A DNA stretch of 64,000 bases from Marasmitruncus massiliensis. GTDB taxonomy: Bacteria; Bacillota; Clostridia; Oscillospirales; Ruminococcaceae. The notes beneath the pieces are model-generated. The model did no database searches and was not told the origin of the DNA. It saw nothing but the letters and a program-made list of their open reading frames with translations. Every line of letters begins with the position of its first letter. Within the stretch, counting starts at the first letter, position 1. The stretch lies in NCBI RefSeq assembly GCF_900186535.1, contig NZ_FYDE01000005.1, forward strand, positions 1,588,895 through 1,652,894, written 5' to 3'. Positions 1 to 64,000 of the stretch are shown one piece after another. A program made the position numbers and the translations under genes.

Positions 1-36
1 CGGACAGGCGATTGCCTGTCCGTCTTTGTTTTTTCC
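1..36. terminator. Hairpin at the end of the SASP gene
   Basis: Perfect 9-bp inverted repeat (1-9 with 14-22) around a 4-base loop, followed on the + strand by a T-rich run. It may terminate a + strand gene left of the window and also the SASP gene, whose own T-run would lie outside the window. Confidence 0.6.
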
Positions 37-42
37 ATTTAA

Positions 43-237
43 TTATTTAATGGAGTTTTCGTAAGCTTCGATCATTCTCTTGACCATCTGGCCACCGATA
101 GAACCAGCCTGTCTGGAAGTAAGGTCGCCGTTGTAACCCTGCTTCAGGTTAACGCCCACTTCACTGGCAGCTTCCATTTTGAACTTATTGAGCGCTTCAC
201 GCGCTTCAGGAACAACGTTTCTGCTAGAGTTAGCCAT
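43..237 (-). CDS. Small acid-soluble spore protein, alpha/beta type
   Basis: A 64-residue protein of the alpha/beta SASP family, which coats DNA in the dormant spore core, shields it from UV and heat, and supplies amino acids at germination. The two family signatures are visible: a central stretch with EVGVNLKQGYNGDLTSRQAG, including the GD-L-T-S/R-AG core, and a C-terminal block GGQMVKRMIEAYE. Length is normal for the family. The ATG is preceded by a GAAGGAG Shine-Dalgarno about 12 bases upstream. The gene stands alone, as most SASP genes do, behind a sigma-G-like promoter. It shows that the organism, or its lineage, makes endospores. Confidence 0.95.
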   Translation of the reverse strand: MANSSRNVVPEAREALNKFKMEAASEVGVNLKQGYNGDLTSRQAGSIGGQMVKRMIEAYENSIK

Positions 238-295
238 AAATTTAATTCGCTCCTTCGTTTTTCATTTCAAGTAAATTGTTTTGCGTTTGCAGTAA

Positions 296-325
296 TAGTA
301 TGGGCACGCTATATTTGATTATCAC
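296..325 (-). promoter_or_regulatory. Candidate sigma-G promoter of the SASP gene
   Basis: On the minus strand a CATACTA element (296-302) matches the forespore sigma-G -10 sequence. A weaker GTGATA element (320-325) sits 17 bases upstream as a possible -35. It lies about 59 bases before the SASP start. The assignment rests on the -10 motif and on the gene it serves. Confidence 0.45.
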
Positions 326-413
326 TGCCAAATACTACACGAAAAACCAGTATTCGCCGTATGGCTACTCGTAAAAAATGTTCATGCCAGAAAAGGGGAT
401 TATTTATAAAAAT

Positions 414-442
414 TTGCATTATTTTTTGTTTAGGGCTATACT
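414..442 (+). promoter_or_regulatory. Sigma-A-type promoter for the mltG-like gene
   Basis: TTGCAT (414-419) and TATACT (437-442) are separated by 17 bases and lie about 57 bases before the TTG start of the downstream lipoprotein gene. Confidence 0.55.
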
Positions 443-498
443 GTATGAAACACATAAATGGAATCAGTTGAGGATAAGCCCTTAAGCGAGGTGATATT

Positions 499-1548
499 TT
501 GAAAAGGAGTTTTATCAGAAAAACAATTGCGCTCCTTTTTATTTTTGTGATTTTAGCGGGCTGCGACAGAACATTTTCCCGCCCCGAACCCGAATCGGAG
601 CCGGTCAGCCCGGCGGTTTCTTCAGACGGCATTCAATCTGAAGACGAGCCGCCAAGCGGCGCACTTTCGTCAGCGTCTTCAGTTTCAGAGACAAAAGACG
701 AAGCTGTTGCCGTAAGCACAATGGAAAACAGCTCTGCAAGTTCGCAGGCTCAACAGGATGCCGGCGGTTCTGAACCGCAGGATCAGCCTGCATCAGCCGC
801 TGCCTCGTCGGATTCCGCTGAAAACCAAACTCCGCTGACACAGACCATTACCATTCCGGAAGGATACACGCTGGCACGAATTGGCCTGCTGTTGGAGCAA
901 AAGGGGATCTGTACGGCAGATGAATTTATCGCGGCAAGCCAAAATGGAGATTTCAGCGAATTCCCGCTTGTGGCGCAGCAACGCTCCAATTCAGGACGCT
1001 GCTTCGAGTTGGAGGGATATTTGTTTCCGGATACCTATGAAATTTATTCCAGTGATCCGCCCGATGCGATTATTCGCAAAATATTGACCCATACAGAACA
1101 GAAAATGAGTGCCGGCCTGCGTACAAAAATACAGGAAAGCGGCTATTCTGTCGATGAAATTATAACGCTTGCTTCCATCATTGAAAAGGAGGCGTTTGGA
1201 CATGACCAGATGCCTTATATCTCATCGGTTCTGCATAACCGGCTGGATGAGGGTATGAAATTACAGTGTGATGTTACCATCAATTACGTGGAAGGTGCAA
1301 TCAAGCCGTTTATTTCGGGGGATAAAAACCGCTATAACAACACATATAATACGTATAAATGCGACGGCCTTCCCGCCGGCGCAATCTGCAATCCCGGGCT
1401 CGATGCAATCAAGGCGGCATTGAATCCTGCGGATACCGATTACTTTTATTTTATAACCGATGCGAATCAGAACTATTATTATGCAGAGACGTGGGAAGAA
1501 CACCTTGAAAATCTTGAAAAAGCAGGAATAAAGAGTGAATCCAAATAG
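499..1548 (+). CDS. mltG: MltG/YceG-family endolytic murein transglycosylase, lipoprotein
   Basis: A 349-residue protein. The N-terminus is a lipoprotein signal with lipobox LAGC (Cys about residue 22), then about 80 residues of Ser/Ala/Glu-rich linker, then the YceG-like domain from about residue 110 to the end. Family marks are IPEGYT near the start of the domain, LEGYLFPDTYEI, and ASIIEKEA, whose second Glu is the probable catalytic acid, followed by the LQCDVT and Y(N)TY blocks. MltG cleaves nascent peptidoglycan strands and so sets glycan length. Canonical MltG has one N-terminal membrane helix and a LysM-like part; here anchoring is by lipid and the linker is low-complexity. The TTG start at 499 is chosen because GAGGTG lies 6 bases upstream. 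No partner gene is adjacent. Confidence 0.88.
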   Translation: MKRSFIRKTIALLFIFVILAGCDRTFSRPEPESEPVSPAVSSDGIQSEDEPPSGALSSASSVSETKDEAVAVSTMENSSASSQAQQDAGGSEPQDQPASAAASSDSAENQTPLTQTITIPEGYTLARIGLLLEQKGICTADEFIAASQNGDFSEFPLVAQQRSNSGRCFELEGYLFPDTYEIYSSDPPDAIIRKILTHTEQKMSAGLRTKIQESGYSVDEIITLASIIEKEAFGHDQMPYISSVLHNRLDEGMKLQCDVTINYVEGAIKPFISGDKNRYNNTYNTYKCDGLPAGAICNPGLDAIKAALNPADTDYFYFITDANQNYYYAETWEEHLENLEKAGIKSESK

Positions 1549-1549
1549 T

Positions 1550-2098
1550 CTATCCCTGCAGTTCCCATAATTTACAGTTTATCAGGGGGTTTTTCTTCCC
1601 CAGAAAGCAGAATACGGCGGCGCAGGAGAGCAGTGAAAAAGGTTCCACATGGGTGGAAAAGGATACGGGAAGCTCAAATGGTTCCAGCACAGTACCGTCA
1701 AAAGCCTCGATCTGCCGCTGAAGGGAAATGACCGCGCTGTCCGTGGTAAAAGAGGATAAAGTGAGCGTGTCTACACTGGCGAGCCCGCAGGTCAGCGCTT
1801 TGATATGGTGTTGCGCCACTTGTTCCAGAAGGCTTTGGTCGCTGCTGTCAACAACGGCAACGGCTTGTTCGCAGCAAAATTTTTCGGGCATGCTGCTGTG
1901 TCCGCGTACCAAAAAGACCGCGTTGCGGCAGCTGATTTGTTCAATTTTTTGCCCGGTTACCAAAACCAGATCGGGCTCGTCTCCTAAAAATGCCGCATTC
2001 TGTGTCTGTACTTCTAAAATAGAAAGGGTACCGTTTCCGCCTTTTTTCATGATGGCGTTAAACTTTTTGTCGGCAAGGCCTGCTGTGACTACGATCAT
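1550..2098 (-). CDS. Hypothetical protein, possible Mur-ligase-like remnant fold
   Basis: A protein of about 182 residues that I do not recognise with certainty. The stretch TCGLASVDTLTLSS resembles a short conserved segment seen in some clostridial proteins related to Mur ligases, but no ATP-binding P-loop is visible. A C-terminal stretch of about 15 residues rich in Leu, Ala and Phe may be buried or membrane-near. The start is uncertain: a GTG at 2134 would add 12 residues but has no ribosome-binding site, whereas the ATG at 2098 follows GGGGGATGA. The gene is convergent with the mltG-like gene (one base apart) and downstream of thioredoxin on the same strand, behind that gene's terminator. 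Confidence 0.6.
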   Translation of the reverse strand: MIVVTAGLADKKFNAIMKKGGNGTLSILEVQTQNAAFLGDEPDLVLVTGQKIEQISCRNAVFLVRGHSSMPEKFCCEQAVAVVDSSDQSLLEQVAQHHIKALTCGLASVDTLTLSSFTTDSAVISLQRQIEAFDGTVLEPFELPVSFSTHVEPFSLLSCAAVFCFLGKKNPLINCKLWELQG

Positions 2099-2212
2099 AC
2101 TCATCCCCCGCGTTTCATTTGATTCAAGTAACACGCTGAAAAGCTGCCATGGGGTTATGCTATCCTGTGACGTCTTATCTATTGTTACCGTATGGAAATG
2201 GATAATCCTTAT

Positions 2213-2249
2213 AAAAACACAGACGCCGAATTTTCATTCGACGCCTGTG
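2213..2249 (-). terminator. Terminator of the thioredoxin gene
   Basis: A 14-bp stem with two wobble pairs (2218-2231 with 2236-2249), followed on the minus strand by a run of five T (2213-2217). It lies directly after the thioredoxin stop codon. Confidence 0.75.
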
Positions 2250-2257
2250 CTTTTCTA

Positions 2258-2575
2258 TTAAACGTTCTCGATCATCTGTGCAATTTTCTGCTTGGGCAGG
2301 AATCCGACCAAACGGTTAACCTCCTGGCCGTCTTTAAACAGTACCAGGGTAGGAATGGACATAATCCCATATTTTGACGCCAGCCCCTGCTGTTCGTCAA
2401 TATCTACCTTGCCAACGACCGCCTTGCCATCGTAATCACTTGCAAGTTCTTCAATAATGGGGGCCAGCATTTTGCAGGGGCCGCACCATTGTGCCCAAAA
2501 ATCTACTAAAACCAGTCCTTTGGATTTTTCAACGCCGGATTCAAATGTATCCGCATCAAAATGTTGCAACGCCAT
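2258..2575 (-). CDS. trxA: Thioredoxin
   Basis: A complete 105-residue thioredoxin. The redox-active WCGPC motif sits at about residues 30-34 in FWAQWCGPCKML, and the cis-proline loop is visible as SIPTLVLFKDG. It reduces protein disulfides in the cytoplasm using electrons from thioredoxin reductase, which is not encoded nearby. The ATG follows AGGAGG with a 7-base spacer. The gene has its own promoter and terminator and is therefore monocistronic. Confidence 0.97.
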   Translation of the reverse strand: MALQHFDADTFESGVEKSKGLVLVDFWAQWCGPCKMLAPIIEELASDYDGKAVVGKVDIDEQQGLASKYGIMSIPTLVLFKDGQEVNRLVGFLPKQKIAQMIENV

Positions 2576-2612
2576 TTTTATTCCTCCTGCATATTTTTGG
2601 ATTTATAATACT

Positions 2613-2640
2613 ATTATACACAAAAAGAGTATATAATCAA
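2613..2640 (-). promoter_or_regulatory. Sigma-A-type promoter of trxA
   Basis: On the minus strand TTGATT (2635-2640) and TATAAT (2613-2618) are separated by 16 bases, about 38 bases before the trxA start codon. Confidence 0.65.
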
Positions 2641-2738
2641 GAGATTTACAAAATATCTTCGATTATTGTTTCTCCGGCTTCCGAAAAAATACGAAAATGC
2701 AGATATCCTATATTAATTAATCGGATTACAAAAACGGC

Positions 2739-2766
2739 TTGACAAGTCATTTTTTGCGGTTATAAT
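2739..2766 (+). promoter_or_regulatory. Strong sigma-A-type promoter
   Basis: Consensus TTGACA (2739-2744) and TATAAT (2761-2766) with a 16-base spacer, about 100 bases before the TspO-like gene. The untranslated leader shows no obvious riboswitch-like structure. Confidence 0.75.
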
Positions 2767-2865
2767 GCAGGAAAGAAAAGGTGCGTTTACAGCATAGAAT
2801 GGAAAGGAATCATTTCAGTTTTCAAGAATACAGAGATAGAAAACCGGTTAGGAGGAGGGCACAGA

Positions 2866-3666
2866 ATGAAGAGCATGAAAACCTGTATCAAAATTTCTGT
2901 GATCGTTACTTTTATGGCAATGGTACTTGTCAGTGTGCTTGCGGAAACGCTTCCGGTTAACGGTATGACAACCGGGCAGGTATCGAACCTTTATCCAAAC
3001 CTGTTTGTTCCGGCCGATTATACTTTTTCCATATGGCCGGTCATTTATCTTTTGCTTGCGGGATACGCCCTATATCAGTTCGGTTTTTTCAGGAAAAAAA
3101 GCGAAAACCCGCATGCAATGCTGCGGCATGAGGTAGGCGTCTACTTTTGCGTTTCATCTTTGGTAAACATTTGCTGGGTACTTGTCTGGCATTATCAGAT
3201 GATTGCCCTGTCGCTGATTCTGATTGTAATCTTGCTGGCTTGCCTAGCCGAAATCGTGCAGGCGATCAGCAAAGAAAACTTGACCCCTAAAGAAACGATG
3301 TTTTTAAAACTTCCGTTTGATATCTATACCGGCTGGATTTCCATTGCGGCTATCGCAAATATAACGGTGTATCTTGTCAGCCTGGAATGGGATCATTTTC
3401 GTACCATAGAATCCGCATGGACAATCATTGTACTGTTAACCGGACTTGTAGCGGGTTTGCGGGCGATTCTGAAGTATGATCATATTGCTTTCGGGATGAT
3501 AGTTATCTGGGCATACCTGGGGATTCTGGTAAAGCATTTATCAAAAGATGGCTTTTCCGGAAGCTATCCAAGAATCATCGGGGTGGTTGCAGTTTCTCTC
3601 ATTCTGCTTTTTGCCGCGGCCGTCCGGGCCTTGATGGACAAAAGAAAAAAGCGCTGTAAAACTTGA
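2866..3666 (+). CDS. TspO/MBR-like multi-pass membrane protein
   Basis: A 266-residue integral membrane protein with about seven to eight hydrophobic segments. The motif FVPADYTFSIWPVIYLLL near residue 50 matches the first conserved block of the TspO/MBR (tryptophan-rich sensory protein) family, where FxPxxxxFxIWPxIY is typical. It is much longer than classical TspO (about 160 residues), so it belongs to the longer Firmicute relatives whose substrate is unknown. The ATG follows GGAGGAGGG with good spacing. It has its own promoter and a shared terminator with bioY, so it is a single-gene unit. A role in porphyrin or tetrapyrrole binding is only a family-level possibility. Confidence 0.65.
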   Translation: MKSMKTCIKISVIVTFMAMVLVSVLAETLPVNGMTTGQVSNLYPNLFVPADYTFSIWPVIYLLLAGYALYQFGFFRKKSENPHAMLRHEVGVYFCVSSLVNICWVLVWHYQMIALSLILIVILLACLAEIVQAISKENLTPKETMFLKLPFDIYTGWISIAAIANITVYLVSLEWDHFRTIESAWTIIVLLTGLVAGLRAILKYDHIAFGMIVIWAYLGILVKHLSKDGFSGSYPRIIGVVAVSLILLFAAAVRALMDKRKKRCKT

Positions 3667-3671
3667 AAATA

Positions 3672-3711
3672 CCCTTGCCGGCGGGCAATATTCGCCGGCA
3701 AGGGCATTTTT
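3672..3711. terminator. Terminator between TspO-like gene and bioY
   Basis: Perfect 12-bp stem (3672-3683 with 3693-3704) followed on the + strand by CATTTTTT. It ends the TspO-like transcript and probably also serves the convergent bioY gene, though the minus-strand T-run is weaker. Confidence 0.8.
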
Positions 3712-4277
3712 TATACGATTCCCGCGGACTTCAGCCTTTTGCGCAGAGGAAACGCGCTCAGCAGCGCCAGCGCTATTTTGACGGCATCTCCCGGCAGGTA
3801 AGGAATGACACCCATGAATAATGCCTTGCCGAAACTGACTTTCATCAGAACCGCAAGCCAAACGGTGCCAAACAGGTAGCAAATCAAAGTGCCCATAATC
3901 ATACCAAACAGGCAGATCGGTATTTTATCCTCGAACCGGTCTGCAAAATATCCTGTGATTGCAGCGAGAAACAGGTAGCCGATCAGGTATCCGCCCGTAG
4001 GGCCGGCAAGTTTTTGAAATCCGGCTGTCCATCCCGCGAACACCGGCACCCCGATGCCCCCAAGCAAAATGTAAACCACCACGCTGATAGTGCCGCGTTT
4101 CATCCCTCCGACAATCGCGCAGAAATAGACGGCGAGAAACGCCATGGAAATAGGAACCGGGGAAATTGGAATGGGGAAAGAAATTGGCGCCAATACACAA
4201 ATCAGCGCGGCAAGCAAACCGATAAAGGTCAAATTGTGGATCTTCGTGCTCTGAGCAGAATTCATTTTGTCATCCAT
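3711..4277 (-). CDS. bioY: Biotin transporter BioY (ECF S-component)
   Basis: A 188-residue protein with about six membrane segments. The BioY signature GPTGGYLIGY is present at about residues 92-101. BioY is the biotin-binding subunit of an energy-coupling-factor transporter and works with shared EcfA/EcfA'/EcfT proteins, none of which is encoded here. No biotin synthesis genes are nearby, which fits a cell that imports biotin. The ATG at 4277 has only a modest upstream AGAAACGG; the ATG at 4265 is an alternative. Upstream lie a consensus promoter and an overlapping inverted repeat matching BirA operators, so expression should fall when biotin is plentiful. Confidence 0.92.
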   Translation of the reverse strand: MDDKMNSAQSTKIHNLTFIGLLAALICVLAPISFPIPISPVPISMAFLAVYFCAIVGGMKRGTISVVVYILLGGIGVPVFAGWTAGFQKLAGPTGGYLIGYLFLAAITGYFADRFEDKIPICLFGMIMGTLICYLFGTVWLAVLMKVSFGKALFMGVIPYLPGDAVKIALALLSAFPLRKRLKSAGIV

Positions 4278-4301
4278 CCGTTTCTGTAAATTTCTTCTTG
4301 C

Positions 4302-4330
4302 ATTATAAGCAATTACGGATGAATTGTCAA
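4302..4330 (-). promoter_or_regulatory. Consensus promoter of bioY
   Basis: On the minus strand TTGACA (4325-4330) and TATAAT (4302-4307) have an exact 17-base spacer. Both hexamers match the sigma-A consensus perfectly. Transcription would begin near 4295. Confidence 0.85.
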
Positions 4331-4356
4331 CCTATATCATAAATTGGTTTACAATT
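4322..4356. promoter_or_regulatory. Probable BirA operator controlling bioY
   Basis: Inverted repeat AATTGTCAACC (4322-4332), 13-base spacer, GGTTTACAATT (4346-4356), with one mismatch between 11-base arms. This matches the known BirA operator pattern TTGTAAACC-spacer-GGTTTACAA, with a spacer slightly shorter than usual. The left arm covers the bioY -35 element, so a bound biotin-protein-ligase repressor would block RNA polymerase. The right arm lies inside the 3' end of the phosphopantetheinyl transferase gene. Confidence 0.8.
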
Positions 4357-4826
4357 GTGACGGTAAATTCAGGAATCTCATTGCAATGAGAAATCACAAA
4401 GCCGCTGTGCAGTTTCGTGAGAATTTCGGGATGCCCTATGGTTTCCAACTCTTTCAGAGGGCAGGGCATACCGCCGCTCCGTTTTATAAGCGCCTCTTTG
4501 CGTGTCCACACCTCTAAAAACCGCAGAGCATCATTTCCTGTATCAATCATTTCCCGTGGGGTAAAAAAACGCCTGGCTGCCGCGAGATTCACCTTGCGGT
4601 TTTCCAATTCGATATCCAGCCCGCAGGGGCGGTCGGAAACTGCGCAGGCCACCGCACCTTTTGTATGGGAAAGGCTGAACTGCAGATCGGGATGATCGGG
4701 GAAGAAGGGCTTTCTGTGCGGTCCTCTTTCGACAGCGGGAAGATGCCCCAGAATTTGCTCCAGCAGCCCCCACGTGGCGGCGGATAAATCTTGTCTGTCT
4801 GTGCGCATCAGGTAAACGCGGCTCAT
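4332..4826 (-). CDS. 4'-phosphopantetheinyl transferase, Sfp/AcpT type
   Basis: A 164-residue enzyme that transfers 4'-phosphopantetheine from CoA to a serine of a carrier protein. The superfamily motifs are visible: FSLSHTKGAVACAVSD, then GLDIE with the metal-binding Asp and Glu, and FLEVWTRKEALIK with the WxxKEA core. It is shorter than Sfp (about 220 residues). No polyketide or nonribosomal peptide gene is in the window, so the partner carrier protein is unknown. I chose the ATG at 4826, which overlaps the upstream stop as ATGA and has GGAGG 10 bases before it; an in-frame start at 4859 would lie inside the upstream gene. It is cotranscribed with the RlmA-type gene. Confidence 0.88.
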   Translation of the reverse strand: MSRVYLMRTDRQDLSAATWGLLEQILGHLPAVERGPHRKPFFPDHPDLQFSLSHTKGAVACAVSDRPCGLDIELENRKVNLAAARRFFTPREMIDTGNDALRFLEVWTRKEALIKRSGGMPCPLKELETIGHPEILTKLHSGFVISHCNEIPEFTVTIVNQFMI

Positions 4827-5647
4827 CTGCCATTCCTCCTGCGGTAGGTGACAATCCAAAAATCCGCTTCAATGGAAAGCCGTTCACATTCTGCCAGACG
4901 GCGTGAGCCATCGACAGGCGTTTTATAATAATAGGGCGTCATCATGAACAGGCTTTCAATCAGCTCATTGGAGTTCAGCGTAAAAGAATAGGAAAGCCGT
5001 TCCCGGTTCTCAATTTCCAGTTCCTCCAGCTCGAACGATTTCTCCTCATTTTCATAGGGCTTTTCGTAAAGGATTTCTTTCAGCGCAAAAAGATGGCGCG
5101 CCGCGGGGTAAACGGCAATGAAATGCCCTCCGGGGGCCAGTACCCTCGCGAATTCACCGGCGCAGACAGGGGAAAAAATATTGTAGCAGATGTCAACCGA
5201 CCCTTCGGCGACGGGAAGTTCAAACAGGCTGGCCACTGCAAAACCACCTTCCGGAAGCCTGCCTGCCGCATGGCGTACCGCCCGCTTGGAAATATCAATG
5301 CCCGAGAAATCGGGGGCATTTCCGGCAGCCTTTAGCGCATCATAAAGTCTGGCGGCATAATAGCCCTCCCCGCAGCCCGCGTCCAGAATTCGGGGGGAAT
5401 CCGCGGCCAGGGCTATGACAGTGCGGTTGAGCGCATCGGAAAGAGGCTGGTAGCTGCCGCTGTCGAGAAAGCGCGTGCGCCCGTTTACCATTTCGGCGTT
5501 GTCTCCGGGAGCCTTGCTGCTCATTTTGTTGGCGGGCAGCAGGTTGACATACCCCTGCGCGGCAAGATCGAAGGAATGGCCGTTATGACACCGCAGAGTC
5601 CTGCCGGATTGCACAAGATCAGTTCGGCAGATTGGACAGAGAAACAT
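4823..5647 (-). CDS. RlmA-type 23S rRNA guanine-N1 methyltransferase
   Basis: A 274-residue SAM-dependent methyltransferase of the RlmA(I)/RlmA(II) (TlrB) family, which methylates G745 or G748 in helix 35 of 23S rRNA. A zinc-binding N-terminal module is visible as CPIC at residues 4-7 and CHNGH at 20-24. It is followed by FDLAAQGYVNLL and the SAM-binding motif I LDAGCGEGYY near residue 88. RlmA(II) enzymes add resistance to tylosin-like macrolides together with another methyltransferase; which subtype this is cannot be told from motifs alone. The gene overlaps the downstream phosphopantetheinyl transferase by four bases. Confidence 0.85.
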   Translation of the reverse strand: MFLCPICRTDLVQSGRTLRCHNGHSFDLAAQGYVNLLPANKMSSKAPGDNAEMVNGRTRFLDSGSYQPLSDALNRTVIALAADSPRILDAGCGEGYYAARLYDALKAAGNAPDFSGIDISKRAVRHAAGRLPEGGFAVASLFELPVAEGSVDICYNIFSPVCAGEFARVLAPGGHFIAVYPAARHLFALKEILYEKPYENEEKSFELEELEIENRERLSYSFTLNSNELIESLFMMTPYYYKTPVDGSRRLAECERLSIEADFWIVTYRRRNGR

Positions 5648-5815
5648 AGAATTGCCTCCGGTTTTGAAAATTCCAGATTACATAAACCTTATTGTACCAG
5701 AAACAGACAGAAAGCGCAATTTTGGGGTTCCTATCTGCGCCAAATCAGTGTATAATATTTTTGGCCGGGCGGGATTTCTGTCCGGCATGTAACCTGTAGA
5801 AATTGGAGAGACTGC

Positions 5816-6643
5816 ATGAATATCAAACTGCTTGCGCTGGATATGGACGGAACCGTCCTTTGTGATGACCATGCCACAATCATTCCCGAAAACCGCGCCG
5901 CGATTGAAGCTGCAATTGCCGGGGGAATCACAGTGGTGACCGCTACCGGACGTGTAAGGGGGCGCATTCCGGATCAGATGGCGGCGATTCCCGGACAGCG
6001 GTTTCTGATTACATCAAACGGCGCCGTTCTTACCGACTTATCGGACGGCAAGGTCTTGTACGCGAATCCACTTTCGCGGGAAACGGCCCTGTCGATTTTA
6101 GCGGCGCTGGATGGGTTGGATCTTTATATGGAGGCCTACTGCAACGGTCTGCCTTATGTAGAGACAGGCAGGGCGCATCTGCTGAAACAGTTTCCGGTAT
6201 CACCGGGCCGTCGCGCCATGATGTCGCGCGGCGTTCAATTGATAGAAAGTCTGCATGATCACATCAGCCAGGATCAGGTGATGCTTGAGAAGATAAACCT
6301 GCCATACCTGCCGGACAGCATGCAGAAGGAAATTCTGACCCGTCTGAACAGGGTACACGGAATTTCACTGACCTCCTCCATTGAAAAAAACATAGAAATC
6401 AACAGTACGTCCGCGAACAAAGGCGCGGCTTTAGCTCATCTTTGCGAATATCTCGGCATTTTACCCGAGGAAACAATGGCAATGGGCGACGGGGGAAATG
6501 ATGTGGAGATGCTCCGGTTTGCAGGTGTTTCCGCAGCGCCCGCAAATGCGGGCAACGCCGCGAAACAGGCTGCCAGGTTCGTAACCTGTGCAACGAATAA
6601 TGAAGGGGCCGTGGCAGAAGCGATCAGAAAGTTTATTCTGTAA
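5816..6643 (+). CDS. Cof-type HAD-superfamily phosphatase
   Basis: A 275-residue haloacid dehalogenase-family hydrolase of the Cof (type IIB) subfamily. Motif I LALDMDGTVL holds the nucleophile Asp10 and the acid Asp12. TSNGA is motif II, NKGAALAHL carries the motif III Lys, and MGDGGNDVEML is motif IV with the metal-binding acids. These enzymes dephosphorylate sugar phosphates, phospholipid heads or flavin mononucleotide, with broad specificity. The ATG follows GGAGAGACTGC. The gene precedes a YitT-family gene by 14 bases and is probably cotranscribed with it. Confidence 0.9.
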   Translation: MNIKLLALDMDGTVLCDDHATIIPENRAAIEAAIAGGITVVTATGRVRGRIPDQMAAIPGQRFLITSNGAVLTDLSDGKVLYANPLSRETALSILAALDGLDLYMEAYCNGLPYVETGRAHLLKQFPVSPGRRAMMSRGVQLIESLHDHISQDQVMLEKINLPYLPDSMQKEILTRLNRVHGISLTSSIEKNIEINSTSANKGAALAHLCEYLGILPEETMAMGDGGNDVEMLRFAGVSAAPANAGNAAKQAARFVTCATNNEGAVAEAIRKFIL

Positions 6644-6657
6644 CGGGCAAAACAAAT

Positions 6658-7506
6658 ATGAAACAAAAACTTTATCGGTTTTTTCTGTTAACAGTGAGCA
6701 CGCTTGTCATGGCGGTTGGCATCTATTTTTTTAAGTTTCCCAATCATTTTTCGTTTGGCGGAGTGACCGGACTTGCTGTTGTTGTTGCGAAGGTTGTGCC
6801 CTACACAGCTTCCACCATCAGCTTTGCAATGAACATGATTCTTTTGATTGTCGGATTTGCGTTCCTGGGGCGGAGCTTCGGTATCATGACGGCCTATTCC
6901 AGCCTGCTGCTGTCGGTGGGGCTCACTGTGTTGGAACGGATTTGCCCGATGCCCGTCCCTCTGACCGACCAGCCGATGCTGGAGCTGTGCTACGCGATAG
7001 CGCTCCCCGCGATGGCGTCGGCTGTACTTTTTCATATAGGTGCGTCCAGCGGCGGCACCGATATTCTGGCCATGATTTTCAAAAAATACTCGGGCGGCGA
7101 CATTGGAGTAGGCCTGTTCATCAGCGACCTGATTGTGGTTTTGCTGTCGTTTTTTGTTTTTGATATTCGGACGGGCCTGTTTTCCTTTGTAGGTCTGATG
7201 GTGAAGTCGCTGGTGATCGACAACGTCATTGAAAGCATCAACCTCTGTAAATATTTCAATATCATCTGCGATGACCCGGAACCGATCTGCAGATTCATTG
7301 TTCACCGGTTAGGCCGCAGCGCTACCGTCTGTACGGCGCAGGGGGCGTTTACACATGGCAAAAAGTACATTGTTTTTACCGCGCTGAAACGCCCTCAGGC
7401 TGTTGCACTTCGCAAATATGTAAGAACCGTGGAACCGACCGCCTTTATCCTCGTTACCAATACCAGCGAGATTATCGGCAAAGGGTTTCAGTCGTATGAT
7501 CTCTGA
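6658..7506 (+). CDS. YitT family membrane protein
   Basis: A 282-residue protein with five to six N-terminal transmembrane helices (YitT_membrane/DUF161 part, about residues 1-200), then a cytoplasmic C-terminal DUF2179 domain of about 80 residues containing GRSATVCTAQGAFTHGKKYIVFTAL. The membrane part shows the typical FGGVTGLA and GASSGGTDILAMI loops. The biochemical function of the family is unknown; transport is assumed. The ribosome-binding site is weak, so translation may depend on coupling with the upstream HAD gene. Confidence 0.88.
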   Translation: MKQKLYRFFLLTVSTLVMAVGIYFFKFPNHFSFGGVTGLAVVVAKVVPYTASTISFAMNMILLIVGFAFLGRSFGIMTAYSSLLLSVGLTVLERICPMPVPLTDQPMLELCYAIALPAMASAVLFHIGASSGGTDILAMIFKKYSGGDIGVGLFISDLIVVLLSFFVFDIRTGLFSFVGLMVKSLVIDNVIESINLCKYFNIICDDPEPICRFIVHRLGRSATVCTAQGAFTHGKKYIVFTALKRPQAVALRKYVRTVEPTAFILVTNTSEIIGKGFQSYDL

Positions 7507-7594
7507 CCCGGTTGATCAGAAAATAAGATTACTGAAAAGGCATAATTTCAAGCGTGTGTCTATAGGGGCATAAACCGAGCCGTGGATTTCTGTG

Positions 7595-7628
7595 AAGGCA
7601 GACAGCAGATAATGCTATCTGCCTTTGC
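7595..7628 (+). terminator. Possible terminator after yitT-like gene
   Basis: An 8-bp stem AAGGCAGA (7595-7602) with TCTGCCTT (7618-7625) and a short T-run. The T-run is weak, so this is a moderate call. Confidence 0.4.
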
Positions 7629-7631
7629 TCG

Positions 7632-7799
7632 TTAAACGGCTATTTTTTTAGTTTCTTCCAAGAATGCTTTCAGTACGCCGATGTCACGGCAGCGGATTGC
7701 GATTTCTTGTTCTGCGGTTCTGGAGTAGCGTTCCCCGCGTTCTCCGGCCTCAATGCGCTCAATGAAGAGGCGGAGCAGTTCGCTGGTCAGCTCCGGTAT
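7632..7799 (-). pseudogene. 3' relic of a large serine recombinase
   Basis: The minus strand reads open for 55 residues up to a TAA stop, with text such as LTSELLRLFIERIEAG, then ERYSRTAEQEI and RCRDIGVLKAF. This matches the extreme C-terminus (DUF4368-like region) of TnpX-type large serine site-specific recombinases, where LTxELLxxFIexIexxE and YSRT are characteristic. A stop codon stands immediately before the fragment and there is no start or catalytic domain, so it is a scar. A small gene reads into the same DNA in another frame and ends at 7759. This indicates that a conjugative or mobilizable element was once inserted here. Confidence 0.75.
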
Positions 7800-7977
7800 C
7801 TAGAGCTATGTAAAGTTCTTCCAATTCCAACTGTGATTTAATTAGCACATTCTCCGAGTTGGCTGCCATTTCCTTGGCTCTTCGCACCATCTCTACAGCA
7901 TCCGCAAGTTTCGCACTGATGCCAACAACCGATTGCTCTATCCGTTTGTCATGTAAATCGATAATCTCTGGTTCCAC
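7759..7977 (-). CDS. Small hypothetical protein, C-terminus created by a deletion junction
   Basis: A protein of about 72 residues that I do not recognise. It is mostly helical and charged, with a central segment of AKLADAVEMVRRAKEMA type. The GTG at 7977 is chosen because GGGAGGG lies 6 bases upstream; an ATG at 8013 lacks a ribosome-binding site. The last 13 codons overlap the recombinase relic in a different frame, so the native C-terminus was probably replaced when the surrounding element decayed. It is transcribed divergently from the XRE regulator, from a promoter containing one of two palindromes. Confidence 0.55.
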   Translation of the reverse strand: MEPEIIDLHDKRIEQSVVGISAKLADAVEMVRRAKEMAANSENVLIKSQLELEELYIALDTGADQRTAPPLH

Positions 7978-8016
7978 AAGCGTCCCTCCCATATGAATCA
8001 CGATATATCTCATTAC

Positions 8017-8062
8017 ATTTTAAGGGAATATACCTTAAAAGTCAATAAGGGATTATCCCTTA
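8017..8062. promoter_or_regulatory. Divergent promoter region with two palindromic operators
   Basis: Palindrome 1 is TTTTAAGG, 7 bases, CCTTAAAA (8018-8040). Palindrome 2 is TAAGGGATTATCCCTTA (8046-8062). Both have perfect 8-bp arms and share a TTAAGG/TAAGGG half-site. A minus-strand promoter, TTGACT (8040-8045) and TAAAAT (8017-8022) with 17 bases between, encloses palindrome 1. Palindrome 2 lies just before the XRE gene. This is the arrangement of an autoregulating phage-like repressor. Confidence 0.7.
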
Positions 8063-8089
8063 AGGCATAATGAGATTGAGGTGATCGCC

Positions 8090-8311
8090 ATGTATGAAAG
8101 AATTCGTAATATGCGGGAAGATAAAGATATAACACAAGCGCAAATGGCTGAATATTTAAGAATTCATCAAACAACTTATTCCGATTATGAACTTGGGAAT
8201 CTTAATATCCCTATACCAATATTGGATAAGCTCGCAGATTTGTTTGAGACCAGTATTGATTATCTTGTAAATCGTACGGATGAGAGGAAACCTTATCCTT
8301 GTAAGAAATAG
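8090..8311 (+). CDS. XRE-family helix-turn-helix regulator
   Basis: A 73-residue protein consisting of one Cro/CI-type helix-turn-helix domain: RIRNMREDKDITQAQMAEYL, then TYSDYELGN as the recognition part, and DYLVNRTD at the end. Such small repressors are typical of prophages and integrative elements. The ATG at 8090 is chosen because GAGGTGAT lies 4-11 bases upstream; the GTG at 8081 is part of that site. It is divergent from the small gene at 7759 and probably binds the two palindromes between them. A strong terminator follows. Confidence 0.85.
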   Translation: MYERIRNMREDKDITQAQMAEYLRIHQTTYSDYELGNLNIPIPILDKLADLFETSIDYLVNRTDERKPYPCKK

Positions 8312-8323
8312 ACAGGCAACTGA

Positions 8324-8370
8324 TTAAGAGAGGCTAAACCATTTATGGCTTAGCCTCTCTTAACTCTTTT
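8324..8370 (+). terminator. Terminator of the XRE regulator gene
   Basis: Perfect 14-bp stem (8324-8337 with 8350-8363), then CTCTTTT. It lies 12 bases after the regulator stop codon. Confidence 0.85.
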
Positions 8371-8442
8371 CCGTATCGGTTTGGAGTATGGCTCAATACG
8401 CTGCCCAATTGAACCGCGCCTTCCAGCATTCCTTTTTTGTAT

Positions 8443-9792
8443 TCATTCCACTGCGGAATGATAAATCGAGAGAATCTCCGCTTTTTGTTGCTCATCCATC
8501 TGGTTCAGATAGGAAACAAGCGCGGCCTGCCACTCGAGGTCTGTCTGGATTGTGAGTGTTTGGCCTGTAAGCGTAACGGGGGATACGGACAGCAGCATTG
8601 CAAGGGTAACGGGATCGAACAAGGCGTACAGCTGTTCGAATTCGTCCTCGAAAATGGAGCCGGATGCCAGTAAGTCGGTCAGGTCTTCCAGACTGCGCAG
8701 TTCGCTTTGCAGAATTTGCACTTTTTCTTTTGCCGTTTCGGCCAGCATAACCTCTTCGGCAACCAAAGCAAACGCGTCGTCCTCCAAACGCTCACCATCG
8801 GTATGGACAAGGCTGCGCGCAGCCGGGGTTATAACGGAAAGTTCCACGAGAGTTCCGCCTGCCGAATTGAGCAGATTTGCGAAATCAAGCGCTGCCCGCC
8901 GGATATAATCTTCCAGTTTCGGATACTCCAAAGCACTTTCTTTTAAAAACAACTCCGCTGTGTACCTGATGAGCTCCGCCCGCTGGCAGGGACTGAGCGG
9001 ACGCAGCTTTTGTTCCAGCCGGGTGCGTTCGTCTTCGGTAAGCAGCAGGCCGTCCCGCCCCAGCAGCTTATTTAGAAGAAGGTTCTGCAGGCATAGTGTG
9101 AATAAATTGATATAGGCGTCTGCGGCGGTGACGCGATGAGCGTCGGCATATCCTCCCAGTAAAGATTCAACGGTTTCCTGAGGATAACGGGCGCAAAAAC
9201 GGTTCTCAAGCGCAAGGGCGGACAGGCGCTTGTGCACCCCGGCAATCCCGCTTTCAGCCGGTTCGACTGCCAGCGGATATTCTGTGATCACTTCGAAATC
9301 ATGAGGAAAAGGATTTGTTTTCCAGCTGCGAATAAAATCAGGAAATGTGACATCCAGAACCAGCTGATAGCCCTGATTCGCTGTTTTCAGGCGGGTTGCG
9401 CGGGCACGGGACAACAGGGCGACACAGGCTTTTCCATGCTTGTCCAGCTGCTCCGTGCCCAACTCATACAGCGACTGAACGGACTGGCTGTGCAGCGTCG
9501 CAGCGCTTTCTTCCAGCGTCGGGAGAGATTTAAGCGCGGTGTCTATGCAATAAGCGATTCCGTCCATTAAATCATCTGCCAGTTCGACAGGAACGGAACT
9601 GCTTTTGTTATTTGTTATTTTTTTCAGCTGACTGTTCAGCAGTTCTAAAAGCTGATTCTGGAAAAAATCAGCAAATGTTTGATCGGCCAATCCTGTGCGT
9701 ACCATTTCCTGCAGCAGGGAAGCGGTAAACTGTTTATCCTCAATTGCCTCCGGATCAATTGCAGAGTGCTTTAAAATCTCACTGTTCGCCAA
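8443..9792 (-). CDS. DUF6179-like protein of unknown function
   Basis: A 449-residue soluble protein with no signal peptide or membrane segment and no catalytic motif that I recognise. It is helical throughout and Leu/Ala/Glu-rich. From memory it resembles the DUF6179 group of clostridial proteins, which stand beside DUF6323 genes as here; that naming is tentative. The TTG start at 9792 follows GAGGAGG and lies inside the last 22 bases of the upstream gene, so the two are translationally coupled. The overlap and shared strand suggest the two products act together. Confidence 0.7.
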   Translation of the reverse strand: MANSEILKHSAIDPEAIEDKQFTASLLQEMVRTGLADQTFADFFQNQLLELLNSQLKKITNNKSSSVPVELADDLMDGIAYCIDTALKSLPTLEESAATLHSQSVQSLYELGTEQLDKHGKACVALLSRARATRLKTANQGYQLVLDVTFPDFIRSWKTNPFPHDFEVITEYPLAVEPAESGIAGVHKRLSALALENRFCARYPQETVESLLGGYADAHRVTAADAYINLFTLCLQNLLLNKLLGRDGLLLTEDERTRLEQKLRPLSPCQRAELIRYTAELFLKESALEYPKLEDYIRRAALDFANLLNSAGGTLVELSVITPAARSLVHTDGERLEDDAFALVAEEVMLAETAKEKVQILQSELRSLEDLTDLLASGSIFEDEFEQLYALFDPVTLAMLLSVSPVTLTGQTLTIQTDLEWQAALVSYLNQMDEQQKAEILSIYHSAVE

Positions 9793-10349
9793 TTTCCGTC
9801 CTCCTCACCCTCACCAAACGAAAACTCGGATTCCTCATCGCTTTCATCCGGGCCATGATCATGGCCACAATCATGCGTATGCTCTGTTTCTTCCGCTTCC
9901 GGCGCGGTTTCGGTGCCATATACCCGGATATTATAGGCAATTGTGTCCATTACAATTGCAAGACTTTTCAGAGAGCCTTCACAGGCCCCGTTAAACGCCT
10001 CTTTCATCCGGTCGATGACCAGATCGTCCGGCATCCGCTCGAGAGATTCACTTTTCGTCTGATAAAACAGCTCCGTCAATTCAGCAAGGATATCCGCGTA
10101 AGTGTCTGAACTGACATACGGGGAATCACAAAATGCGAGGGCAAGACGGTTCAGCACTCCCGCGCCGAATTCTAATCGCCCATAACCGCGCAGTGCTTCG
10201 TTCCGTATCTGAACCAGTTTCACGACATCCTGCTGTGTCAGAGTGAGCCCGTATTGGCTGGATATTTCGTTGGTTTGAAGAAGGCTGTCCATGCTTCGCC
10301 TGGAAGGAAGATTATTTTCGCCGCGGAGCAGAGAAGTAAGGTTGCTCAT
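9771..10349 (-). CDS. DUF6323-like protein with His/Asp/Glu-rich tail
   Basis: A 192-residue protein resembling, from memory, the DUF6323 group: a helical region with YGLTLTQQDVVKLV, then GRLEFGAGVLNRLALAFCDS. The last 45 residues are strikingly acidic and contain several His in HTHDCGHDHG, which could bind a metal; this is inference. The ATG at 10349 is chosen because AAGGAG lies 9 bases upstream; an ATG at 10394 has no ribosome-binding site. It overlaps the DUF6179-like gene by 22 bases. Confidence 0.7.
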   Translation of the reverse strand: MSNLTSLLRGENNLPSRRSMDSLLQTNEISSQYGLTLTQQDVVKLVQIRNEALRGYGRLEFGAGVLNRLALAFCDSPYVSSDTYADILAELTELFYQTKSESLERMPDDLVIDRMKEAFNGACEGSLKSLAIVMDTIAYNIRVYGTETAPEAEETEHTHDCGHDHGPDESDEESEFSFGEGEEDGNWRTVRF

Positions 10350-10437
10350 CCAAGATTCTCCTTCATAAAGAGTTTGCCGGTCTGAATTTTGCATGGAAAG
10401 GCTTTGTAAAATGCAGAAAGCCGGCGATAACAGGGGG

Positions 10438-10565
10438 TTGACAAAACAGAAAAAATGTGCTATGATAGTTTTAGATATTTATAATTTATAAAATACATCT
10501 TAACTGCGTAAATTGAAGTATAACACAAACCGGGTGGATTGTCAATGATCCACCCGGTTTTTAGC
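10438..10565 (+). ncRNA. Candidate small RNA with own promoter and terminator
   Basis: A consensus-like promoter, TTGACA (10438-10443), 17 bases, TATGAT (10461-10466), points right. About 60 bases further an intrinsic terminator follows: a 12-bp stem (10528-10539 with 10548-10559) and TTTTT. Both neighbouring genes run leftward, so this promoter serves no protein gene. The predicted transcript, about 10473-10562, is AU-rich before the hairpin and has no good ribosome-binding site. The hairpin could alternatively be the terminator of the ABC permease gene on the other strand, but the T-run favours the + strand. Confidence 0.45.
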
Positions 10566-10591
10566 TGCTTGTTATCGAATGCTTTTTATGC

Positions 10592-11392
10592 TTATTCCAG
10601 ATTCAATTTTTTCTGCAGAATATAACTGGTTACCAGGAAAAAAACAGCGCATAAAAGGATATTTATGACATTGCTGATTTGGAAAAGGCCCTGAAGCAGG
10701 TTCATTATTTCAACAAATGCGCCGTCAAACTCATCCAGTTTTTCAATCGTGGATGGCATAATAAATGCCATGAATAGCGAGGACGCGCTTTGGATGGCAA
10801 AATTGATTCCCAGAAAGGCGCCGAACGACGCAAGAACACGATGCTTACCAAACAAGTGCCCGATTGCAATGGAAGTATAGATCATCAGGATGGTGGCAAC
10901 GCTGCTGATCAAAGCTGTCACGCTCAGTTGCAGGAACAGAGAAACTATTGCAGCATGATTCAGCGGAGCAAATTCCTGCTGAACCTCTGCCACCAGTTCC
11001 TGAATATGAGGAATCATTTCGCTGTTGAACACCATCAGAAAGATGGTAAACAGGGTAACCAGAAGGCTGAGAATCGTCCACATCACCGCGACCACAAGCT
11101 TGCTGGCGATATGCTGCCAGGATTTCACCGGCAGGGTAAACATCAGGTACCCCTCGTCGGAAAGCAGGTTTTTATAAAATCGCTGGATCATGACAAGATA
11201 GGTCAGCACGACGATCGCAACAATGATGATGATATAGGTTGCCATCGTTACGTTGGCAATGAAATCCGGCACCGGCGTATCAAACGAAAAAAATAACTTA
11301 TTGATCAGCGCGAAAACGATCAACGCGCCGTAAAAAGGCAGAAACAGGCGGCCTGTGGCGCTGATCTCGTAACGAATCAGTTTCCCTAGCAT
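10592..11392 (-). CDS. ABC-2 type transporter permease
   Basis: A 266-residue membrane protein with six hydrophobic segments in the ABC-2 permease pattern: one pair near residues 15-70, four more from about residue 100, and a C-terminal helix ending in ILQKKLNLE. It would form the membrane channel for the ATPase encoded immediately upstream, which it overlaps by seven bases. Together with the GntR gene this is a YtrA-YtrB-like operon, a class often induced by cell-wall-active peptides in Firmicutes. The substrate cannot be told from sequence. Confidence 0.8.
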   Translation of the reverse strand: MLGKLIRYEISATGRLFLPFYGALIVFALINKLFFSFDTPVPDFIANVTMATYIIIIVAIVVLTYLVMIQRFYKNLLSDEGYLMFTLPVKSWQHIASKLVVAVMWTILSLLVTLFTIFLMVFNSEMIPHIQELVAEVQQEFAPLNHAAIVSLFLQLSVTALISSVATILMIYTSIAIGHLFGKHRVLASFGAFLGINFAIQSASSLFMAFIMPSTIEKLDEFDGAFVEIMNLLQGLFQISNVINILLCAVFFLVTSYILQKKLNLE

Positions 11393-12084
11393 TTGAATTC
11401 CTCCCTGAATAAGGCGTCAACCGACATGCCTTTCTGTTCGCGGATTTCGTCCACAGAAGCAGTCAGAACAATATGCCCCTGATTGACAAATATGACATCA
11501 TCCAGAATCTGCTCAATGTCTGCAATCAGATGGGTAGAGATGATGATCGTGGCGTTTTCGTTGTAATTGCTCAAAATCGTGTTGAGGATATAATCACGCG
11601 TTGCCGGGTCCACACCGCCGATCGGTTCATCCAGCAGATAGAGCTGTGAGTCCCGGCTCATGACCAAAATCAGCTGAACCTTTTCCTTTGTCCCTTTTGA
11701 CATGGTTTTCAGGCGGTCTTTTGGGTTGATGCTCAGACGGGACAGCATGTCATATGCCCTTGATTCGTTAAAATCCGCGTAAAAATCCTTAAAGAATGCG
11801 ATGAGCTCATGTACCCGCATCCAGCTGTTCAGATAGGTGCGTTCCGGCAGATAGGAAACAATTTTTTTGGTTTCCAGCCCAACCGCTTTCCCGCCTATCA
11901 GGAGCTCACCGCCCGTAGGGGTCAGCAGCCCGTTGCAAAGCTTGATCAGGGTGCTTTTGCCGCTCCCGTTCGGCCCCAGCAGGCGAATGATCCTCCCGCG
12001 CGGAATCGTTAAATCCAAACGGTCCAGCGCGAGCTTCGCGCCATACCATTTGCTGATTGCGCGGCATTCCAAAATCGGTTCCAT
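11386..12084 (-). CDS. ABC transporter ATP-binding protein, YtrB-like
   Basis: A 232-residue ATPase with Walker A LLGPNGSGKSTLIKLCNG at about residues 35-52, signature loop TMSKGTKEKVQL, Walker B LYLLDEPIGGVDP and switch histidine in ISTHL. The signature reads SKGTKEK instead of LSGGQ, as is common in bacterial ABC-2 exporters. The start ATG overlaps the TAA of the GntR gene (TAATG). It powers the adjacent permease. Confidence 0.9.
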   Translation of the reverse strand: MEPILECRAISKWYGAKLALDRLDLTIPRGRIIRLLGPNGSGKSTLIKLCNGLLTPTGGELLIGGKAVGLETKKIVSYLPERTYLNSWMRVHELIAFFKDFYADFNESRAYDMLSRLSINPKDRLKTMSKGTKEKVQLILVMSRDSQLYLLDEPIGGVDPATRDYILNTILSNYNENATIIISTHLIADIEQILDDVIFVNQGHIVLTASVDEIREQKGMSVDALFREEFKC

Positions 12085-12452
12085 TACTTTTCCCCCCTTG
12101 CTGCGTTTTCCAGCATTCGAATCGTTTGAGAACGGTCAAAGCCCAGTTTAGACATTTTTTCAAAAAACTCCCGAATTTCAACCATTGCCAGGCTGTCTTT
12201 TAACTTTTGTATCATATTGCCGTCCTCCGTTATAAAACGTCCGCTGGTTCTGACGGTATACAGCAGACCGTCACGCTCCAGTTCCGACAAGGCGCGCTGC
12301 ATGGTATTCGGATTCACAGCGGCCTGCGCGGCCAGATCTCTGACAGACGGGAGACGTTCACCGGGCCCCCACAGGCCGGAGATAATATTCAGCTCTATCT
12401 GCTCAATCAATTGCGCATAAATTGGACGGTCTTTTTTGAATTCCCAGGTCAA
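12084..12452 (-). CDS. GntR-family (YtrA subfamily) transcriptional regulator
   Basis: A 122-residue regulator. The N-terminal winged helix shows PIYAQLIEQIELNIISG, LPSVRDLA and NPNTMQRALSELERDGLL, and the short C-terminal arm of about 40 residues marks the YtrA subfamily. The TTG at 12452 is chosen because AAGGAGGAGG lies 8 bases before it; an ATG at 12494 sits inside the promoter. The gene leads an operon with the ABC ATPase and permease and probably represses it through an inverted repeat overlapping the promoter. Confidence 0.88.
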   Translation of the reverse strand: MTWEFKKDRPIYAQLIEQIELNIISGLWGPGERLPSVRDLAAQAAVNPNTMQRALSELERDGLLYTVRTSGRFITEDGNMIQKLKDSLAMVEIREFFEKMSKLGFDRSQTIRMLENAARGEK

Positions 12453-12469
12453 GCAGGCCTCCTCCTTTG

Positions 12470-12522
12470 TTATTGTATTAGTGATTTGATACAATAATAC
12501 AACGCACCTGAATCGTTGTCAA
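12470..12522 (-). promoter_or_regulatory. Promoter and GntR operator of the YtrA-like operon
   Basis: On the minus strand TTGACA (12517-12522), 17 bases, TATTAT (12494-12499). A perfect 9-bp inverted repeat, TTATTGTAT (12470-12478) and ATACAATAA (12489-12497), covers the -10 element and the start point. The placement fits autorepression by the GntR protein. Confidence 0.75.
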
Positions 12523-12540
12523 GAAAAAGTTTCGAAGCAT

Positions 12541-12585
12541 AAAAAGAGATACCGGAACAGGCTTGCCTGTTCCGGTATCTCTTTT
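12541..12585. terminator. Strong bidirectional terminator
   Basis: Nearly continuous 21-bp perfect stem (12542-12562 with 12565-12585) flanked by A-runs and T-runs on both sides. On the minus strand it ends the P-type ATPase transcript. Confidence 0.85.
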
Positions 12586-12594
12586 CTATACAAT

Positions 12595-15225
12595 TCAGCG
12601 CCATCTGAACAGATAAGAAATCCCCTTGATTGCCTCCATAATCACAAGCGGTAGCAAAGAAAGCCCGATTACCATAATCCACTCGGATGCGTTCATCGGA
12701 ATGACTTCAAAAATCAGCTGCATGAACGGAACACACAGCACGAACAGCATCAGCAGAATGGCGGCGATAAAGGCGCCCACCATGTATTTGTTGGAAAAGA
12801 TACCGATTTTAAAAAGGGAATGGCGGGACCGGATGTTGAATGCGTGTACCAGCTGGGAGATCGACAGGACTGCCAAGGCCATGGTCTCACCCAGCGGGAG
12901 GCCGGCGTTGGCAAGCGCCGTGCGCGTACCGATATAATAAGCAAACAAGGTGAGGGCTCCAATCATAATCCCCTGCAAAACAGCCATTACCCCGACGCCG
13001 TGCGCAAAAATGCTCTCATTCTTTGCACGCGGCCGCCGTTTCATGACGTCAAATTCCACAGGCTCCATGCCCAAGGCCAAAGCAGGCAGGCTGTCCGTCA
13101 CCAGGTTTACCCAGAGAAGCTGGATCGGGAGCAGAGGCGATTCTCTCCACAGAAGCATGGCAATAAATACGGTGACAATTTCTCCGAAGTTGCAGGAAAG
13201 CAAAAAGTGTACCGCTTTGCGGATATTGTCATAGATGCCGCGCCCTTCCCGCACGGCGGTGACAATGGTGGAAAAATTATCGTCCGTCAGGGTCATATCC
13301 GCGGCGCCCTTTGCCACGTCGGTGCCTGTGATACCCATCGCGCAGCCAATATCGGCCGCTTTCAGCGCGGGGGCGTCATTTACGCCGTCGCCGGTCATGG
13401 CAACCACTTCGCCGGCGTCCTGCCATGCTCTGACGATCCGGATCTTATCCGATGGGGTGACGCGCGCGTATACACGGAAATGGCGGATATTCGCCGCCAG
13501 CTGTTCATCGCTCATCGCCGCCAGTTGTGTTCCGGTCACCGCTTCGCTTTCCTCCTGTAAAATTCCGAGTTCCTTTGCAATCGCCGAAGCGGTGACGACA
13601 TGGTCGCCGGTAATCATCACAGTCCGGATACCCGCATCGTCGCATTCCCGGATAGACGCAACCACTTCCGGCCTCGGCGGGTCGATCATACCCACCAGCC
13701 CCGCAAAGGTCAGCCCGCTTTCCAGCTCCTGGGGGAGAAACAGAACCGGAACCTGTTCCAGGAGTTTGAACCCGACCGCGAGCACCCGCAGCGCATCGCG
13801 CCCCATTGCTTCATTGGCCTGTAACGCGGCGGGGATATCTCCGACCGTGCACCGCTCCATCAAAATATCAGGAGCACCTTTTACGATTGCGTACAGCTGC
13901 CCGTCGATCCGGTTTACCGTCGTCATCAGCTTTCGGTCGGAATCAAACGGGATTTCACCGACCCGCGGGAATTCATTGAAGAGTTCGGCTTTCGCCAGCC
14001 CGTTTTTCAGGGCGCAGGCGACGATCGCGGTCTCCGTCGGATCGCCGATATGCTTTTCTTTTCCGTCTATCAGTTCAACACTGCCGTCGGTGCAAAGCGT
14101 TACGAGCTTGATCAGGTCATAAATTTTGCCTGAAAGTCCGCCGTCGAGGGACTCGATCTCGCCGCCTGCGTACGCTTTCACCAGCGTCATACGGTTTTGT
14201 GTAAGCGTTCCGGTTTTATCGGAGCAGATCACTGACGCGCTTCCCAAGGTTTCTACAGCGGGGAGACGCCGGATGATTGCATTTTTTGCAACCATCCGCT
14301 GCACGCCGATGGCCAGTACGATCGTCACAATTGCGGGCAGCCCTTCCGGGATAGCGGCTACCGCGAGGGAAACCGCGGTCATGAACATCTCAAGCAGCGG
14401 CAGCCGTTCAAGCAGCCCGACCGCAAAAATGACTGCGCAGATGCCCAACGCCAAAAAGCCGAGGTATTTTCCGAGCTGGGCCAGCTTGCGCTGGAGAGGG
14501 GTATTCTCTGTTCCCGCGTTCTCCAGCATGGCCGCAATCCTGCCCATCTCCGTGTGCATGCCGGTTTCCACCACGACGGCGGTACCCCGCCCGTAGGAGA
14601 TGGCACAGCCCGAATAGACCATATTGACACGGTCGCCCAAGGGCGCGTCCTCTTTGACTGCGGTGCCCGCGTTTTTTTCAGCAGGCACCGATTCGCCGGT
14701 CAGCGCGGATTCGTCACTTTTCAGGCTGGCGGACTCTGTCAGCCGGCAGTCGGCGGGAACGAAATCGCCTGCTTCCAGCGAGATGAGATCGCCGGGAACC
14801 AGTTGTGAGGAGGGGACAGAGGTAACCGTACCGGAACGGATCACGCGGGCCATCGGCGCCGACATTTGTTTGAGCGCCTCCAGTGCGGCTTCCGCCTTGC
14901 TTTCCTGCAAAACGCCCAGAATCGCGTTGATCAGGATAATCAGTACAATGACAATTGGTTCGATCCAGTCTGCTTCCTGCCCGTTGACGGCATGATAGAT
15001 ACTGAGGCCTAACGAAACCGCCGCCGCAGCCAGAAGGATACCGATCATCACGTCCTTCATCTGGGCAATCAGGCGCTGAAAAAAGGTAAGGGGCGGTTTT
15101 TCATTCAGCCTGTTCGGGCCGAATCTTCCCAGACGTTCTCCCGCCACTTCCGGCGAGAGGCCGCGTACAGCGTCTGTACCCAGTTCTGAGATGACGTTTT
15201 TCTGCTTCTCACTGTACCAATTCAA
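12595..15225 (-). CDS. Cation-transporting P-type ATPase, Ca2+ (type II) class
   Basis: An 876-residue pump. In order: N-terminal cation ATPase domain (SPEVAGERLGRFGPNRL), actuator motif LTGESVPAEK, M4 motif AAIPEGLPAIVTIVLA with the PEGLP calcium-site sequence, phosphorylation motif CSDKTGTLTQN, nucleotide-binding KGAPD, hinge MTGDGVNDAPALK, and six C-terminal helices containing LLWVNLVTDSLPALALG with the N and D ligands. These residues place it with SERCA/PMCA-like bacterial Ca2+ exporters. The TTG start at 15225 follows AGGAGGG. The gene is monocistronic. Confidence 0.92.
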   Translation of the reverse strand: MNWYSEKQKNVISELGTDAVRGLSPEVAGERLGRFGPNRLNEKPPLTFFQRLIAQMKDVMIGILLAAAAVSLGLSIYHAVNGQEADWIEPIVIVLIILINAILGVLQESKAEAALEALKQMSAPMARVIRSGTVTSVPSSQLVPGDLISLEAGDFVPADCRLTESASLKSDESALTGESVPAEKNAGTAVKEDAPLGDRVNMVYSGCAISYGRGTAVVVETGMHTEMGRIAAMLENAGTENTPLQRKLAQLGKYLGFLALGICAVIFAVGLLERLPLLEMFMTAVSLAVAAIPEGLPAIVTIVLAIGVQRMVAKNAIIRRLPAVETLGSASVICSDKTGTLTQNRMTLVKAYAGGEIESLDGGLSGKIYDLIKLVTLCTDGSVELIDGKEKHIGDPTETAIVACALKNGLAKAELFNEFPRVGEIPFDSDRKLMTTVNRIDGQLYAIVKGAPDILMERCTVGDIPAALQANEAMGRDALRVLAVGFKLLEQVPVLFLPQELESGLTFAGLVGMIDPPRPEVVASIRECDDAGIRTVMITGDHVVTASAIAKELGILQEESEAVTGTQLAAMSDEQLAANIRHFRVYARVTPSDKIRIVRAWQDAGEVVAMTGDGVNDAPALKAADIGCAMGITGTDVAKGAADMTLTDDNFSTIVTAVREGRGIYDNIRKAVHFLLSCNFGEIVTVFIAMLLWRESPLLPIQLLWVNLVTDSLPALALGMEPVEFDVMKRRPRAKNESIFAHGVGVMAVLQGIMIGALTLFAYYIGTRTALANAGLPLGETMALAVLSISQLVHAFNIRSRHSLFKIGIFSNKYMVGAFIAAILLMLFVLCVPFMQLIFEVIPMNASEWIMVIGLSLLPLVIMEAIKGISYLFRWR

Positions 15226-15402
15226 TGTAAAGCCCTCCTAACAGCTCCTGTGACGATTCGCTTGACTGTATTCAGTTTTGACTCCAAGACAGGAGCGTAT
15301 GCAAATTTCCTCTGGACTCCACCCGCGCATATCAAATTTCGTCCGAATGATAGGACTATTTTACAGAAAAAATTTCCGTACTTCAAGATACCTTCAGAAA
15401 AT

Positions 15403-15882
15403 TTACCAGCGCCGGACGCCTTCAATATGCAGATATCTGGCCTGGGCGAATGTATAGCTGGAGAGCGGACGCAGATGCGCGTCATACGTGTGGGTAGAGA
15501 TCGCAATCGGGTCGGTTCCCGTAACTAAAAGCGAGTGGTACCACCTGTCATCCTCATTTCCAAGCTGGATAACGTCTCCCAATTGGATATTGTCGGCATT
15601 TACTACGCTGGCAAATGGGCCGACCGACCGGTTTTGCGTCAGAAACCGATACAAAAACGGGACGCCGCTCCATGCGGCAGATCTGTCACGTGAGTTATTA
15701 AAGTACCAGCCGGTATCTTTTTGATAGTTCATAATGCCGCTTCCGGCGTAGATGCACTGGGAAATAAAATTCGTGCAGTCTCCGCCCATGCCGTCGAATG
15801 AAAAAAATCTTGGGTTGCGGTCAAACGCCCAGTGTTCCGCATATTGGACAGCGCTGTCACGGCGATAAGGGACAATCGTCAT
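15403..15882 (-). CDS. Amidase-domain protein (Amidase_6 family)
   Basis: A 159-residue protein that is almost entirely the putative amidase domain (Amidase_6), an NlpC/P60-like papain fold: YAEHWAFDRNPRF, then GGDCTNFISQCIYAG with the likely nucleophile Cys, and YHSLLVTG with the likely His. There is no signal peptide, so it may act in the cytoplasm or in the spore. The family is common in spore-forming Firmicutes. A larger secreted relative is encoded at 38676-39878. The ATG is preceded by GGAGG. Confidence 0.82.
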   Translation of the reverse strand: MTIVPYRRDSAVQYAEHWAFDRNPRFFSFDGMGGDCTNFISQCIYAGSGIMNYQKDTGWYFNNSRDRSAAWSGVPFLYRFLTQNRSVGPFASVVNADNIQLGDVIQLGNEDDRWYHSLLVTGTDPIAISTHTYDAHLRPLSSYTFAQARYLHIEGVRRW

Positions 15883-15928
15883 TTTGCTTCCTCCTTCAAA
15901 TCGTGTTACTGCATCCTACGCAGTTCAC

Positions 15929-15957
15929 TTGACTTTTGCAAGTGATTCGATTAAAAT
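15929..15957 (+). promoter_or_regulatory. Promoter of the cobalamin operon
   Basis: TTGACT (15929-15934), 17 bases, TAAAAT (15952-15957), about 35 bases before the riboswitch aptamer. Confidence 0.65.
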
Positions 15958-15991
15958 TTGAATAGTACTTTTAGCAAGTTTTAGTAAACGA

Positions 15992-16159
15992 GTATCATGG
16001 ATTGTTTATAACTGTACGTGAAGTGGGGAAGCGGGTGAAAATCCCGCGCAGGGACGCTGCTGTGAGTGTGGAGTGAAGGCTTGTGATGCCACTGGGATGT
16101 TCTCGGGAAGGCTAGCCCGAGCAGAGAAGCATAAGCCAGAATACCCGTCCGTATGATGC
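15992..16159 (+). promoter_or_regulatory. Cobalamin (B12) riboswitch
   Basis: The aptamer features are visible: P1 pairing GTATCAT (15992-15998) with ATGATGC (16153-16159); the core GGGGAAGCGGGTGAAAATCC near 16025, GCAGGGACGCTGCTGTGA, GCCACTGGGA, and the B12 box AGCCAGAATACCCG at about 16134-16147. It precedes the cbi operon and should lower its expression when adenosylcobalamin or a related corrinoid binds. Confidence 0.93.
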
Positions 16160-16198
16160 AAGCGAGGCTCTGCGTTTCCCCGGAGCGTTGATTTTTCA

Positions 16199-16278
16199 GG
16201 CATGCAGCCGTTTTTTGTGTTGCATGCCGGCAGGTGAGAAATTTCAGCCATTCGGGAATTGATTCCGAATGGCTTTTT
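16199..16278 (+). terminator. Riboswitch expression platform with intrinsic terminator
   Basis: Two hairpins follow the aptamer: GGCATGCA (16199-16206) with TGCATGCC (16221-16228), then AGCCATTCGG (16246-16255) with CCGAATGGCT (16265-16274) and a run of T. The second is an intrinsic terminator before cbiD, implying control by premature termination. Which alternative pairing forms the antiterminator is not resolved. Confidence 0.7.
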
Positions 16279-16305
16279 GATTGCGCGGAAGGGGTGTGAG
16301 ACGCT

Positions 16306-17457
16306 TTGCCGGACAGATTTGTGGTAAACGGGGGGAAAAAACTGCGCTGCGGTTATACCACCGGCTCATGCGCCGCAGCTGCCGCAAAAGCCGCGGCGCT
16401 GATGCTTGCGACAGGTGCGGCGGTAGACCATGTTTCTATCAGAACGCCAAAAGGCGTTTGTCTGCGGCTCGAAGTCGAGGATGCGCACATACACTCTGAC
16501 AGTGCGAGCTGCGCTGTCCGGAAAGACGGCGGGGATGACATTGACGCAACGGACGGCGCGCTGATTTACGTGAGAGTTTCACTGAACAGCAGCGGAGAAA
16601 TTTTGGTGGACGGCGGAGAGGGAGTGGGCCGCGTTACGCGTGCGGGCCTTGACCAGCCTGTCGGCGCCGCCGCAATCAACCGCGTTCCAAGGCAGATGAT
16701 CGTGCAAAGCGTCCGGGAAGTGCTCGCCGGGGCGTTTGGGCAGGACACCCGCCGAGGCGCGGATGTGACGGTATCTGTGCCGCGCGGGAAAGAAATTGCG
16801 CGGCAGACGTATAATCCCCGCCTTGGCATCGAGGGCGGAATCTCGATTCTCGGGACGACCGGTATCGTGGAGCCAATGAGCGAAGCGGCTCTGCTTGATA
16901 CGATCCGAACGGAACTGAACATGCTCAGGGCGGCGTCGGATGCGCCGGTCCTTGTTACGCCGGGCAATTATGGAGAAGAATTTGCGAAGAAGATGCTCGG
17001 CCTGAATTTGTCCCGCTCGGTGCTGTGCAGCAACTTTTTGGGCGATACGCTGGACTACGCGGCCTACTTGGGTTTTCAGGGAGTGCTGCTGGTTGGCCAT
17101 ATCGGAAAACTGGTCAAGCTGGCAGGCGGTATCTTTCAAACCCATTCCCGTGCCGCCGATGCAAGGATGGAGATCCTCGCGGCGCACGCGGCGATGGCCG
17201 GCGCTCCTCAGACACTGGTGCGGGGGCTGATGGACGCGCCGACAACCGACCGCGCGCTGGAACTCTTAAAACAGCAGGGCCTGGCCGAACCTGTAGTCCG
17301 CACCTTGCTTCAAAAAATGGAAGAACATCTGAAACACCGGGCGGGGCAGATGCAGACAGGAGTGATCCTGTTTTCCAGTCAATCCGGCATGCTGGGGCAA
17401 ACATCCGAAGCGCCGGAACTGCTGAAACAATTCAAAAAGTCGGAGGAACCTGAATGA
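16306..17457 (+). CDS. cbiD: Cobalt-precorrin-5B C1-methyltransferase CbiD
   Basis: A 383-residue CbiD, which methylates C1 of the corrin ring with SAM in the anaerobic cobalamin route. The N-terminal signature LRCGYTTGSCAAAAAKAA is present, as are GGEGVGRVTRAGL and GTTGIVEPMSE. Length is normal. The TTG start at 16306 follows AAGGGGTG. It is the first gene after the B12 riboswitch and overlaps the next gene as ATGA. Confidence 0.95.
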   Translation: MPDRFVVNGGKKLRCGYTTGSCAAAAAKAAALMLATGAAVDHVSIRTPKGVCLRLEVEDAHIHSDSASCAVRKDGGDDIDATDGALIYVRVSLNSSGEILVDGGEGVGRVTRAGLDQPVGAAAINRVPRQMIVQSVREVLAGAFGQDTRRGADVTVSVPRGKEIARQTYNPRLGIEGGISILGTTGIVEPMSEAALLDTIRTELNMLRAASDAPVLVTPGNYGEEFAKKMLGLNLSRSVLCSNFLGDTLDYAAYLGFQGVLLVGHIGKLVKLAGGIFQTHSRAADARMEILAAHAAMAGAPQTLVRGLMDAPTTDRALELLKQQGLAEPVVRTLLQKMEEHLKHRAGQMQTGVILFSSQSGMLGQTSEAPELLKQFKKSEEPE

Positions 17458-18158
17458 GTGGTATTTTATACGGTGTGAGCGTAGGGCCGGGAGATCCGGA
17501 GCTGATGACTTTGCAGGCGGTCAGGACCCTCAAAACCTGCGATGTGCTTGCAGTCCCGCGCTCCTCCGATGAGAATGACAGGGTGGCTTATGAGATTGCC
17601 AGACATGCCGTACCGGAGATCGTTGAATGTGAAGTGGTTGAACTTTACATGCCGATGACGCGCGATCAGGAAGAACTTCGCCGTACCCGCGCGGCTGCTG
17701 TGGGGCTCCTGACGGGGCTGCTCTCTGCTGGGAAGAATGTTGCTTTCCTGACTTTGGGAGATAGTTCAATCTATTCGACCTATAACTACCTGCACAACGC
17801 TGTAAAGGAACAAGGCTTTACTGCAAAGATGCTGCCCGGCGTCCCCTCCTTCTGCGCGGCGGCAGCCTGTCTGGGGGAGGGGCTGACCCAGCCCCATCTG
17901 CCGCTGCATATCCTGCCCGCCTCTTACAGCGGACTGGAAGAAGGGCTGGACTGCCCCGGTACAAAAGTCCTGATGAAAGCCGGAAAATCTCTGCCCGCGG
18001 TGATGGAGGAACTGCGTAAACGCGGCCTGCTCTCTCATACCAAAATGGTACAGCGGTGCGGGATGGAAGGCGAGCGGGTGTTCCAGTCGCTGGAAGACGC
18101 TGATTTTTCTTCCGACTATTTTTCGATTGTAGTTGTAAAAGATGGGGAGGCACGCTGA
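17454..18158 (+). CDS. cbiL: Cobalt-precorrin-2 C20-methyltransferase CbiL
   Basis: A 234-residue tetrapyrrole methylase that adds the C20 methyl group. Motifs: GVSVGPGDPELMTLQAV at the N-terminus, CDVLAVPRS, and the SAM-site sequence LGDSSIYSTYNYL. The family fold is shared with CbiF, CbiH, CbiE and CbiG partners in the same operon; the VPRS and GDSSIYSTY motifs are what point to C20. The start overlaps the cbiD stop, and its TGA shares bases with the cbiF start. Confidence 0.93.
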   Translation: MSGILYGVSVGPGDPELMTLQAVRTLKTCDVLAVPRSSDENDRVAYEIARHAVPEIVECEVVELYMPMTRDQEELRRTRAAAVGLLTGLLSAGKNVAFLTLGDSSIYSTYNYLHNAVKEQGFTAKMLPGVPSFCAAAACLGEGLTQPHLPLHILPASYSGLEEGLDCPGTKVLMKAGKSLPAVMEELRKRGLLSHTKMVQRCGMEGERVFQSLEDADFSSDYFSIVVVKDGEAR

Positions 18159-18913
18159 TGGTACATTTTGTAGGAGCAGGCTGCGGCGCGCCTGATTTGA
18201 TCACTGTGCGGGGGCAGCAGCTCCTGCGGGAGGCCGACGTCATCATTTACGCGGGTTCGTTGGTAAACCCCGCGCTGCTGGAAAATGCGAAACCCGGCTG
18301 TGAAATTTACAACAGTGCGCAAATGACACTGGAACAGGTCATAGATACCATGAGAAAGGCGGAAGCTGACCATAAAACAACCGTCCGCCTGCATACAGGC
18401 GACCCCTCCATTTATGGGGCCATCCGGGAACAGATGGACCTGCTGGACGAACTCGCAGTCAGCTGGGACGTCACCCCCGGCGTCAGCTCCTTCTGCGGGG
18501 CGGCTGCCTCGCTGGGCGCGGAATATACGCTTCCGGATGTTTCCCAGACCGTGGTTATCACGCGCATGGAGGGCAGGACACCGGTGCCGGAAAAGGAAAA
18601 AATCAGAAGCCTGTCTGCGCATCAATCCACTATGGTGGTCTTTTTAAGCGCGGGCATGACGGAGCAGCTCAGCGCACAGCTGATTGAGGGCGGATACAGC
18701 CCGGAAACCCCGGCGGCCATCGTCTATAAGGCATCGTGGCCGGATGAAAAGCGGATTCTCTGTACGGTTGCACAGCTTCCGCAAAAAGCAAAAGAACACG
18801 GGATTTCCAAAACTGCACTGATTCTGGTGGGGGATTTTTTAGGCAGGAGCTATGGGCGTTCTAAATTGTATGATCCCGCGTTTTCCACCGAATTTAGGGA
18901 GGCGGGCCGATGA
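18158..18913 (+). CDS. cbiF: Cobalt-precorrin-4 C11-methyltransferase CbiF
   Basis: A 251-residue tetrapyrrole methylase that transfers a methyl group to C11. Typical motifs: VHFVGAGCGAPDLITVRG, DVIIYAGSLVNPALL, RLHTGDPSIYGAI and GVSSFCGAAA. Length is normal. It overlaps cbiL by one base and cbiG by four. Confidence 0.94.
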   Translation: MVHFVGAGCGAPDLITVRGQQLLREADVIIYAGSLVNPALLENAKPGCEIYNSAQMTLEQVIDTMRKAEADHKTTVRLHTGDPSIYGAIREQMDLLDELAVSWDVTPGVSSFCGAAASLGAEYTLPDVSQTVVITRMEGRTPVPEKEKIRSLSAHQSTMVVFLSAGMTEQLSAQLIEGGYSPETPAAIVYKASWPDEKRILCTVAQLPQKAKEHGISKTALILVGDFLGRSYGRSKLYDPAFSTEFREAGR

Positions 18914-19953
18914 CGGTATCACTGATTGCGTTTTCCAGAAACGGTGCGGCCATTATGGACGCCATAGCCGGCCGCCTGTCCGATCGCGGGGAAACAATAT
19001 TGGAAGCCTGCCTTCTGCATGGGAATTCAGCCGCGCAGACTTCCCTTCAGGAATGGACAACACATGCGTTCCGCGGGGACGCCGTCATTTTTGTAGGGGC
19101 GTGCGGGATTGCGGTCAGGGCGATTGCCCCATTGATTAGGGACAAGCTGGAAGATCCCGCGGTGATTTGTGTGGATGAGCGTGGGCAGTTTGTGATTTCG
19201 CTCCTGTCCGGTCATGTCGGCGGGGCGAACGCCTTGGCGGCCACGGTTGCGAAAGCGGTCGGGGGAACGCCGGTCATTACGACCGCCACCGATGTGCAGG
19301 GCAGGTTCGCGGTCGATGTTTGGGCGAAGGATTGCGGCCTGCGTCTGTGTGAACGGCAATATGCCAAGGAACTTTCCGCCGCGCTTCTGGATGGCAAAAC
19401 GGTGGGAGTTTTCAGCGATTTCCTGATCGACGGGAGCCTGCCGGACGGAATGGCCGCCGCGGATTCCGGGGACCTCGGGCTTTGCATCTCCTGGGATACG
19501 CGGGTTCAGCCGTTTCTCCATACGCTGCACGCGGTTCCTCAAACGGTGACTGTGGGGGTCGGCTGCCGCAGAAATGTTTCGGCAGAGGCATTTGAACACA
19601 CTGTTCTTGACTTCCTGAGGCAGAACCGTATCGCGATAGAGGCAGTAGCGTCGCTGGCGACGATCGATCTCAAATCGAATGAGCCGTGTATCCGTGCATT
19701 CTGCGAGAAATACCGGCTGCCGCTTGTGACGGCTTCTGCGGAAACGCTGGCGGCTGTCGAAGGGGAGTTTACAGCCTCTGAATTTGTGGGGAAAATTACG
19801 GGCGTGGATAATGTCTGTGAGCGGGCCGCAGTGCTTGCCGGGGGAGGTACGCTCCTTTTCCGCAAGCAAAGCCGGGACGCGGTTACCGTGGCGGCTTCGT
19901 CACCCGATTGGAGGGTTTGTTTTGAAGGCAAGCCGGAAGGGATCTATCCATGA
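18910..19953 (+). CDS. cbiG: Cobalt-precorrin-5A hydrolase CbiG
   Basis: A 347-residue CbiG, which opens the delta-lactone of cobalt-precorrin-5A and releases acetaldehyde (the ring-contraction carbon). The N-terminal and middle domains are seen in FVGACGIAVRAIAPLI and VISLLSGHVGGANALA; the C-terminal domain starts near residue 215 with VGVGCRRNVSAE. Its presence marks the oxygen-independent branch. ATGA overlaps link it to cbiF and cbiH. Confidence 0.94.
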   Translation: MTVSLIAFSRNGAAIMDAIAGRLSDRGETILEACLLHGNSAAQTSLQEWTTHAFRGDAVIFVGACGIAVRAIAPLIRDKLEDPAVICVDERGQFVISLLSGHVGGANALAATVAKAVGGTPVITTATDVQGRFAVDVWAKDCGLRLCERQYAKELSAALLDGKTVGVFSDFLIDGSLPDGMAAADSGDLGLCISWDTRVQPFLHTLHAVPQTVTVGVGCRRNVSAEAFEHTVLDFLRQNRIAIEAVASLATIDLKSNEPCIRAFCEKYRLPLVTASAETLAAVEGEFTASEFVGKITGVDNVCERAAVLAGGGTLLFRKQSRDAVTVAASSPDWRVCFEGKPEGIYP

Positions 19954-20681
19954 AAAAAATCTATGTTGTGGGACTTGGGCCGGGCAGACTGGAAGAAATG
20001 ACCCGGCACGCGATGGCTGCGCTGGAGGAAAGCGAAGTGATTGCAGGCTATGATGTGTATGTCGATCTGATCCGGATACATTTCCCGGGGAAAACGTTTC
20101 TTTCCACGCCGATGCGGCAGGAAACCGAACGATGCCGCCTTGCGCTGGAACACGCGGCGGCGGGCGAGACCGTATCGATGGTGTGCAGCGGCGACGCGGG
20201 GGTCTATGGGATGGCGGGCCTGATTTATGAAACGGCGCAGCAGTTCCCCCCTGTCGAAATTGAAGTGGTGCCGGGCATTACCGCGGCATGCAGCGGCGCG
20301 GCGCTTCTGGGCGCCCCGCTGATTCATGATTTTGCCGTGATCAGCTTAAGCGACCTGCTGACGCCGTGGGAACTGATTGAGCGGCGGCTTGACGCGGCGG
20401 GGGCGGCGGATTTTTGTATTTGCCTTTATAATCCGTCAAGCAAAAAACGGCAGGATTATTTAAAAAGGGCCTGTGAGATTCTGCTGCGCCACCGCTCGCC
20501 GGATACAATTGCGGGCATTGTGCGCAATATCGGCAGGGAGGGCGAAACCGCACAGGTAACCGCCCTGTCACAGCTCTTAACGATACAGACGGATATGTTT
20601 ACGACCGTATTTGTTGGAAATTCACAAACCAGAAACATAAACGGAAAGATGGTAACACCAAGGGGTTACCAGGGAGAGTAA
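19950..20681 (+). CDS. cbiH: Cobalt-precorrin-3 C17-methyltransferase CbiH
   Basis: A 243-residue tetrapyrrole methylase for C17 methylation with ring contraction. Motifs: VVGLGPGRLEEMT, VIAGYDVYVDLI, CSGDAGVYGMAGL, VVPGITAACSGAALLGAPL and ISLSDLLTPWE, the last typical of CbiH/CobJ. It has the short form without an extra Fe-S domain. It overlaps cbiG by four bases. Confidence 0.94.
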   Translation: MKKIYVVGLGPGRLEEMTRHAMAALEESEVIAGYDVYVDLIRIHFPGKTFLSTPMRQETERCRLALEHAAAGETVSMVCSGDAGVYGMAGLIYETAQQFPPVEIEVVPGITAACSGAALLGAPLIHDFAVISLSDLLTPWELIERRLDAAGAADFCICLYNPSSKKRQDYLKRACEILLRHRSPDTIAGIVRNIGREGETAQVTALSQLLTIQTDMFTTVFVGNSQTRNINGKMVTPRGYQGE

Positions 20682-20683
20682 TC

Positions 20684-21919
20684 ATGCCGAATTTTCTAGT
20701 GTTTGCAGGGACTTCCGAGGGCAGACGGATTGTGGAATGGCTGGCAGGCTGCGATGTGCACGTGTGTGCATGCGTGGCGACAGATTACGGGAAAAGCCTG
20801 CTGCCGGAGAATGTCGAGGTGCTCGCGGAAAGGCTCGATGAAGAACAGATGACCGCCCTTCTGCAGGCGTTCCAGTTTGACTGCGTCATAGACGCGACCC
20901 ACCCTTACGCAGCGGTCGCGACAAAGAATATCCGCGCGGCCTGCGCCGCCGCGGATACGCGGTATGTACGGCTGCTCCGGCCCGCCGGAGTGACCGGTGA
21001 CTGCGTATATGTGGAAAATATACAGCAGGCGGCCGACGTGCTCAACGTGACTACCGGGAAGGTTCTGCTGACAACGGGCAGCAAGGACCTGCATATCTTT
21101 ACACAGATTCCAAATTATCAGGAACGGATTTTTCCGCGCGTGCTTCCGACGGTGGAATCGATTGAACGCTGCCTTGCGCTGGGCTACCCCGTCAAAAATA
21201 TCATTGCCATGCAGGGCCCGTTTACAAGGGAAATGAACGGGGCGATGATGCGCCAGATCGGCGCCGGTGTGCTTGTCACAAAAGAGTCGGGGGACGCGGG
21301 CGGCATTTCGGAAAAGCTGGGCGCGGTACAGGACGCCGGCGCAATCGCAATTGTGGTGGGACGCCCGCGAGAAGAAACCGGGATGCTGTATGAGGATTTG
21401 GTGGAGCTGCTGGCTTATGATTTTGCGCTCCGGCCAAAACCTCGGCCCCAAAGGGAGACGGCGTATTTTCCCGTATTTGTTGACTGGTCAGCCAGCAGAG
21501 TTATTTTGTTTGGAGGCAGCGCAAAAGCGGCGCACTGGGCAGCTACCCTGCTGCCGTTCTGCGGCAGCCTGACAGTTGTTTCTCCCCAGACCGTACCCGA
21601 GCTGGAAACACTGGAAGCCATCATGATTCGCCGCCCCTACCGGCGCGGGGACTGCGCGGGATACGACATGGTTCTGGCCGCTGCCGACAACCGGGACGTC
21701 AACCATGCAATCTACGAAGAATGCACGCTGGAAAACGTACCGGTTCATGTTGCGGACGCGCCGGAAGAATGCAGTTTTCATCTGCCGGAGCTTGTTCGCA
21801 TGGGGAGTGTTATCGTAGGAATCTCCGCCAGCGGGAAGGATCAGAAACAGGCTAAGGCTCTGATCAAAGAAATTCGTTCGCGGATAGAAGCGGCCACGCC
21901 GCAGCCTGAAAAAGAATGA
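20684..21919 (+). CDS. cbiJ: CbiJ precorrin-6A reductase fused to a SirC-like precorrin-2 dehydrogenase domain
   Basis: A 411-residue protein made of two enzymes. Residues 1-250 are CbiJ/CobK, which reduces cobalt-precorrin-6A with a nicotinamide cofactor: FLVFAGTSEGRRIVEWLA, DATHPYA, TTGSKDL and MQGPFTREMN. Residues 262-400 match the N-terminal NAD-binding part of SirC/Met8/CysG: YFPVFVDWSASRVILFGGSA, LTVVSP, MVLAAADNRDVN and HVADAPEECSFHLP, whose Asp aligns with the catalytic Asp of that family. The second part would oxidise precorrin-2 to sirohydrochlorin, an early step otherwise missing from the operon. The Rossmann glycine motif is slightly degenerate (GGSAKA), so activity of this half is inferred. 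Confidence 0.88.
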   Translation: MPNFLVFAGTSEGRRIVEWLAGCDVHVCACVATDYGKSLLPENVEVLAERLDEEQMTALLQAFQFDCVIDATHPYAAVATKNIRAACAAADTRYVRLLRPAGVTGDCVYVENIQQAADVLNVTTGKVLLTTGSKDLHIFTQIPNYQERIFPRVLPTVESIERCLALGYPVKNIIAMQGPFTREMNGAMMRQIGAGVLVTKESGDAGGISEKLGAVQDAGAIAIVVGRPREETGMLYEDLVELLAYDFALRPKPRPQRETAYFPVFVDWSASRVILFGGSAKAAHWAATLLPFCGSLTVVSPQTVPELETLEAIMIRRPYRRGDCAGYDMVLAAADNRDVNHAIYEECTLENVPVHVADAPEECSFHLPELVRMGSVIVGISASGKDQKQAKALIKEIRSRIEAATPQPEKE

Positions 21920-21947
21920 ACTGCAGACAGATCAGAGGGGGATTTGC

Positions 21948-23159
21948 TTGAAAATCTATATGGTTGGCGTCGGCATGGGAAATCCGAAGCTGCTGACAGC
22001 CCAGGCGGCGGAAGCCGTTGCTGCAAGTAACTGCCTGATCGGCGCTCAAAGAATGCTGGACTGTTTTCGGGAAAGCCGTGCGCGGAAAATTGCCGCCGCA
22101 ACCCCTGAAAAAATAGCGGAAGCGATCTTTTCCCAGAAAGAACCGGAGCCGGTAGCAGTGCTGGTGTCAGGGGACTGCGGATTTTACAGCGCAGCAAAGG
22201 GCCTTTCGCGGCCGCTTGAATGCGAGGACGTGGAATATCTGCCGGGCATCAGCAGCCTGCAGTATTTCTGCGCAAAACTGCGGATTGCATGGGATGATGT
22301 CAAACCGATCAGCCTGCACGCGGGGGAACAGGATTTATTAGGAACGGTAACCACCTCTGAAAAAACATTTGTGCTTTCGGGAGGCAGCCGCAGCGCCCGG
22401 GAAATCTGTACCCGCCTGTGTGAAAACGGGTTCGGGGACTGCGCAGTGCATATAGGCGAACGGCTGTCCTATCCGGATGAAACCATCACGAGCGGAACAG
22501 CGAAGGCACTTTCTTCTCAGGAATTTGACCCGCTGTCGGTGCTGTTGATTCAGAATGCGGGCGCTTTGCGCAGGCTGCCGCCGGTCACTCACGGGATACC
22601 TGACGACCGTTTTTTGCGTGGGGATGTGCCTATGACCAAGGAAGAGGTGCGCGCGGTCTGCATCGCCAAGATGCGCCTTCGGCCGGGGCAGACCGTCTGG
22701 GACATCGGGGCGGGTACAGGCTCCGTTTCGGTGGAAATCGCGCGGGTCCTGCCGGGCGGCGTAGTCTATGCGGTGGAAAAAGAGGCGGATGCCATTGCTC
22801 TGCTCAAACAGAATCAAATGAAATTTGGCGTCCCCAATCTCAAAATCGTACAGGGGATGGCCCCCTGGGCATTGTCTGACTTGTCCGCACCGGACGCGGT
22901 GTTCATCGGCGGAAGTTCAGGGGGAATTTCACCGGTGATCGATTTGGCTTTGCAGAAAAACCCTGCGGCGCGGATTGTTGCGAATGCGATTACGCTGGAA
23001 ACGGTGGGCGCGGTATTGAATTGTTTTAACCGTCTGGAAATGGAGCAACAGGAGATTGTGCAGCTTTCGGTTGCAAAATCCAAAACGGTGGGTGGCAATC
23101 ATATGATGATGGGGCAGAACCCCATTTATATCCTCAGCGCGGGAGGAGAACGGCGATGA
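21948..23159 (+). CDS. cbiET: Fused CbiE-CbiT: precorrin-7 C5-methyltransferase / C15-methyltransferase and decarboxylase
   Basis: A 403-residue fusion. Residues 1-200 are CbiE, a tetrapyrrole methylase for C5 (MVGVGMGNPKLLTAQAAEAV, LVSGDCGFYSAAKGL, LPGISSLQYF). Residues 210-403 are CbiT, a class I SAM methyltransferase that methylates C15 and decarboxylates the C12 acetate (DDRFLRGDVPMTKEEVR, VWDIGAGTGSVSVEIAR). This is the same order as in CobL. The TTG start at 21948 is preceded by GAGGGGG. It overlaps cbiA by four bases. Confidence 0.94.
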   Translation: MKIYMVGVGMGNPKLLTAQAAEAVAASNCLIGAQRMLDCFRESRARKIAAATPEKIAEAIFSQKEPEPVAVLVSGDCGFYSAAKGLSRPLECEDVEYLPGISSLQYFCAKLRIAWDDVKPISLHAGEQDLLGTVTTSEKTFVLSGGSRSAREICTRLCENGFGDCAVHIGERLSYPDETITSGTAKALSSQEFDPLSVLLIQNAGALRRLPPVTHGIPDDRFLRGDVPMTKEEVRAVCIAKMRLRPGQTVWDIGAGTGSVSVEIARVLPGGVVYAVEKEADAIALLKQNQMKFGVPNLKIVQGMAPWALSDLSAPDAVFIGGSSGGISPVIDLALQKNPAARIVANAITLETVGAVLNCFNRLEMEQQEIVQLSVAKSKTVGGNHMMMGQNPIYILSAGGERR

Positions 23160-24550
23160 GCAGGCTTCAGCCGCTGCCAAGGATTCTGTTCGCGGCACCG
23201 TCCAGCGCAAGCGGCAAAACAACGGTGACCTGCGCGGTTCTGCGCGCACTGGCAAGGCGCGGCCTGAAAGTGGCCTCGTTTAAGTGCGGACCTGATTATA
23301 TTGACCCGATGTTCCACCGCAAAAGTGTGGGGACGGCAGTTTCCTCCAATCTGGATTTGTTTTTTTCGGACAGCAATACGGTGAAACGCCTGATGGGGGA
23401 ACAGGCACGGAATGCCGACCTGGCGGTGCTGGAAGGGGTCATGGGGTATTATGACGGCTTAGCGGGCAAAAGCGTGGAAGCGTCGACCTACGCGGTTGCC
23501 GAAGCGACGCAGACTCCGGCTGTGTTGGTGGTCAACTGCCGCGGCCAGTCGGTTTCAATTGCCGCGCTGGTCAAAGGATTTCTGGAATTCCGGAAAGACA
23601 GCCGGATTTCAGCAGTCGTTTTTAATCGTCTTTCGCCGATGCTTTATCCGGAACTGAAAGCGCTGGTGGAACAGGAGTGCGGTGTTGCTGTTGCGGGCTT
23701 TTTGCCGCCCATGACGGACTGTACCCTCGAAAGCCGGCACTTGGGGCTTGTTACCGCCGATGAAACGGAAGATATCCAAAGGAAGCTTGATTTGCTTGCC
23801 GCGCAGGCGGAGAAGACCATAGACCTTGATCTGCTGCTGAAACTGGCGGATTCCGCTCCGGCGCTGGAATACGAAAAGCCCCGAATTCCGCAGCTATCGG
23901 AACCGGTGCGCATCGCGGTTGCCGATGACCGTGCCTTCTGCTTCTACTATCAGGACACCCTGCGTCTGCTGGAAGAGGAGGGAGCCGAACTTGTAACGTT
24001 CAGCCCGTTAAGGGACAGCGCTTTGCCGGAGCAGATCGGCGGGCTTTATCTGGGCGGCGGATATCCCGAACTTTATGCAAGGCAGCTTTCGGAAAACGCC
24101 GCCATGCGGGGTGCTGTCAAACATGCCATAGAGCAGGGAATGCCGACGATTGCGGAATGCGGGGGATTTTTGTATCTGCACCGCACCTTGCAGGACGTGG
24201 ACGGAATCCCATTTCCGATGGCCGGGGTACTCCCCGCCGACGCATTCAAAACGGAGAAATTGTCTCGCTTTGGCTATGTAACGCTGACAGCGGCGCGGGA
24301 CAACCTGCTTTGCCTGGCGGGGGAGTTCCTTCCGGCTCACGAGTTTCATTATTGGGACAGCAACAACTGCGGGAATGATTTTACCGCGCAAAAGCCGCTG
24401 CGCAATACGAGCTGGAAATGTGTCCATGCAAAAGGGAACCTTTGGGCCGGCTTTCCGCATCTTTACCTTCCCGCTGTGCCAAAGGCGGCTTACCGGTTCC
24501 TGAAAGCCGCTGAAACCTATCGAAAGGATCTGCAAAATGACGCTGAATGA
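23156..24550 (+). CDS. cbiA: Cobyrinate a,c-diamide synthase CbiA
   Basis: A 464-residue ATP- and glutamine-dependent amidase for the a and c side chains. Residues 1-190 hold the P-loop APSSASGKTTVTCAVLRAL and KCGPDYIDPMFH. The C-terminal class I glutamine amidotransferase domain shows LGGGYPELYA, IAECGGFLYL with the catalytic Cys, and HEFHYW with the catalytic His. Length is normal. It overlaps cobT by 14 bases. Confidence 0.95.
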   Translation: MSRLQPLPRILFAAPSSASGKTTVTCAVLRALARRGLKVASFKCGPDYIDPMFHRKSVGTAVSSNLDLFFSDSNTVKRLMGEQARNADLAVLEGVMGYYDGLAGKSVEASTYAVAEATQTPAVLVVNCRGQSVSIAALVKGFLEFRKDSRISAVVFNRLSPMLYPELKALVEQECGVAVAGFLPPMTDCTLESRHLGLVTADETEDIQRKLDLLAAQAEKTIDLDLLLKLADSAPALEYEKPRIPQLSEPVRIAVADDRAFCFYYQDTLRLLEEEGAELVTFSPLRDSALPEQIGGLYLGGGYPELYARQLSENAAMRGAVKHAIEQGMPTIAECGGFLYLHRTLQDVDGIPFPMAGVLPADAFKTEKLSRFGYVTLTAARDNLLCLAGEFLPAHEFHYWDSNNCGNDFTAQKPLRNTSWKCVHAKGNLWAGFPHLYLPAVPKAAYRFLKAAETYRKDLQNDAE

Positions 24551-25595
24551 ACTGACATCACAAATTAAACCGCTGGACATGCGGTACTGCGAAGCGGCCA
24601 AACGGCGCTGGGACAGCATTGCAAAACCCCTGAACAGCCTTGGCGCTATGGAACAGATCATCTGCAAAATCGCAGGGATAACCGGCAGTGCGGATGTGGA
24701 CATCAGCCGCCGCTGTGTAACAGTTTTCTGCGCGGATAACGGCGTTGTGGAAGAAGGCGTCACCCAGACAGGCAGCGAAGTGACGGCAGTTGTCACCGAG
24801 AATTTTACAAAAGGCAAAGCCAGCGTCAACGCGATGGCACGGGCCGCTCACTGCGAGGTCATTCCGGTGGATATCGGGGTGGAGCGGGATGTGCATGGGG
24901 ACGGGCTTTTGATCCATAAAATTTCGCGGGGGACCCAAAACATGGTGCGGGGGCCCGCCATGACCCGTGATCAGGCGATCGAAGCGATTGAATTCGGGGC
25001 AAGTCTGGCGAAAAGTTTAAAAGAACAGGGGTTCCAACTGATTCTGACGGGTGAAATGGGCATCGGGAATACGACGACCAGCTCGGCTGTCGCGTCGGTT
25101 CTGCTTGGAAAAGCGCCTGCGGAGGTTACGGGGCGGGGAGCCGGGCTGAGCCGGGAAGGCCTCATGCGCAAAATCGCCGCAATTGAAGCCGCGATCGCAA
25201 AGAACAAACCGGACCCCGCCGATGCGGTGGATGTGCTTGCCAAGATAGGCGGATACGACCTTGCGGGGCTGTGCGGTATCTTTTTAGGGGGCGCCGCTGT
25301 GCGCCTGCCGGTTATGATAGACGGCTTTATCTCCGCAACGGCGGCGCTGGCGGCATCCCGCATCTGTCCTGCGGTTACCGACAGCCTGCTGCCTTCTCAC
25401 TGCTCCAAAGAACCTGCCTCGGCGATGCTGATGCAGGCACTTGGCCTGCGCCCCTTCCTCTATGCCGACATGTGCCTCGGGGAGGGAACCGGCGCGGTTG
25501 CGAGCCTGCCGTTTCTGGATATGGGGCTTGCCGTCTACCGCGAAATGAGCACGTTTGAAGAAATCAAAGTGGAACAATATCAGCCGCTGAATTAG
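24537..25595 (+). CDS. cobT: Nicotinate-nucleotide--dimethylbenzimidazole phosphoribosyltransferase CobT
   Basis: A 352-residue CobT, which makes alpha-ribazole phosphate for the lower ligand from nicotinate mononucleotide and a base. Motifs: FCADNGVVEEGVTQTGSEVT, GEMGIGNTTTSSAVAS, LSREGLMRKI, and the C-terminal MGLAVYREM. The catalytic Glu region near the C-terminus, LGEGTGAVASLP, is intact. No bluB or bza gene for making the base is present, so the base is made elsewhere or taken up. Confidence 0.95.
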   Translation: MTLNELTSQIKPLDMRYCEAAKRRWDSIAKPLNSLGAMEQIICKIAGITGSADVDISRRCVTVFCADNGVVEEGVTQTGSEVTAVVTENFTKGKASVNAMARAAHCEVIPVDIGVERDVHGDGLLIHKISRGTQNMVRGPAMTRDQAIEAIEFGASLAKSLKEQGFQLILTGEMGIGNTTTSSAVASVLLGKAPAEVTGRGAGLSREGLMRKIAAIEAAIAKNKPDPADAVDVLAKIGGYDLAGLCGIFLGGAAVRLPVMIDGFISATAALAASRICPAVTDSLLPSHCSKEPASAMLMQALGLRPFLYADMCLGEGTGAVASLPFLDMGLAVYREMSTFEEIKVEQYQPLN

Positions 25596-25604
25596 GAGAA
25601 CAAG

Positions 25605-26129
25605 ATGCTGACACTGGTAACCGGAGGTTCGGCAAGCGGAAAATCCGAATTCGCCGAACAGCTCCTTTTGACATCCAAGGCAAGAAACCGTGTCTATCTG
25701 GCTACGATGGACCCCTGCGACAGGGAATGCCAAGCCCGGATTTTACGGCACCGTGCCGCGAGGGCGGGCCGTGGATTTCTGACGATCGAGCGCGCCGTCG
25801 GACTTTCCGGGACAGTGCTTCCGGAAGACAGCGCGGTTTTGCTGGAATGCCTTTCAAACCTTGCCGCCAATGAGCTTTTTTCCAAAGCGGGCGCGCACGA
25901 GCTGGCGTTTGAAGAAATTACAGGCGGTTTGGACGTTATTTGCGGCCAGGCAAAAGAGATTGTCGTTGTATCAGGTGAGGTGTTTTCGGACGGAGAGCCC
26001 TATGACCCGGAAACCCTGCGTTATCTGGAACTGCTGGGCCGCCTGAATGCCGCGATTGCCCAAAGGGCTGACCGGGTGGTGGAAGTGGTCTGTTCCATCC
26101 CGGTCTATCATAAGGGGGCAAAACTGTGA
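25605..26129 (+). CDS. cobU: Adenosylcobinamide kinase / guanylyltransferase CobU
   Basis: A 174-residue bifunctional enzyme that phosphorylates adenosylcobinamide and then attaches GMP. P-loop VTGGSASGKSEFAEQ at the N-terminus, VYLATMDPCDRECQARI, and HRAARAGRGF with the expected His (His-GMP intermediate). LLECLSNLAANELF holds the second conserved block. The ATG follows AGGAGAAC. It overlaps cobS by four bases (GTGA). Confidence 0.93.
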   Translation: MLTLVTGGSASGKSEFAEQLLLTSKARNRVYLATMDPCDRECQARILRHRAARAGRGFLTIERAVGLSGTVLPEDSAVLLECLSNLAANELFSKAGAHELAFEEITGGLDVICGQAKEIVVVSGEVFSDGEPYDPETLRYLELLGRLNAAIAQRADRVVEVVCSIPVYHKGAKL

Positions 26130-26896
26130 AAACATGGTGCCGTTCTTTTGCAGTCGCGTTTGCAATGTATTCCAGGATTCCCATGCCGCAGGTCGAATGG
26201 GCACCTCAAAGTATGCGGTATGCGCTTTGCTTTTTTCCCCTCGTCGGGGCGGTGAACGGAGCCCTGCTGTATCTCTGGCTTCTGTTTTGTACCCGTTTGG
26301 GTATCTCGCAGGTGACTGCCGCCGCCATAGCAGTGGTTCTGCCGGTTGCCGTGACGGGAGGAATCCATCTGGACGGCTTCTGCGACACGGTTGACGCGCT
26401 AGCTTCTCATCAGCCGCCCGCCCGCAAGCTGGAAATTCTCAAAGACCCGCACATCGGGGCATTCGCGCTGATCGGCTGCTGTGTCTATTTTTTATTGCAG
26501 TTTGGTCTGTGGGCGGAGTACCGCTTCCGGCCTGAAACTGCGTGGGTGCTGTCGCTTGGGTTTGTGCTGTCCCGCTCGATGAGCGGTTTTTCGGTGGTTA
26601 CATTTCCTTGCGCGAAGACCAGCGGTCTGGCCGCGGGATTTTCCAATGCCGCGCAGAAAAACGCGGTGCGAGCGGCAATGGCGGGATACGCACTTGTCAG
26701 CACAGCTCTAATGCTGTACCTTTCGCCATTTGCCGGCGGTGCGGCAGTTTTGGGTGCTGCTGCGGTTTTTATTTGGTATCAACGCCTGTCGATGAAGGAG
26801 TTCGGCGGGATTACGGGCGATCTGGCGGGCTGGTTTTTGCAGGTCTGCGAACTTGTGATGCTGTTCGCGGTCGTCGTCATGGGGGAATGGAAATGA
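26126..26896 (+). CDS. cobS: Adenosylcobinamide-GDP ribazoletransferase CobS
   Basis: A 256-residue integral membrane cobalamin synthase that joins adenosyl-GDP-cobinamide with alpha-ribazole phosphate. The catalytic motif GGIHLDGFCDTVDALAS with DGxxDTxDA is at about residues 73-89. Around it are six or seven membrane helices, plus FAMYSRIPMP at the N-terminus, typical of CobS. The start is GTG, inside GTGA overlapping the cobU stop. Confidence 0.94.
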   Translation: MKTWCRSFAVAFAMYSRIPMPQVEWAPQSMRYALCFFPLVGAVNGALLYLWLLFCTRLGISQVTAAAIAVVLPVAVTGGIHLDGFCDTVDALASHQPPARKLEILKDPHIGAFALIGCCVYFLLQFGLWAEYRFRPETAWVLSLGFVLSRSMSGFSVVTFPCAKTSGLAAGFSNAAQKNAVRAAMAGYALVSTALMLYLSPFAGGAAVLGAAAVFIWYQRLSMKEFGGITGDLAGWFLQVCELVMLFAVVVMGEWK

Positions 26897-27276
26897 AATT
26901 GATTCTTGGGGGCAGGCAGCAGGGAAAGCTGGAACTGGTCAAAGCAGAATATGCCTTAAAACCGGAAGAAGTCTGTGACGGCGCGCTCTGCCCGCTCGAC
27001 CGGATACCGCAGGCTCGCGCTGTCAACCATCTGCATCGTTTGGTCAGGCGGCTGATGGAGGCGGGGAAAGACCCCGCTGAATGGGTGGAACAGGCTTGCC
27101 TGCAAAACCCGGAGATTATTTGGATCACCGATGAAATCGGCTGCGGAATTGTGCCCGTTGACCCTTTGGAACGGGAGTGGCGGGAAACCACCGGCCGCAT
27201 CTGTTGCAATCTTGCGCAGCGCAGCGACCGAGTGGAACGGGTATTCTGTGGAATACCAACTGTGCTGAAAGGATGA
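26893..27276 (+). CDS. Second, short CobU-like protein
   Basis: A 127-residue protein related to CobU but truncated in architecture. It retains a P-loop-like MKLILGGRQQGKLELV at the start and the C-terminal ITDEIGCGIVPVDPLEREWRE followed by GRICCNLAQRSDRVERVFCG, a block conserved in the CobU family. The central part with the guanylyl-accepting His seems absent. Such short paralogs occur in B12 operons of Clostridia; their role is not established. ATGA overlaps join it to cobS and to the phosphatase gene downstream. Confidence 0.8.
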   Translation: MKLILGGRQQGKLELVKAEYALKPEEVCDGALCPLDRIPQARAVNHLHRLVRRLMEAGKDPAEWVEQACLQNPEIIWITDEIGCGIVPVDPLEREWRETTGRICCNLAQRSDRVERVFCGIPTVLKG

Positions 27277-27881
27277 CGCGAAAGATGGACATTTACCTGA
27301 TCCGGCATGCACAAACGCAGGGCAACCTGGAGCGGCGCTATATCGGGCGTACGGATGAGCCGCTGTCCGACGCGGGGATAGCGTGCTTCTGCAACCTTGC
27401 GTATCCGGCGGTCAGCCGCGTGATTACGAGTCCGATGAAACGCTGTCTGCAAACCGCTCAGATTTTATACCCGATGCAGGAGCCGGTGATTGAAGAAGAT
27501 TTCAGGGAATGCGATTTCGGTGATTTTGAAGGGAAAAACCACGCGGAGCTGGAAAACGATCTGGCATATCGCAGTTGGATTGCCGGCGGCGGGACACAGG
27601 CTCCGCCGAACGGCGAATCGATGGGGGCGTTTAAGCGCCGCTGCTGCGATGCATTTGCCGCTGCGGTGGAACAGGCGTTTTCGGACCGCTTGCTCGGTAT
27701 CGCGTTTGTCACGCATGGGGGAACGATTATGGCGATTCTCGAGCGGTTCGCCGTTCCCGCAAGGCCGTTTTATGACTGGCAGATTGAGAACCTCGGCTGC
27801 TGGAAAGCAAAGGCATCCGAACCGGAATGGATGGATCGGCATATACTGACAGATTTGGAACGATTTTATGCGGGGGAATAA
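27273..27881 (+). CDS. cobC: Histidine phosphatase, probable alpha-ribazole phosphatase CobC
   Basis: A 202-residue phosphoglycerate-mutase-like phosphatase. The RHG motif LIRHAQTQGN carries the phosphohistidine; SPMKRCLQTA, ECDFGDFEGK and FVTHGGTI with the second His complete the active site. In this operon it most likely removes the phosphate from alpha-ribazole phosphate or from cobalamin phosphate. The ATG at 27273 lies in an ATGA overlap; the ATG at 27285 is an alternative start. Confidence 0.87.
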   Translation: MTRKMDIYLIRHAQTQGNLERRYIGRTDEPLSDAGIACFCNLAYPAVSRVITSPMKRCLQTAQILYPMQEPVIEEDFRECDFGDFEGKNHAELENDLAYRSWIAGGGTQAPPNGESMGAFKRRCCDAFAAAVEQAFSDRLLGIAFVTHGGTIMAILERFAVPARPFYDWQIENLGCWKAKASEPEWMDRHILTDLERFYAGE

Positions 27882-27884
27882 GCA

Positions 27885-28859
27885 ATGTTTTATGCTGTTT
27901 CGGCGGTAGTGCTGGGCTTTTTGCTGGATCTGGCCCTTGGCGATCCGCACTGGCTGCCGCACCCGGTCCGGCTGATCGGCTGGCTGATTGCCCGCCTGGA
28001 ACAGCTGATCCGCCCCGTGCTGCCGAAAACGCCGCGGGGGGAGCTTCTGGGCGGCATCCTGCTGACACTGATTGTGGTGGGCCTGTCCGGAGGCGTCAGC
28101 TGGTGCATGCTCCATTTTGCCGCCGTTTATCTGGGAAAACTGCCCGCGTATCTGCTCGAAGTAGTTATGTGCTACCAGCTCATTGCCGTCAGATCGCTGA
28201 AAGCGGAAAGCATGAGGGTTTACCGGGAACTGCAAAAAGGCGACCTTGCTTCCGCGCGAATCGCGGTTTCTATGATCGTGGGGCGGGACACGGAAAAACT
28301 ATCCCCGGCGGGGGTCGCGAAAGCGGCAGTGGAAACCGTGGCCGAAAACACCTCGGACGGCGTCGCTGCGCCTCTGTTTTATCTTTTGATTGGAGGAGCA
28401 CCGCTTGGCTTCTGCTATAAAGCAATCAACACGCTGGATTCCATGATCGGCTACCGCAATGAGCAGTATCTCTCTTTCGGGAAGTTTGCAGCGAAACTGG
28501 ATGACGCGGTGAATTTTATCCCTGCGCGCTTGTGCGCACTGCTGATGATTGCCGCCGCGTTTTTTACCGGGCTGGACGGCCCGGGAGCATTCCGCATCTG
28601 GAAGTGCGACCGGAAAAACCATAAAAGCCCCAACAGCGCCCAGACCGAAGCGGCGTGTGCCGGGGCGCTTGGCGTTCAGCTTGCGGGCAATGCCTTTTAC
28701 GGCGGTGTCCTGTTTGAAAAGCCGACCATCGGGGACGCGCGGCGCATGGTGATTCCGAATGACATCCGGCTCGCCAACCGGCTGATGGTTGTTACCTCCC
28801 TGCTGTCACTTGCCGCCTTTTCCCTGATGAAGTTATTGATCATCTTCCTTTTGCACTGA
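27885..28859 (+). CDS. cbiB: Adenosylcobinamide-phosphate synthase CbiB
   Basis: A 324-residue membrane protein that attaches aminopropanol phosphate to adenosylcobyric acid. Motifs: LDLALGDPHWLPHPVRLIG at the N-terminus, SMIVGRDTEKLSPAGVAKAA, ETVAENTSDGVAAPLFY, AINTLDSMIGYRNEQY and RDHKSPNSAQTEA-type text (KNHKSPNSAQTEAA). Several helices span the membrane. Length is normal. The ATG follows GGGGGAATAAGCA. Confidence 0.95.
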   Translation: MFYAVSAVVLGFLLDLALGDPHWLPHPVRLIGWLIARLEQLIRPVLPKTPRGELLGGILLTLIVVGLSGGVSWCMLHFAAVYLGKLPAYLLEVVMCYQLIAVRSLKAESMRVYRELQKGDLASARIAVSMIVGRDTEKLSPAGVAKAAVETVAENTSDGVAAPLFYLLIGGAPLGFCYKAINTLDSMIGYRNEQYLSFGKFAAKLDDAVNFIPARLCALLMIAAAFFTGLDGPGAFRIWKCDRKNHKSPNSAQTEAACAGALGVQLAGNAFYGGVLFEKPTIGDARRMVIPNDIRLANRLMVVTSLLSLAAFSLMKLLIIFLLH

Positions 28860-28871
28860 TAGGAGAACATT

Positions 28872-29930
28872 ATGACCGATTTCGCTCACGGCGGAGATAT
28901 TTACGCCTATCCCGATAAACTGCTGGATTTTTCCGCCAATATCAGCCCGCTGGGGCTTCCGGACAGCGTACAATCCGCACTGACTGCTTCCATTGAAAGT
29001 TGGTCGGGATATCCCGACCCTTATTGCCGGAAGCTGAAAGCCGCGATTGCCAGACACCATACGATTCCGGAAGCGTATATTACATGCGGCAACGGGGCGG
29101 CGGAATTGATCTACAAGGTCGTGCAGGCGCTGAAGCCCCGCCGTGCTCTGGTCACCGCGCCGTCCTTTTCCGAATACCGGCAGGCGCTCTCTCTGATGGG
29201 ATGCGGGATTCTCGATTATTTTCTGGATGCGAAGGACGGCTTTTGCGTGACGGAGAAGCTGCTGACCGTACTGAACCCGCCGCTGGAACTGCTGATCCTA
29301 TGCAATCCGAACAACCCTACGGGGCAGACGATGGAACCGGGTCTGCTGAATAAAATCATCAAAACCTGCGCGGAGAAAAAAATTCATATTTTGCTGGATG
29401 AATGCTTTATTCCGTTTTTGGAGGATGCGGACGCACATACGAAAATCCCCCTGCTTTCGGAATATCCGAATCTGCTCATTCTGCGGGCGTTCACAAAATT
29501 CTACGCGATGGCGGGCCTGCGTTTGGGGTACCTGCTGTGTTCCGATGAAGAGCTGCTTCAAAGAATTTCGGTCTGCGGGCAGCCGTGGAGCGTTTCGGCT
29601 CCGGCACAGATCGCGGGCGTGGCGGCGCTGGCGGACAGGGAATATGCGGACAGGCTTCGGCATGTGATTCGAAAGGAACGCGCCTATCTGACCGGTGCCT
29701 TAAAACAATTGGGGCTGTGCGTGATCGGATCTCAGGCAAATTATCTGTTCTTTCAATATAATGGAATGAATCATTTGAAGGAACGGCTGCTGAAAGACAA
29801 AATCCTGATCCGTTCCTGCGGGAACTATCTTGGGTTGGATCTGGATTTTTACAGGGTGTCGGTCCGGACACATGTAGAGAATCAGCGGCTGATAGAGGCT
29901 ATTGCAGGAATCATCGGAGAGGAGGGGTAA
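28872..29930 (+). CDS. cobD: L-threonine-O-3-phosphate decarboxylase CobD
   Basis: A 352-residue PLP enzyme of aminotransferase fold I that makes (R)-1-aminopropan-2-ol phosphate for CbiB. FAHGGDIYAYPDKLLDFSAN at the start, GYPDPYCRKLKAAIA, NPNNPTGQ, and FTKFYAMAGLRLGYLL with the PLP lysine are all CobD-like. It lies next to cbiB, whose substrate it makes. The homologous histidinol-phosphate aminotransferase is the main alternative, but the context and HGGDIY argue for CobD. Confidence 0.92.
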   Translation: MTDFAHGGDIYAYPDKLLDFSANISPLGLPDSVQSALTASIESWSGYPDPYCRKLKAAIARHHTIPEAYITCGNGAAELIYKVVQALKPRRALVTAPSFSEYRQALSLMGCGILDYFLDAKDGFCVTEKLLTVLNPPLELLILCNPNNPTGQTMEPGLLNKIIKTCAEKKIHILLDECFIPFLEDADAHTKIPLLSEYPNLLILRAFTKFYAMAGLRLGYLLCSDEELLQRISVCGQPWSVSAPAQIAGVAALADREYADRLRHVIRKERAYLTGALKQLGLCVIGSQANYLFFQYNGMNHLKERLLKDKILIRSCGNYLGLDLDFYRVSVRTHVENQRLIEAIAGIIGEEG

Positions 29931-29936
29931 GAGGAT

Positions 29937-31433
29937 ATGGCAAAAACCATTATGGTGCAGGGGACGATGTCCAATGCTGGGAAAAGCCTGCTGGCGGCGG
30001 CGCTCTGCCGGATTTTCCGGCAGGACGGCTATTCGGTCGCCCCGTTTAAATCGCAGAACATGGCGCTGAACTCCTATATTACGCGCGAGGGGCTGGAGAT
30101 GGGGCGCGCGCAGGTCATGCAGGCGCAGGCGGCCGGAATCGAACCGTCTGTGCGGATGAATCCGATTCTGCTCAAGCCGTCCAGTGATACCGGCTCGCAG
30201 GTCATTGTAAACGGTGAAGTGTTGGGGAACATGAGCGCCGCCGAATATTTTAAAATGAAAGGCAGTCTTGTCCCGCAGATCATGCAGGCGTTTCACAGCC
30301 TTGCGGAACAATATGAGATCCTTGTGCTTGAGGGGGCGGGAAGCCCGGCGGAAATCAATCTGAAAAGCGACGACATTGTCAATATGGGGATGGCGAGGCT
30401 GGCCAAAGCTCCGGTCCTGCTTGCGGGGGATATTGACCGTGGGGGCGTTTTCGCGTCCCTTGCCGGCACGATGATGCTGCTGGAACCGGATGAGCGCGCG
30501 ATGGTAAAGGGACTGGTGATCAATAAGTTTCGCGGAGACAAGGCGATCCTGCAGCCCGGGCTGGATATGATTGCAAAGATTACCGGTGTGCCCGTCCTGG
30601 GAGTCATCCCATATCTGCATCTGGATATTGACGATGAAGACAGCCTTTCCGAGCGTTTGGAGAAAACCGACTCTTCGGGACTGGTGGACATCGCGGTCAT
30701 CCGACTCCCGAGGCTTTCGAATTTTACGGATTTTAACGCGCTTTCCGCAATCAAAGGGGTCTCCGTGCGTTATGTGAAAACGGTTTTTGCATTGAAATCA
30801 CCGGATTTGATTATCCTGCCCGGCACAAAAAATACAATGGAGGACCTGATGTGGCTGCGGCAGTGCGGGCTGGAGTCCGCAATTCAGAAATTCGCGGCGG
30901 CGGGCGGCGCAGTATTCGGCATCTGCGGCGGATTCCAAATGCTTGGCGAAACCCTCAGCGACCCGGAGCATGTGGAACACGGAGGCATCATGAAGGGCAT
31001 GGGGCTGCTCCCGGTTGCAACTGTCTTTGAACCGCAGAAAACCCGCACCAGAGTGACAGGCTGGTTTGGAAAGATGGAGGGAGTGCTCAAAGGACTTTCA
31101 GAAGTTCCAATTGAAGGATATGAGATCCACATGGGCAGGACAGAATGCGCTGACACAATCAGCAGCCTGCTGACCGAGGATGGCGAGACTAAGCAGGACG
31201 GCGCTGCTTCCGGTAATATTTACGGAAGCTATGTGCATGGAATTTTTGACCGCCCCGAGAGCGCAAAAGCCCTGGTGATTGCCCTTTGCAAAGCAAGAGG
31301 GGTCGATTGGGGCAATCTGGAGACCTTTGATCCGGTTGCTTACAGGGAACAGCAGTACGACCTGCTCGCGCAGTCTGTGAGGGAAAGTTTGGATATGGAA
31401 AAAATCTATGAGATTTTGGAGGCGGGTATATGA
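29937..31433 (+). CDS. cbiP: Cobyric acid synthase CbiP
   Basis: A 498-residue glutamine-dependent amidase that amidates the b, d, e and g side chains. P-loop-type start [20 protein letters not shown] with [13 protein letters not shown], then [14 protein letters not shown]. The C-terminal glutamine amidotransferase shows [11 protein letters not shown] with the catalytic Cys and [16 protein letters not shown] with the His region. Length is normal. It overlaps cobO by four bases. Confidence 0.96.
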
Positions 31434-31957
31434 ATCAGGGGCTTGTTCATGTCTACTGCGGAGACGGGAAAGGAAAGACAACCGCGGCAATAGGGCTGGC
31501 GGTCCGCGCCGCGGGATGCGGAAAACAGGTGCTGATCGTGCAGTTCCTGAAAGGGCAGGAGACGGGGGAACTCCAATCTCTTGCGCGGATTCCTGAGATC
31601 ACTGTTTTGCGGGGAAAGGCAAGCAGCAAATTTACTTTTCAGATGGACGAACGGGAATTGCAGCAAACCTACGACCTCAACTCCAAAAATCTTCTGACAG
31701 CGGTGGAAACAGCGCGGGAAGGCAAATGCGACCTGCTGATTCTGGACGAAATCCTTGGGGCCTTAAGCTGTGATTTGATCGACAGCGATCTTCTGCGCAG
31801 CCTGGTTGAGAAGAAGCCGGAAGCGCTGGAGCTTGTGCTGACCGGACGCAACCCTCCTCGATGGCTGCTTGACCATGCGGATTATGTCACCGAGATGGTA
31901 AAGCGCAAGCATCCGTTTGATCAGGGAATACCGGCGCGTAAAGGAATTGAACTGTAA
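31430..31957 (+). CDS. cobO: Corrinoid adenosyltransferase, CobA/BtuR type
   Basis: A 175-residue ATP:cob(I)alamin adenosyltransferase. The P-loop is [33 protein letters not shown] and [14 protein letters not shown] follow, and [13 protein letters not shown] is the C-terminal signature. It forms the Co-C bond to 5'-deoxyadenosine. The name is shared with other CobA proteins, so the type (BtuR/CobO) is stated. Confidence 0.95.
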
Positions 31958-31969
31958 AGGGGAATTGCC

Positions 31970-32605
31970 ATGAAGGTGCAGCTGCAAAATGTGCTTCCGG
32001 CCGACATCGAACGGCGCAGTATGGAAATCATCGGGGAACTTCTCTGCGAGCGGGGCATTACGCTGGACCCGGTGCAGGAACCGGTCATCAAGCGGGTCAT
32101 CCATACAACAGCGGACTTTGACTATGTAGAAAATCTGATCTTTTCACAGGACGCTGTAAGAAAGGCGCAGAAAACCATCCGTGAGGGCGCTTCGATCGTA
32201 ACGGATACGCAGATGGCAAAATCCGGAATCAATAAGAAGGAGCTTGCACGCTATGGGGGAGAGGTGCTTTGCTTTATGTCGGACGAAGATGTTGCCGTCG
32301 CTGCCAGGCAAAACGGGACGACGAGGGCTAGTGCCAGCATGGATAAAGCGCTGTCTGTTGGCAAGCCGCTGATTTTCGCGATCGGGAACGCTCCGACCGC
32401 GCTTGTCAGGCTGTATGAACTGATCCAGGAAAAAAAGCTGTTTCCGGAGCTGGTCATTGGGGTGCCGGTCGGGTTCGTCAATGTGGTCGAGTCCAAGGAA
32501 CTTATTTTGCAGGCTCCCGTACCCCATATCGTGGCGCGCGGGCGCAAAGGCGGCAGCAATGTCGCGGCGGCAATCATGAACGCGATTTTATATAGCATGC
32601 AATAA
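31970..32605 (+). CDS. cbiC: Cobalt-precorrin-8 methylmutase CbiC
   Basis: A 211-residue CbiC/CobH, which moves the C11 methyl group to C12 to give cobyrinate. Motifs: ERRSMEIIGEL, VIKRVIHTTADFDYV with the catalytic His, TDTQMAKSGI, and GVPVGFVNVVESKE. It is the last gene of the operon; a strong terminator starts two bases after its stop. Confidence 0.95.
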   Translation: MKVQLQNVLPADIERRSMEIIGELLCERGITLDPVQEPVIKRVIHTTADFDYVENLIFSQDAVRKAQKTIREGASIVTDTQMAKSGINKKELARYGGEVLCFMSDEDVAVAARQNGTTRASASMDKALSVGKPLIFAIGNAPTALVRLYELIQEKKLFPELVIGVPVGFVNVVESKELILQAPVPHIVARGRKGGSNVAAAIMNAILYSMQ

Positions 32606-32606
32606 G

Positions 32607-32639
32607 AAAGCCGGTGTGCAGTCTGCACACCGGCTTTTT
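32607..32639 (+). terminator. Terminator of the cobalamin operon
   Basis: Perfect 14-bp stem (32607-32620 with 32624-32637), 3-base loop, and a run of five T. Confidence 0.9.
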
Positions 32640-32775
32640 GTACGAGAAAATCCCGTGTTAGACGCGGGGTTCCGTGGAGCTTTTGCGATGAAAAAACTCC
32701 TTTTGACGATGATGGGTATTTTTTGGAATATCTGAAATAATAAACCTATAGTTCAGAGTTTAAAGGAGACTGCTT

Positions 32776-33720
32776 ATGTCGGATAATACAAAGGATCTTA
32801 ACGCTTTGTCTGCAAGAGCGGCATATCAGCTTGCAGATGTTGTCAAAACTGTACCGCAGTTTGAATCGATTACTCCAAGATGGCTTTGCAGGCTGATGGA
32901 GTTCAAGCCGCTGAAAACGGGTGTGTTTCGGCTGAATAAGGTTACGGAAGGGCATACGCCGCTGGATATGCTGTGCAACCGGACCGGAAATGATAACATT
33001 CCGGAAGGATTTGTAGATTATGTTACCAAGCCGCGGGAGTATATTTTAGATTCGATTTCCACGATCATCAATATCAACACGCGGGTATCGGATATCTACA
33101 ATCATCCGTATGACCAGATTCATGAACAGATTCGATTGGCGGTCGAAAGCATCCATGAAAGACAGGAAAGCCAGTTTATCAATGATGAGGATTACGGGCT
33201 ATTGCATAATGTTGCGGATTCCCAGCGTCTGAAAGCGCGGGGCGGATTCCCTACGCCGGACGATCTGGATGAGCTGATTACGAAAGTATGGAAAGAACCC
33301 TCGTTTTTTCTGGCGCATCCCAAAGCAATCGCCGCGTTCGGACGGGAATGTACAAAGCGTGGGGTCCCTCCCGTAACGGTAACCTTATTTGGATCCCCTT
33401 TTATATCCTGGCGTGGGATTCCGTTAATACCGACAGATAAGCTGTTCGTGGATGGGCAAAGAAATCCCGGGAACGGCAAGGGCAAAACGAATATTCTGCT
33501 CGTCAGGACGGGCGAAAAGAAACAAGGCGTGATTGGCCTCTATCAAACCGGACTGCAGGGCGAACAGTCTAATGGGCTGTCGGTTCGATTTATGGGAATT
33601 GATAACAAAGGAATCGGAATCTATCTGTTATCCCTGTACTGTTCGGCAGCCGTATTGGCGGATGATGCCCTCGCAGTATTGGAAGATGTGGAAATCGGGA
33701 ATTATTATGACAATGAATAA
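32776..33720 (+). CDS. Family 2A encapsulin shell protein (SrpI-like)
   Basis: A 314-residue protein matching the SrpI-type family 2A encapsulins in length and text: ALSARAAYQLADVVKTVPQF at the N-terminal arm, then SIHERQESQFINDEDYGLL (the long helix of the HK97 E-loop/P-domain region), and TLFGSPFISWRGIPLIPTDKL near the C-terminus. These proteins have the HK97 phage-capsid fold and assemble into hollow icosahedral shells in the cytoplasm. The next gene, a cysteine desulfurase, is the characterised cargo of this encapsulin class. AAAGGAGAC precedes the ATG. The desulfurase start lies inside the last 14 bases of this gene, so the two are coupled. Confidence 0.9.
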   Translation: MSDNTKDLNALSARAAYQLADVVKTVPQFESITPRWLCRLMEFKPLKTGVFRLNKVTEGHTPLDMLCNRTGNDNIPEGFVDYVTKPREYILDSISTIININTRVSDIYNHPYDQIHEQIRLAVESIHERQESQFINDEDYGLLHNVADSQRLKARGGFPTPDDLDELITKVWKEPSFFLAHPKAIAAFGRECTKRGVPPVTVTLFGSPFISWRGIPLIPTDKLFVDGQRNPGNGKGKTNILLVRTGEKKQGVIGLYQTGLQGEQSNGLSVRFMGIDNKGIGIYLLSLYCSAAVLADDALAVLEDVEIGNYYDNE

Positions 33721-35176
33721 TACTGGATTGTTTGTCAGCGATGAGCAAATCGATGCTTGCGTGGGGGCTTTCAAAGAAAACAATATTGCGGATACAAAAC
33801 TGATTGAACAAATTGCCAACACGTATTTTTCGGCCTTTAAGACAAGCGGTGAAGGCCCCGACCAGGTGCAGGATGAACTTAGCAATACCATTTCCGCTGT
33901 ATTTACGCAATCGGGCCTCCTTCCGGAAGGGTGGTCGCTGCCCGATTTATGGAACTCCCGGTATGATATTGATGCAATCCGGGCTGATTTTCCCATCCTG
34001 TCCGAAAAGGTAAATGGAAAAGACCTCGTTTGGCTGGATAATGCAGCGACGACACAAAAGCCAAAGTGCGTCATTGACAGGCTCACCTATTTTTATGAGC
34101 ATGAAAATTCCAACGTCCATCGGGGAGCGCACACACTGGCGGCACGCGCGACAGACGCATATGAAGAAGCACGGGAAAAGATACGGTACTTTCTGAACGC
34201 GCCGTCATCATCGGAACTTATATTTTTGCGCGGAGCAACCGAAGCAATCAATTTAATTGCGCAGACATATGGAAAAGCGAATATTGGGGAAGGCGACGAG
34301 GTACTGATCTCGTGCCTCGAACATCACGCAAACATCGTTCCGTGGCAGATGTTATGCGCCGAAAAAGGCGCCAGTCTGCGTGTAATTCCGATAGATGAGA
34401 GCGGGCAGGTTAATTTGAACGAATATGCTCGGATGCTCGGACCGAAAACAAAGATCGTGTCGCTTGCGCATGTATCGAACGCGCTTGGTACAATTGTGCC
34501 GGTTGGAGAGATGATATCCGCCGCCCACCGGTCCGGGGCGAAAGTGGTGGTAGACGGCGCACAGGCAATTTCCCATATCAAGGTGGACGTACAGGCGCTT
34601 GACGCTGATTTTTATGTCTTCTCCGGGCATAAGGTTTATGGACCGACCGGGATCGGCGTACTGTACGGAAAATTGGATATCTTAAATCAAATGGCGCCGT
34701 ATCATGGCGGAGGCAACATGATACGCGATGTTACTTTTGAAAAAACGCAGTATCAGGCCGCCCCGCACCGGTTTGAGGCAGGTACAGGAAATATCGCCGA
34801 CGCGGTGGCGCTTGGAACTGCGATTGATTATGTTTCCCGGACAGGAATGGATGCCATCCGAGAACATGAACATTCCCTTCTGGAATACGGACAGGAAGAG
34901 CTGCTGAAAGTCCCCGGAATAAGGCTGGTCGGCTGTGCTAAACAAAAGACGAGTATTCTTTCTTTTGTCGTACAGGGGATATCCAATGAGAAAATCGGTC
35001 AGGCGCTGAATGCGGAGGGCATAGCCGTCCGTGCAGGCCACCATTGTGCTCAACCGGTTTTGAGACGGCTGGGAACAGAAGGCACGGTTCGGGCATCGCT
35101 GGGAATGTATAATACAAAAGAAGAAATTGATAAAATGGCCTGGGTTTTAAAAAGTGAACTATCAGGCCGTTTATAA
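33707..35176 (+). CDS. SufS-type cysteine desulfurase, probable encapsulin cargo
   Basis: A 489-residue PLP enzyme that takes sulfur from cysteine as a persulfide. Residues from about 90 are the SufS/CsdA fold: WLDNAATTQKP, LRGATEAINL, ISCLEHHANIVPWQ, FSGHKVYGPTGIG with the PLP lysine, and VRAGHHCAQPVLRRLG with the catalytic Cys. The first about 88 residues are not part of SufS. They look helical and acidic and end in LLPEGWSLPDLW. In this family the N-terminal extension directs the enzyme into the shell. It overlaps the shell gene by 14 bases; ATG at 33707 or 33713. No sufBCD or iscU scaffold is adjacent. Confidence 0.92.
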   Translation: MTMNNTGLFVSDEQIDACVGAFKENNIADTKLIEQIANTYFSAFKTSGEGPDQVQDELSNTISAVFTQSGLLPEGWSLPDLWNSRYDIDAIRADFPILSEKVNGKDLVWLDNAATTQKPKCVIDRLTYFYEHENSNVHRGAHTLAARATDAYEEAREKIRYFLNAPSSSELIFLRGATEAINLIAQTYGKANIGEGDEVLISCLEHHANIVPWQMLCAEKGASLRVIPIDESGQVNLNEYARMLGPKTKIVSLAHVSNALGTIVPVGEMISAAHRSGAKVVVDGAQAISHIKVDVQALDADFYVFSGHKVYGPTGIGVLYGKLDILNQMAPYHGGGNMIRDVTFEKTQYQAAPHRFEAGTGNIADAVALGTAIDYVSRTGMDAIREHEHSLLEYGQEELLKVPGIRLVGCAKQKTSILSFVVQGISNEKIGQALNAEGIAVRAGHHCAQPVLRRLGTEGTVRASLGMYNTKEEIDKMAWVLKSELSGRL

Positions 35177-35204
35177 AAGGGCAAACAAATCTGAAAAACA
35201 GAAA

Positions 35205-35254
35205 GGAAAAACCCGCAGAGCAGCTTGTCAAGCCGACCTGCGGGTTTTTCCTTT
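35205..35254 (+). terminator. Terminator of the encapsulin operon
   Basis: Perfect 14-bp stem GGAAAAACCCGCAG (35205-35218) with its complement at 35238-35251, a 19-base loop, and T-rich DNA. Confidence 0.8.
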
Positions 35255-35280
35255 CGTACTCCAAGAGATAATGAGTTTGC

Positions 35281-35478
35281 TTACCGAATCTTACGTTTCA
35301 ATATCGAGATGATCCACCTTGTACTTCCATAGCTTTGAGCGGCAGCGACGGTGCTTACTAACTCCCATCCCTGCAACCCTAACTCATTCAATTCATTCTG
35401 AAACACACCTTGGTCGACTTTCCCTCCAAACACTCCTTTGGCGTCAGTAAACAGTGTTTTGTATTCAAATTGCTCCAT
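35281..35478 (-). CDS. DUF4177 domain protein
   Basis: A 65-residue protein of the DUF4177 group: EQFEYKTLFTDAKG at the start, then the conserved core LNELGLQGWELVSTV and a basic C-terminus RWIISILKRKIR. Function unknown; these small beta-alpha proteins are common in Firmicutes. The ATG at 35478 has GGAG about 11 bases upstream; a TTG at 35493 is possible. It is convergent with the desulfurase gene. Confidence 0.75.
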   Translation of the reverse strand: MEQFEYKTLFTDAKGVFGGKVDQGVFQNELNELGLQGWELVSTVAAAQSYGSTRWIISILKRKIR

Positions 35479-35541
35479 ATTCTCATGCTCCAATCGATAT
35501 CATTGATAGTGTCAGATTCCGTAATTGGCATATCGTATTGA

Positions 35542-37134
35542 TCATTGCTTTCCGGTTCTCATTACAGGCATATCCGACCGGTGCAAAACTCCCTTTGAAA
35601 ACGCGAAACAGCCGAATGCGGCAAAGAGCTCCCATAATGCCAGTATCCCGCACCCAAGCAAAACGCCAATGTCGCCGAACATGCTGCCAATGACAATCGC
35701 GGCGATCAGGCCGGGCAGCATAATGACCAAAACTGCAATGGTATAAATGACCATCAAAAGCCCGGCGCTGATGTCCGCGCCCGTCCAGCGCAGCGAAAGA
35801 TAGTTGATGCCCAGGAGCAAAAAGGAAAACAGTACGTAAACCGCGATGGCCGCAACAATCAGCAGAACGGACGCGCCCGTAATAAGTCCCGCAGTGAAGA
35901 AGATGAAAATGGCTTCCACCAATACCTTGAACGCGATCTCCACGTTGCTCCAGACGATTTTACGAAAAGAGCTCTCAGGGATCAGATAGATATAATGCAC
36001 ATAAAGCTCCTTCAGGCCCCGTCCCGTCCCGATCAGGAATATCTGCATCCACATCAGAACCTGCAGAAGCGTGATAATCCCCCCGCCTCCGTCCTTCAGC
36101 AACAGGGAAAACAAAGCCGCGCCCAATACCGTGATGACGGATGACAGTCCCCAAAGGCCAAGCCGGTTTGCACGGAAGGATTCCCGCAAATGCTTATAAA
36201 AAAGGGCGCTTGCTCCCAAACCTCCGATGCCGGTTCTGGAAACCTTCACTTTTTTCGTCGAGGCGGCTTCCGTATTCATGTTCCCTTGGGATATGACACG
36301 TTTTTTCTCAAACGCGGTTTCCGTAGCAACCAGCACGTCTTCATAATAATCGGGATTGCTCAGGGCGATATAAAGGATCAGCAGTGCCGCTGAAAGCAGA
36401 ATTAGCCCGAAAAACAAAAGTCCGTTCCCCACATCGCCGGAAATCAATGAAATGACACCTTCCGACGCCCAGCCCGCCACCGGAGCCCAGGCGATGAAAG
36501 GGGAACGCAGCGTGTTTTCCAGCGCCAAAAGCGGATTGCCGGTTTTAAAAAACTGCACGCCGGCATAAACGATCAACGGAAGAAAGACCAGGACGGAAAT
36601 CACCTTGACCATAAGCTTGCGCGAAGGGTTTCCGTTTGTCAGGCTGTATATCAAAAGCGACAGGATCTGGAGCAGACAGACGGCCAGAATAAATCCGAGC
36701 AGTAAAAGCAGCACTGCGTCAAAGCCAATGCCAAAGCTGGTGCCGAGGGAATTGCTTTGGAACAGAATAAAAAAGCCTGCCCCAAATGCCATCTTTGCCA
36801 TGCGGATGATTCCATACATCAATATCAGGCGGGGGCTGACTGGGGAGACGAACAGGAAATTGACGTCGTTCATGTCGAAAATGACGTCGCCGTTTGACAG
36901 CCCCTTTTGTATGGCAATCGCAACAAACAGCAGAGTGAACAAGAAAAAAATGCCCTTGAGCCAGATGATGTCAAGCGTGCTGTCTGCGCTTTGGCGCGTA
37001 AACATTGAAAGGATAAGGACCCCGCCGAGCATTGCAATGACAAAGATCCATAATATCAGTTTTGCAGGTTTTCGCAAAAGCTCCAGAAAGCTGTTTTTTA
37101 CGCTCCTTGCCAGCAGAAAAACGAGGCTGCTCAT
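35542..37134 (-). CDS. Putative ABC exporter membrane subunit
   Basis: A 530-residue protein with about ten to twelve hydrophobic segments, of the 'putative ABC exporter' permease type found in Firmicutes. Two halves of about 240 residues flank a hydrophilic stretch (residues 270-320) containing FEKKRVISQGNMNTEA. It overlaps the upstream ATPase gene by four bases and so forms an exporter with it. The substrate is unknown. Confidence 0.75.
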   Translation of the reverse strand: MSSLVFLLARSVKNSFLELLRKPAKLILWIFVIAMLGGVLILSMFTRQSADSTLDIIWLKGIFFLFTLLFVAIAIQKGLSNGDVIFDMNDVNFLFVSPVSPRLILMYGIIRMAKMAFGAGFFILFQSNSLGTSFGIGFDAVLLLLLGFILAVCLLQILSLLIYSLTNGNPSRKLMVKVISVLVFLPLIVYAGVQFFKTGNPLLALENTLRSPFIAWAPVAGWASEGVISLISGDVGNGLLFFGLILLSAALLILYIALSNPDYYEDVLVATETAFEKKRVISQGNMNTEAASTKKVKVSRTGIGGLGASALFYKHLRESFRANRLGLWGLSSVITVLGAALFSLLLKDGGGGIITLLQVLMWMQIFLIGTGRGLKELYVHYIYLIPESSFRKIVWSNVEIAFKVLVEAIFIFFTAGLITGASVLLIVAAIAVYVLFSFLLLGINYLSLRWTGADISAGLLMVIYTIAVLVIMLPGLIAAIVIGSMFGDIGVLLGCGILALWELFAAFGCFAFSKGVLHRSDMPVMRTGKQ

Positions 37135-37844
37135 GACTTGCCCTCCTGGCTGTTACCTTCCGTAATGGCAAAATAAACGTCCTCAAGGCTCTGGTTTGCA
37201 TCAAGGTCCGCGCGGCGGCAGACGCGTTCTATTCTCCCCTTAACCATAATATAGGTTACATCCCAGTTTTCTTCCATACTTTCGATCATATGGGTGCTGA
37301 CGAGCAGGGCGCAGCCGCTCTCCCGCAGCTCCGAAATGACCGCTTTCAGCTCGCGGATACCATGCGGGTCAAGGCCGATAAGAGGCTCATCCAAAATAAT
37401 GGCCTTGGGCTGCGGAAGGAGCGCGCAGCACACGCTTACCTTTTGCTGCATTCCTTTTGAAAGTTCTTTGCCTAACTTCATCTTTTTGTCGTCCAGTTCA
37501 AATCTTTGGAGCAGTTTTTCCGCGTTTTCCTCCCAGGTGCTCAGCCGATACGCTTTAGCAATGAATTCAAGATGCTCCGCCACCGTCAGCATCGGGTACA
37601 GCACGGGAAACTCCGGCACATACCCCAAAAGCCGCTTTGCCTCTGTTGTATGGTTTTCATACCCGCCGATAGTAACCGAGCCGTCAAAACGCAGAAGTCC
37701 GCAAACTGACTTTATCAGAGTTGACTTTCCCGCGCCGTTTGGCCCGAGGAGCACGGCAAGCTCGCCGCTGCCCACCGACAGGGTAATGTTGTCGTTGGCC
37801 TTGAACCTGCCGTATTTTTTCGTCATGCCAAGAACATCAATCAT
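37131..37844 (-). CDS. ABC transporter ATP-binding protein
   Basis: A 237-residue ATPase. Walker A is LLGPNGAGKSTLIKSVCG, signature ELSKGMQQKVSVCCALL, Walker B AIILDEPLIGLDP and switch region VSTHMIESME. The SKGMQQK signature is that of bacterial drug or lipid exporters of the CcmA/YadG type. The ATG at 37844 follows AAGGGAGA; an in-frame TTG further up is less likely. It powers the permease encoded right after it. Confidence 0.9.
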   Translation of the reverse strand: MIDVLGMTKKYGRFKANDNITLSVGSGELAVLLGPNGAGKSTLIKSVCGLLRFDGSVTIGGYENHTTEAKRLLGYVPEFPVLYPMLTVAEHLEFIAKAYRLSTWEENAEKLLQRFELDDKKMKLGKELSKGMQQKVSVCCALLPQPKAIILDEPLIGLDPHGIRELKAVISELRESGCALLVSTHMIESMEENWDVTYIMVKGRIERVCRRADLDANQSLEDVYFAITEGNSQEGKS

Positions 37845-38066
37845 AAAATCTCCCTTATCAATCAAGAAAAGTAATTTTTTTATTAGTATAGCACAATTGA
37901 ACGCCCGAATTCAAATCACTGAGAGCAGAACCGTAAAACGATGCCGGCCGCCAACTTTGAAACCGGTAAAACTCATTGCCGTCCCGAAAAATAAATTGTT
38001 TCCTGCTCTATCTTTGCGCCGTCCCGCATATGCCTGTAATAGATGCATCATGTCAGGAGGCGTAGT

Positions 38067-38576
38067 ATGAAAGATTTGATTTCACCGGAACGATTCCGGT
38101 CGAATGCTCCTTACCCTGCGGTAACCATTCGCGACGGCGACCAGCGTTATGCCCGGATGATTTCCGATGCCTACACTGGAAAAGGGTCTGAAACGACCGC
38201 AATTGCCCAATATAGATTTCACCGGTTACTCCTGAATGAACTGCCGGATATCTATACGGCTTATCAGCATATAGCGGCGACAGAGATGATTCATCAGGAT
38301 TTACTCGGAAACCTTCTTAAAAATTTGGGCATGGCGCCAAAATTATGCTCGGGAACAGTCAATCAGTTCTGGAGCGGAAAATTTCCCGACTACAGATGTA
38401 AATTGCCCGATATTTATGAGGCCGACGCGCAGGGGGAGAGGAACGCCATCGCTCATTACTCCATGTTGGCTGAACGGATCAAAAATGAAAGTATGCAGGC
38501 GTTGTTCCGCCGTATCATCCTGGATGAAGAACTTCATCTGTCTTTTTTAAATTCTCTGATTGCTGAATTCAGATAG
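38067..38576 (+). CDS. Ferritin-like (rubrerythrin-type) four-helix protein
   Basis: A 169-residue protein with the metal-site pattern of ferritin-like diiron proteins: a Glu in KGSETTAIAQY, EMIH in AATEMIHQDLL, a Glu in QGERNAIAHY and EELH in LDEELHLSFL, each from one helix of a four-helix bundle. There is no rubredoxin domain. It may store or detoxify iron or peroxides; function is not known. The ATG at 38067 follows AGGAGG. Confidence 0.8.
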   Translation: MKDLISPERFRSNAPYPAVTIRDGDQRYARMISDAYTGKGSETTAIAQYRFHRLLLNELPDIYTAYQHIAATEMIHQDLLGNLLKNLGMAPKLCSGTVNQFWSGKFPDYRCKLPDIYEADAQGERNAIAHYSMLAERIKNESMQALFRRIILDEELHLSFLNSLIAEFR

Positions 38577-38610
38577 AATCCCAACCCTTTTTTCGTTCGA
38601 AGCACAAAAA

Positions 38611-38643
38611 ATGAGGCGGCGGAACTTCGTACGTACCGCCGCC
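38611..38643 (-). terminator. Terminator of the amidase-domain lipoprotein gene
   Basis: Perfect 8-bp GC stem (38615-38622 with 38636-38643), followed on the minus strand by CATTTTTTG. Confidence 0.65.
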
Positions 38644-38675
38644 AACTTAAAAGATCATGTTAGCTGCAACTTTTA

Positions 38676-39878
38676 TCATTTTATAAAATACGCCGGATTA
38701 AAAAAGCGGAGATCAACATTTACAAGATCCGAGTAATAAACAAAGCAGCCCGGCGAATTTTGAGCAAACATAAGGGTAGAGCTGTCAACCAGGAGCAGGC
38801 TGTGGTTGAACCCGTCACCGCCTGAGTTTCTGGTGTGAACTTGGACAAGGCCGCCGGTTTTGAGCTGTTTAATGGAGTTGACAAGATATCCCCGAAGCCC
38901 TTTTTGCTTTTGAAGTATCGCGTAGTTCCAAAAATGCTGAACATTTTCCCATGCGGGTGAGCCTCCTCCTGCCCCCGCATACCATTCGGAAGTCATAAAC
39001 GAGGGCTCGTTTTCCCCCTCACCGAATCCATTCAAAATACATTGCGAAGTGAAATTGGCGCAATTGCCCATCCAGTCTCCGATGTCATAAAACAAAGGGT
39101 TCGGAGATTGACAATAGGCTTTGGCATATTCCGCCGCTTTTGCACCATGATAGGAAAAAGCGCCGTTGGGTATGTCGATTTGATTGTCTGAGGGGATTTC
39201 CCGGAACTCTCTGGACAACTCCTCCAGCATTTTCTCTTCAGACGGCAGTTCAAGCTTCGCGTTTCGCCCATATCTGCGCACAGAACCGGGGAAATAATGA
39301 AACGTAATGATCCAGAAATCATCGACTTGCTTCAGCCTCATGGTGTGCTGTGCGTTCATTGCAAATACAGGAGGGTAAGCCCGGCTTTTTTCCCCGGTAA
39401 TCGTAAAATGAATGGTCAGTTCATCTTCATTCGAAATTCCACGGTTTTTCCAGAATTCCATACGGATGTCTTCCGGTTCCTGGTCATAAGTGATTGTATA
39501 AGGATATGCCTGCCTTTCAACATAGCAATCATGATTTTCAGCAAGCAGTCTCCTGCGCTGAATCAGTGTTTTTAGCCATACGGCAGAATTTTGATTGGCT
39601 GTTATGCTCATGTCCATCAAATGGCTCATGTCGATATAGTCCAAATCTATATATGCTTTATATTGCAGCTCAAAAAATTTTTCAATGGTCTCCTGTGCAG
39701 TCAGGCCTGCCGTTTTAATTGCCTGATATGACAGTTCGCTTGGATCGGAGGAACTGCTCATAACAGATGAACCGGCTGATGAGTCGGCGGCGCTTTCTGC
39801 ACCATGCGGGATCTCATTTTCAGAGGCACATCCTGCGAACAGCAGGCAGAAACATAAAAAACAGATATATTTCATCAT
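38676..39878 (-). CDS. Amidase-domain lipoprotein
   Basis: A 400-residue protein with lipobox FAGC (Cys about residue 17), an Ala/Ser-rich linker, a middle region of about 180 residues (AQETIEKFFELQYKAY onwards), and a C-terminal Amidase_6 domain: AAEYAKAYCQSPNP, DWMGNCANFTSQCILNG with the probable catalytic Cys, and NHSLLLVDSS with the His. It is likely anchored outside the membrane and may act on peptidoglycan or on peptides. Its C-terminal domain is related to the small protein at 15403-15882, with a different layout. Confidence 0.8.
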   Translation of the reverse strand: MMKYICFLCFCLLFAGCASENEIPHGAESAADSSAGSSVMSSSSDPSELSYQAIKTAGLTAQETIEKFFELQYKAYIDLDYIDMSHLMDMSITANQNSAVWLKTLIQRRRLLAENHDCYVERQAYPYTITYDQEPEDIRMEFWKNRGISNEDELTIHFTITGEKSRAYPPVFAMNAQHTMRLKQVDDFWIITFHYFPGSVRRYGRNAKLELPSEEKMLEELSREFREIPSDNQIDIPNGAFSYHGAKAAEYAKAYCQSPNPLFYDIGDWMGNCANFTSQCILNGFGEGENEPSFMTSEWYAGAGGGSPAWENVQHFWNYAILQKQKGLRGYLVNSIKQLKTGGLVQVHTRNSGGDGFNHSLLLVDSSTLMFAQNSPGCFVYYSDLVNVDLRFFNPAYFIK

Positions 39879-40027
39879 GTAAATACCCTCGACGACGTTA
39901 CAAAATTTTGATAAATACTATTATATCAAAAAGACGTACGTAAGTCATGAATGAAAATTGTCGATTTGATACGATCTTTTATTGTGTTGATTTCTACAAT
40001 CAATAGCGAACACATGGTATTAAAATA

Positions 40028-40053
40028 GCCAGACGCGTGATGACGCGTCTGGC
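40028..40053 (-). terminator. Terminator of the flavin oxidoreductase gene
   Basis: Perfect 10-bp stem (40028-40037 with 40044-40053); the minus strand continues with TATTTTAA. Confidence 0.6.
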
Positions 40054-40072
40054 AGTATCATCATTTGACTTC

Positions 40073-42001
40073 TTAAATTTTTACAGCCAGCCTGGCGGCT
40101 TCCTCAATGGCATCCACAATTCTCCGCGGTTTTTCCGCATCGCCGATCACATGGAGGGATGGCACTTTTCCTTCCAGCGCGGCCTGAAGCGGGTTGTACG
40201 CTTTTGAACCGACCGCCAGAACCACCATATCGTAACCTGAAAGTGTTAGCTCACCGGAACCGGTGGAGCATATCGCGCCGTCGGCGAGGAATTTTTCTAC
40301 CTTGGTATTGGTGAGAATATCAACACCGCCCTCTTTCAGCGCCCTGAAAACAAAAAACTGAATACTCGGGTGCAGCCCCGCGCCCGCCTGATCCAGCATT
40401 TCGACAACGGTTACCTGACGGTTCTGTGTCAGCAGGTATTCCGCGGTTTCAAGCCCGACCAGCCCGCCGCCGACAATCAATACGCGTTTGCCCACCATGA
40501 CCTGACCATTCAACACATCAACAGCCTGCACGACCGGTATACCTTCGTTGGGGATGGCCGGCGCGGCCGGCGTTGCGCCGGTTACAAGAATTACCTCATC
40601 GGGCTTCAGGCCGAGAACAGCCTGCGCATCCGCCTCGGTGCCAAGCCTCATATCGACGCCGTATTTTTTGCACATTGTGGCATAAAAGCGGATTGCCCTG
40701 GTCAGTTCATGCTTGAAGGGCGGCACACTTCCGGGGATAACCTGCCCGCCGACCTTTTTATTTTTCTCAAACAGCGTGACCTGATGCCCTCTGGCCGCAC
40801 AGACCCAGGCGGCCTCCAGACCACCCATGCCGCCGCCAACGACGACGATGTTTTTGGTCTTTTCAGCTTTGTTAATCTGCATGAACCGCTCATGCCCGGT
40901 GAAGGGATTGATCATACAGGAAACGCCGTGGTCATTCGGGTCAATACCGGGCGCGCCGTTGCAGCGCGTTAAACAGCCGACACAGGGGGAAATCTCGTCC
41001 GCTTTGCCTTCCTGAACCTTGTTGGGAAATTCCGGGTCGGCCAGACACGCCCGCCCGAGCGCAACGAAGTCTGCAATACCGCTTGCGATCACATCCTCCG
41101 CCATAACGGGATCGATGATGCGGCCGACGGCAATTACGGGGATATGAACCGCCTGCTTGACTGCCTGCGCTGCATCCAGATTAAATCCCTGTGGTACATT
41201 AGCCGGCGGGACCATGTATGGCATGCTGGCGTAAACGCCTGTGGATACATGGATTGCGTCCGCGCCTGCCTCCTCCAGCAGTTTGGCAATCAATACGGTT
41301 TCCTTCAGTTTTCTCCCGCTTTCCACCCGCTCGTCACCGCTGATGCGGAAGATAACGGGAAACTCCTTACCGCATTTTTGTTTGATCTTCTGGATCAGCT
41401 CTATGGAAAAACGCGCCCTTCCCATCAAATCGCCGCCGTATTCGTCAATGCGCTTGTTGCTGTAGCTGGACATGAACTGCGCGGGCAGGTAACCGTGCGC
41501 GCCGTGAATTTCCACGCCATCAAAGCCTGCGGTTTTCGCGCGGAGCGCTCCGTCGCCGAATTTTTCAACAATCTCATGAATCTCATCGACGGTCAGTTCC
41601 CGCGGCGGCTCCATATTCACGGGGCATGGGATAGGTGACGGAGCAACCGGCTGCAAACCGGTAAAGTGGGAAGTGGTCTGCCGTCCGGAATGCTGAAGCT
41701 GCATGAAAATTTTGCTTTCCTGTGTGTGAATGGCATCCGCCAGCCTTTTAAAGCCGGGGATGCAGTCGTCGGAATAGTTCACGAGTTGCCCGGGAAGCGC
41801 CTTTCCCTCCGGTGAAATGGCTGTGAACTCCGTAATCAGCAGACCGAAGCCGCCCTTTGCGCGCGCGGTGTAGTAAGCAATCAATTCATCGCCCACGCTT
41901 CCGTCTTCTTGCCCGTGGTGGGAGCCCATGGCGGGCATGATGAAGCGGTTTTTCAGTTCAACCCGACCGATTTTTCCTACGCTTAAAACCTTCTCGTACA
42001 T
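40073..42001 (-). CDS. NADH:flavin oxidoreductase, 2-enoate reductase / BaiCD-type
   Basis: A 642-residue enzyme in two parts. Residues 1-370 form an old-yellow-enzyme TIM barrel with FMN (KNRFIMPAMGSHH, GVEIHGAHGYLPAQF). A Fe-S cluster site follows, CVGCLTRCNG with a fourth Cys in VSCMINP. Residues 380-640 bind FAD and NAD(P)H: VVVGGGMGGLEAAW, VTLFEKNKKVGGQ, VLIVGGGLVGLETAEYL. This layout is that of 2-enoate reductase, cinnamate reductase FldZ, bile-acid enzymes BaiCD/BaiH and 2,4-dienoyl-CoA reductase, all of which reduce activated C=C bonds. The actual substrate cannot be told. ATG at 42001 follows GGAGG. Stand-alone gene. Confidence 0.88.
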   Translation of the reverse strand: MYEKVLSVGKIGRVELKNRFIMPAMGSHHGQEDGSVGDELIAYYTARAKGGFGLLITEFTAISPEGKALPGQLVNYSDDCIPGFKRLADAIHTQESKIFMQLQHSGRQTTSHFTGLQPVAPSPIPCPVNMEPPRELTVDEIHEIVEKFGDGALRAKTAGFDGVEIHGAHGYLPAQFMSSYSNKRIDEYGGDLMGRARFSIELIQKIKQKCGKEFPVIFRISGDERVESGRKLKETVLIAKLLEEAGADAIHVSTGVYASMPYMVPPANVPQGFNLDAAQAVKQAVHIPVIAVGRIIDPVMAEDVIASGIADFVALGRACLADPEFPNKVQEGKADEISPCVGCLTRCNGAPGIDPNDHGVSCMINPFTGHERFMQINKAEKTKNIVVVGGGMGGLEAAWVCAARGHQVTLFEKNKKVGGQVIPGSVPPFKHELTRAIRFYATMCKKYGVDMRLGTEADAQAVLGLKPDEVILVTGATPAAPAIPNEGIPVVQAVDVLNGQVMVGKRVLIVGGGLVGLETAEYLLTQNRQVTVVEMLDQAGAGLHPSIQFFVFRALKEGGVDILTNTKVEKFLADGAICSTGSGELTLSGYDMVVLAVGSKAYNPLQAALEGKVPSLHVIGDAEKPRRIVDAIEEAARLAVKI

Positions 42002-42525
42002 ACGATACCTCCAATTAGCAGTAATATGAATTACACTATGGCAAACCAATCTACTATATTATGCCATATCATACGTTTCCCATCAAGAAAACAGGGAAAC
42101 GCTTTCCTTTTTAAGGATTTCCCTATTTGAACGGTTTATCCTTTGAGCAATCTGTACAGTCTGTGCCGAAACTGTGGTTAGAAAAAGCAATCTATGGTAT
42201 GATGATGGCACTAACAAGTGAAATTTCAGTGGAAAAGAACGCATAATCCCGCGTTAGAATGATCTTCTAAATCGTAAAAGGAGACCGCAGAATATTAGCG
42301 GTCTCCTTTCTTCTACTTACATTAATGAAACTGAAAAGTTTAGGCTGTTCTGTCACAAACAGGAACGACTTGTTGAATTAAAGCAGGCAGTCGTGTATAA
42401 TTCTCTTGTGCCAATAAGCTGAAAGACTTATCCTGCTGTAAAAACAATCTCAATGTGGTTTTACGGGGAAATATAATAAGGTCGTAACCAAAAGGGGGCA
42501 AAATGTCATTAAACAAATTTGTATT
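42002..42525. other. Long intergenic region with several regulatory signals
   Basis: No gene seen. It holds: an inverted repeat CGTTTCCC (42074-42081) with GGGAAACG (42094-42101) upstream of the oxidoreductase; a perfect 12-bp stem (42277-42288 with 42298-42309) followed by TTTCTTCT, a terminator without an upstream gene on its strand; a promoter for the radical SAM gene at 42373; and an 8-codon leader at 42503. The terminator could end a small RNA. Confidence 0.5.
42373..42401 (+). promoter_or_regulatory. Promoter of the radical SAM gene
   Basis: TTGAAT (42373-42378), 17 bases, TATAAT (42396-42401). It leaves an untranslated leader of about 118 bases before the start codon. Confidence 0.65.
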
Positions 42526-42529
42526 ATGA
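42503..42529 (+). CDS. Eight-residue leader ORF overlapping the maturase start
   Basis: An ATG preceded by AGGGGG opens MSLNKFVL and stops at a TGA that overlaps the ATG of the maturase gene (ATGA). It would allow translational coupling. Alternatively a frameshift separates the true start from the maturase frame, because homologs begin about 8 residues earlier (LLIKPASS preceded by a short stretch) and the reading frame upstream of 42526 also resembles that (ICIMIKPASS). Confidence 0.35.
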   Translation: MSLNKFVL

Positions 42530-43608
42530 TTAAGCCGGCTTCATCGCTATGCAATTTGAGATGTAAATATTGCTTTTACGCTGATGTAAGCAACCTGCGG
42601 CAGATACACAGCTTCGGAGTGATGCAGCCTGCCACTACACAAAAAGTGCTCGAAAACATCTATTGTGATCTGCAGCCGGGTGACCGCATCACTTTTGCCT
42701 TTCAGGGCGGGGAGCCGACCTTGGCGGGGCTGGATTATTTCCGTGATTTTGTTTCTCAGGCAGCAAAACAGGACCGTCGTGTGCAGGTAAGCTATGCGCT
42801 GCAGACCAACGCGATACTGCTGGATGAAGCGTGGTGTTCGTTTTTAGGGGAAAATCATTTCCTTGTGGGGATTTCTCTGGATATGGCTGCGGTATACCAT
42901 GACGCAAATCGGGTAGACGCGCAGGGAAAGGGAACTTATAACCGGGTAATAGCGGCAAAGAGAATGCTGGAACAGTACCGCGTGGATTATAATGTGCTTG
43001 CTGTGCTTACCTCCAAGTTGGCGCGCCATCCCACGCAGGTATGGAATTATCTGCTGAAAGAACAGATTCATTATGTACAGTTTATTCCCTGTCTGGACGA
43101 TTTGCAGGAGAGCGGTGCTCCCTATGCACTGACTCCGAAACGGTTTGCGGAATTTTATAAAGGGCTTTTTCCGCTGTGGAAGCGCGCATACGAAAACGGA
43201 ACTTATATCAGCATCAAGCTGTTTGACGATATCATGAACCTGTTGGCAAGCGGGCAATCTACGGCCTGCGGCATGACCGGAGAATGCCAGCATCAGTTTA
43301 TAGTGGAGGCAGACGGCGGTGTATATCCCTGCGATTTTTTTGTTCTGGATGAATACAAGCTGGGAAATTTGACTGAAAATACATTGCGTGAACTGTATGA
43401 AAGTCGGACAGCGGCAGATTTTATAGGCCGACCGCATAGAAAACCTCAGCTTTGTGCTGACTGCCGTTTCGAGCCAATCTGCCATGGAGGCTGCAAGCGG
43501 CAGCAAAGTGCGGTTTGCTGTCAGGGAAAGGATTCCTATTGCGGATATCGTGATTTTCTAGAGGCAGTATGGCCTTCTCTGGCGCAGCTGGCAAACAGAA
43601 TGAGATAA
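42526..43608 (+). CDS. Radical SAM anaerobic sulfatase-maturase-type enzyme
   Basis: A 360-residue radical SAM enzyme. CNLRCKYCF holds the Cx3Cx2C [4Fe-4S] site; FAFQGGEPTLAG is the SAM-binding GGEP motif. A SPASM domain follows (about residues 250-350) with CGMTGECQHQF, GVYPCDFFV and CADCRFEPICHGGC. This is the anSME pattern, enzymes that oxidise a Cys or Ser of a sulfatase to formylglycine; related SPASM enzymes modify peptides. No sulfatase or peptide precursor is nearby. The start is unsettled: the ATG at 42526 has no ribosome-binding site of its own. Confidence 0.88.
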   Translation: MIKPASSLCNLRCKYCFYADVSNLRQIHSFGVMQPATTQKVLENIYCDLQPGDRITFAFQGGEPTLAGLDYFRDFVSQAAKQDRRVQVSYALQTNAILLDEAWCSFLGENHFLVGISLDMAAVYHDANRVDAQGKGTYNRVIAAKRMLEQYRVDYNVLAVLTSKLARHPTQVWNYLLKEQIHYVQFIPCLDDLQESGAPYALTPKRFAEFYKGLFPLWKRAYENGTYISIKLFDDIMNLLASGQSTACGMTGECQHQFIVEADGGVYPCDFFVLDEYKLGNLTENTLRELYESRTAADFIGRPHRKPQLCADCRFEPICHGGCKRQQSAVCCQGKDSYCGYRDFLEAVWPSLAQLANRMR

Positions 43609-43618
43609 TAAGAGTTAA

Positions 43619-43741
43619 AAAGAAGTCCCTGTCGTTGCCTTTTTAAACCCGACGGTTGAGGAATATCTTTGCCGCTTAATAGAGGAAAACAACGCTCCGG
43701 AAGAACAGTTTGAACGGATGCAGCTGCAGGCATATCGCTAA
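43619..43741 (+). pseudogene. Open 3' fragment of an unrecognised gene
   Basis: Open frame of 40 residues (PTVEEYLCRLIEENNAPEEQ inside it) ending in TAA just before the terminator, with a stop codon directly upstream and no start. It looks like the tail of a helical protein lost by deletion, perhaps a transposon or mobilisation protein; the parent family is not recognised. Confidence 0.4.
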
Positions 43742-43746
43742 AGGGG

Positions 43747-43778
43747 ACAGCCGACGGTATTATCCGTCGGCTGTTTTA
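43747..43778. terminator. Terminator shared by the radical SAM and LysR genes
   Basis: Perfect 11-bp stem (43747-43757 with 43764-43774) and TTTT. The last codons of the LysR gene lie within it. Confidence 0.7.
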
Positions 43779-44647
43779 ACATGCGAGCAGATCGCAATCA
43801 TATCTTTAGCGCTCTGAGTCAGAAATTTATTTTTATGATAAATGATACTGAAATGACGTTTGAAAGAAACATCTTTCAGCTGGAATTTACTGATTTCTTT
43901 TCTGTCGAGGCTGTCTTTTACCAGGAGAAACGGCAAAACAGAGATTCCTAAATTGGCCTGTACCGCCTTTATAATGGCCTGCGTACTGATACTTTCCCAG
44001 GAAGGGATGATTTCCATGCCGTGTGCGGTTATAACACTGTCAAACAATTCCCGCCCTGCGCTTCCTACTTCCCTTAAGAGGAAAGGCTGGTCATCCAGTT
44101 CCCTGATATCAATATCTGTCCTATTGGCAAATGGGTGAACGTTGGAACAGATCATAACCAACTCATCATCATGGAATGTTTGGGTTATGATATAATTGCT
44201 GTGAGTAATCCCTTCTATTAAGCCAAGGTCAACTTTATTCTCGTAGACATATTGCTGGATTTTATCTGAATTGTCTATCATTGCTTTTACTTCCATATGC
44301 GGATGAAGTTTTTTAAAAGCAGTAACATACTGCGGCAGAAGATAATTGCCGATGGTAATGCTTGCACCGACCCGGATTATGCCGATAGCATCAAAATTTT
44401 TGACCTCTTTTTCCAATTCTTCAAATGCTCCGACGATATGGGTGGCATATTGCAAAAAATATTTACCTGTCTCTGTTATATACAGCCTCTTTGCAATCCT
44501 GTCGAATAATTTGATCCCATAATAGTTTTCCAACTCCGATATAGCAAGGCTGACAGCGGGCTGTGCAAGGAACAGCTTTTCACCCGCAGCGGTTGCGCTG
44601 CCTGTTTCACAAACTGTTACAAAAATCTTTAAATGGCGAAGCGTCAT
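43760..44647 (-). CDS. LysR-family transcriptional regulator
   Basis: A 295-residue LysR protein. The winged HTH is at residues 1-60 (MTLRHLKIFVTVCETGSATA and FLAQPAVSLAISELE), followed by the two-lobed effector domain with GASITIGNYLLP and VGSAGRELF. It is divergent from the chromate transporter genes and probably controls them through the palindrome between the two. The effector is not known; in this regulator group it is often a small anion. Confidence 0.9.
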   Translation of the reverse strand: MTLRHLKIFVTVCETGSATAAGEKLFLAQPAVSLAISELENYYGIKLFDRIAKRLYITETGKYFLQYATHIVGAFEELEKEVKNFDAIGIIRVGASITIGNYLLPQYVTAFKKLHPHMEVKAMIDNSDKIQQYVYENKVDLGLIEGITHSNYIITQTFHDDELVMICSNVHPFANRTDIDIRELDDQPFLLREVGSAGRELFDSVITAHGMEIIPSWESISTQAIIKAVQANLGISVLPFLLVKDSLDRKEISKFQLKDVSFKRHFSIIYHKNKFLTQSAKDMIAICSHVKTADG

Positions 44648-44669
44648 GACAGTCTCCTGTTATATCGAA

Positions 44670-44692
44670 TATATTATGAACTACATAATATA
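44670..44692. promoter_or_regulatory. LysR-type operator between lysR and chromate transporter genes
   Basis: TATATTATG (44670-44678), 5 bases, CATAATATA (44684-44692): a perfect 9-bp inverted repeat containing the T-N11-A form of LysR boxes, in a 106-base divergent promoter region. Confidence 0.7.
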
Positions 44693-44753
44693 ATACTATT
44701 TTACTTATATAATTGCAACCGATATACTAAACTATACAGGGAGGATTGATTTT

Positions 44754-45335
44754 GTGGAGAATAAAGCACATATCTATAGAAAGCTGTTTAGTTCCACTTT
44801 GTACTTAAGCACTTTTACCTTTGGCGGAGGATATGTCATTATTTCGCTGATGAAGAAAAAATTTGTGGATGAGTTAAAGTGGATGGAAGAAGAAGAGATG
44901 CTGAATCTTGCGGCAATTGCGCAATCTTCTCCCGGAGCGGTTGCTGTGAATGCGTCTATTTTGCTCGGCTATCGTATTGCCGGTATATTGGGAGCTGTGG
45001 TTACGATTCTGGGTACCGTGCTTCCGCCTCTGATTATCATTTCAGTGATTTCATTTTTTTATGCGGCCTTCCGTGATAATGCTGTGGTCAATGCGGTTCT
45101 GAAAGGAATGCAGTCCGGGGTAGCGGCAGTCATCGCTGATGTGGTATATAGTCTCGGGAAAAATATTTCAAAAGAGAAAGATGTGGTATCTGTCCTTGTG
45201 ATGATTGTGGCTTTTGCCGCGACCTTTTTCTTCAAAATAAACGTTATGTATATCATTTTATGCTGTGGCTGTATCGGAGCCGCAAAAGTGATCCTGCACG
45301 AGAAAAAAGCGAAAAAGGGTGGCCAGGTACAATGA
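44754..45335 (+). CDS. Chromate transporter, N-terminal-half subunit
   Basis: A 193-residue membrane protein of the chromate ion transporter (CHR) family. TFGGGYVIISLMKKKFVDEL is the conserved TFGGG block, and AQSSPGAVAVNASILLGYRI matches the second. It is a half-size CHR protein; two such halves pair to make the transporter. The start is GTG after GGGAGG. The gene overlaps its partner by four bases. The physiological anion may be sulfate, chromate or another oxyanion. Confidence 0.88.
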   Translation: MENKAHIYRKLFSSTLYLSTFTFGGGYVIISLMKKKFVDELKWMEEEEMLNLAAIAQSSPGAVAVNASILLGYRIAGILGAVVTILGTVLPPLIIISVISFFYAAFRDNAVVNAVLKGMQSGVAAVIADVVYSLGKNISKEKDVVSVLVMIVAFAATFFFKINVMYIILCCGCIGAAKVILHEKKAKKGGQVQ

Positions 45336-45895
45336 TATTTTTAAAACTGTTTTGGAGCTTCTTTCAAGTTGGATTATGCAGTATCGGCGGCGGTTTGGCA
45401 GCAATGCCCTTAATTCAAAGCCAGATCGTGGACCTGCACCATTGGCTGACGCTTACAGAGTTTACAGATTTGATCACCATCGCGGAAATGACCCCCGGTC
45501 CTATTGCAATTAACTCGGCGACATTCGTCGGGATTCGTATCGCCGGTATTCCCGGGGCGCTAATTGCTACCTTTGGCTGCCTTCTTCCTTCCTGCGCAAT
45601 CGTTTCGCTGTTGGCTTGGCTCTATTTCAAATATAGCAATTTAACAGTTATACAGGGTATTCTGGCGGGATTGAGACCGGCTGTAGTCGCTTTGATTGCG
45701 GCGGCAGGGCTTACCATTTTTATTTTATCTGTCTGGGGCGAACAAGGTATTTCCTGGAATATGGCTTCCATTAATTACACTGCGGTTCTTCTGTTTGCTG
45801 CGGCTGTGTTCATTTTGAGAAAGTGGAAGCCGAATCCTATTTTTGTGATGTTGGGTTCGGGAATTGTTGGAGGTGTACTCTATTTATTGATATAG
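45332..45895 (+). CDS. Chromate transporter, second half subunit
   Basis: A 187-residue CHR family protein, the partner of the preceding gene. FFQVGLCSIGGGLAAMPLI and ITIAEMTPGPIAINSATFVG are the family motifs. The ATG at 45332 lies in an ATGA overlap, so both halves are made from one transcript. A terminator lies about 45 bases downstream. Confidence 0.88.
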   Translation: MIFLKLFWSFFQVGLCSIGGGLAAMPLIQSQIVDLHHWLTLTEFTDLITIAEMTPGPIAINSATFVGIRIAGIPGALIATFGCLLPSCAIVSLLAWLYFKYSNLTVIQGILAGLRPAVVALIAAAGLTIFILSVWGEQGISWNMASINYTAVLLFAAAVFILRKWKPNPIFVMLGSGIVGGVLYLLI

Positions 45896-45941
45896 GAGAT
45901 ATTGGAGCACCAGTTAAACCGGGATTTTTTATCTGTAATAG

Positions 45942-45984
45942 CACTGTCCGGCGATGCACAAGCAACACCGGACAGTGTTTTTTC
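45942..45984 (+). terminator. Terminator of the chromate transporter operon
   Basis: Perfect 10-bp stem CACTGTCCGG (45942-45951) with CCGGACAGTG (45968-45977), and six T. Confidence 0.8.
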
Positions 45985-46420
45985 TGTCTACTTTCTATTG
46001 ACCAGTTCACTATGCAGGTGGATTTTCTTTGTACAATAAAATATGCAAATTAAAATGGGCAAGGTTGCAGCATTTCGGTAGAATATGGTTGCTACATACA
46101 AGTTCAGCGAAAGGAAGACTGCAAATGTGTCCAAGAAGATTGTACACATTTATCCTGGCGGTTCTTAGCTCAAACAATTATCAGGTTATCCCATTGACAT
46201 GTCTGATGCCTGCAGTAAAATGTAATCAAAGGCTCCTCCGCCGTTTGTATTTTAATCGGTTTTGGTGCCATGTTTCGGCAGGTTTGTGCACTGCGCAAAA
46301 GGGAGGAAGCTGGCATCATTGCTGTCGCATGTCTTTGCAAACCCGGAGACAGTCGGACGCAATGTCTGATGCAGGCGAAGCGCCTGGGGCAAAAAGTTTG
46401 AAGACAAAGGGGTATTCTGT
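45985..46420. other. Intergenic region with two short open fragments and a promoter
   Basis: No convincing gene. A 27-codon frame (46085-46168) and a 43-codon frame (46270-46401; it includes EEAGIIAVACLCKPGDS) look like degraded remains, neither recognised. A promoter TTGACA (46194-46199), 16 bases, TAAAAT (46216-46221) probably drives the nitroreductase with a leader of about 190 bases. Confidence 0.4.
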
Positions 46421-47062
46421 ATGAACGTAATAGAAGCAATGAACGCCCGGCACTCCATCAGGGCATTCCTTTCAACGCCCGTTGAGAAGGAGAAACTGGG
46501 TGCCGTATTGGAGGCGGCCGCCCGCACCCCCTCCTGGGCCAACTCGCAGCCGTGGGAGGTATTTGTCGCCACAGGCGACACCTTGGTTAGAATAAAAAAC
46601 GCTTATCAGCAAAAGTATGCTGGAAAGGTCGCTGCCACGCCGGAAACGCCGCGGCCTACCGGGTGGACGGAGGCTGCGAAAAAACGCCAGCAGCTGCGCC
46701 CCGACATGGTGCGCGACTGCGGCGATGCTGCGGAGCAGTTCGGTGCACTCAATCAATCCATGTTCAACGCGCCCGCAGTCATCTATGTTTGCATGGATAA
46801 GGTTTTGTCCCATTGGTCGCTCTATGATATCGGCGCGTATGCGCAGAGCCTGATGCTGGCGGCGATGGAGCAGGGCCTTTCCACCATTCCGGCGATAACT
46901 CTTGTGCAGTATCCTGACGTATTGCGGCACGAGTTGGAAATTCCCGATAATCTCAAGCTCACGATCGGCATTGCAATCGGGTACGCCGATAAGAACAATA
47001 AGATCAACAACTTTGTCAGCGGCAGAAGTTCCGTCGGTGAGACTGTACATTTCTGCGGCTAA
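46421..47062 (+). CDS. Nitroreductase family protein
   Basis: A 213-residue flavoprotein of the nitroreductase family: MNAIxxRHSIRAF-type start (AMNARHSIRAFLSTPVE), ARTPSWANSQPWEVFV for FMN binding, and GAYAQSLMLAAMEQGLSTIP. It likely reduces nitroaromatics, quinones or flavins with NAD(P)H and FMN as cofactor. A good AAGGGG ribosome-binding site precedes the ATG. Function beyond the family is not determined. Confidence 0.9.
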   Translation: MNVIEAMNARHSIRAFLSTPVEKEKLGAVLEAAARTPSWANSQPWEVFVATGDTLVRIKNAYQQKYAGKVAATPETPRPTGWTEAAKKRQQLRPDMVRDCGDAAEQFGALNQSMFNAPAVIYVCMDKVLSHWSLYDIGAYAQSLMLAAMEQGLSTIPAITLVQYPDVLRHELEIPDNLKLTIGIAIGYADKNNKINNFVSGRSSVGETVHFCG

Positions 47063-47142
47063 TGGCTGGGAGATATGCTGTACAATCCCTGTCAGATATC
47101 GATATTATCCAACAAAATAAGTTTTGAAGGAGTCTGCTGATA

Positions 47143-47733
47143 ATGGCGAAGCTCTTATATCAGGGGCACGGAAGTTGCCGAATCACCACCCAAAGCGGGA
47201 CAGTAATCTATCTTGATCCGTATGCGGGGGAAGGTTATGACCGTCCGGCGGATTTGATCCTGATTACACATGAGCATTCGGATCATAATAAAGTGTCGAT
47301 TGTTACAAAAAAGCCAGGCACTCGCATTATCCGTGCGGCTGACGCGCTGAAAAACGGCGCGTACAGGTCTTTTATAATCGGCGACATAAAGATTGAAGCT
47401 GTAGAGGCTTATAATAGCAACCACAGAAAAGACGAGTGCGTCGGTTATATTTTGACGATGGATTTCGTGTCGCTATATGCAGCGGGCGATACTTCAGAGA
47501 CAGAGCAGATGAAAGACATGAAATCCCGCTGTCTGGATTGGGTACTGTTGCCGATAGACGGGATTTATAATATGGGTGCCGCGGAGGCTTCACGATGCGC
47601 AGCTTTAATAGGTGCAAAGCATACCGTTCCGATTCATATGAAGCCAGGAGGGCTTTTCAACAGGTCGGCAGCCGAAGCTTTGCATTCTTCCGGAAGGGTT
47701 ATCGTTGAGCCGGGGGAAATCATTGAGCTTTAA
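47143..47733 (+). CDS. MBL-fold metallo-hydrolase, UlaG-like
   Basis: A 196-residue metallo-beta-lactamase-fold protein. LYQGHGSCRI at the start, ITHEHSDHN with the HxHxDH metal motif, YNSNHRKDECVGYIL with the next His, and AAGDTSE and PIHMK complete the site. It is the small UlaG-like type, with hydrolase activity on an unknown substrate. The ATG follows GAAGGAG. It lies just before an RND-pump relic. Confidence 0.88.
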   Translation: MAKLLYQGHGSCRITTQSGTVIYLDPYAGEGYDRPADLILITHEHSDHNKVSIVTKKPGTRIIRAADALKNGAYRSFIIGDIKIEAVEAYNSNHRKDECVGYILTMDFVSLYAAGDTSETEQMKDMKSRCLDWVLLPIDGIYNMGAAEASRCAALIGAKHTVPIHMKPGGLFNRSAAEALHSSGRVIVEPGEIIEL

Positions 47734-47775
47734 GCGGATGATACTTGAGGCATCCCTCACGCATGAAGAGTAATC

Positions 47776-48036
47776 TTGTCGAGGGACCAATTGAGATCCC
47801 CGCCATTATCCGCAATACTCATGTCCGCACCGACCACTGTGTTTGGTATGTTGCCAGTGGCACTTGAAGTTGGCTCCGGAACGGAAATGATGCAAGGCAT
47901 GGCGGTCATTATCATCGGCGGCTTGTTGGCAGGAACAATTCTTACATTGCTTGTATTACCTGGTTTCTGTCTGCTATTTAATAAAAAACAGCGTTCTCAA
48001 GAGAAAAGCTTGCTTAATGATTGGGTGATTTTTTAA
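47776..48036 (+). pseudogene. C-terminal relic of an RND (AcrB/HAE1-type) efflux pump
   Basis: About 75 residues match the last two or three helices of RND transporters: LSAILMSAPTTVFGMLPVAL, GSGTEMMQGMAVIIIGGLLA, and LTLLVLPGFCLLF. A full pump has about 1030 residues, so more than 90 percent is missing. The 5' breakpoint is about 47790. It has no adaptor-protein gene beside it. It is a deletion scar. Confidence 0.85.
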
Positions 48037-48074
48037 AGTCCCATCTCCAAAGAAGATGGGACTTTAATATTTTA
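48035..48074 (+). terminator. Terminator of the former RND gene
   Basis: Perfect 12-bp stem AAAGTCCCATCT (48035-48046) with its complement (48054-48065), then AATATTTTATA. The T-run is interrupted. Confidence 0.6.
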
Positions 48075-48290
48075 TAGGACATCATGGGGTTTTTAGTCCA
48101 TTATTAATGGGTTCGTGCTATGGATTGATTATTAATTTGTGCACACTTAAGCAGTGACAAATTAAAACAGATGGCAATCAGACCCGATAAAACGGGCAAG
48201 TTCAAAATGCAACACAGGGCAGTGCTGCATTTACTTCGAACCGAAAGTTCTCCGCTTTCAGTTTATGTATCGACTTCTGAGACCTGCCAA

Positions 48291-49085
48291 TTACTCCGGA
48301 TTCATAAAAGCATAGTCGCGCCATTTGCTTGGCGCACATTTTTTTTGTTTTATGAACGCACGATAAAAAGACGATACGTCCAGATATCCGACTTCAAATG
48401 CGATGTCGTTAATCGTTCGGTTGGTATCCAGCATCATCTGACAAGCCTGTTCTATACGAAGTTTTGTGAGATACTGATGTGGAGTAATATGCAGCTGCTG
48501 GCGAAATAGTCTCGTAATGTATACCTTTGATAGATGGAAATCACTGGCCATTTGTTCCAGTGTTTGCGAGAACATATAGTGATGGGATAGATAATGTTCC
48601 ATCTTTCGCAATAGACGCTGAGAGTGAGATCCCGTGTTTTGCGAGTTGTACAATCGAGACAACACTGAAAAAAACAATGCGTTGCAGGCGACTTGATTGC
48701 AATAAAAAGACCGCTCAACACTAAACAATTCCTGCAGAACCGGCAGTAGCTGCTCAATCTCTATCCTTCCCTTTAACGGCAGTGCTGCATTGCCGTTCTC
48801 AGCGAAGGCACCGTAAAAATGTATGAAGTAATAGGAAGGGGCACGGCTGGCCTCTCTTCCCTCCTGGAATAGACCGCTGCGCTGGATATACCATTGGCCG
48901 CGTTGCAAAATAACGCGCCTTCCGTCCTCATAAAAAATCAATTCTCCGTCCAGCATAATGATTAATACATGAAAATTGCATGTCCGGGTGATGTGAACTT
49001 CGCCCGGAGAAAAAGTACGTATATTTGTTTTAATAAATTCCGGCAATGTATTCATATCCAATCTAAGTAAGCGCTTATCTTCCAT
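48291..49085 (-). CDS. AraC-family transcriptional regulator
   Basis: A 264-residue activator. The N-terminal cupin-like half (residues 20-100: GEVHITRTCNFHVLIIMLDG) senses an effector; the C-terminal AraC/XylS half has two HTH motifs, MASDFHLSKVYITRLFRQ and NRTINDIAFEVGYLDVSSFY. It is divergent from the GH127-like gene and probably activates that operon in response to a sugar or sugar acid. Confidence 0.9.
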   Translation of the reverse strand: MEDKRLLRLDMNTLPEFIKTNIRTFSPGEVHITRTCNFHVLIIMLDGELIFYEDGRRVILQRGQWYIQRSGLFQEGREASRAPSYYFIHFYGAFAENGNAALPLKGRIEIEQLLPVLQELFSVERSFYCNQVACNALFFSVLSRLYNSQNTGSHSQRLLRKMEHYLSHHYMFSQTLEQMASDFHLSKVYITRLFRQQLHITPHQYLTKLRIEQACQMMLDTNRTINDIAFEVGYLDVSSFYRAFIKQKKCAPSKWRDYAFMNPE

Positions 49086-49239
49086 GATACGCCCCCCTCG
49101 TTGCTGATTTTATCAAATCGTAAGCAAAATAGCAAGAAACTATTTCGTTTTGGCATTGTTTTTGTACTATTTACACTGTATTTAACCCTCGGTTTTCTAT
49201 ATAATACAGGAAAACATGGATTTAACTGGGGGTCATTTG

Positions 49240-51126
49240 ATGCTGAGGCAGCTTTTCTTTTCGCAATATACATCATCGGAATTATCCGCAACGGGCTGGT
49301 TGCGTAAACAGCTGGAGATTCAGGCTCGTGGGCTTGGAGGCAATCTGGATAAAATCTGGCCGGATGTCCGTGACAGCAAATGGGTTGGAGGCAATAAAGA
49401 AGGGTGGGAGCGGGTGCCGTATTGGCTGGATGGTTTTATCCCTCTGGCGTGGCTCTTGAACGATGAAAAAATGAAAGCCCGTGCAAAGAAATACATAGAT
49501 GCCATTTTGCAGGGGCAAAAAGAAGACGGTTGGCTGTGCCCATGTGCTGACGATGACAGGGGACAATACGATATGTGGGCGTTTTTCCTAATCTGCAAGG
49601 TACTCGTCGTTTACCATGACTGTACGAGCGACGAACGGATTGAAGGAGCGATCTATCGGGGAATGAAGCAGCTTAACCGACATATCGAACGTCATACATT
49701 GTTTAAATGGGCTGCCACACGATGGTACGAGTGTCTGATCCCACTGTTTTGGCTGTATGAGCGCCGACCGGAGTGTTGGATGGAGGACCTCGCATTCAAA
49801 TTACATGCACAAGGAGTTGATTTTGAAAAAGTATTTACCTTTTGGCGATTTGAACAGCCCTATAAGCGGGATCGTTGGAGTCAGATGACACATGTGGTAA
49901 ACATTGCCATGTGTCTAAAATCCAAGGCGCTGATTTCCAGATTGACCGGAGAAGATCCCAATGCATTTGCACAAAAAGCGATAAAGATTCTGCTAAAGGA
50001 TCATGGCATGGCAGTAGGGCACTTCACCGGAGATGAATGTCTTGCCGGCAGATCTCCGCTGCAAGGCTCGGAATTATGCTCCGTTGTAGAGGCGATGTAT
50101 TCGTACGAGTGGCTTTTGATGCTGACTGGAGACAGCACATGGGCCGAGCGGCTGGAAAATGCGGCCTACAATGCTCTGCCTGCCGCCATTAGCCCGGATA
50201 TGTGGACACATCAGTATGATCAGATGACAAATCAGATCGAATGCAGCAGATTTGCAGAGGAGACGCGTCCGTTTTTAACCAACTGCGGAGAATCCCACCT
50301 GTTTGGGTTAGAACCGGAGTATGGCTGCTGCACCGCTAATTTCAGTCAGGGATGGCCGAAATTTGCACTTTCCACATTTATGCGGGCATCGGACGGCATC
50401 GCTGTCGGTGCAATTGCTCCATCTATTCTGCACACAACGTATAATAACGCCTCAGTCGTTGTCGAAAACATTACAGAATATCCGTTCAGGGATGGATATT
50501 CTATCCGGATAACCACGGACCGCCCTGTCGTATTTACGTTGCACTTGCGCATCGTATCATTTGCAAAATCCGCTGCCGTGGATGGAAAAAAGATTAAAAT
50601 TCCAGCGGACGGCTGGTTTCAACTGCGTCAGAATTGGCAAGGAGAACAAACCATATCCATTGCTTTTGAATTTGTGCCGGTTCTCAGCAGCTGGAATGAA
50701 GGGCTCCACTGTGTGCGCAGAGGACCGTTACTGTACGCGCTTCCCATAGGGGAACGTTGGGAGCGAAACCAATACATAAAAAATGGAGTTGAGCGAAAGC
50801 ATCCATACTGCGATTATGAAATATTTCCAACATCCAAATGGAACTATGGATTCGTTGGGGATAAATTCCGATTTGAGCCCTATCCGATTGATGATATTCC
50901 ATTCAACCCTGATACGCCACCCACCGGATTGTATGCTGATTTGGCGGAAGTTGAGTGGCCGTATGAAAATGGCCATTGTGCATCGCTCCCTACGGGACAC
51001 ACAGCTCTTTCGGCCGCGCACTCCAAACGGTTGATCCCTTATGGCTGTACAAACCTGCGTATGACCGAGATGCCGCTGATTCAGATGGGTGCTGGGATTA
51101 AGAATGAAAAGGAGGAATCACAATGA
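49240..51126 (+). CDS. GH127-like (DUF1680) glycoside hydrolase, beta-L-arabinofuranosidase type
   Basis: A 628-residue protein of the DUF1680/GH127 family. The alpha/alpha barrel shows WKQLEI-type start and KEGWERVPYWLDGFIPLAWL; the metal-site residues of the family appear as Glu and Cys in GSELCSVVEAM and the vicinal cysteines in GCCTANFSQGWPKF. GH127 enzymes bind zinc with these residues and one Cys acts as nucleophile. The C-terminal beta-sandwich follows. No signal peptide, so it works in the cytoplasm on imported sugar. The ATG at 49240 follows GGGGG. It overlaps the next gene by four bases. Confidence 0.88.
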   Translation: MLRQLFFSQYTSSELSATGWLRKQLEIQARGLGGNLDKIWPDVRDSKWVGGNKEGWERVPYWLDGFIPLAWLLNDEKMKARAKKYIDAILQGQKEDGWLCPCADDDRGQYDMWAFFLICKVLVVYHDCTSDERIEGAIYRGMKQLNRHIERHTLFKWAATRWYECLIPLFWLYERRPECWMEDLAFKLHAQGVDFEKVFTFWRFEQPYKRDRWSQMTHVVNIAMCLKSKALISRLTGEDPNAFAQKAIKILLKDHGMAVGHFTGDECLAGRSPLQGSELCSVVEAMYSYEWLLMLTGDSTWAERLENAAYNALPAAISPDMWTHQYDQMTNQIECSRFAEETRPFLTNCGESHLFGLEPEYGCCTANFSQGWPKFALSTFMRASDGIAVGAIAPSILHTTYNNASVVVENITEYPFRDGYSIRITTDRPVVFTLHLRIVSFAKSAAVDGKKIKIPADGWFQLRQNWQGEQTISIAFEFVPVLSSWNEGLHCVRRGPLLYALPIGERWERNQYIKNGVERKHPYCDYEIFPTSKWNYGFVGDKFRFEPYPIDDIPFNPDTPPTGLYADLAEVEWPYENGHCASLPTGHTALSAAHSKRLIPYGCTNLRMTEMPLIQMGAGIKNEKEESQ

Positions 51127-52136
51127 GCCAAAAACCAATTCTCGCTATTTTGCTGGGAGACGCGGCAGGCATTGCTCCGGAACTGGTTGCGAAGCTGCTG
51201 GCCAGACGCTACTTTCAGCAGCATTGCAGACCGGTACTGATTGGAGATCACCGGGTACTGGAGATGGGATTCCATCAGGCGAAACAGAGCTCGCCCTACT
51301 ACTGTGTCGAGAGTGTAGAGGAAATCGACTGGACACAAGACAGCGTCGCATTATTGGATACTGCAGATCTGAACCCGGCAGATATCCGGCTGTGCCAAGT
51401 GAATGCCAACTGCGGCGCGGCATGTATCTCGATGATTCGCCGTGCGATTGAGCTATCCAGGCGCAACCAGATTCACGGCATATGTTATGCGCCGCTTAAT
51501 AAGGCCGCTATGCACCTCGGGGGTAATACCGCAGGCAGTGAACTGGAATTGATCGCACAGCTTTTAGGCCAAAAATCATATGGCGAAATCAATATGCTGG
51601 ATGATGTGTGGACCACGCGGGTGACCAGCCATATTCCGATTGAACAGATATGCAGCCAGCTGAGCAAGCAGCGGATTCTTGATTCGATTAATCTGGCGCA
51701 AAAAACGCTGTTGATGGCGGGTATTGAACGTCCACGGATCGCCGTATGCGCGCTGAATCCGCACGGTGGGGAAGGCGAGCTATTTGGAAGCCAGGAACAG
51801 GAGATTATTGAGCCTGCAGTGTCCGCCGCCAGGGAAGCCGGGCTGAATGTGTTTGGCCCGTTTTCGGCAGACACAGTGTTTCACAGAGCGTTTAGCGGCG
51901 AGTTTGATGTGGTAGTCACTATGTATCATGACCAGGGCCAAATCGCTATGAAGATGCGCGGCTTTGAACGGGGAATCACCATCTGCGGCGGATTGGATTT
52001 GCCGATTACCACCTGTGGTCACGGCACTGCCTATGATATTGCCGGTAAAGGTATTGCGGGAACAGGTTCGTTTGAAAATGCCGTCGCAATGGCCAGCCGG
52101 ATGGCGCGGCATCTCCAGGCAAAATCCAGTGATTAA
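51123..52136 (+). CDS. pdxA2: PdxA2-type four-carbon acid-sugar phosphate dehydrogenase
   Basis: A 337-residue enzyme homologous to PdxA. Motifs: LLGDAAGIAPELVAKLL, ALNPHGGEGELFGSQEQEII and TMYHDQGQIAMKM with the zinc-binding His and Asp. In operons with a DUF1537 kinase, PdxA2 oxidises and decarboxylates D-threonate- or D-erythronate-4-phosphate to dihydroxyacetone phosphate. No other pyridoxal genes are near, so the acid-sugar role is favoured over vitamin B6 synthesis. Confidence 0.88.
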   Translation: MSQKPILAILLGDAAGIAPELVAKLLARRYFQQHCRPVLIGDHRVLEMGFHQAKQSSPYYCVESVEEIDWTQDSVALLDTADLNPADIRLCQVNANCGAACISMIRRAIELSRRNQIHGICYAPLNKAAMHLGGNTAGSELELIAQLLGQKSYGEINMLDDVWTTRVTSHIPIEQICSQLSKQRILDSINLAQKTLLMAGIERPRIAVCALNPHGGEGELFGSQEQEIIEPAVSAAREAGLNVFGPFSADTVFHRAFSGEFDVVVTMYHDQGQIAMKMRGFERGITICGGLDLPITTCGHGTAYDIAGKGIAGTGSFENAVAMASRMARHLQAKSSD

Positions 52137-52162
52137 ATCTTATGTACCAGGAGGAATCGGAT

Positions 52163-52615
52163 ATGAGAAAGGTCAACAGCCGTACCATGATTGCGCTGTG
52201 CATGGTCATACTGTCCCTGATTTGGCTTTACCTTGGCATCTTCCAATACGGGATTTGGGATGACCGGCACGGTCCGATGCCGGGACTGTTTCCCACCGGA
52301 ATCGCATCGGTGCTGCTTATTGTCGGCATCATTGGAACTGTTCGAAGTCTGAACGAAAAAAGTGCTGTCTACAAACGTGCTGCATTCGAGGTAATGATTT
52401 CCCTTGTTCTGCTTCTGATTGCGTCGTTTACCATTGGAATGCTCCCGTCACTGCTGATATACTTTGTGCTGTGGCAGATTGTAATTGAGAAGTCCTCAAA
52501 GCGCACGATCATATTATCTACCCTTGTTGTCAGTGCGATTGTACTGGGGGTATTTGTGTTTTGGCTGAAGGTCCCTTTTGAAAAAGGGATTCTTTACGAA
52601 CTAATTTTGTATTAG
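52163..52615 (+). CDS. tctB: Tripartite tricarboxylate transporter small subunit TctB
   Basis: A 150-residue membrane protein with four hydrophobic segments, the small TctB subunit of a TTT transporter. The first helix, RTMIALCMVILSLIWLYLGI, is followed by the conserved-type GMPGLFP (GPMPGLFPTGIA). The ATG at 52163 follows AGGAGG; an upstream ATG at 52142 lies within that site's leader. It is followed by tctA. Confidence 0.88.
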   Translation: MRKVNSRTMIALCMVILSLIWLYLGIFQYGIWDDRHGPMPGLFPTGIASVLLIVGIIGTVRSLNEKSAVYKRAAFEVMISLVLLLIASFTIGMLPSLLIYFVLWQIVIEKSSKRTIILSTLVVSAIVLGVFVFWLKVPFEKGILYELILY

Positions 52616-52627
52616 GAGAATATGCGT

Positions 52628-54139
52628 ATGCTAGAGACATTGCAGATGTTGTTCATGGGCTTTTCTGTGGCGACCAGTATCGAAAACATTCTGGCGGCGG
52701 CTCTCGGTGCAATACTTGGAATTTTGGTCGGCGCCATGCCCGGAATCGGTTCCTTGGCCGGCTGTGCTCTGCTGTTGCCAATCACTTTCAAGTTTAACCC
52801 GGTTACAGCGATTATCATGTTGGGCGCAATTTACTACTCCAACATGTTTGGCGGTGCATACAGTGCTATCCTGATTAATGTTCCAGGGGATTCCCCCGCT
52901 ATTATGACAGCATTGGACGGCTATCCGCTGGCACGTAAAGGTAAGGCTGGAAAAGCACTGATGACTGCCAATTTTTCCTCGTTTGTCGGCGGTATTATCG
53001 GAATGATCATACTGGTCTTTATGGGACCCGCGCTCGCCACACTGGGATTAAAATTCGGCCCCTCAGAAATGGCAGCGTTAATGTTAGTGGCAATGACCTC
53101 TATCAGCTGGCTGGTGGGAGAGAATCCTTTAAAAGGCATCGCCGCCACTTGTTTAGGCATGATGATTGCCACCATGGGTGTTGATAAAATATCCGGTAAT
53201 ATGCGTTACGATTTCGGCAACATTTATCTCTTGGGAGGTATCAGTTTCATTCCTCTTGTGATAGGTTTTATCGGGCTGGCCCAGGTATTTGAACTGGCGG
53301 AAACCCGCAACGAGAAAGCGCCTATGCCAATTGAGGAAAAGATGGATATTCGAAGTGGCCTTCTCACACGCAAAGAATTTGGCAGAATTTTCAGACCGAT
53401 TCTGCGCTCCAGCTTACTGGGAACATTCGTCGGCTTTTTACCTGGCGCGGGCGCAACCACCGGTTCCTTCCTCGGCTACGCAATGCAAAAGAAATTCGGC
53501 AAAAGTGAAGAAGAATTGGGGACGGGGGCCATCGAGGGTATCGCTGCTTCAGAGGCAGCCAACAACGCTGCCGCCGCAGGGGCATTCGGACCATTACTTT
53601 CGTTGGGTATTCCCGGAAGCGGGACCACTGCCGTTCTGCTGGGCGGTTTGATGATGTGGGGGTTGAACCCGGGGCCGATGCTGTTTGCCTCTGAACCGGA
53701 GTTTGCCTGGGGCCTGATTGCTTCGCTGTTTATTTCCAACTTGATAGCATTGTTTATTGCCATGGTCAGCATCCCGTGGATGGCGAAAATTATTCGGATA
53801 CCGGTTGGAGTAATGATTCCAGCAATTATCGCAATCTGTTTTGTGGGTGCATATGCCACTACCAATTCCATGTTCGGTGTTGTAATTATGGTGTTGGGTG
53901 GAATTATAGGATATTTGTTCCAGAAAAATGACTATCCTGTGGCTCCGTTGCTATTAGCGTATGTGCTATCCTCCAATCTGGAAATCAATGTCCGCCGTGC
54001 ACTTGTGATTTCCGAAGGCAGTCTTTCCATTTTCTTTACTAAGCCCATCTCGTTGGTGCTCATGCTGGTCTTTTTTATCATTGTACTTACTCCGATGGTG
54101 CGTGGAGCTCTCTCCAAGATGCGGACAAAACAAATATAA
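52628..54139 (+). CDS. tctA: Tripartite tricarboxylate transporter large subunit TctA
   Basis: A 503-residue protein with about twelve helices. LGILVGAMPGIGSLAGCALL and FKFNPVTAIIMLGAIYYSN, then SLGIPGSGTTAVLLGGLMMWG, are typical TctA motifs. It forms the ion-driven channel with TctB and receives substrate from TctC. The ATG at 52628 is spaced properly from AGGAGA; an ATG at 52622 is too close to it. Confidence 0.92.
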   Translation: MLETLQMLFMGFSVATSIENILAAALGAILGILVGAMPGIGSLAGCALLLPITFKFNPVTAIIMLGAIYYSNMFGGAYSAILINVPGDSPAIMTALDGYPLARKGKAGKALMTANFSSFVGGIIGMIILVFMGPALATLGLKFGPSEMAALMLVAMTSISWLVGENPLKGIAATCLGMMIATMGVDKISGNMRYDFGNIYLLGGISFIPLVIGFIGLAQVFELAETRNEKAPMPIEEKMDIRSGLLTRKEFGRIFRPILRSSLLGTFVGFLPGAGATTGSFLGYAMQKKFGKSEEELGTGAIEGIAASEAANNAAAAGAFGPLLSLGIPGSGTTAVLLGGLMMWGLNPGPMLFASEPEFAWGLIASLFISNLIALFIAMVSIPWMAKIIRIPVGVMIPAIIAICFVGAYATTNSMFGVVIMVLGGIIGYLFQKNDYPVAPLLLAYVLSSNLEINVRRALVISEGSLSIFFTKPISLVLMLVFFIIVLTPMVRGALSKMRTKQI

Positions 54140-54193
54140 GGTTGTAATAGCATGTCCATTTATACAGAAAATTTGGAAACGAGGTTACGTTAA

Positions 54194-55213
54194 ATGAAAA
54201 AGATGCTTACGCTAATGCTTGTTCTTTCCATGCTATGCCTGGGTGCCTGTTCCACAGGTGGTTCCCAGTCTCCTGCGCCCAGCACAGCTCCGGCTGACAC
54301 TGTGTCAGAGACTGGTTCCGGTTCATCAGGCGCGCCCGCATATACCCTCTCAAGAAACGTAGAATTTATGGTCAGTTCCAAAGCGGGTGGAAACAGTGAT
54401 CTGTTCTCCCGTACAATTGCCGATATTATCACACAAAACGGGTGGGCAAACCAGCCTGTCATCGTTCAGAACAACGAAGACGGCAACGGACAGGTCTCTC
54501 GACGCAATGTGTCTGCCAGTAAAACTCCCGATGAATCCCTTCTGTGCCTCAGCAGCGGCGACTTAACCGTAATGGTGACCCTGGGCGGAGGACTTTCGAT
54601 CGACAATTTTCGTCCTATCGCTATAATGGGTGCTGACAAGCATCTGGTACTGGCGGGTAAAGACGGGCGTTACAAAACCATGCAGGAAGCCATTGAGGCG
54701 GCAAAAAACGGAGAACAGGTTACGATTGGCGGAACGCCGGGCGACGAGTTGACAGTTCTGAATATGATGCTGGAAGAACTGGATCTTGTGGACAAATTTG
54801 ACTTTGTATCGTTTGGCTCTTCCGCTGAAACTGTTACCGCATTGATGGGCGGACACATAGACCTCGGTATGGGCAAACCGGCAGCCGCAAAGGAATACGT
54901 GGTTTCCGGTGACATTGTGCCACTGGTCGCATTGAGCACAACCCGTTTTCCGGAACCGTTTGACACCGCACCTACCCTATCTGAGCTGGGATACAACGAT
55001 GTGGAGTTTCCATTGTATCGTGGTGTTGTGGGCGCGAAAAACATGTCCGATGAGGCCCTGGCTTATTGGGACAATGTAATGGGACAGGTTGCACAAAGTC
55101 CGGAATGGAAAGATTATCTGGATAAGAGCCTGTTGATAGGCGAATATAAAAATGCAGCTCAGACCACAGAGGAATATAAGCTTGTTGAGCAGCGTGCTCT
55201 GGAGGCGAAATAA
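54194..55213 (+). CDS. tctC: TctC solute-binding lipoprotein
   Basis: A 339-residue extracytoplasmic binding protein anchored by lipid. Lipobox LGAC at residue 19, a Ser/Pro-rich linker, then the Bug/TctC fold with VEFMVSSKAGGNSDLFSRTI and VTIGGTPGDELTVLNM. It binds the substrate of the TctAB channel. In this operon the substrate is probably a four-carbon sugar acid or a conjugate of one. Confidence 0.9.
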   Translation: MKKMLTLMLVLSMLCLGACSTGGSQSPAPSTAPADTVSETGSGSSGAPAYTLSRNVEFMVSSKAGGNSDLFSRTIADIITQNGWANQPVIVQNNEDGNGQVSRRNVSASKTPDESLLCLSSGDLTVMVTLGGGLSIDNFRPIAIMGADKHLVLAGKDGRYKTMQEAIEAAKNGEQVTIGGTPGDELTVLNMMLEELDLVDKFDFVSFGSSAETVTALMGGHIDLGMGKPAAAKEYVVSGDIVPLVALSTTRFPEPFDTAPTLSELGYNDVEFPLYRGVVGAKNMSDEALAYWDNVMGQVAQSPEWKDYLDKSLLIGEYKNAAQTTEEYKLVEQRALEAK

Positions 55214-55229
55214 ACAGGGCATGTCTCTG

Positions 55230-55256
55230 AAAGAGGCCGGTTTCCGGCCTCTTTTC
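55230..55256 (+). terminator. Intra-operon terminator between tctC and the kinase gene
   Basis: Perfect 11-bp stem AAAGAGGCCGG (55230-55240) with its complement (55244-55254), 3-base loop, then TTTT. It lies 17 bases after tctC and 33 bases before the kinase gene, so it should lower kinase expression relative to the transporter. Confidence 0.8.
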
Positions 55257-55289
55257 TGTCTTGCAACCATATTGAATAGGGGAATGGAA

Positions 55290-56756
55290 ATGCATAAAAT
55301 AAAACAGCCTGAAGTTTTAAGTGCAGCAATTCTGAAGAACTATGCCGGGATTGCTTCCAATCAAGCGTCGCGTCTGCTGGATGAAGCCTATTGCGGATTT
55401 GACCGCAAAATTATTGTGCTGGATGATGATCCCACTGGTGTGCAAACGGTTCATGGTGTCAGTGTCTACACAGAGTGGTCGAAAGAGACTATCGAACAGG
55501 GTTTCCGAGGACCTGACAGCATGTTTTTTATCCTGACTAACTCCCGCAGCTTCCAACGCGAAGAAACAGAACATGTGCACCGTGTGATTGGTCACACCAT
55601 TGCGGAAGTTTCCCGTGCAACCGGCAAAAGATATGTCATTGTCAGCCGCGGAGATTCAACGCTGCGGGGACATTATCCGCTGGAGACCGAGGCGTTGCGC
55701 AACGCGGTGGAGCAAGTAAATGGAATGACATTTGATGGCGAAATTCTGTGTCCATTTTTCTTGGAGGGCGGGCGTTATACGTTACAGGCTACCCACTATG
55801 TACGGGAGGGAGATTGGCTGATTCCTGTTGGTGATACTGAATTTGCCAAAGATGCATCATTTGGGTACAAGTCTTCCAATCTGGTAAATTGGTGCCTGGA
55901 GAAATATAAGGGCTCGCTTAAATCCGAACAAATTATATGCATCCCGCTGGAGCTGCTGCAAATCGGAGATGTCGGTGCGGTTACCCGGATGCTGATGCAG
56001 GTCAGCGGTTTCGGCAAAGTCATTGTTGACGCTGTGTGCTACAATGATATCAAAGTATTTTGTGCCGGATATCTGGCAGCGCTGAGACAGGGAAAAGAGT
56101 TTCTCCTGCGCAGTGCCGCCTCGTTACCGAAAATACTGGGAAGAGTTCCTGATAGGCCGTTGCTGTCAAAGTCGGATTTAGTGGCTGAGGATTGTAAAAC
56201 CGGCGGAATAATATTAGTAGGTTCTCACGTAGAAAAAACCACGCAACAGCTGGAAGCTTTGAAAAATTGTCAGATACCAATCCATATGATTGAATTTGAT
56301 CAGCATAGAGTATTGCAGAAAAATGGATTATTGCTGGAAAAGCAAAGGGTTGTAGAAGAAGCCAATCACGCTATTGCGCATGGCGATACCGTCGTCGTTT
56401 ATACCCGCAGAGAACGCCTTGATATAGACAGCGACAATCCGGATGACCAATTACAAATTTCAGTAGAAATTTCAAATGCACTGACCGGAGTAATTGGTGA
56501 TTTGCAGGTTAGACCCAGATTTATCATTGCCAAGGGGGGGATAACCTCCAGTGATGTAGGCACTAAAGCACTAAGAGTTAAGAAAGCAATCGCTATGGGT
56601 CAGATTTGCCCCGGGGTTCCCGTGTGGATGACTGGAGAAGAAAGTAAGTTTCCAGGCATGCCTTATATTATCTTTCCCGGAAATGTGGGTACCGCCGATA
56701 CTCTGCGTGAAGCAGTGGAGATCCTCACGAAGAGCAGGGGGGAAGATGAATGCTAA
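55290..56756 (+). CDS. Four-carbon acid sugar kinase (DUF1537/OtnK-DtnK family)
   Basis: A 488-residue kinase. The N-terminal half shows the family signature IIVLDDDPTGVQTVHG, ILTNSRSF and VSRGDSTLRGHYPLETE; the C-terminal half has IAKGGITSSDVGTKAL and GMPYIIFPGNVG, which bind ATP. It phosphorylates the terminal hydroxyl of D-threonate, D-erythronate or a similar C4 acid, giving the substrate of PdxA2. The ATG at 55290 follows AGGGGA at 7 bases. An N-terminal ATG at 55284 is also possible. Confidence 0.92.
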   Translation: MHKIKQPEVLSAAILKNYAGIASNQASRLLDEAYCGFDRKIIVLDDDPTGVQTVHGVSVYTEWSKETIEQGFRGPDSMFFILTNSRSFQREETEHVHRVIGHTIAEVSRATGKRYVIVSRGDSTLRGHYPLETEALRNAVEQVNGMTFDGEILCPFFLEGGRYTLQATHYVREGDWLIPVGDTEFAKDASFGYKSSNLVNWCLEKYKGSLKSEQIICIPLELLQIGDVGAVTRMLMQVSGFGKVIVDAVCYNDIKVFCAGYLAALRQGKEFLLRSAASLPKILGRVPDRPLLSKSDLVAEDCKTGGIILVGSHVEKTTQQLEALKNCQIPIHMIEFDQHRVLQKNGLLLEKQRVVEEANHAIAHGDTVVVYTRRERLDIDSDNPDDQLQISVEISNALTGVIGDLQVRPRFIIAKGGITSSDVGTKALRVKKAIAMGQICPGVPVWMTGEESKFPGMPYIIFPGNVGTADTLREAVEILTKSRGEDEC

Positions 56757-56893
56757 TAAACAGCAGGGAGCTTCTTTTGGAATATCGCGCAAAAGGCGCA
56801 TGTTTGCCTGCTTTTAATATCTGCAATCCAGATATCTATGAAGCAGTAAAAATTTCCTTGCTTCTTGCTATTGTTCGTTCAAACGTATTATAA
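56750..56893 (+). pseudogene. Truncated class II fructose-bisphosphate-type aldolase
   Basis: An ATG four bases into the end of the kinase gene opens MLINSRELLLEYRAKGACLP and AFNICNPDIYEAVKIS, the N-terminal 36 residues of class II aldolases (FbaA/GatY/KbaY), in which the AFN motif is invariant. After about residue 36 homology stops at about 56857, and a few unrelated codons lead to a stop within the downstream promoter. A full aldolase has about 285 residues, so the gene has been cut and joined to the potassium-transport module. Confidence 0.85.
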
Positions 56894-56910
56894 TATCATT
56901 ATAGACGTTT
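56865..56910 (+). promoter_or_regulatory. Promoter with overlapping inverted repeat, potassium module
   Basis: TTGCTA (56865-56870), 18 bases, TATAAT (56889-56894). An inverted repeat AAACGT (56881-56886) and ACGTTT (56905-56910), with further partial symmetry inside, encloses the -10 element and the start point. It could be an operator for the HTH protein encoded next. Confidence 0.55.
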
Positions 56911-56929
56911 ATGGGGGAGGACGGGAATC

Positions 56930-57130
56930 ATGGATTACATTTCTGTTCAGGATGCGGCCATTAAATGGGGCATCTCGGAGCGCCGCATACAAAAACTGTG
57001 TGAGGAAAACCGTATCAAGGGAGCGGTTCGGTTCAGCAGAGTTTGGGCTATTCCAAAGGATGCGGAGAAGCCGGCTGACGGGCGCACTTTGAGAGGAGGT
57101 GGACGCGATGGCCGAAAAGCAAAAGAGTGA
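56930..57130 (+). CDS. Small helix-turn-helix DNA-binding protein
   Basis: A 66-residue protein with an excisionase-like winged-helix motif: YISVQDAAIKWGISERRIQK, then LCEENRIKGAVRFSRVWAIP. This is the MerR/Xis-like pattern in which a short wing (VRFSRVWAIPKDA) follows. It starts after GGAGG and overlaps the sensor kinase gene by 23 bases. It may regulate the promoter it follows. Confidence 0.75.
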   Translation: MDYISVQDAAIKWGISERRIQKLCEENRIKGAVRFSRVWAIPKDAEKPADGRTLRGGGRDGRKAKE

Positions 57131-58640
57131 ACGGGTAAGGTCAATACATTATGTACTGACGTTATTTCTCTGTATCGCCGCCGTGACGGGTGTCGGCTGG
57201 CTATTCCGGTATTTGCGTTTTCCGGAAACGAACATTGTTGTAGTATATATTTTATCCGTCTTGCTTACCGCACGTCTCACACGGGGGTATACTTACGGCA
57301 TTGCGTCGTCTGTTATTGCAACCGGTGCTTTCAATTACTTTTTCACAGAACCTTATTTTACTCTTTCGGTTAACGACCCGACTTACCTTATCACATTTGC
57401 AATCATGACGTTCACCGCAATCATTACGAGTGCCTTGACCTCAAAGGTCAAACAAAATGCACTGAAAGCGCAGGAACAGGAAATGGAGGCAAGCGCACTC
57501 TACCGTCTGACGAACCGTTTGACTGATGCGGCGGACATATCTGATATTGCAAGTATTACGATCAGAACAATCAGTGATATTATGGATTGCCGGGCGGCCT
57601 GTTTGTGCTTTGATGAAAACGGGTACCCGGAACAGAGTTTTATTCAACAGCGAAATGCTAACGAACAGGTGCGCCGCAATGTTGACGACAGTGCCGCAAT
57701 TAAGCACCGTATTGAAAATCTGCGGACAGCGTATGATCTGGGAACAGAGTTCTACGATTGGCCTATTTATGGCAGAGACGCGATCCTTGGAATTCTGCGC
57801 ATACCAAAAGATACCGCAGTAAAAATGAGTGAGGCCCAAATGCGTCTGCTGCGTTCCATGATAGAAAGCACGGCGCTGGCGATGGATAGGTTTCGCAGCG
57901 CACAGGAGCGCATCAAGTCAAGAGAAGCTATTGTGCAGGAACGCTATCGCGGCAATCTGCTTCGCGCTATTTCCCACGATCTGCGCACTCCGCTGTCTGG
58001 CATCATGGGAACGAGTGAAATGCTCATGGGAATGACTGACAAAAAAGATAACCGCTATGCCTTGGCTGAGGGTATTTATAAGGATGCTAATTGGCTTCAT
58101 TCTCTTGTTGAGAATATTTTAAGCCTTACCCGCTTAAATGACGGGAAACTTGTTTTGAATAAACAAATGGAAGCGGTTGAGGAAGTGATAGGTGTTGCGG
58201 TGGCGGCAATTGGGAAAAGAACGCCGGAACGTGAAATCGCAGTTCATATTCCTGACGACGTGATGCTTGTCCCGATGGACGCCAAATTGATTGAGCAGGT
58301 GCTTGTCAATCTGTTGGACAACGCCGTTAAACATACACCGATGGAAAAGGAAATCAGTATCAACGTAAATGAAGATCGGGAAAAGAACCTTGCCGTATTT
58401 TCCGTTATTGATCGCGGCAGTGGAATTGCCGCAGCAGATTTACCACATATTTTTCAAATGTTTTATACAACCCATGGAAAAGAACCGGACGCACAACGCG
58501 GTGTCGGTTTGGGACTTGCGATCTGCGAGTCAATCGTAACGGCGCACGGCGGGACGATTGAAGCGCGCAACAGAGGCGACGGTATAGGTGCAGAATTCAT
58601 ATTTACGCTGCCTATGGAGGTGTACGATCATGCAGAATAG
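57108..58640 (+). CDS. KdpD-like sensor histidine kinase lacking the N-terminal KdpD domain
   Basis: A 510-residue kinase. Residues 20-130 are the DUF4118 four-helix membrane domain (FPETNIVVVYILSVLLTARL, FTEPYFTLSV). A GAF-like region follows, then HisKA with the phosphorylated His in RAISHDLRTPLSGIMG and a HATPase domain with LLDNAVKHTP and GVGLGLAICESIV. It lacks the about 370-residue N-terminal KdpD and UspA domains of true KdpD. The ATG at 57108 follows AGGAGGTGG. It pairs with the regulator gene, overlapping it by 11 bases. Confidence 0.9.
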   Translation: MAEKQKSERVRSIHYVLTLFLCIAAVTGVGWLFRYLRFPETNIVVVYILSVLLTARLTRGYTYGIASSVIATGAFNYFFTEPYFTLSVNDPTYLITFAIMTFTAIITSALTSKVKQNALKAQEQEMEASALYRLTNRLTDAADISDIASITIRTISDIMDCRAACLCFDENGYPEQSFIQQRNANEQVRRNVDDSAAIKHRIENLRTAYDLGTEFYDWPIYGRDAILGILRIPKDTAVKMSEAQMRLLRSMIESTALAMDRFRSAQERIKSREAIVQERYRGNLLRAISHDLRTPLSGIMGTSEMLMGMTDKKDNRYALAEGIYKDANWLHSLVENILSLTRLNDGKLVLNKQMEAVEEVIGVAVAAIGKRTPEREIAVHIPDDVMLVPMDAKLIEQVLVNLLDNAVKHTPMEKEISINVNEDREKNLAVFSVIDRGSGIAAADLPHIFQMFYTTHGKEPDAQRGVGLGLAICESIVTAHGGTIEARNRGDGIGAEFIFTLPMEVYDHAE

Positions 58641-59328
58641 AAATGAAAATATTATCGTTGTAGAAGATGACACACAAATACGGAACTTCATCTGCTACGC
58701 GCTTAAGCAGGAGGGCTTCCCCTATACAACGGCAGGCACCGCGCAGGACGCGCTTTCGCAGCTTGTTTCCGGGCAGATAGATCTTATGCTGCTTGATCTT
58801 GGCTTGCCTGATTTCGACGGTATGGAGGTCATCAAAAAGGTGCGTGAATGGTCTGAAATGCCGATTATCGTCGTATCTGCCCGCGATCAAGATAAGGAAA
58901 AGGCAACGGCGCTGGACAATGGCGCGGATGACTATTTGACAAAACCATTCTCTGCAACCGAGTTAATGGCTCGCATCCGTGTTGCGCTTCGTCATTTGTA
59001 TAAAGTGGGGGGCATTAAAGCGCAGGCGATTCTTTCCGTCGGAGGGCTGACGATAGACTTTGACAAGCGTTTGGTTTATCTTGATGATGCGGAACTGCAT
59101 GTTACACCTTTGGAGTACAATCTGCTGGCGCTGCTTTTTAAGAATATAGGCAAGGTGCTAACAACAAAGTATATCCTCAAAGAAATCTACGGTGTCGGAT
59201 ACGGTACGGATACGCAGGCTTTACGGGCGCTGATGGCTGGATTACGGCGAAAGATTGAGCAAAATCCGACCAAACCCCGTTATATCCTCACTGAAATCGG
59301 TGTCGGGTATAGGCTTGTAGACGAATAA
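58630..59328 (+). CDS. KdpE-like OmpR-family response regulator
   Basis: A 232-residue regulator. The receiver domain shows IIVVEDDTQIRNFI, the phosphorylated Asp in LMLLDLGLPDFDG, and the Lys in DDYLTKPFS. The C-terminal winged helix has VTPLEYNLLALL and RYILTEIGVGYRLV. Partner of the KdpD-like kinase. Its likely targets are the tandem TTCTCACAG repeats upstream of the Trk genes. The ATG follows GGAGGTG. Confidence 0.93.
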   Translation: MQNRNENIIVVEDDTQIRNFICYALKQEGFPYTTAGTAQDALSQLVSGQIDLMLLDLGLPDFDGMEVIKKVREWSEMPIIVVSARDQDKEKATALDNGADDYLTKPFSATELMARIRVALRHLYKVGGIKAQAILSVGGLTIDFDKRLVYLDDAELHVTPLEYNLLALLFKNIGKVLTTKYILKEIYGVGYGTDTQALRALMAGLRRKIEQNPTKPRYILTEIGVGYRLVDE

Positions 59329-59345
59329 ATAACGTATGGTTTAGG

Positions 59346-59377
59346 CCGCTTCGGGATATTCCCGAGGCGGTTTTTTA
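59346..59377 (+). terminator. Terminator after the KdpE-like gene
   Basis: An 11-bp stem with one wobble (59346-59356 with 59360-59370) and six T. Confidence 0.85.
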
Positions 59378-59380
59378 GTA

Positions 59381-59456
59381 TTCTCACAGCTTTCTCACAG
59401 GAAATCGCGCGCTCTCACACCGAGGTCACGGGATACACGCTAAGATGAGAATGCAA
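59381..59456 (+). promoter_or_regulatory. Tandem-repeat operator for the KdpE-like regulator
   Basis: TTCTCACAG occurs at 59381-59389 and again at 59392-59400, exactly 11 bases apart, with a weaker copy CTCTCACAC at 59412-59420. A possible -10 TAAGAT lies at 59451-59456. Head-to-tail repeats one helical turn apart are the normal binding site of OmpR/KdpE-type regulators. Confidence 0.65.
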
Positions 59457-59488
59457 AGATACTTCGGACTTCAGAGGAGGGTTGATCT

Positions 59489-59686
59489 ATGAAAACAGTG
59501 GATGCTACTAATTTCAATAAGCGAAAATCCAGAGTTAATACATACAGGAACAGGTCAATGTTTCGATGTCCGTTTGTCACGCTCCTCGTGATTTTCGCCG
59601 GTATTCCACTATTAACACTTTCAGTGGTCTTTGTGGTGGTGTATATGATTACATTGCCACTTGGCTTCATGATCGGATATTATTAA
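59489..59686 (+). CDS. Small single-pass membrane protein
   Basis: A 65-residue protein with a basic N-terminal half and one long hydrophobic segment (TLLVIFAGIPLLTLSVVFVV, then VYMITLPLGFMIGYY). Not recognised. By position before trk genes it might play the part of a small accessory subunit, as KdpF does for KdpA; this is inference. A clear RBS GAGGAGGG precedes the ATG. Confidence 0.65.
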   Translation: MKTVDATNFNKRKSRVNTYRNRSMFRCPFVTLLVIFAGIPLLTLSVVFVVVYMITLPLGFMIGYY

Positions 59687-59714
59687 GCATTGAAAAGCAA
59701 GGAGGCTTTGACCC

Positions 59715-60107
59715 ATGGAAGCGAATGAAATATCTGAAAGTAAAAAAGAACTGAATGAACTTTGCGCTGCCGTCAGGGAGTGCGCCTACACGGGAGAATA
59801 TCAAAAATGTAAAAACCTTATTTTCGACGCTATGGGAAAACACCCCCACGCGCCGGAACCGCACAACCTGCTTGGTGTGTTGCTTGAAAAGGAAGGCGAT
59901 CATCTCACGGCAATGAAGCATTTCCGTGCCGCGTGGGCGCTTGACCCGACCTATTTACCGGCACGGCAAAATCTCGACAGCTTCGGGACGTTTTTTTCAA
60001 AGGGCAAATACGCTTTTGACGAAAGCGACTGCACGGAAGAAAGACATGAGGAATACACAACCGAACACGATGCGCATGGCATTGGTCATATTGTCAGGGG
60101 GGTATAA
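59715..60107 (+). CDS. TPR-like small protein
   Basis: A 130-residue protein with one to two tetratricopeptide-like helical repeats: YTGEYQKCKNLIFDAM, then LLGVLLEKEGDHLTAMKHFR and AAWALDPTYLPARQNL. The C-terminus is rich in Asp/Glu/His (EERHEEYTTEHDAHG). It sits between the regulator genes and trkA. It may act as an interaction module for the transporter or its regulator. The function is not established. Confidence 0.75.
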   Translation: MEANEISESKKELNELCAAVRECAYTGEYQKCKNLIFDAMGKHPHAPEPHNLLGVLLEKEGDHLTAMKHFRAAWALDPTYLPARQNLDSFGTFFSKGKYAFDESDCTEERHEEYTTEHDAHGIGHIVRGV

Positions 60108-60109
60108 AG

Positions 60110-60595
60110 ATGGGACTGTTCACGACAAAGAAAACTGCCGATTATACGATCATAATCGGCTGCGGCAGATTAGGTGCTAATCTTGCGAACACACTGTCTG
60201 ATGGGGGCGGTAATGTTCTGATTATGGATAAAGATAAGGATGCTTTCCGCAAATTGTCACCGTCCTTCGGCGGGCTCGCCGTGGTTGGTGACGGCACGGA
60301 TTTTGATGCCTTACAGGATGCTCAAATTGGCAAGGCAAGCGTTGTTGTCGTCGTAACGAACAATGACAATGCAAACGTCATGATCGCGCAGCTTGCGCGG
60401 GAGGTTTTCAAGGTTAAGCGCGTAATTGCCCGCCTGTACGATCCCGAACGTGAGTATATCTATCATGAATTCGGCATTGACACCATCTGTCCCGCTGTTC
60501 TGTCCGCAAAGGAAATAGATAAGATTTTATCTAAAACAAACGAGGCTGCGGGGACGGGTATGGCGGTCTCTGCTTGTGAGGTGGAAGCAAAATGA
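60110..60595 (+). CDS. TrkA-N (RCK) domain protein, first potassium-uptake regulator
   Basis: A 161-residue protein, mostly one RCK_N nucleotide-binding domain: TIIIGCGRLGANLANTLSDG with the GxGxxG motif, VVGDGTDFDAL and VVTNNDNANVMIAQ. The TrkA-C domain is absent or very short. It probably gates the Trk channel by binding NAD/ATP or ADP. It overlaps the next trkA gene by four bases. Confidence 0.9.
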   Translation: MGLFTTKKTADYTIIIGCGRLGANLANTLSDGGGNVLIMDKDKDAFRKLSPSFGGLAVVGDGTDFDALQDAQIGKASVVVVVTNNDNANVMIAQLAREVFKVKRVIARLYDPEREYIYHEFGIDTICPAVLSAKEIDKILSKTNEAAGTGMAVSACEVEAK

Positions 60596-61257
60596 AAAAG
60601 ATAGTATTGCTCGTTGGAGGCAGAAGCAAGACCAAATCCCTTGCCATGTCGCTTTTGAAAAGAGGCTATCAGGTTACTGCCATTAACGATACATATGAAG
60701 ACTGTTTGAAGTTGGCGGAAATAGATAAACTGACCGTTATCAACGGTGACGGAACCAAGCCTTTTGTTTTGGAGGATGCAAGCGCCGGGAGCGCAGATAT
60801 TGCAATCGCCTTGACATCGAAGGATGAAGACAATCTGGTGATCTGTGAGCTATGCAAGAAACGTTTCTCTGTAGGGAAAACGGTGGCGTTGGTATCGGAC
60901 CCGAAAAAAACGGACTTTTTCTATAAGATGGGCATTGACAGTGTGGTATGTGCGATTTCTGCCGTGACAAGCATCATTGAACAGCAGGCGTTTGTGGAGG
61001 AAATGGCAAACATCGTTCCCATAGGAGAGGGGCGTGTCCAGATCGCCGAAGTGCCTGTTTATGGAAACGCGCCTGTCGTCGGTAAAAAGCTGTGGGAAAT
61101 TAACCTGCCTAAAGAGGTCATTATTGGATGCATTCTGCGCGGCGACACGACCATGATACCGCGCGGCGATACTAGAATACTAGCGGGCGATATGCTGGTG
61201 CTGATTTCCGGCAATGGGCAGGAAATCGCCGCTATCAAGGAATTGACGGGACGGTGA
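60592..61257 (+). CDS. TrkA-type protein with TrkA-N and TrkA-C domains
   Basis: A 221-residue RCK protein. The N-terminal domain keeps VINGDGTKPFVLEDA and ALTSKDEDNLVICEL, but its glycine loop (LLVGGRSKTKSLA) is not of the GxGxxG type, so it may bind nucleotide weakly or not at all. The C-terminal TrkA_C part (residues 145-215) contains EVPVYGNAPVVGKKLWEI and GDTRILAGDMLVLISG. It likely forms a mixed ring with the preceding protein and couples to TrkH. Confidence 0.9.
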   Translation: MKKIVLLVGGRSKTKSLAMSLLKRGYQVTAINDTYEDCLKLAEIDKLTVINGDGTKPFVLEDASAGSADIAIALTSKDEDNLVICELCKKRFSVGKTVALVSDPKKTDFFYKMGIDSVVCAISAVTSIIEQQAFVEEMANIVPIGEGRVQIAEVPVYGNAPVVGKKLWEINLPKEVIIGCILRGDTTMIPRGDTRILAGDMLVLISGNGQEIAAIKELTGR

Positions 61258-61262
61258 TACCA

Positions 61263-62753
61263 ATGAAACGCAGGTTTTCCGATTGTTCAAGCTGCGGAAA
61301 GCTCATGCTTCTTGTCGGCGTGCTTGTGGCAATGCCGCTGCTTGTTTTGTTTTTTTATCCCGACGATAGGATTTACGCGTGGTCTTTTGCGGTACCCTCG
61401 CTTGGCTCCGTCCTTTTGGGCACTATCATTTGCCTGATCGGAAGACGTGACGCCGACAGCGGCTTTGAATGGCAATCATCCATGCAGCGCAGCAGCTTAA
61501 CGGTGCTGTTTGCATGGATCTGGGGGATTTTAGTCGGTGCTATTCCGTTTATTATTAGCGGTCAACTTACAGTTCTTCAAGCCTTATTTGAATCAGTCAG
61601 CGGTTGGACAACCACCGGCTTGTCCGTCATGGACGTGGCCGTGACGCCGCATATTTTTCTGTTCCATAGGAGTTTCATGCAGTTCTGCGGAGGTCTTGGA
61701 TTTGTAATGATGATGGTAATGCTTGTTTTGGGGAAACAGTCTATGAACCTGTATAACGCCGAGGGACACCCCGATAAGCTAATGCCTAATCTCAAAAAGA
61801 CCGCCCAGACAATTTTTGTGATGTACAACAGCTTTCTTGTTGTCGGTATAGCTGCTTATCGATTTGCAGGGATGAAGTTGTTTGATAGCGTTTTGCATAC
61901 GATGTGCGCCCTCTCCACCGGCGGTTTTTCTACAAGGCTAAACAGCATCGGAGAATATAACAGCTTAGCAATCGAAATCATTACCATTATTTTGATGCTG
62001 ATAGGAACAACAAATTTCGCTGTATTGCTGCTTTTTACAAAGCGGAAATGGCGGCAGGTTGCCCGTGTGAGCGAAGTTGGATTTATGTTTTTACTGCTTG
62101 CCATTTTTGTTCCGCTGACGGCAGTATCATTATCTGCCGGTCTGGGTATGAACATTGGCGAAAGTTTTCGGCGGGCATCGTTTGACGTTGTATCAGCGCT
62201 GTCTACAACGGGGTACTCTACCATGAGCTATATGTCGTGGCCGCCGTTTGCAATCGGTGTTCTCATTCTGATGATGCTGATCGGCGGCGGGATCGGCTCT
62301 ACTGCGGGCGGTATTAAAATGTCCCGTGTTTATATCATGCTGCGGTTGGCACTGCTGAACATACGCAAGAGGCTTTCCCCTTCACGGAAAATCGAGACTC
62401 CCTATTATGTCAAAGCGCAGGGCAAAACACCTATTGATGATTCACTTGCATCGGATACCACGGGATTTGTCGTTTGTTATCTTGGTCTGTTCATTGTCGG
62501 TGCGCTATTGACGACGATCACCGCAGGTTGCAGCTTAACAGAAGGGATGTTTGAATTTGCTTCCGCGCTTGGCACTGTAGGGCTTTCTATCGGCCTTACA
62601 GGCCCGACCACTGGCGCGGGAACGTTGATCATTGAAATGTTCGGGATGATGCTGGGACGGCTTGAAATCTTTATCATATTAATTGGAATCTATTCCGGTA
62701 TCAGTATTATCAGACAGCATATTAAAACTGGAACCTCGCGAGAGGAAATTTGA
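61263..62753 (+). CDS. trkH: Potassium uptake protein TrkH
   Basis: A 496-residue integral membrane protein of the TrkH/KtrB family with four repeated pore (P-loop) regions, e.g. FESVSGWTTTGLSVMD, MCALSTGGFSTRLNSIG, DVVSALSTTGYSTMSYM and FASALGTVGLSIGLTG. It forms the potassium-translocating channel controlled by TrkA. The ATG at 61263 is favoured; a GTG at 61254 overlaps the trkA stop as GTGA and may be used instead. Confidence 0.93.
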   Translation: MKRRFSDCSSCGKLMLLVGVLVAMPLLVLFFYPDDRIYAWSFAVPSLGSVLLGTIICLIGRRDADSGFEWQSSMQRSSLTVLFAWIWGILVGAIPFIISGQLTVLQALFESVSGWTTTGLSVMDVAVTPHIFLFHRSFMQFCGGLGFVMMMVMLVLGKQSMNLYNAEGHPDKLMPNLKKTAQTIFVMYNSFLVVGIAAYRFAGMKLFDSVLHTMCALSTGGFSTRLNSIGEYNSLAIEIITIILMLIGTTNFAVLLLFTKRKWRQVARVSEVGFMFLLLAIFVPLTAVSLSAGLGMNIGESFRRASFDVVSALSTTGYSTMSYMSWPPFAIGVLILMMLIGGGIGSTAGGIKMSRVYIMLRLALLNIRKRLSPSRKIETPYYVKAQGKTPIDDSLASDTTGFVVCYLGLFIVGALLTTITAGCSLTEGMFEFASALGTVGLSIGLTGPTTGAGTLIIEMFGMMLGRLEIFIILIGIYSGISIIRQHIKTGTSREEI

Positions 62754-62965
62754 GCATAAGCCAATTTCTATTCGGAGACGGGCGTGAATTTTCCAACGCG
62801 CTGAGCTTAAAACAAGCCCGTCCTCTGTGGAAGATGGTGGAACTGTCCTGCCTATATCAGATATCCAGTGTTGTGTCGCGGGGGAAAGCCAAATCCAACG
62901 GATTTGTGACTCTGCGGTTTGCACTGAAGGATTCTGAAAAGGCGGCCCGGATATGGCGGCTGTAG
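62750..62965 (+). CDS. Doubtful small ORF after trkH
   Basis: A TTG overlapping the trkH stop (TTGA) opens 71 codons to 62965. There is no recognised domain and no good ribosome-binding site; the GC bias is not clearly coding. The region may be a non-coding leader of the terminator below. Confidence 0.2.
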   Translation: MSISQFLFGDGREFSNALSLKQARPLWKMVELSCLYQISSVVSRGKAKSNGFVTLRFALKDSEKAARIWRL

Positions 62966-62983
62966 TTTACGTTATAAAAGTTA

Positions 62984-63033
62984 AAAACAGGAAGACATGG
63001 CGGATAACCGACGTGCCTTCCTGTTTTATTTTC
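62984..63033 (+). terminator. Terminator of the potassium operon
   Basis: An 11-bp stem AAAACAGGAAG (62984-62994) with CTTCCTGTTTT (63017-63027), a 22-base loop, and T-rich DNA. Confidence 0.75.
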
Positions 63034-63208
63034 ACGGATACGGCTGAATGCGTAAAAACCAGGCTTTGGACAAGGGTATTTGCAATTGAACAACACCCTG
63101 TCAAACCGCATATAGTGAAGAAGTTGGCTATTTTGCTTTTATTACGGAAGTTTGATTTTATCAATGGAAATAGGAGGATAGCTCATAAAATTTAAGGGTG
63201 GTGCTACC

Positions 63209-63979
63209 ATGAAAATAGTCATACTTTGCGGAGGCAAGGGTACGAGGATGCGCGAGGAGACCGAGTTTCGTCCCAAACCGCTGGTGCGCATTGGGGAAAA
63301 ACCGATTATCTGGCACATCATGAAACTATATTCCTATTACGGTTTTTACGATTTTGTGCTGTGTGTCGGCTATAAGGGCGATATGATCAAGCATTATTTT
63401 ATGGAAATGCCATGGCTGAACAATGATTTTACGATTACTACGGGAGTACAATCCAAGGTTCAATTCCACACGGAAAATAATGAAAACTGGAACGTAACCA
63501 TTGTAGATACCGGGCTGGAAACGCAGACCGGAAAGCGGATCCGGCAGATTGAAAAATATATTGACACTGATGATTTTATGCTGACCTATGGCGACGGGCT
63601 CAGCAATGTGAATATTCCGAAACTGTATGAAACGCATAAAAAATCCGGGAAGATTGCGACACTGACAGGGGTGAACCCCAATTCGCCGTTCGGCGTGTTC
63701 AAAACGCAGGATGGTGTTGTGACCTCCTTTAAGGAAAAGCCGGTCTTGGAGGATACCATCAACGGGGGATATATGGTACTGAACAAACGGGTATTCGATT
63801 ATATCCCCGATACCGATTGCTCGTTTGAGCAGGAGCCGCTGCATCGTCTGGCGCTTGACGGCGAGATATCCATTTTTAAGCACGATGGTTTTTGGATGGC
63901 GATCGATACCTATAAAGATATCGAAAAGGTCAACGGGCTCTGGAATACGGGGGAATCTCCATGGAAACTGTGGGATTAA
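63209..63979 (+). CDS. rfbF: Glucose-1-phosphate cytidylyltransferase
   Basis: A 256-residue nucleotidyltransferase. MKIVILCGGKGTRMREETE is the CTP/nucleotide loop; RPKPLVRIGEKPIIWHI follows, and FMLTYGDGLSNVNI holds the metal Asp. GVNPNSPFGVF and INGGYMVLN are typical of RfbF. It makes CDP-glucose for 3,6-dideoxyhexoses of polysaccharides. Length matches RfbF (about 257). The next gene starts within its 3' end, and the window cuts there. Confidence 0.92.
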   Translation: MKIVILCGGKGTRMREETEFRPKPLVRIGEKPIIWHIMKLYSYYGFYDFVLCVGYKGDMIKHYFMEMPWLNNDFTITTGVQSKVQFHTENNENWNVTIVDTGLETQTGKRIRQIEKYIDTDDFMLTYGDGLSNVNIPKLYETHKKSGKIATLTGVNPNSPFGVFKTQDGVVTSFKEKPVLEDTINGGYMVLNKRVFDYIPDTDCSFEQEPLHRLALDGEISIFKHDGFWMAIDTYKDIEKVNGLWNTGESPWKLWD

Positions 63980-64000
63980 ATTTTGCCCGGCTGTTTGACG
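63961..64000 (+). CDS. 5' end of the next gene, cut by the window (possible CDP-glucose 4,6-dehydratase)
   Basis: An ATG at 63961, preceded by GGGGGAATC, opens METVGLNFARLFD in a different frame from rfbF and is open to the window end. In rfb clusters rfbG (CDP-glucose 4,6-dehydratase) usually follows rfbF. Thirteen residues are too few to confirm this. Confidence 0.4.
   Translation, partial: METVGLNFARLFD

Follow-up and report, generated by a model that had tools for sequence, protein, structure and literature searches.

Elemental sulfur is stored by the family 2A encapsulin system of Acinetobacter. Excerpts of PMC8346489 count 1281 family 2A desulfurase operons in 12 phyla, give serine acetyltransferase and rhodanese as their most enriched accessory genes, and tie these systems to sulfur, while the involvement of desulfurase encapsulins in sulfur storage is mentioned in an excerpt of a paper from 2025 (PMC12407261). 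The system that serves best for comparison is that of Synechococcus elongatus PCC 7942, formed by the shell protein SrpI and the cysteine desulfurase CyD. As described in excerpts of PMC8049743, the solved structure of SrpI has the HK97 fold, with F262 and Y273 near the cargo density, and the encapsulated enzyme reaches almost seven times the kcat of the free form. CyD carries an N-terminal domain of 225 residues with two motifs, LARLANEFFS and AASPYYFLDG, the second of which is found in "most" sequences. The first 100 residues of CyD load GFP, less well than the whole domain; loading fails with a piece bearing only the second motif, and no measurable encapsulation is seen with CyD devoid of the domain (PMC8049743, same excerpts). 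Which part of the tail addresses the desulfurase to the shell is left open there.

The window analyzed here is a stretch of 64,000 nucleotides from Marasmitruncus massiliensis, the genome of which (3.76 Mb, 5 contigs) contains the shell gene as one copy. The initial annotation had placed in it a SrpI-like shell gene overlapping a SufS-type desulfurase gene by 14 bases, as an operon with its own terminator in a probably clostridial genome. Both reading frames and their overlap were found as it gave them (Table 1), a strong hairpin follows the desulfurase gene, and the clostridial label fits the relatives of the locus. The ATG of the desulfurase was chosen as a plausible, unproven start, and the open frame extends further upstream.

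Table 1. Features of the shell-desulfurase locus (positions in the window).
Feature	Position	Strand	Basis and remarks
Family 2A encapsulin shell gene	32776..33720	+	314 aa; NF041162, PF19307 and SrpI (6x8m) matches
SufS-type cysteine desulfurase gene, probable cargo	33707..35176	+	489 aa; TIGR01979 passed
Shell/desulfurase gene overlap, 14 bases	33707..33720	+	ORF coordinates; also in relatives
Ribosome-binding site of the shell gene, AAAGGAGA	32762..32769	+	Sequence reading
Terminator hairpin of the upstream cobalamin operon; left bound of the unit	32605..32639	+	RNA folding
Terminator hairpin 3' of the desulfurase gene	35201..35255	+	RNA folding
Short N-terminal desulfurase tail, ~84 residues	33707..33958	+	Profile match and structure model
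Packaging motif 1, IEQIANTYFSAF, residues 33-44	33803..33838	+	Motif profile, shuffle p 0.0008

In RNA folding, the hairpin 3' of the desulfurase gene reached -36 kcal/mol (z -7.57) and the one that closes the upstream cobalamin operon -27 kcal/mol (z -6.75), with 0/200 shuffles as good in either case; neither was listed by a consensus terminator scan. Because strong hairpins flank both sides, the shell and desulfurase genes look like one closed unit, within which coupled translation via the 14-base overlap is plausible from the gene arrangement. An Rfam scan of positions 24000-40000 gave no match, and a tRNA search of the window found none. Farther downstream (38064-38573), 3' of an ABC transporter, there is a gene for a ferritin-like/rubrerythrin-domain protein, with no sign of operon membership.

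Judged by sequence homology, the shell protein is a family 2A encapsulin. It passed the NCBI model for 2A shells (NF041162; 493.2 bits, cut-off 380) and PF19307 (329.5 bits, cut-off 22.8), and stayed below the cut-off of the 2B model (388, cut-off 400); the cNMP-binding domain insert, a 2B trait, was absent from the Pfam matches of the 314-residue protein. The best solved relatives by sequence were SrpI (6x8m, 393 bits) and 8t6r (392 bits), with 171/304 residues (56%) identical in the alignment with SrpI. A structure prediction from 30 close sequences was of low quality (mean pLDDT 52), and its top Foldseek matches were 8t6r, 6x8m and 8wol, all of them 2A shells, a result that is partly sequence-driven. 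The HK97 fold of the shell, claimed in the initial annotation, is thus upheld by homology to SrpI rather than by the weak prediction of the protein itself, and nothing in these results pointed to another fold. F262 and Y273 of SrpI correspond to F272 and Y283 of the window protein and are kept, respectively, in 96/101 and 101/101 rows of an alignment that includes duplicates and the window. The protein would be expected to assemble by itself into a T=1 particle about 25 nm across, as we infer.

The HK97 fold is common to tailed-phage capsids, and this speaks for the shell gene being a phage capsid remnant. Nevertheless, the protein passed the 2A model and the gene pair is conserved across phyla, on which grounds a remnant was rejected; moreover, only 2/50,697 phage records matched, both longer than 300 kb and with sufS beside the shell gene. 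The probability of a remnant can be taken as close to nil. The two records (H53 and H54) are named Acinetobacter phage, carry the annotations mmpI and sufS for the two genes, and are probably bacterial DNA.

Concerning the desulfurase, it passed the SufS model TIGR01979 (562.4 bits, cut-off 475.1), and its top PDB match was 8kg1, a cysteine desulfurase (560 bits). With the NCBI model for 2A cargo, NF041166, the score was 786.7, below the cut-off of 800, with profile positions 1-222 unmatched, and formal assignment to that model was therefore rejected. K309 and C447, which we take to be the PLP lysine and the catalytic cysteine, are kept in 11/11 desulfurases of the clade described below. In the structure model (mean pLDDT 82.6), the catalytic part was mostly confident and the first 84 residues were low; short helices were modelled in this tail at residues 12-24 and 30-40.

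The SufS-type domain would also suit a housekeeping enzyme that feeds Fe-S cluster assembly, with the shell in an only regulatory role, and in one relative (L159) a SufBD-core protein and a SufC-like ABC ATPase (under the cut-off) are encoded upstream of the shell gene. However, SufBD was absent from the window genome in a search with a model that was positive in 14/14 controls, so the desulfurase has no SUF scaffold to feed, and an IscU-type protein (161 bits) adjoins a NifS/IscS-type desulfurase elsewhere in the genome. A housekeeping role appears very unlikely. Among the five best Aminotran_5 matches of the genome, only the window gene reaches the SufS cut-off. SufS-type enzymes can also split selenocysteine, and another desulfurase-like gene of the genome (L083) adjoins a putative selA, read by eye, which would be in line with a shell that handles selenium instead of sulfur. 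Yet no selenium genes adjoin the window gene, and it is to sulfur that 2A systems are tied (excerpts of PMC8346489), so that a selenium compartment is given a very small probability.

The homologous loci were compared by using 80 loci from named records, which are the best 80 of 371 relatives. The desulfurase gene lies directly 3' of the shell gene and on the same strand in 79/80 of them, the contig of the remaining one (L033) ending 483 bases after the shell gene; the pairing on which the initial annotation had staked its reading is thus the usual one among homologs. Of the 80 named loci, 56 have an overlap of 14 bases and 10 have one of 11 bases, and 14 bases are found in 11/11 loci of the clade of the window. 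These counts were made with a start rule that prefers starts near the shell stop; another rule gives -59 for the window desulfurase. In a joint tree of shell and desulfurase (44 rows chosen out of 101), the window falls in a clade of 11 rows (support 100/94) together with L005, L011, L014, L032, L008, L020, L159, L132, L133 and L153. Quick single-gene trees recovered the nine clade members then available, with SH-aLRT values of 83 (shell) and 92 (desulfurase). L005, L011, L014 and L032 form one group (100/100), to which the window is sister (92/80), and in these four sisters both the catalytic and the docking residues are intact.

Three side observations were made on these loci. Shells and desulfurases from bins of Fibrobacter, Ruminobacter and Succinivibrionaceae (L016, L022, L030 and L071) group among those of Lachnospiraceae, which suggests either cross-phylum exchange in the rumen or mis-binned contigs. 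Identical shells occur in L002 and L003, bins of one study named Massilibacillus and Sphingobacterium, where a mis-binned contig is probable. Finally, in the leaders of L005, L011 and L014, a CCTCC stretch pairs in a hairpin with the ribosome site of the shell gene, which lies downstream of it (0/100 shuffles by pairing in L005 and L011, and 0/100 by energy in L014), while in the window the corresponding count was 11/100, not significant.

The N-terminal tail of the window desulfurase has ~84 residues, versus 225 in Synechococcus. It was searched with a profile of motif 1, of 12 columns, derived from 47 distinct sequences from loci outside the clade. The best match in the window enzyme resembles LARLANEFFS and scored 14.5 (5000 shuffles; Table 1), versus a top score of 2.1 in the remainder of the enzyme. 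The profile is weak on some canonical tails, with a score of 1.0 (p 0.11) for Synechococcus (L090) and negative scores for L092 and L095, where the start choice probably cuts the tail; because of this weakness, the profile is to be considered tuned to the form of the motif found in anaerobes. With patterns written after reading the sequences, the window tail matched neither the second published motif AASPYYFLDG nor the Y-x-P-x-V element that the anaerobes carry.

Within the clade, the window, L132, L133 and L153 have a clear motif 1 (p 0.0002-0.0008) and L159 has a weaker one (p 0.015). Significance was not reached in L008 and L020 (p 0.14 and 0.26, respectively) or in L005, L014 and L032, and L011, with a tail of 17 residues, scored below zero (p 0.02). 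The second-motif pattern was found in 1/11 clade loci versus 79/86 others. Tails in the clade span 17-96 residues (median 69), versus a median of 150.5 residues in the other loci, yet 17/86 of the latter also have tails under 100 residues, at least two of these (L015 and L095) being affected by the start choice; the idea that the short tail is special to the clade was dropped in view of those 17 loci. Outside the clade, L134 (G282) has a divergent 2A shell (48% identity) and a desulfurase tail of 43 residues in which motif 1 is missing and a motif-2-like YYFL is present.

The state of the tails bears on whether the desulfurase is still packaged. If it were not, the tail would be a decaying remnant, and shell and enzyme would work side by side, or the shell would hold something else. 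The window tail of ~84 residues without the second motif would fit such a loss, and so would the tails of 17-64 residues with no clear motif 1 in the four sisters, which seem to be without this motif too; since this sister group has no clear motif 1, tail decay may be in progress. It also fits that CyD deprived of its N-terminal domain was not encapsulated (excerpts of PMC8049743). On the other hand, motif 1 is present in the window, and the gene pair, the overlap and the docking residues are kept throughout the clade. Loss of packaging is considered unlikely for the window. Taken together, the window and its sisters can be read as a set of natural deletions in which a single motif or no motif is left.

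No gene for rhodanese, serine acetyltransferase or cysteine synthase was found beside the window pair. By BLAST, a rhodanese occurs within 6 kb in 0/10 clade loci (those with at least 1 kb upstream) versus 74/82 others (three duplicate genomes dropped), in a screen that was not fully sensitive and missed both a domain in L159 and the annotated rhodanese of L092. Pfam matches revealed the former: just upstream of the pair, L159 encodes a protein in which a metallo-beta-lactamase fold and a rhodanese domain are fused. The clade count is therefore at least 1/10, and the statement that the clade has no rhodanese was dropped; no further rhodanese was found in the ten other clade loci by Pfam among the ORFs nearest the pair. 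All three accessory genes were missing (BLAST) in 7/7 clade loci versus 4/68 others, for loci flanked by 1 kb of upstream and 3.5 kb of downstream sequence, a comparison in which the Fisher value ignores shared ancestry. The four others are L094, L134, L154 and L162, on account of which the absence of accessory genes was likewise dropped as a trait special to the clade. The window form of the system is reduced, with a short one-motif tail and no nearby accessories, and most of the clade shares these losses. Elsewhere in the window genome there is one cysE-type gene over the cut-off, and rhodanese domains occur.

Two neighborhoods deserve separate mention. In L159 (7379-10349), genes for an ABC ATPase (best NCBIfam match SufC, under the cut-off), a SufBD-core protein and the metallo-beta-lactamase-rhodanese fusion precede those of shell, desulfurase and Tlp. 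Cobalamin genes adjoin the pair in the window (25605-32605) and in L153, and in no other searched locus at the same strength; those of L153 are on the opposite strand, show 28-50% identity and may be there by chance.

An unexpected result was that six clade members, versus 0/87 other loci, have a spore gene, for Tlp or CotJ, as a neighbor of the pair. Tlp, a small acid-soluble spore protein (PF19824), is encoded 3' of the desulfurase in L008 (from 3451; 83 bits), in L020 (from 4322; 82 bits) and, by BLAST, at the same place in L159; these three genes have their own ribosome site and lie ~20-75 bases after the desulfurase stop. Spore-coat genes of the CotJ type are located upstream of the shell gene, on the other strand, in L032 (6364-7546) and L011 (4875-5545), as detected by Pfam, and at the upstream end of L005, by BLAST. 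Considering loci with enough flank, Tlp was found in 3/8 of the clade versus 0/78 others and CotJ in 3/7 versus 0/79. This contrast is only suggestive, because the queries were taken from the clade itself, the neighborhoods probably go back to no more than two events, and many of the loci outside the clade belong to groups that, to our knowledge, are not known for spores. Neither Tlp nor CotJ had a match in the 64 kb of the window, sporulation sigma factor patterns matched 0/11 clade leaders, and an open-licence literature search returned nothing on 2A encapsulins and spores. A broader interpretation, tentative and on balance doubtful, would be that the window is part of a separate clostridial branch of desulfurase encapsulins that shed most of its partners and lost the tail stepwise, from a long two-motif domain to one motif (window) and to no clear motif (the four sisters), and in which relatives have a sulfur compartment made during sporulation that would serve spores or germinating cells as a source of thiols or sulfur. 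The spore link in relatives, if real, would be a new setting for desulfurase encapsulins, not found in the literature searched.

With regard to its origin, the shell was found in 0/60 sampled relatives of Marasmitruncus massiliensis (10 of the same genus, 26 of the same family and 24 of the same order). In broader samples it was found in 6/394 genomes of the order, 7/391 of the class and 7/398 of the phylum, with the window genome counted each time. Two of the seven carriers at class level have long 2B-like frames, and the class-level search is one without a positive control, since 14/14 control genomes were negative, Synechococcus elongatus included, whose srpI is on a plasmid. The other carriers in the family of the window, L157 and L158, fall in the other large branch of the tree and have rhodanese. 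As 0/10 relatives of the genus have the shell, horizontal gain of the operon is probable and is the simplest reading, although the sampled congeners may instead have lost it. Joint transfer with the cobalamin genes was rejected for the window: cbiC is present in 9/10 congeners, and the nine stretches fetched contain cobalamin genes and neither shell nor desulfurase.

It seems likely, from all the above, that the locus is a horizontally acquired, reduced family 2A operon with a desulfurase loaded by motif 1 and a shell that holds sulfur, assembly, loading, coupling and storage being the parts that we infer. Shell and desulfurase would share a transcript, and the 14-base overlap would probably couple their translation. 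The helical motif 1 of the tail would dock the desulfurase close to F272 and Y283 on the inside of the T=1 shell, ~25 nm in size. Cysteine would enter the shell and be converted by the desulfurase to alanine and sulfane sulfur, which would be kept or stored apart from the cytosol before reaching acceptors encoded elsewhere; the missing SufBD narrows where this sulfur can go. The initial annotation had likewise suggested coupled synthesis and the storage or shielding of sulfur, which stay putative here; the short tail, the lack of accessory genes, the clade and the probable horizontal gain are additions to it.

The kind of system is one already known; what was not found in the literature searched is the reduced clade, with its uneven tails and spore neighbors, and an open-licence search returned nothing on a reduced clostridial 2A operon. 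Compared to SrpI-CyD of Synechococcus elongatus PCC 7942 (pANL, 6x8m), the shell is 56% identical over 304 residues, and the desulfurase likewise combines a SufS domain with an N-terminal motif of the LARLANEFFS kind (excerpts of PMC8049743). The differences are that CyD is 234 bases away from srpI, whereas the window genes overlap; that the 225-residue, two-motif domain is replaced by the ~84-residue tail with one motif; and that cysK, epsC and rhodanese stand alongside SrpI-CyD and none of them beside the window pair. The 2A encapsulins of Acinetobacter baumannii (8t6r) and Mycobacterium smegmatis (8wol) belong to the same shell family, the window shell being 57% identical to that of A. baumannii. 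The 2A operons of rumen and gut anaerobes (Lachnospiraceae, Ruminococcus, Treponema, Synergistaceae) have the same gene pair, mostly with an overlap of 14 or 11 bases, and differ from the window by an upstream rhodanese in most of them, often a serine acetyltransferase, and a second motif (Y-x-P-x-V) in most tails. Within the 11-locus clade, which includes Sporobacter termitidis DSM 10068 (L008), the window differs from six of the other ten, where Tlp or CotJ is beside the pair, and from L159 with its upstream fusion, having neither trait itself; it shares with the clade the short tails, the absence of the second motif (10/11) and the 14-base overlap (11/11).
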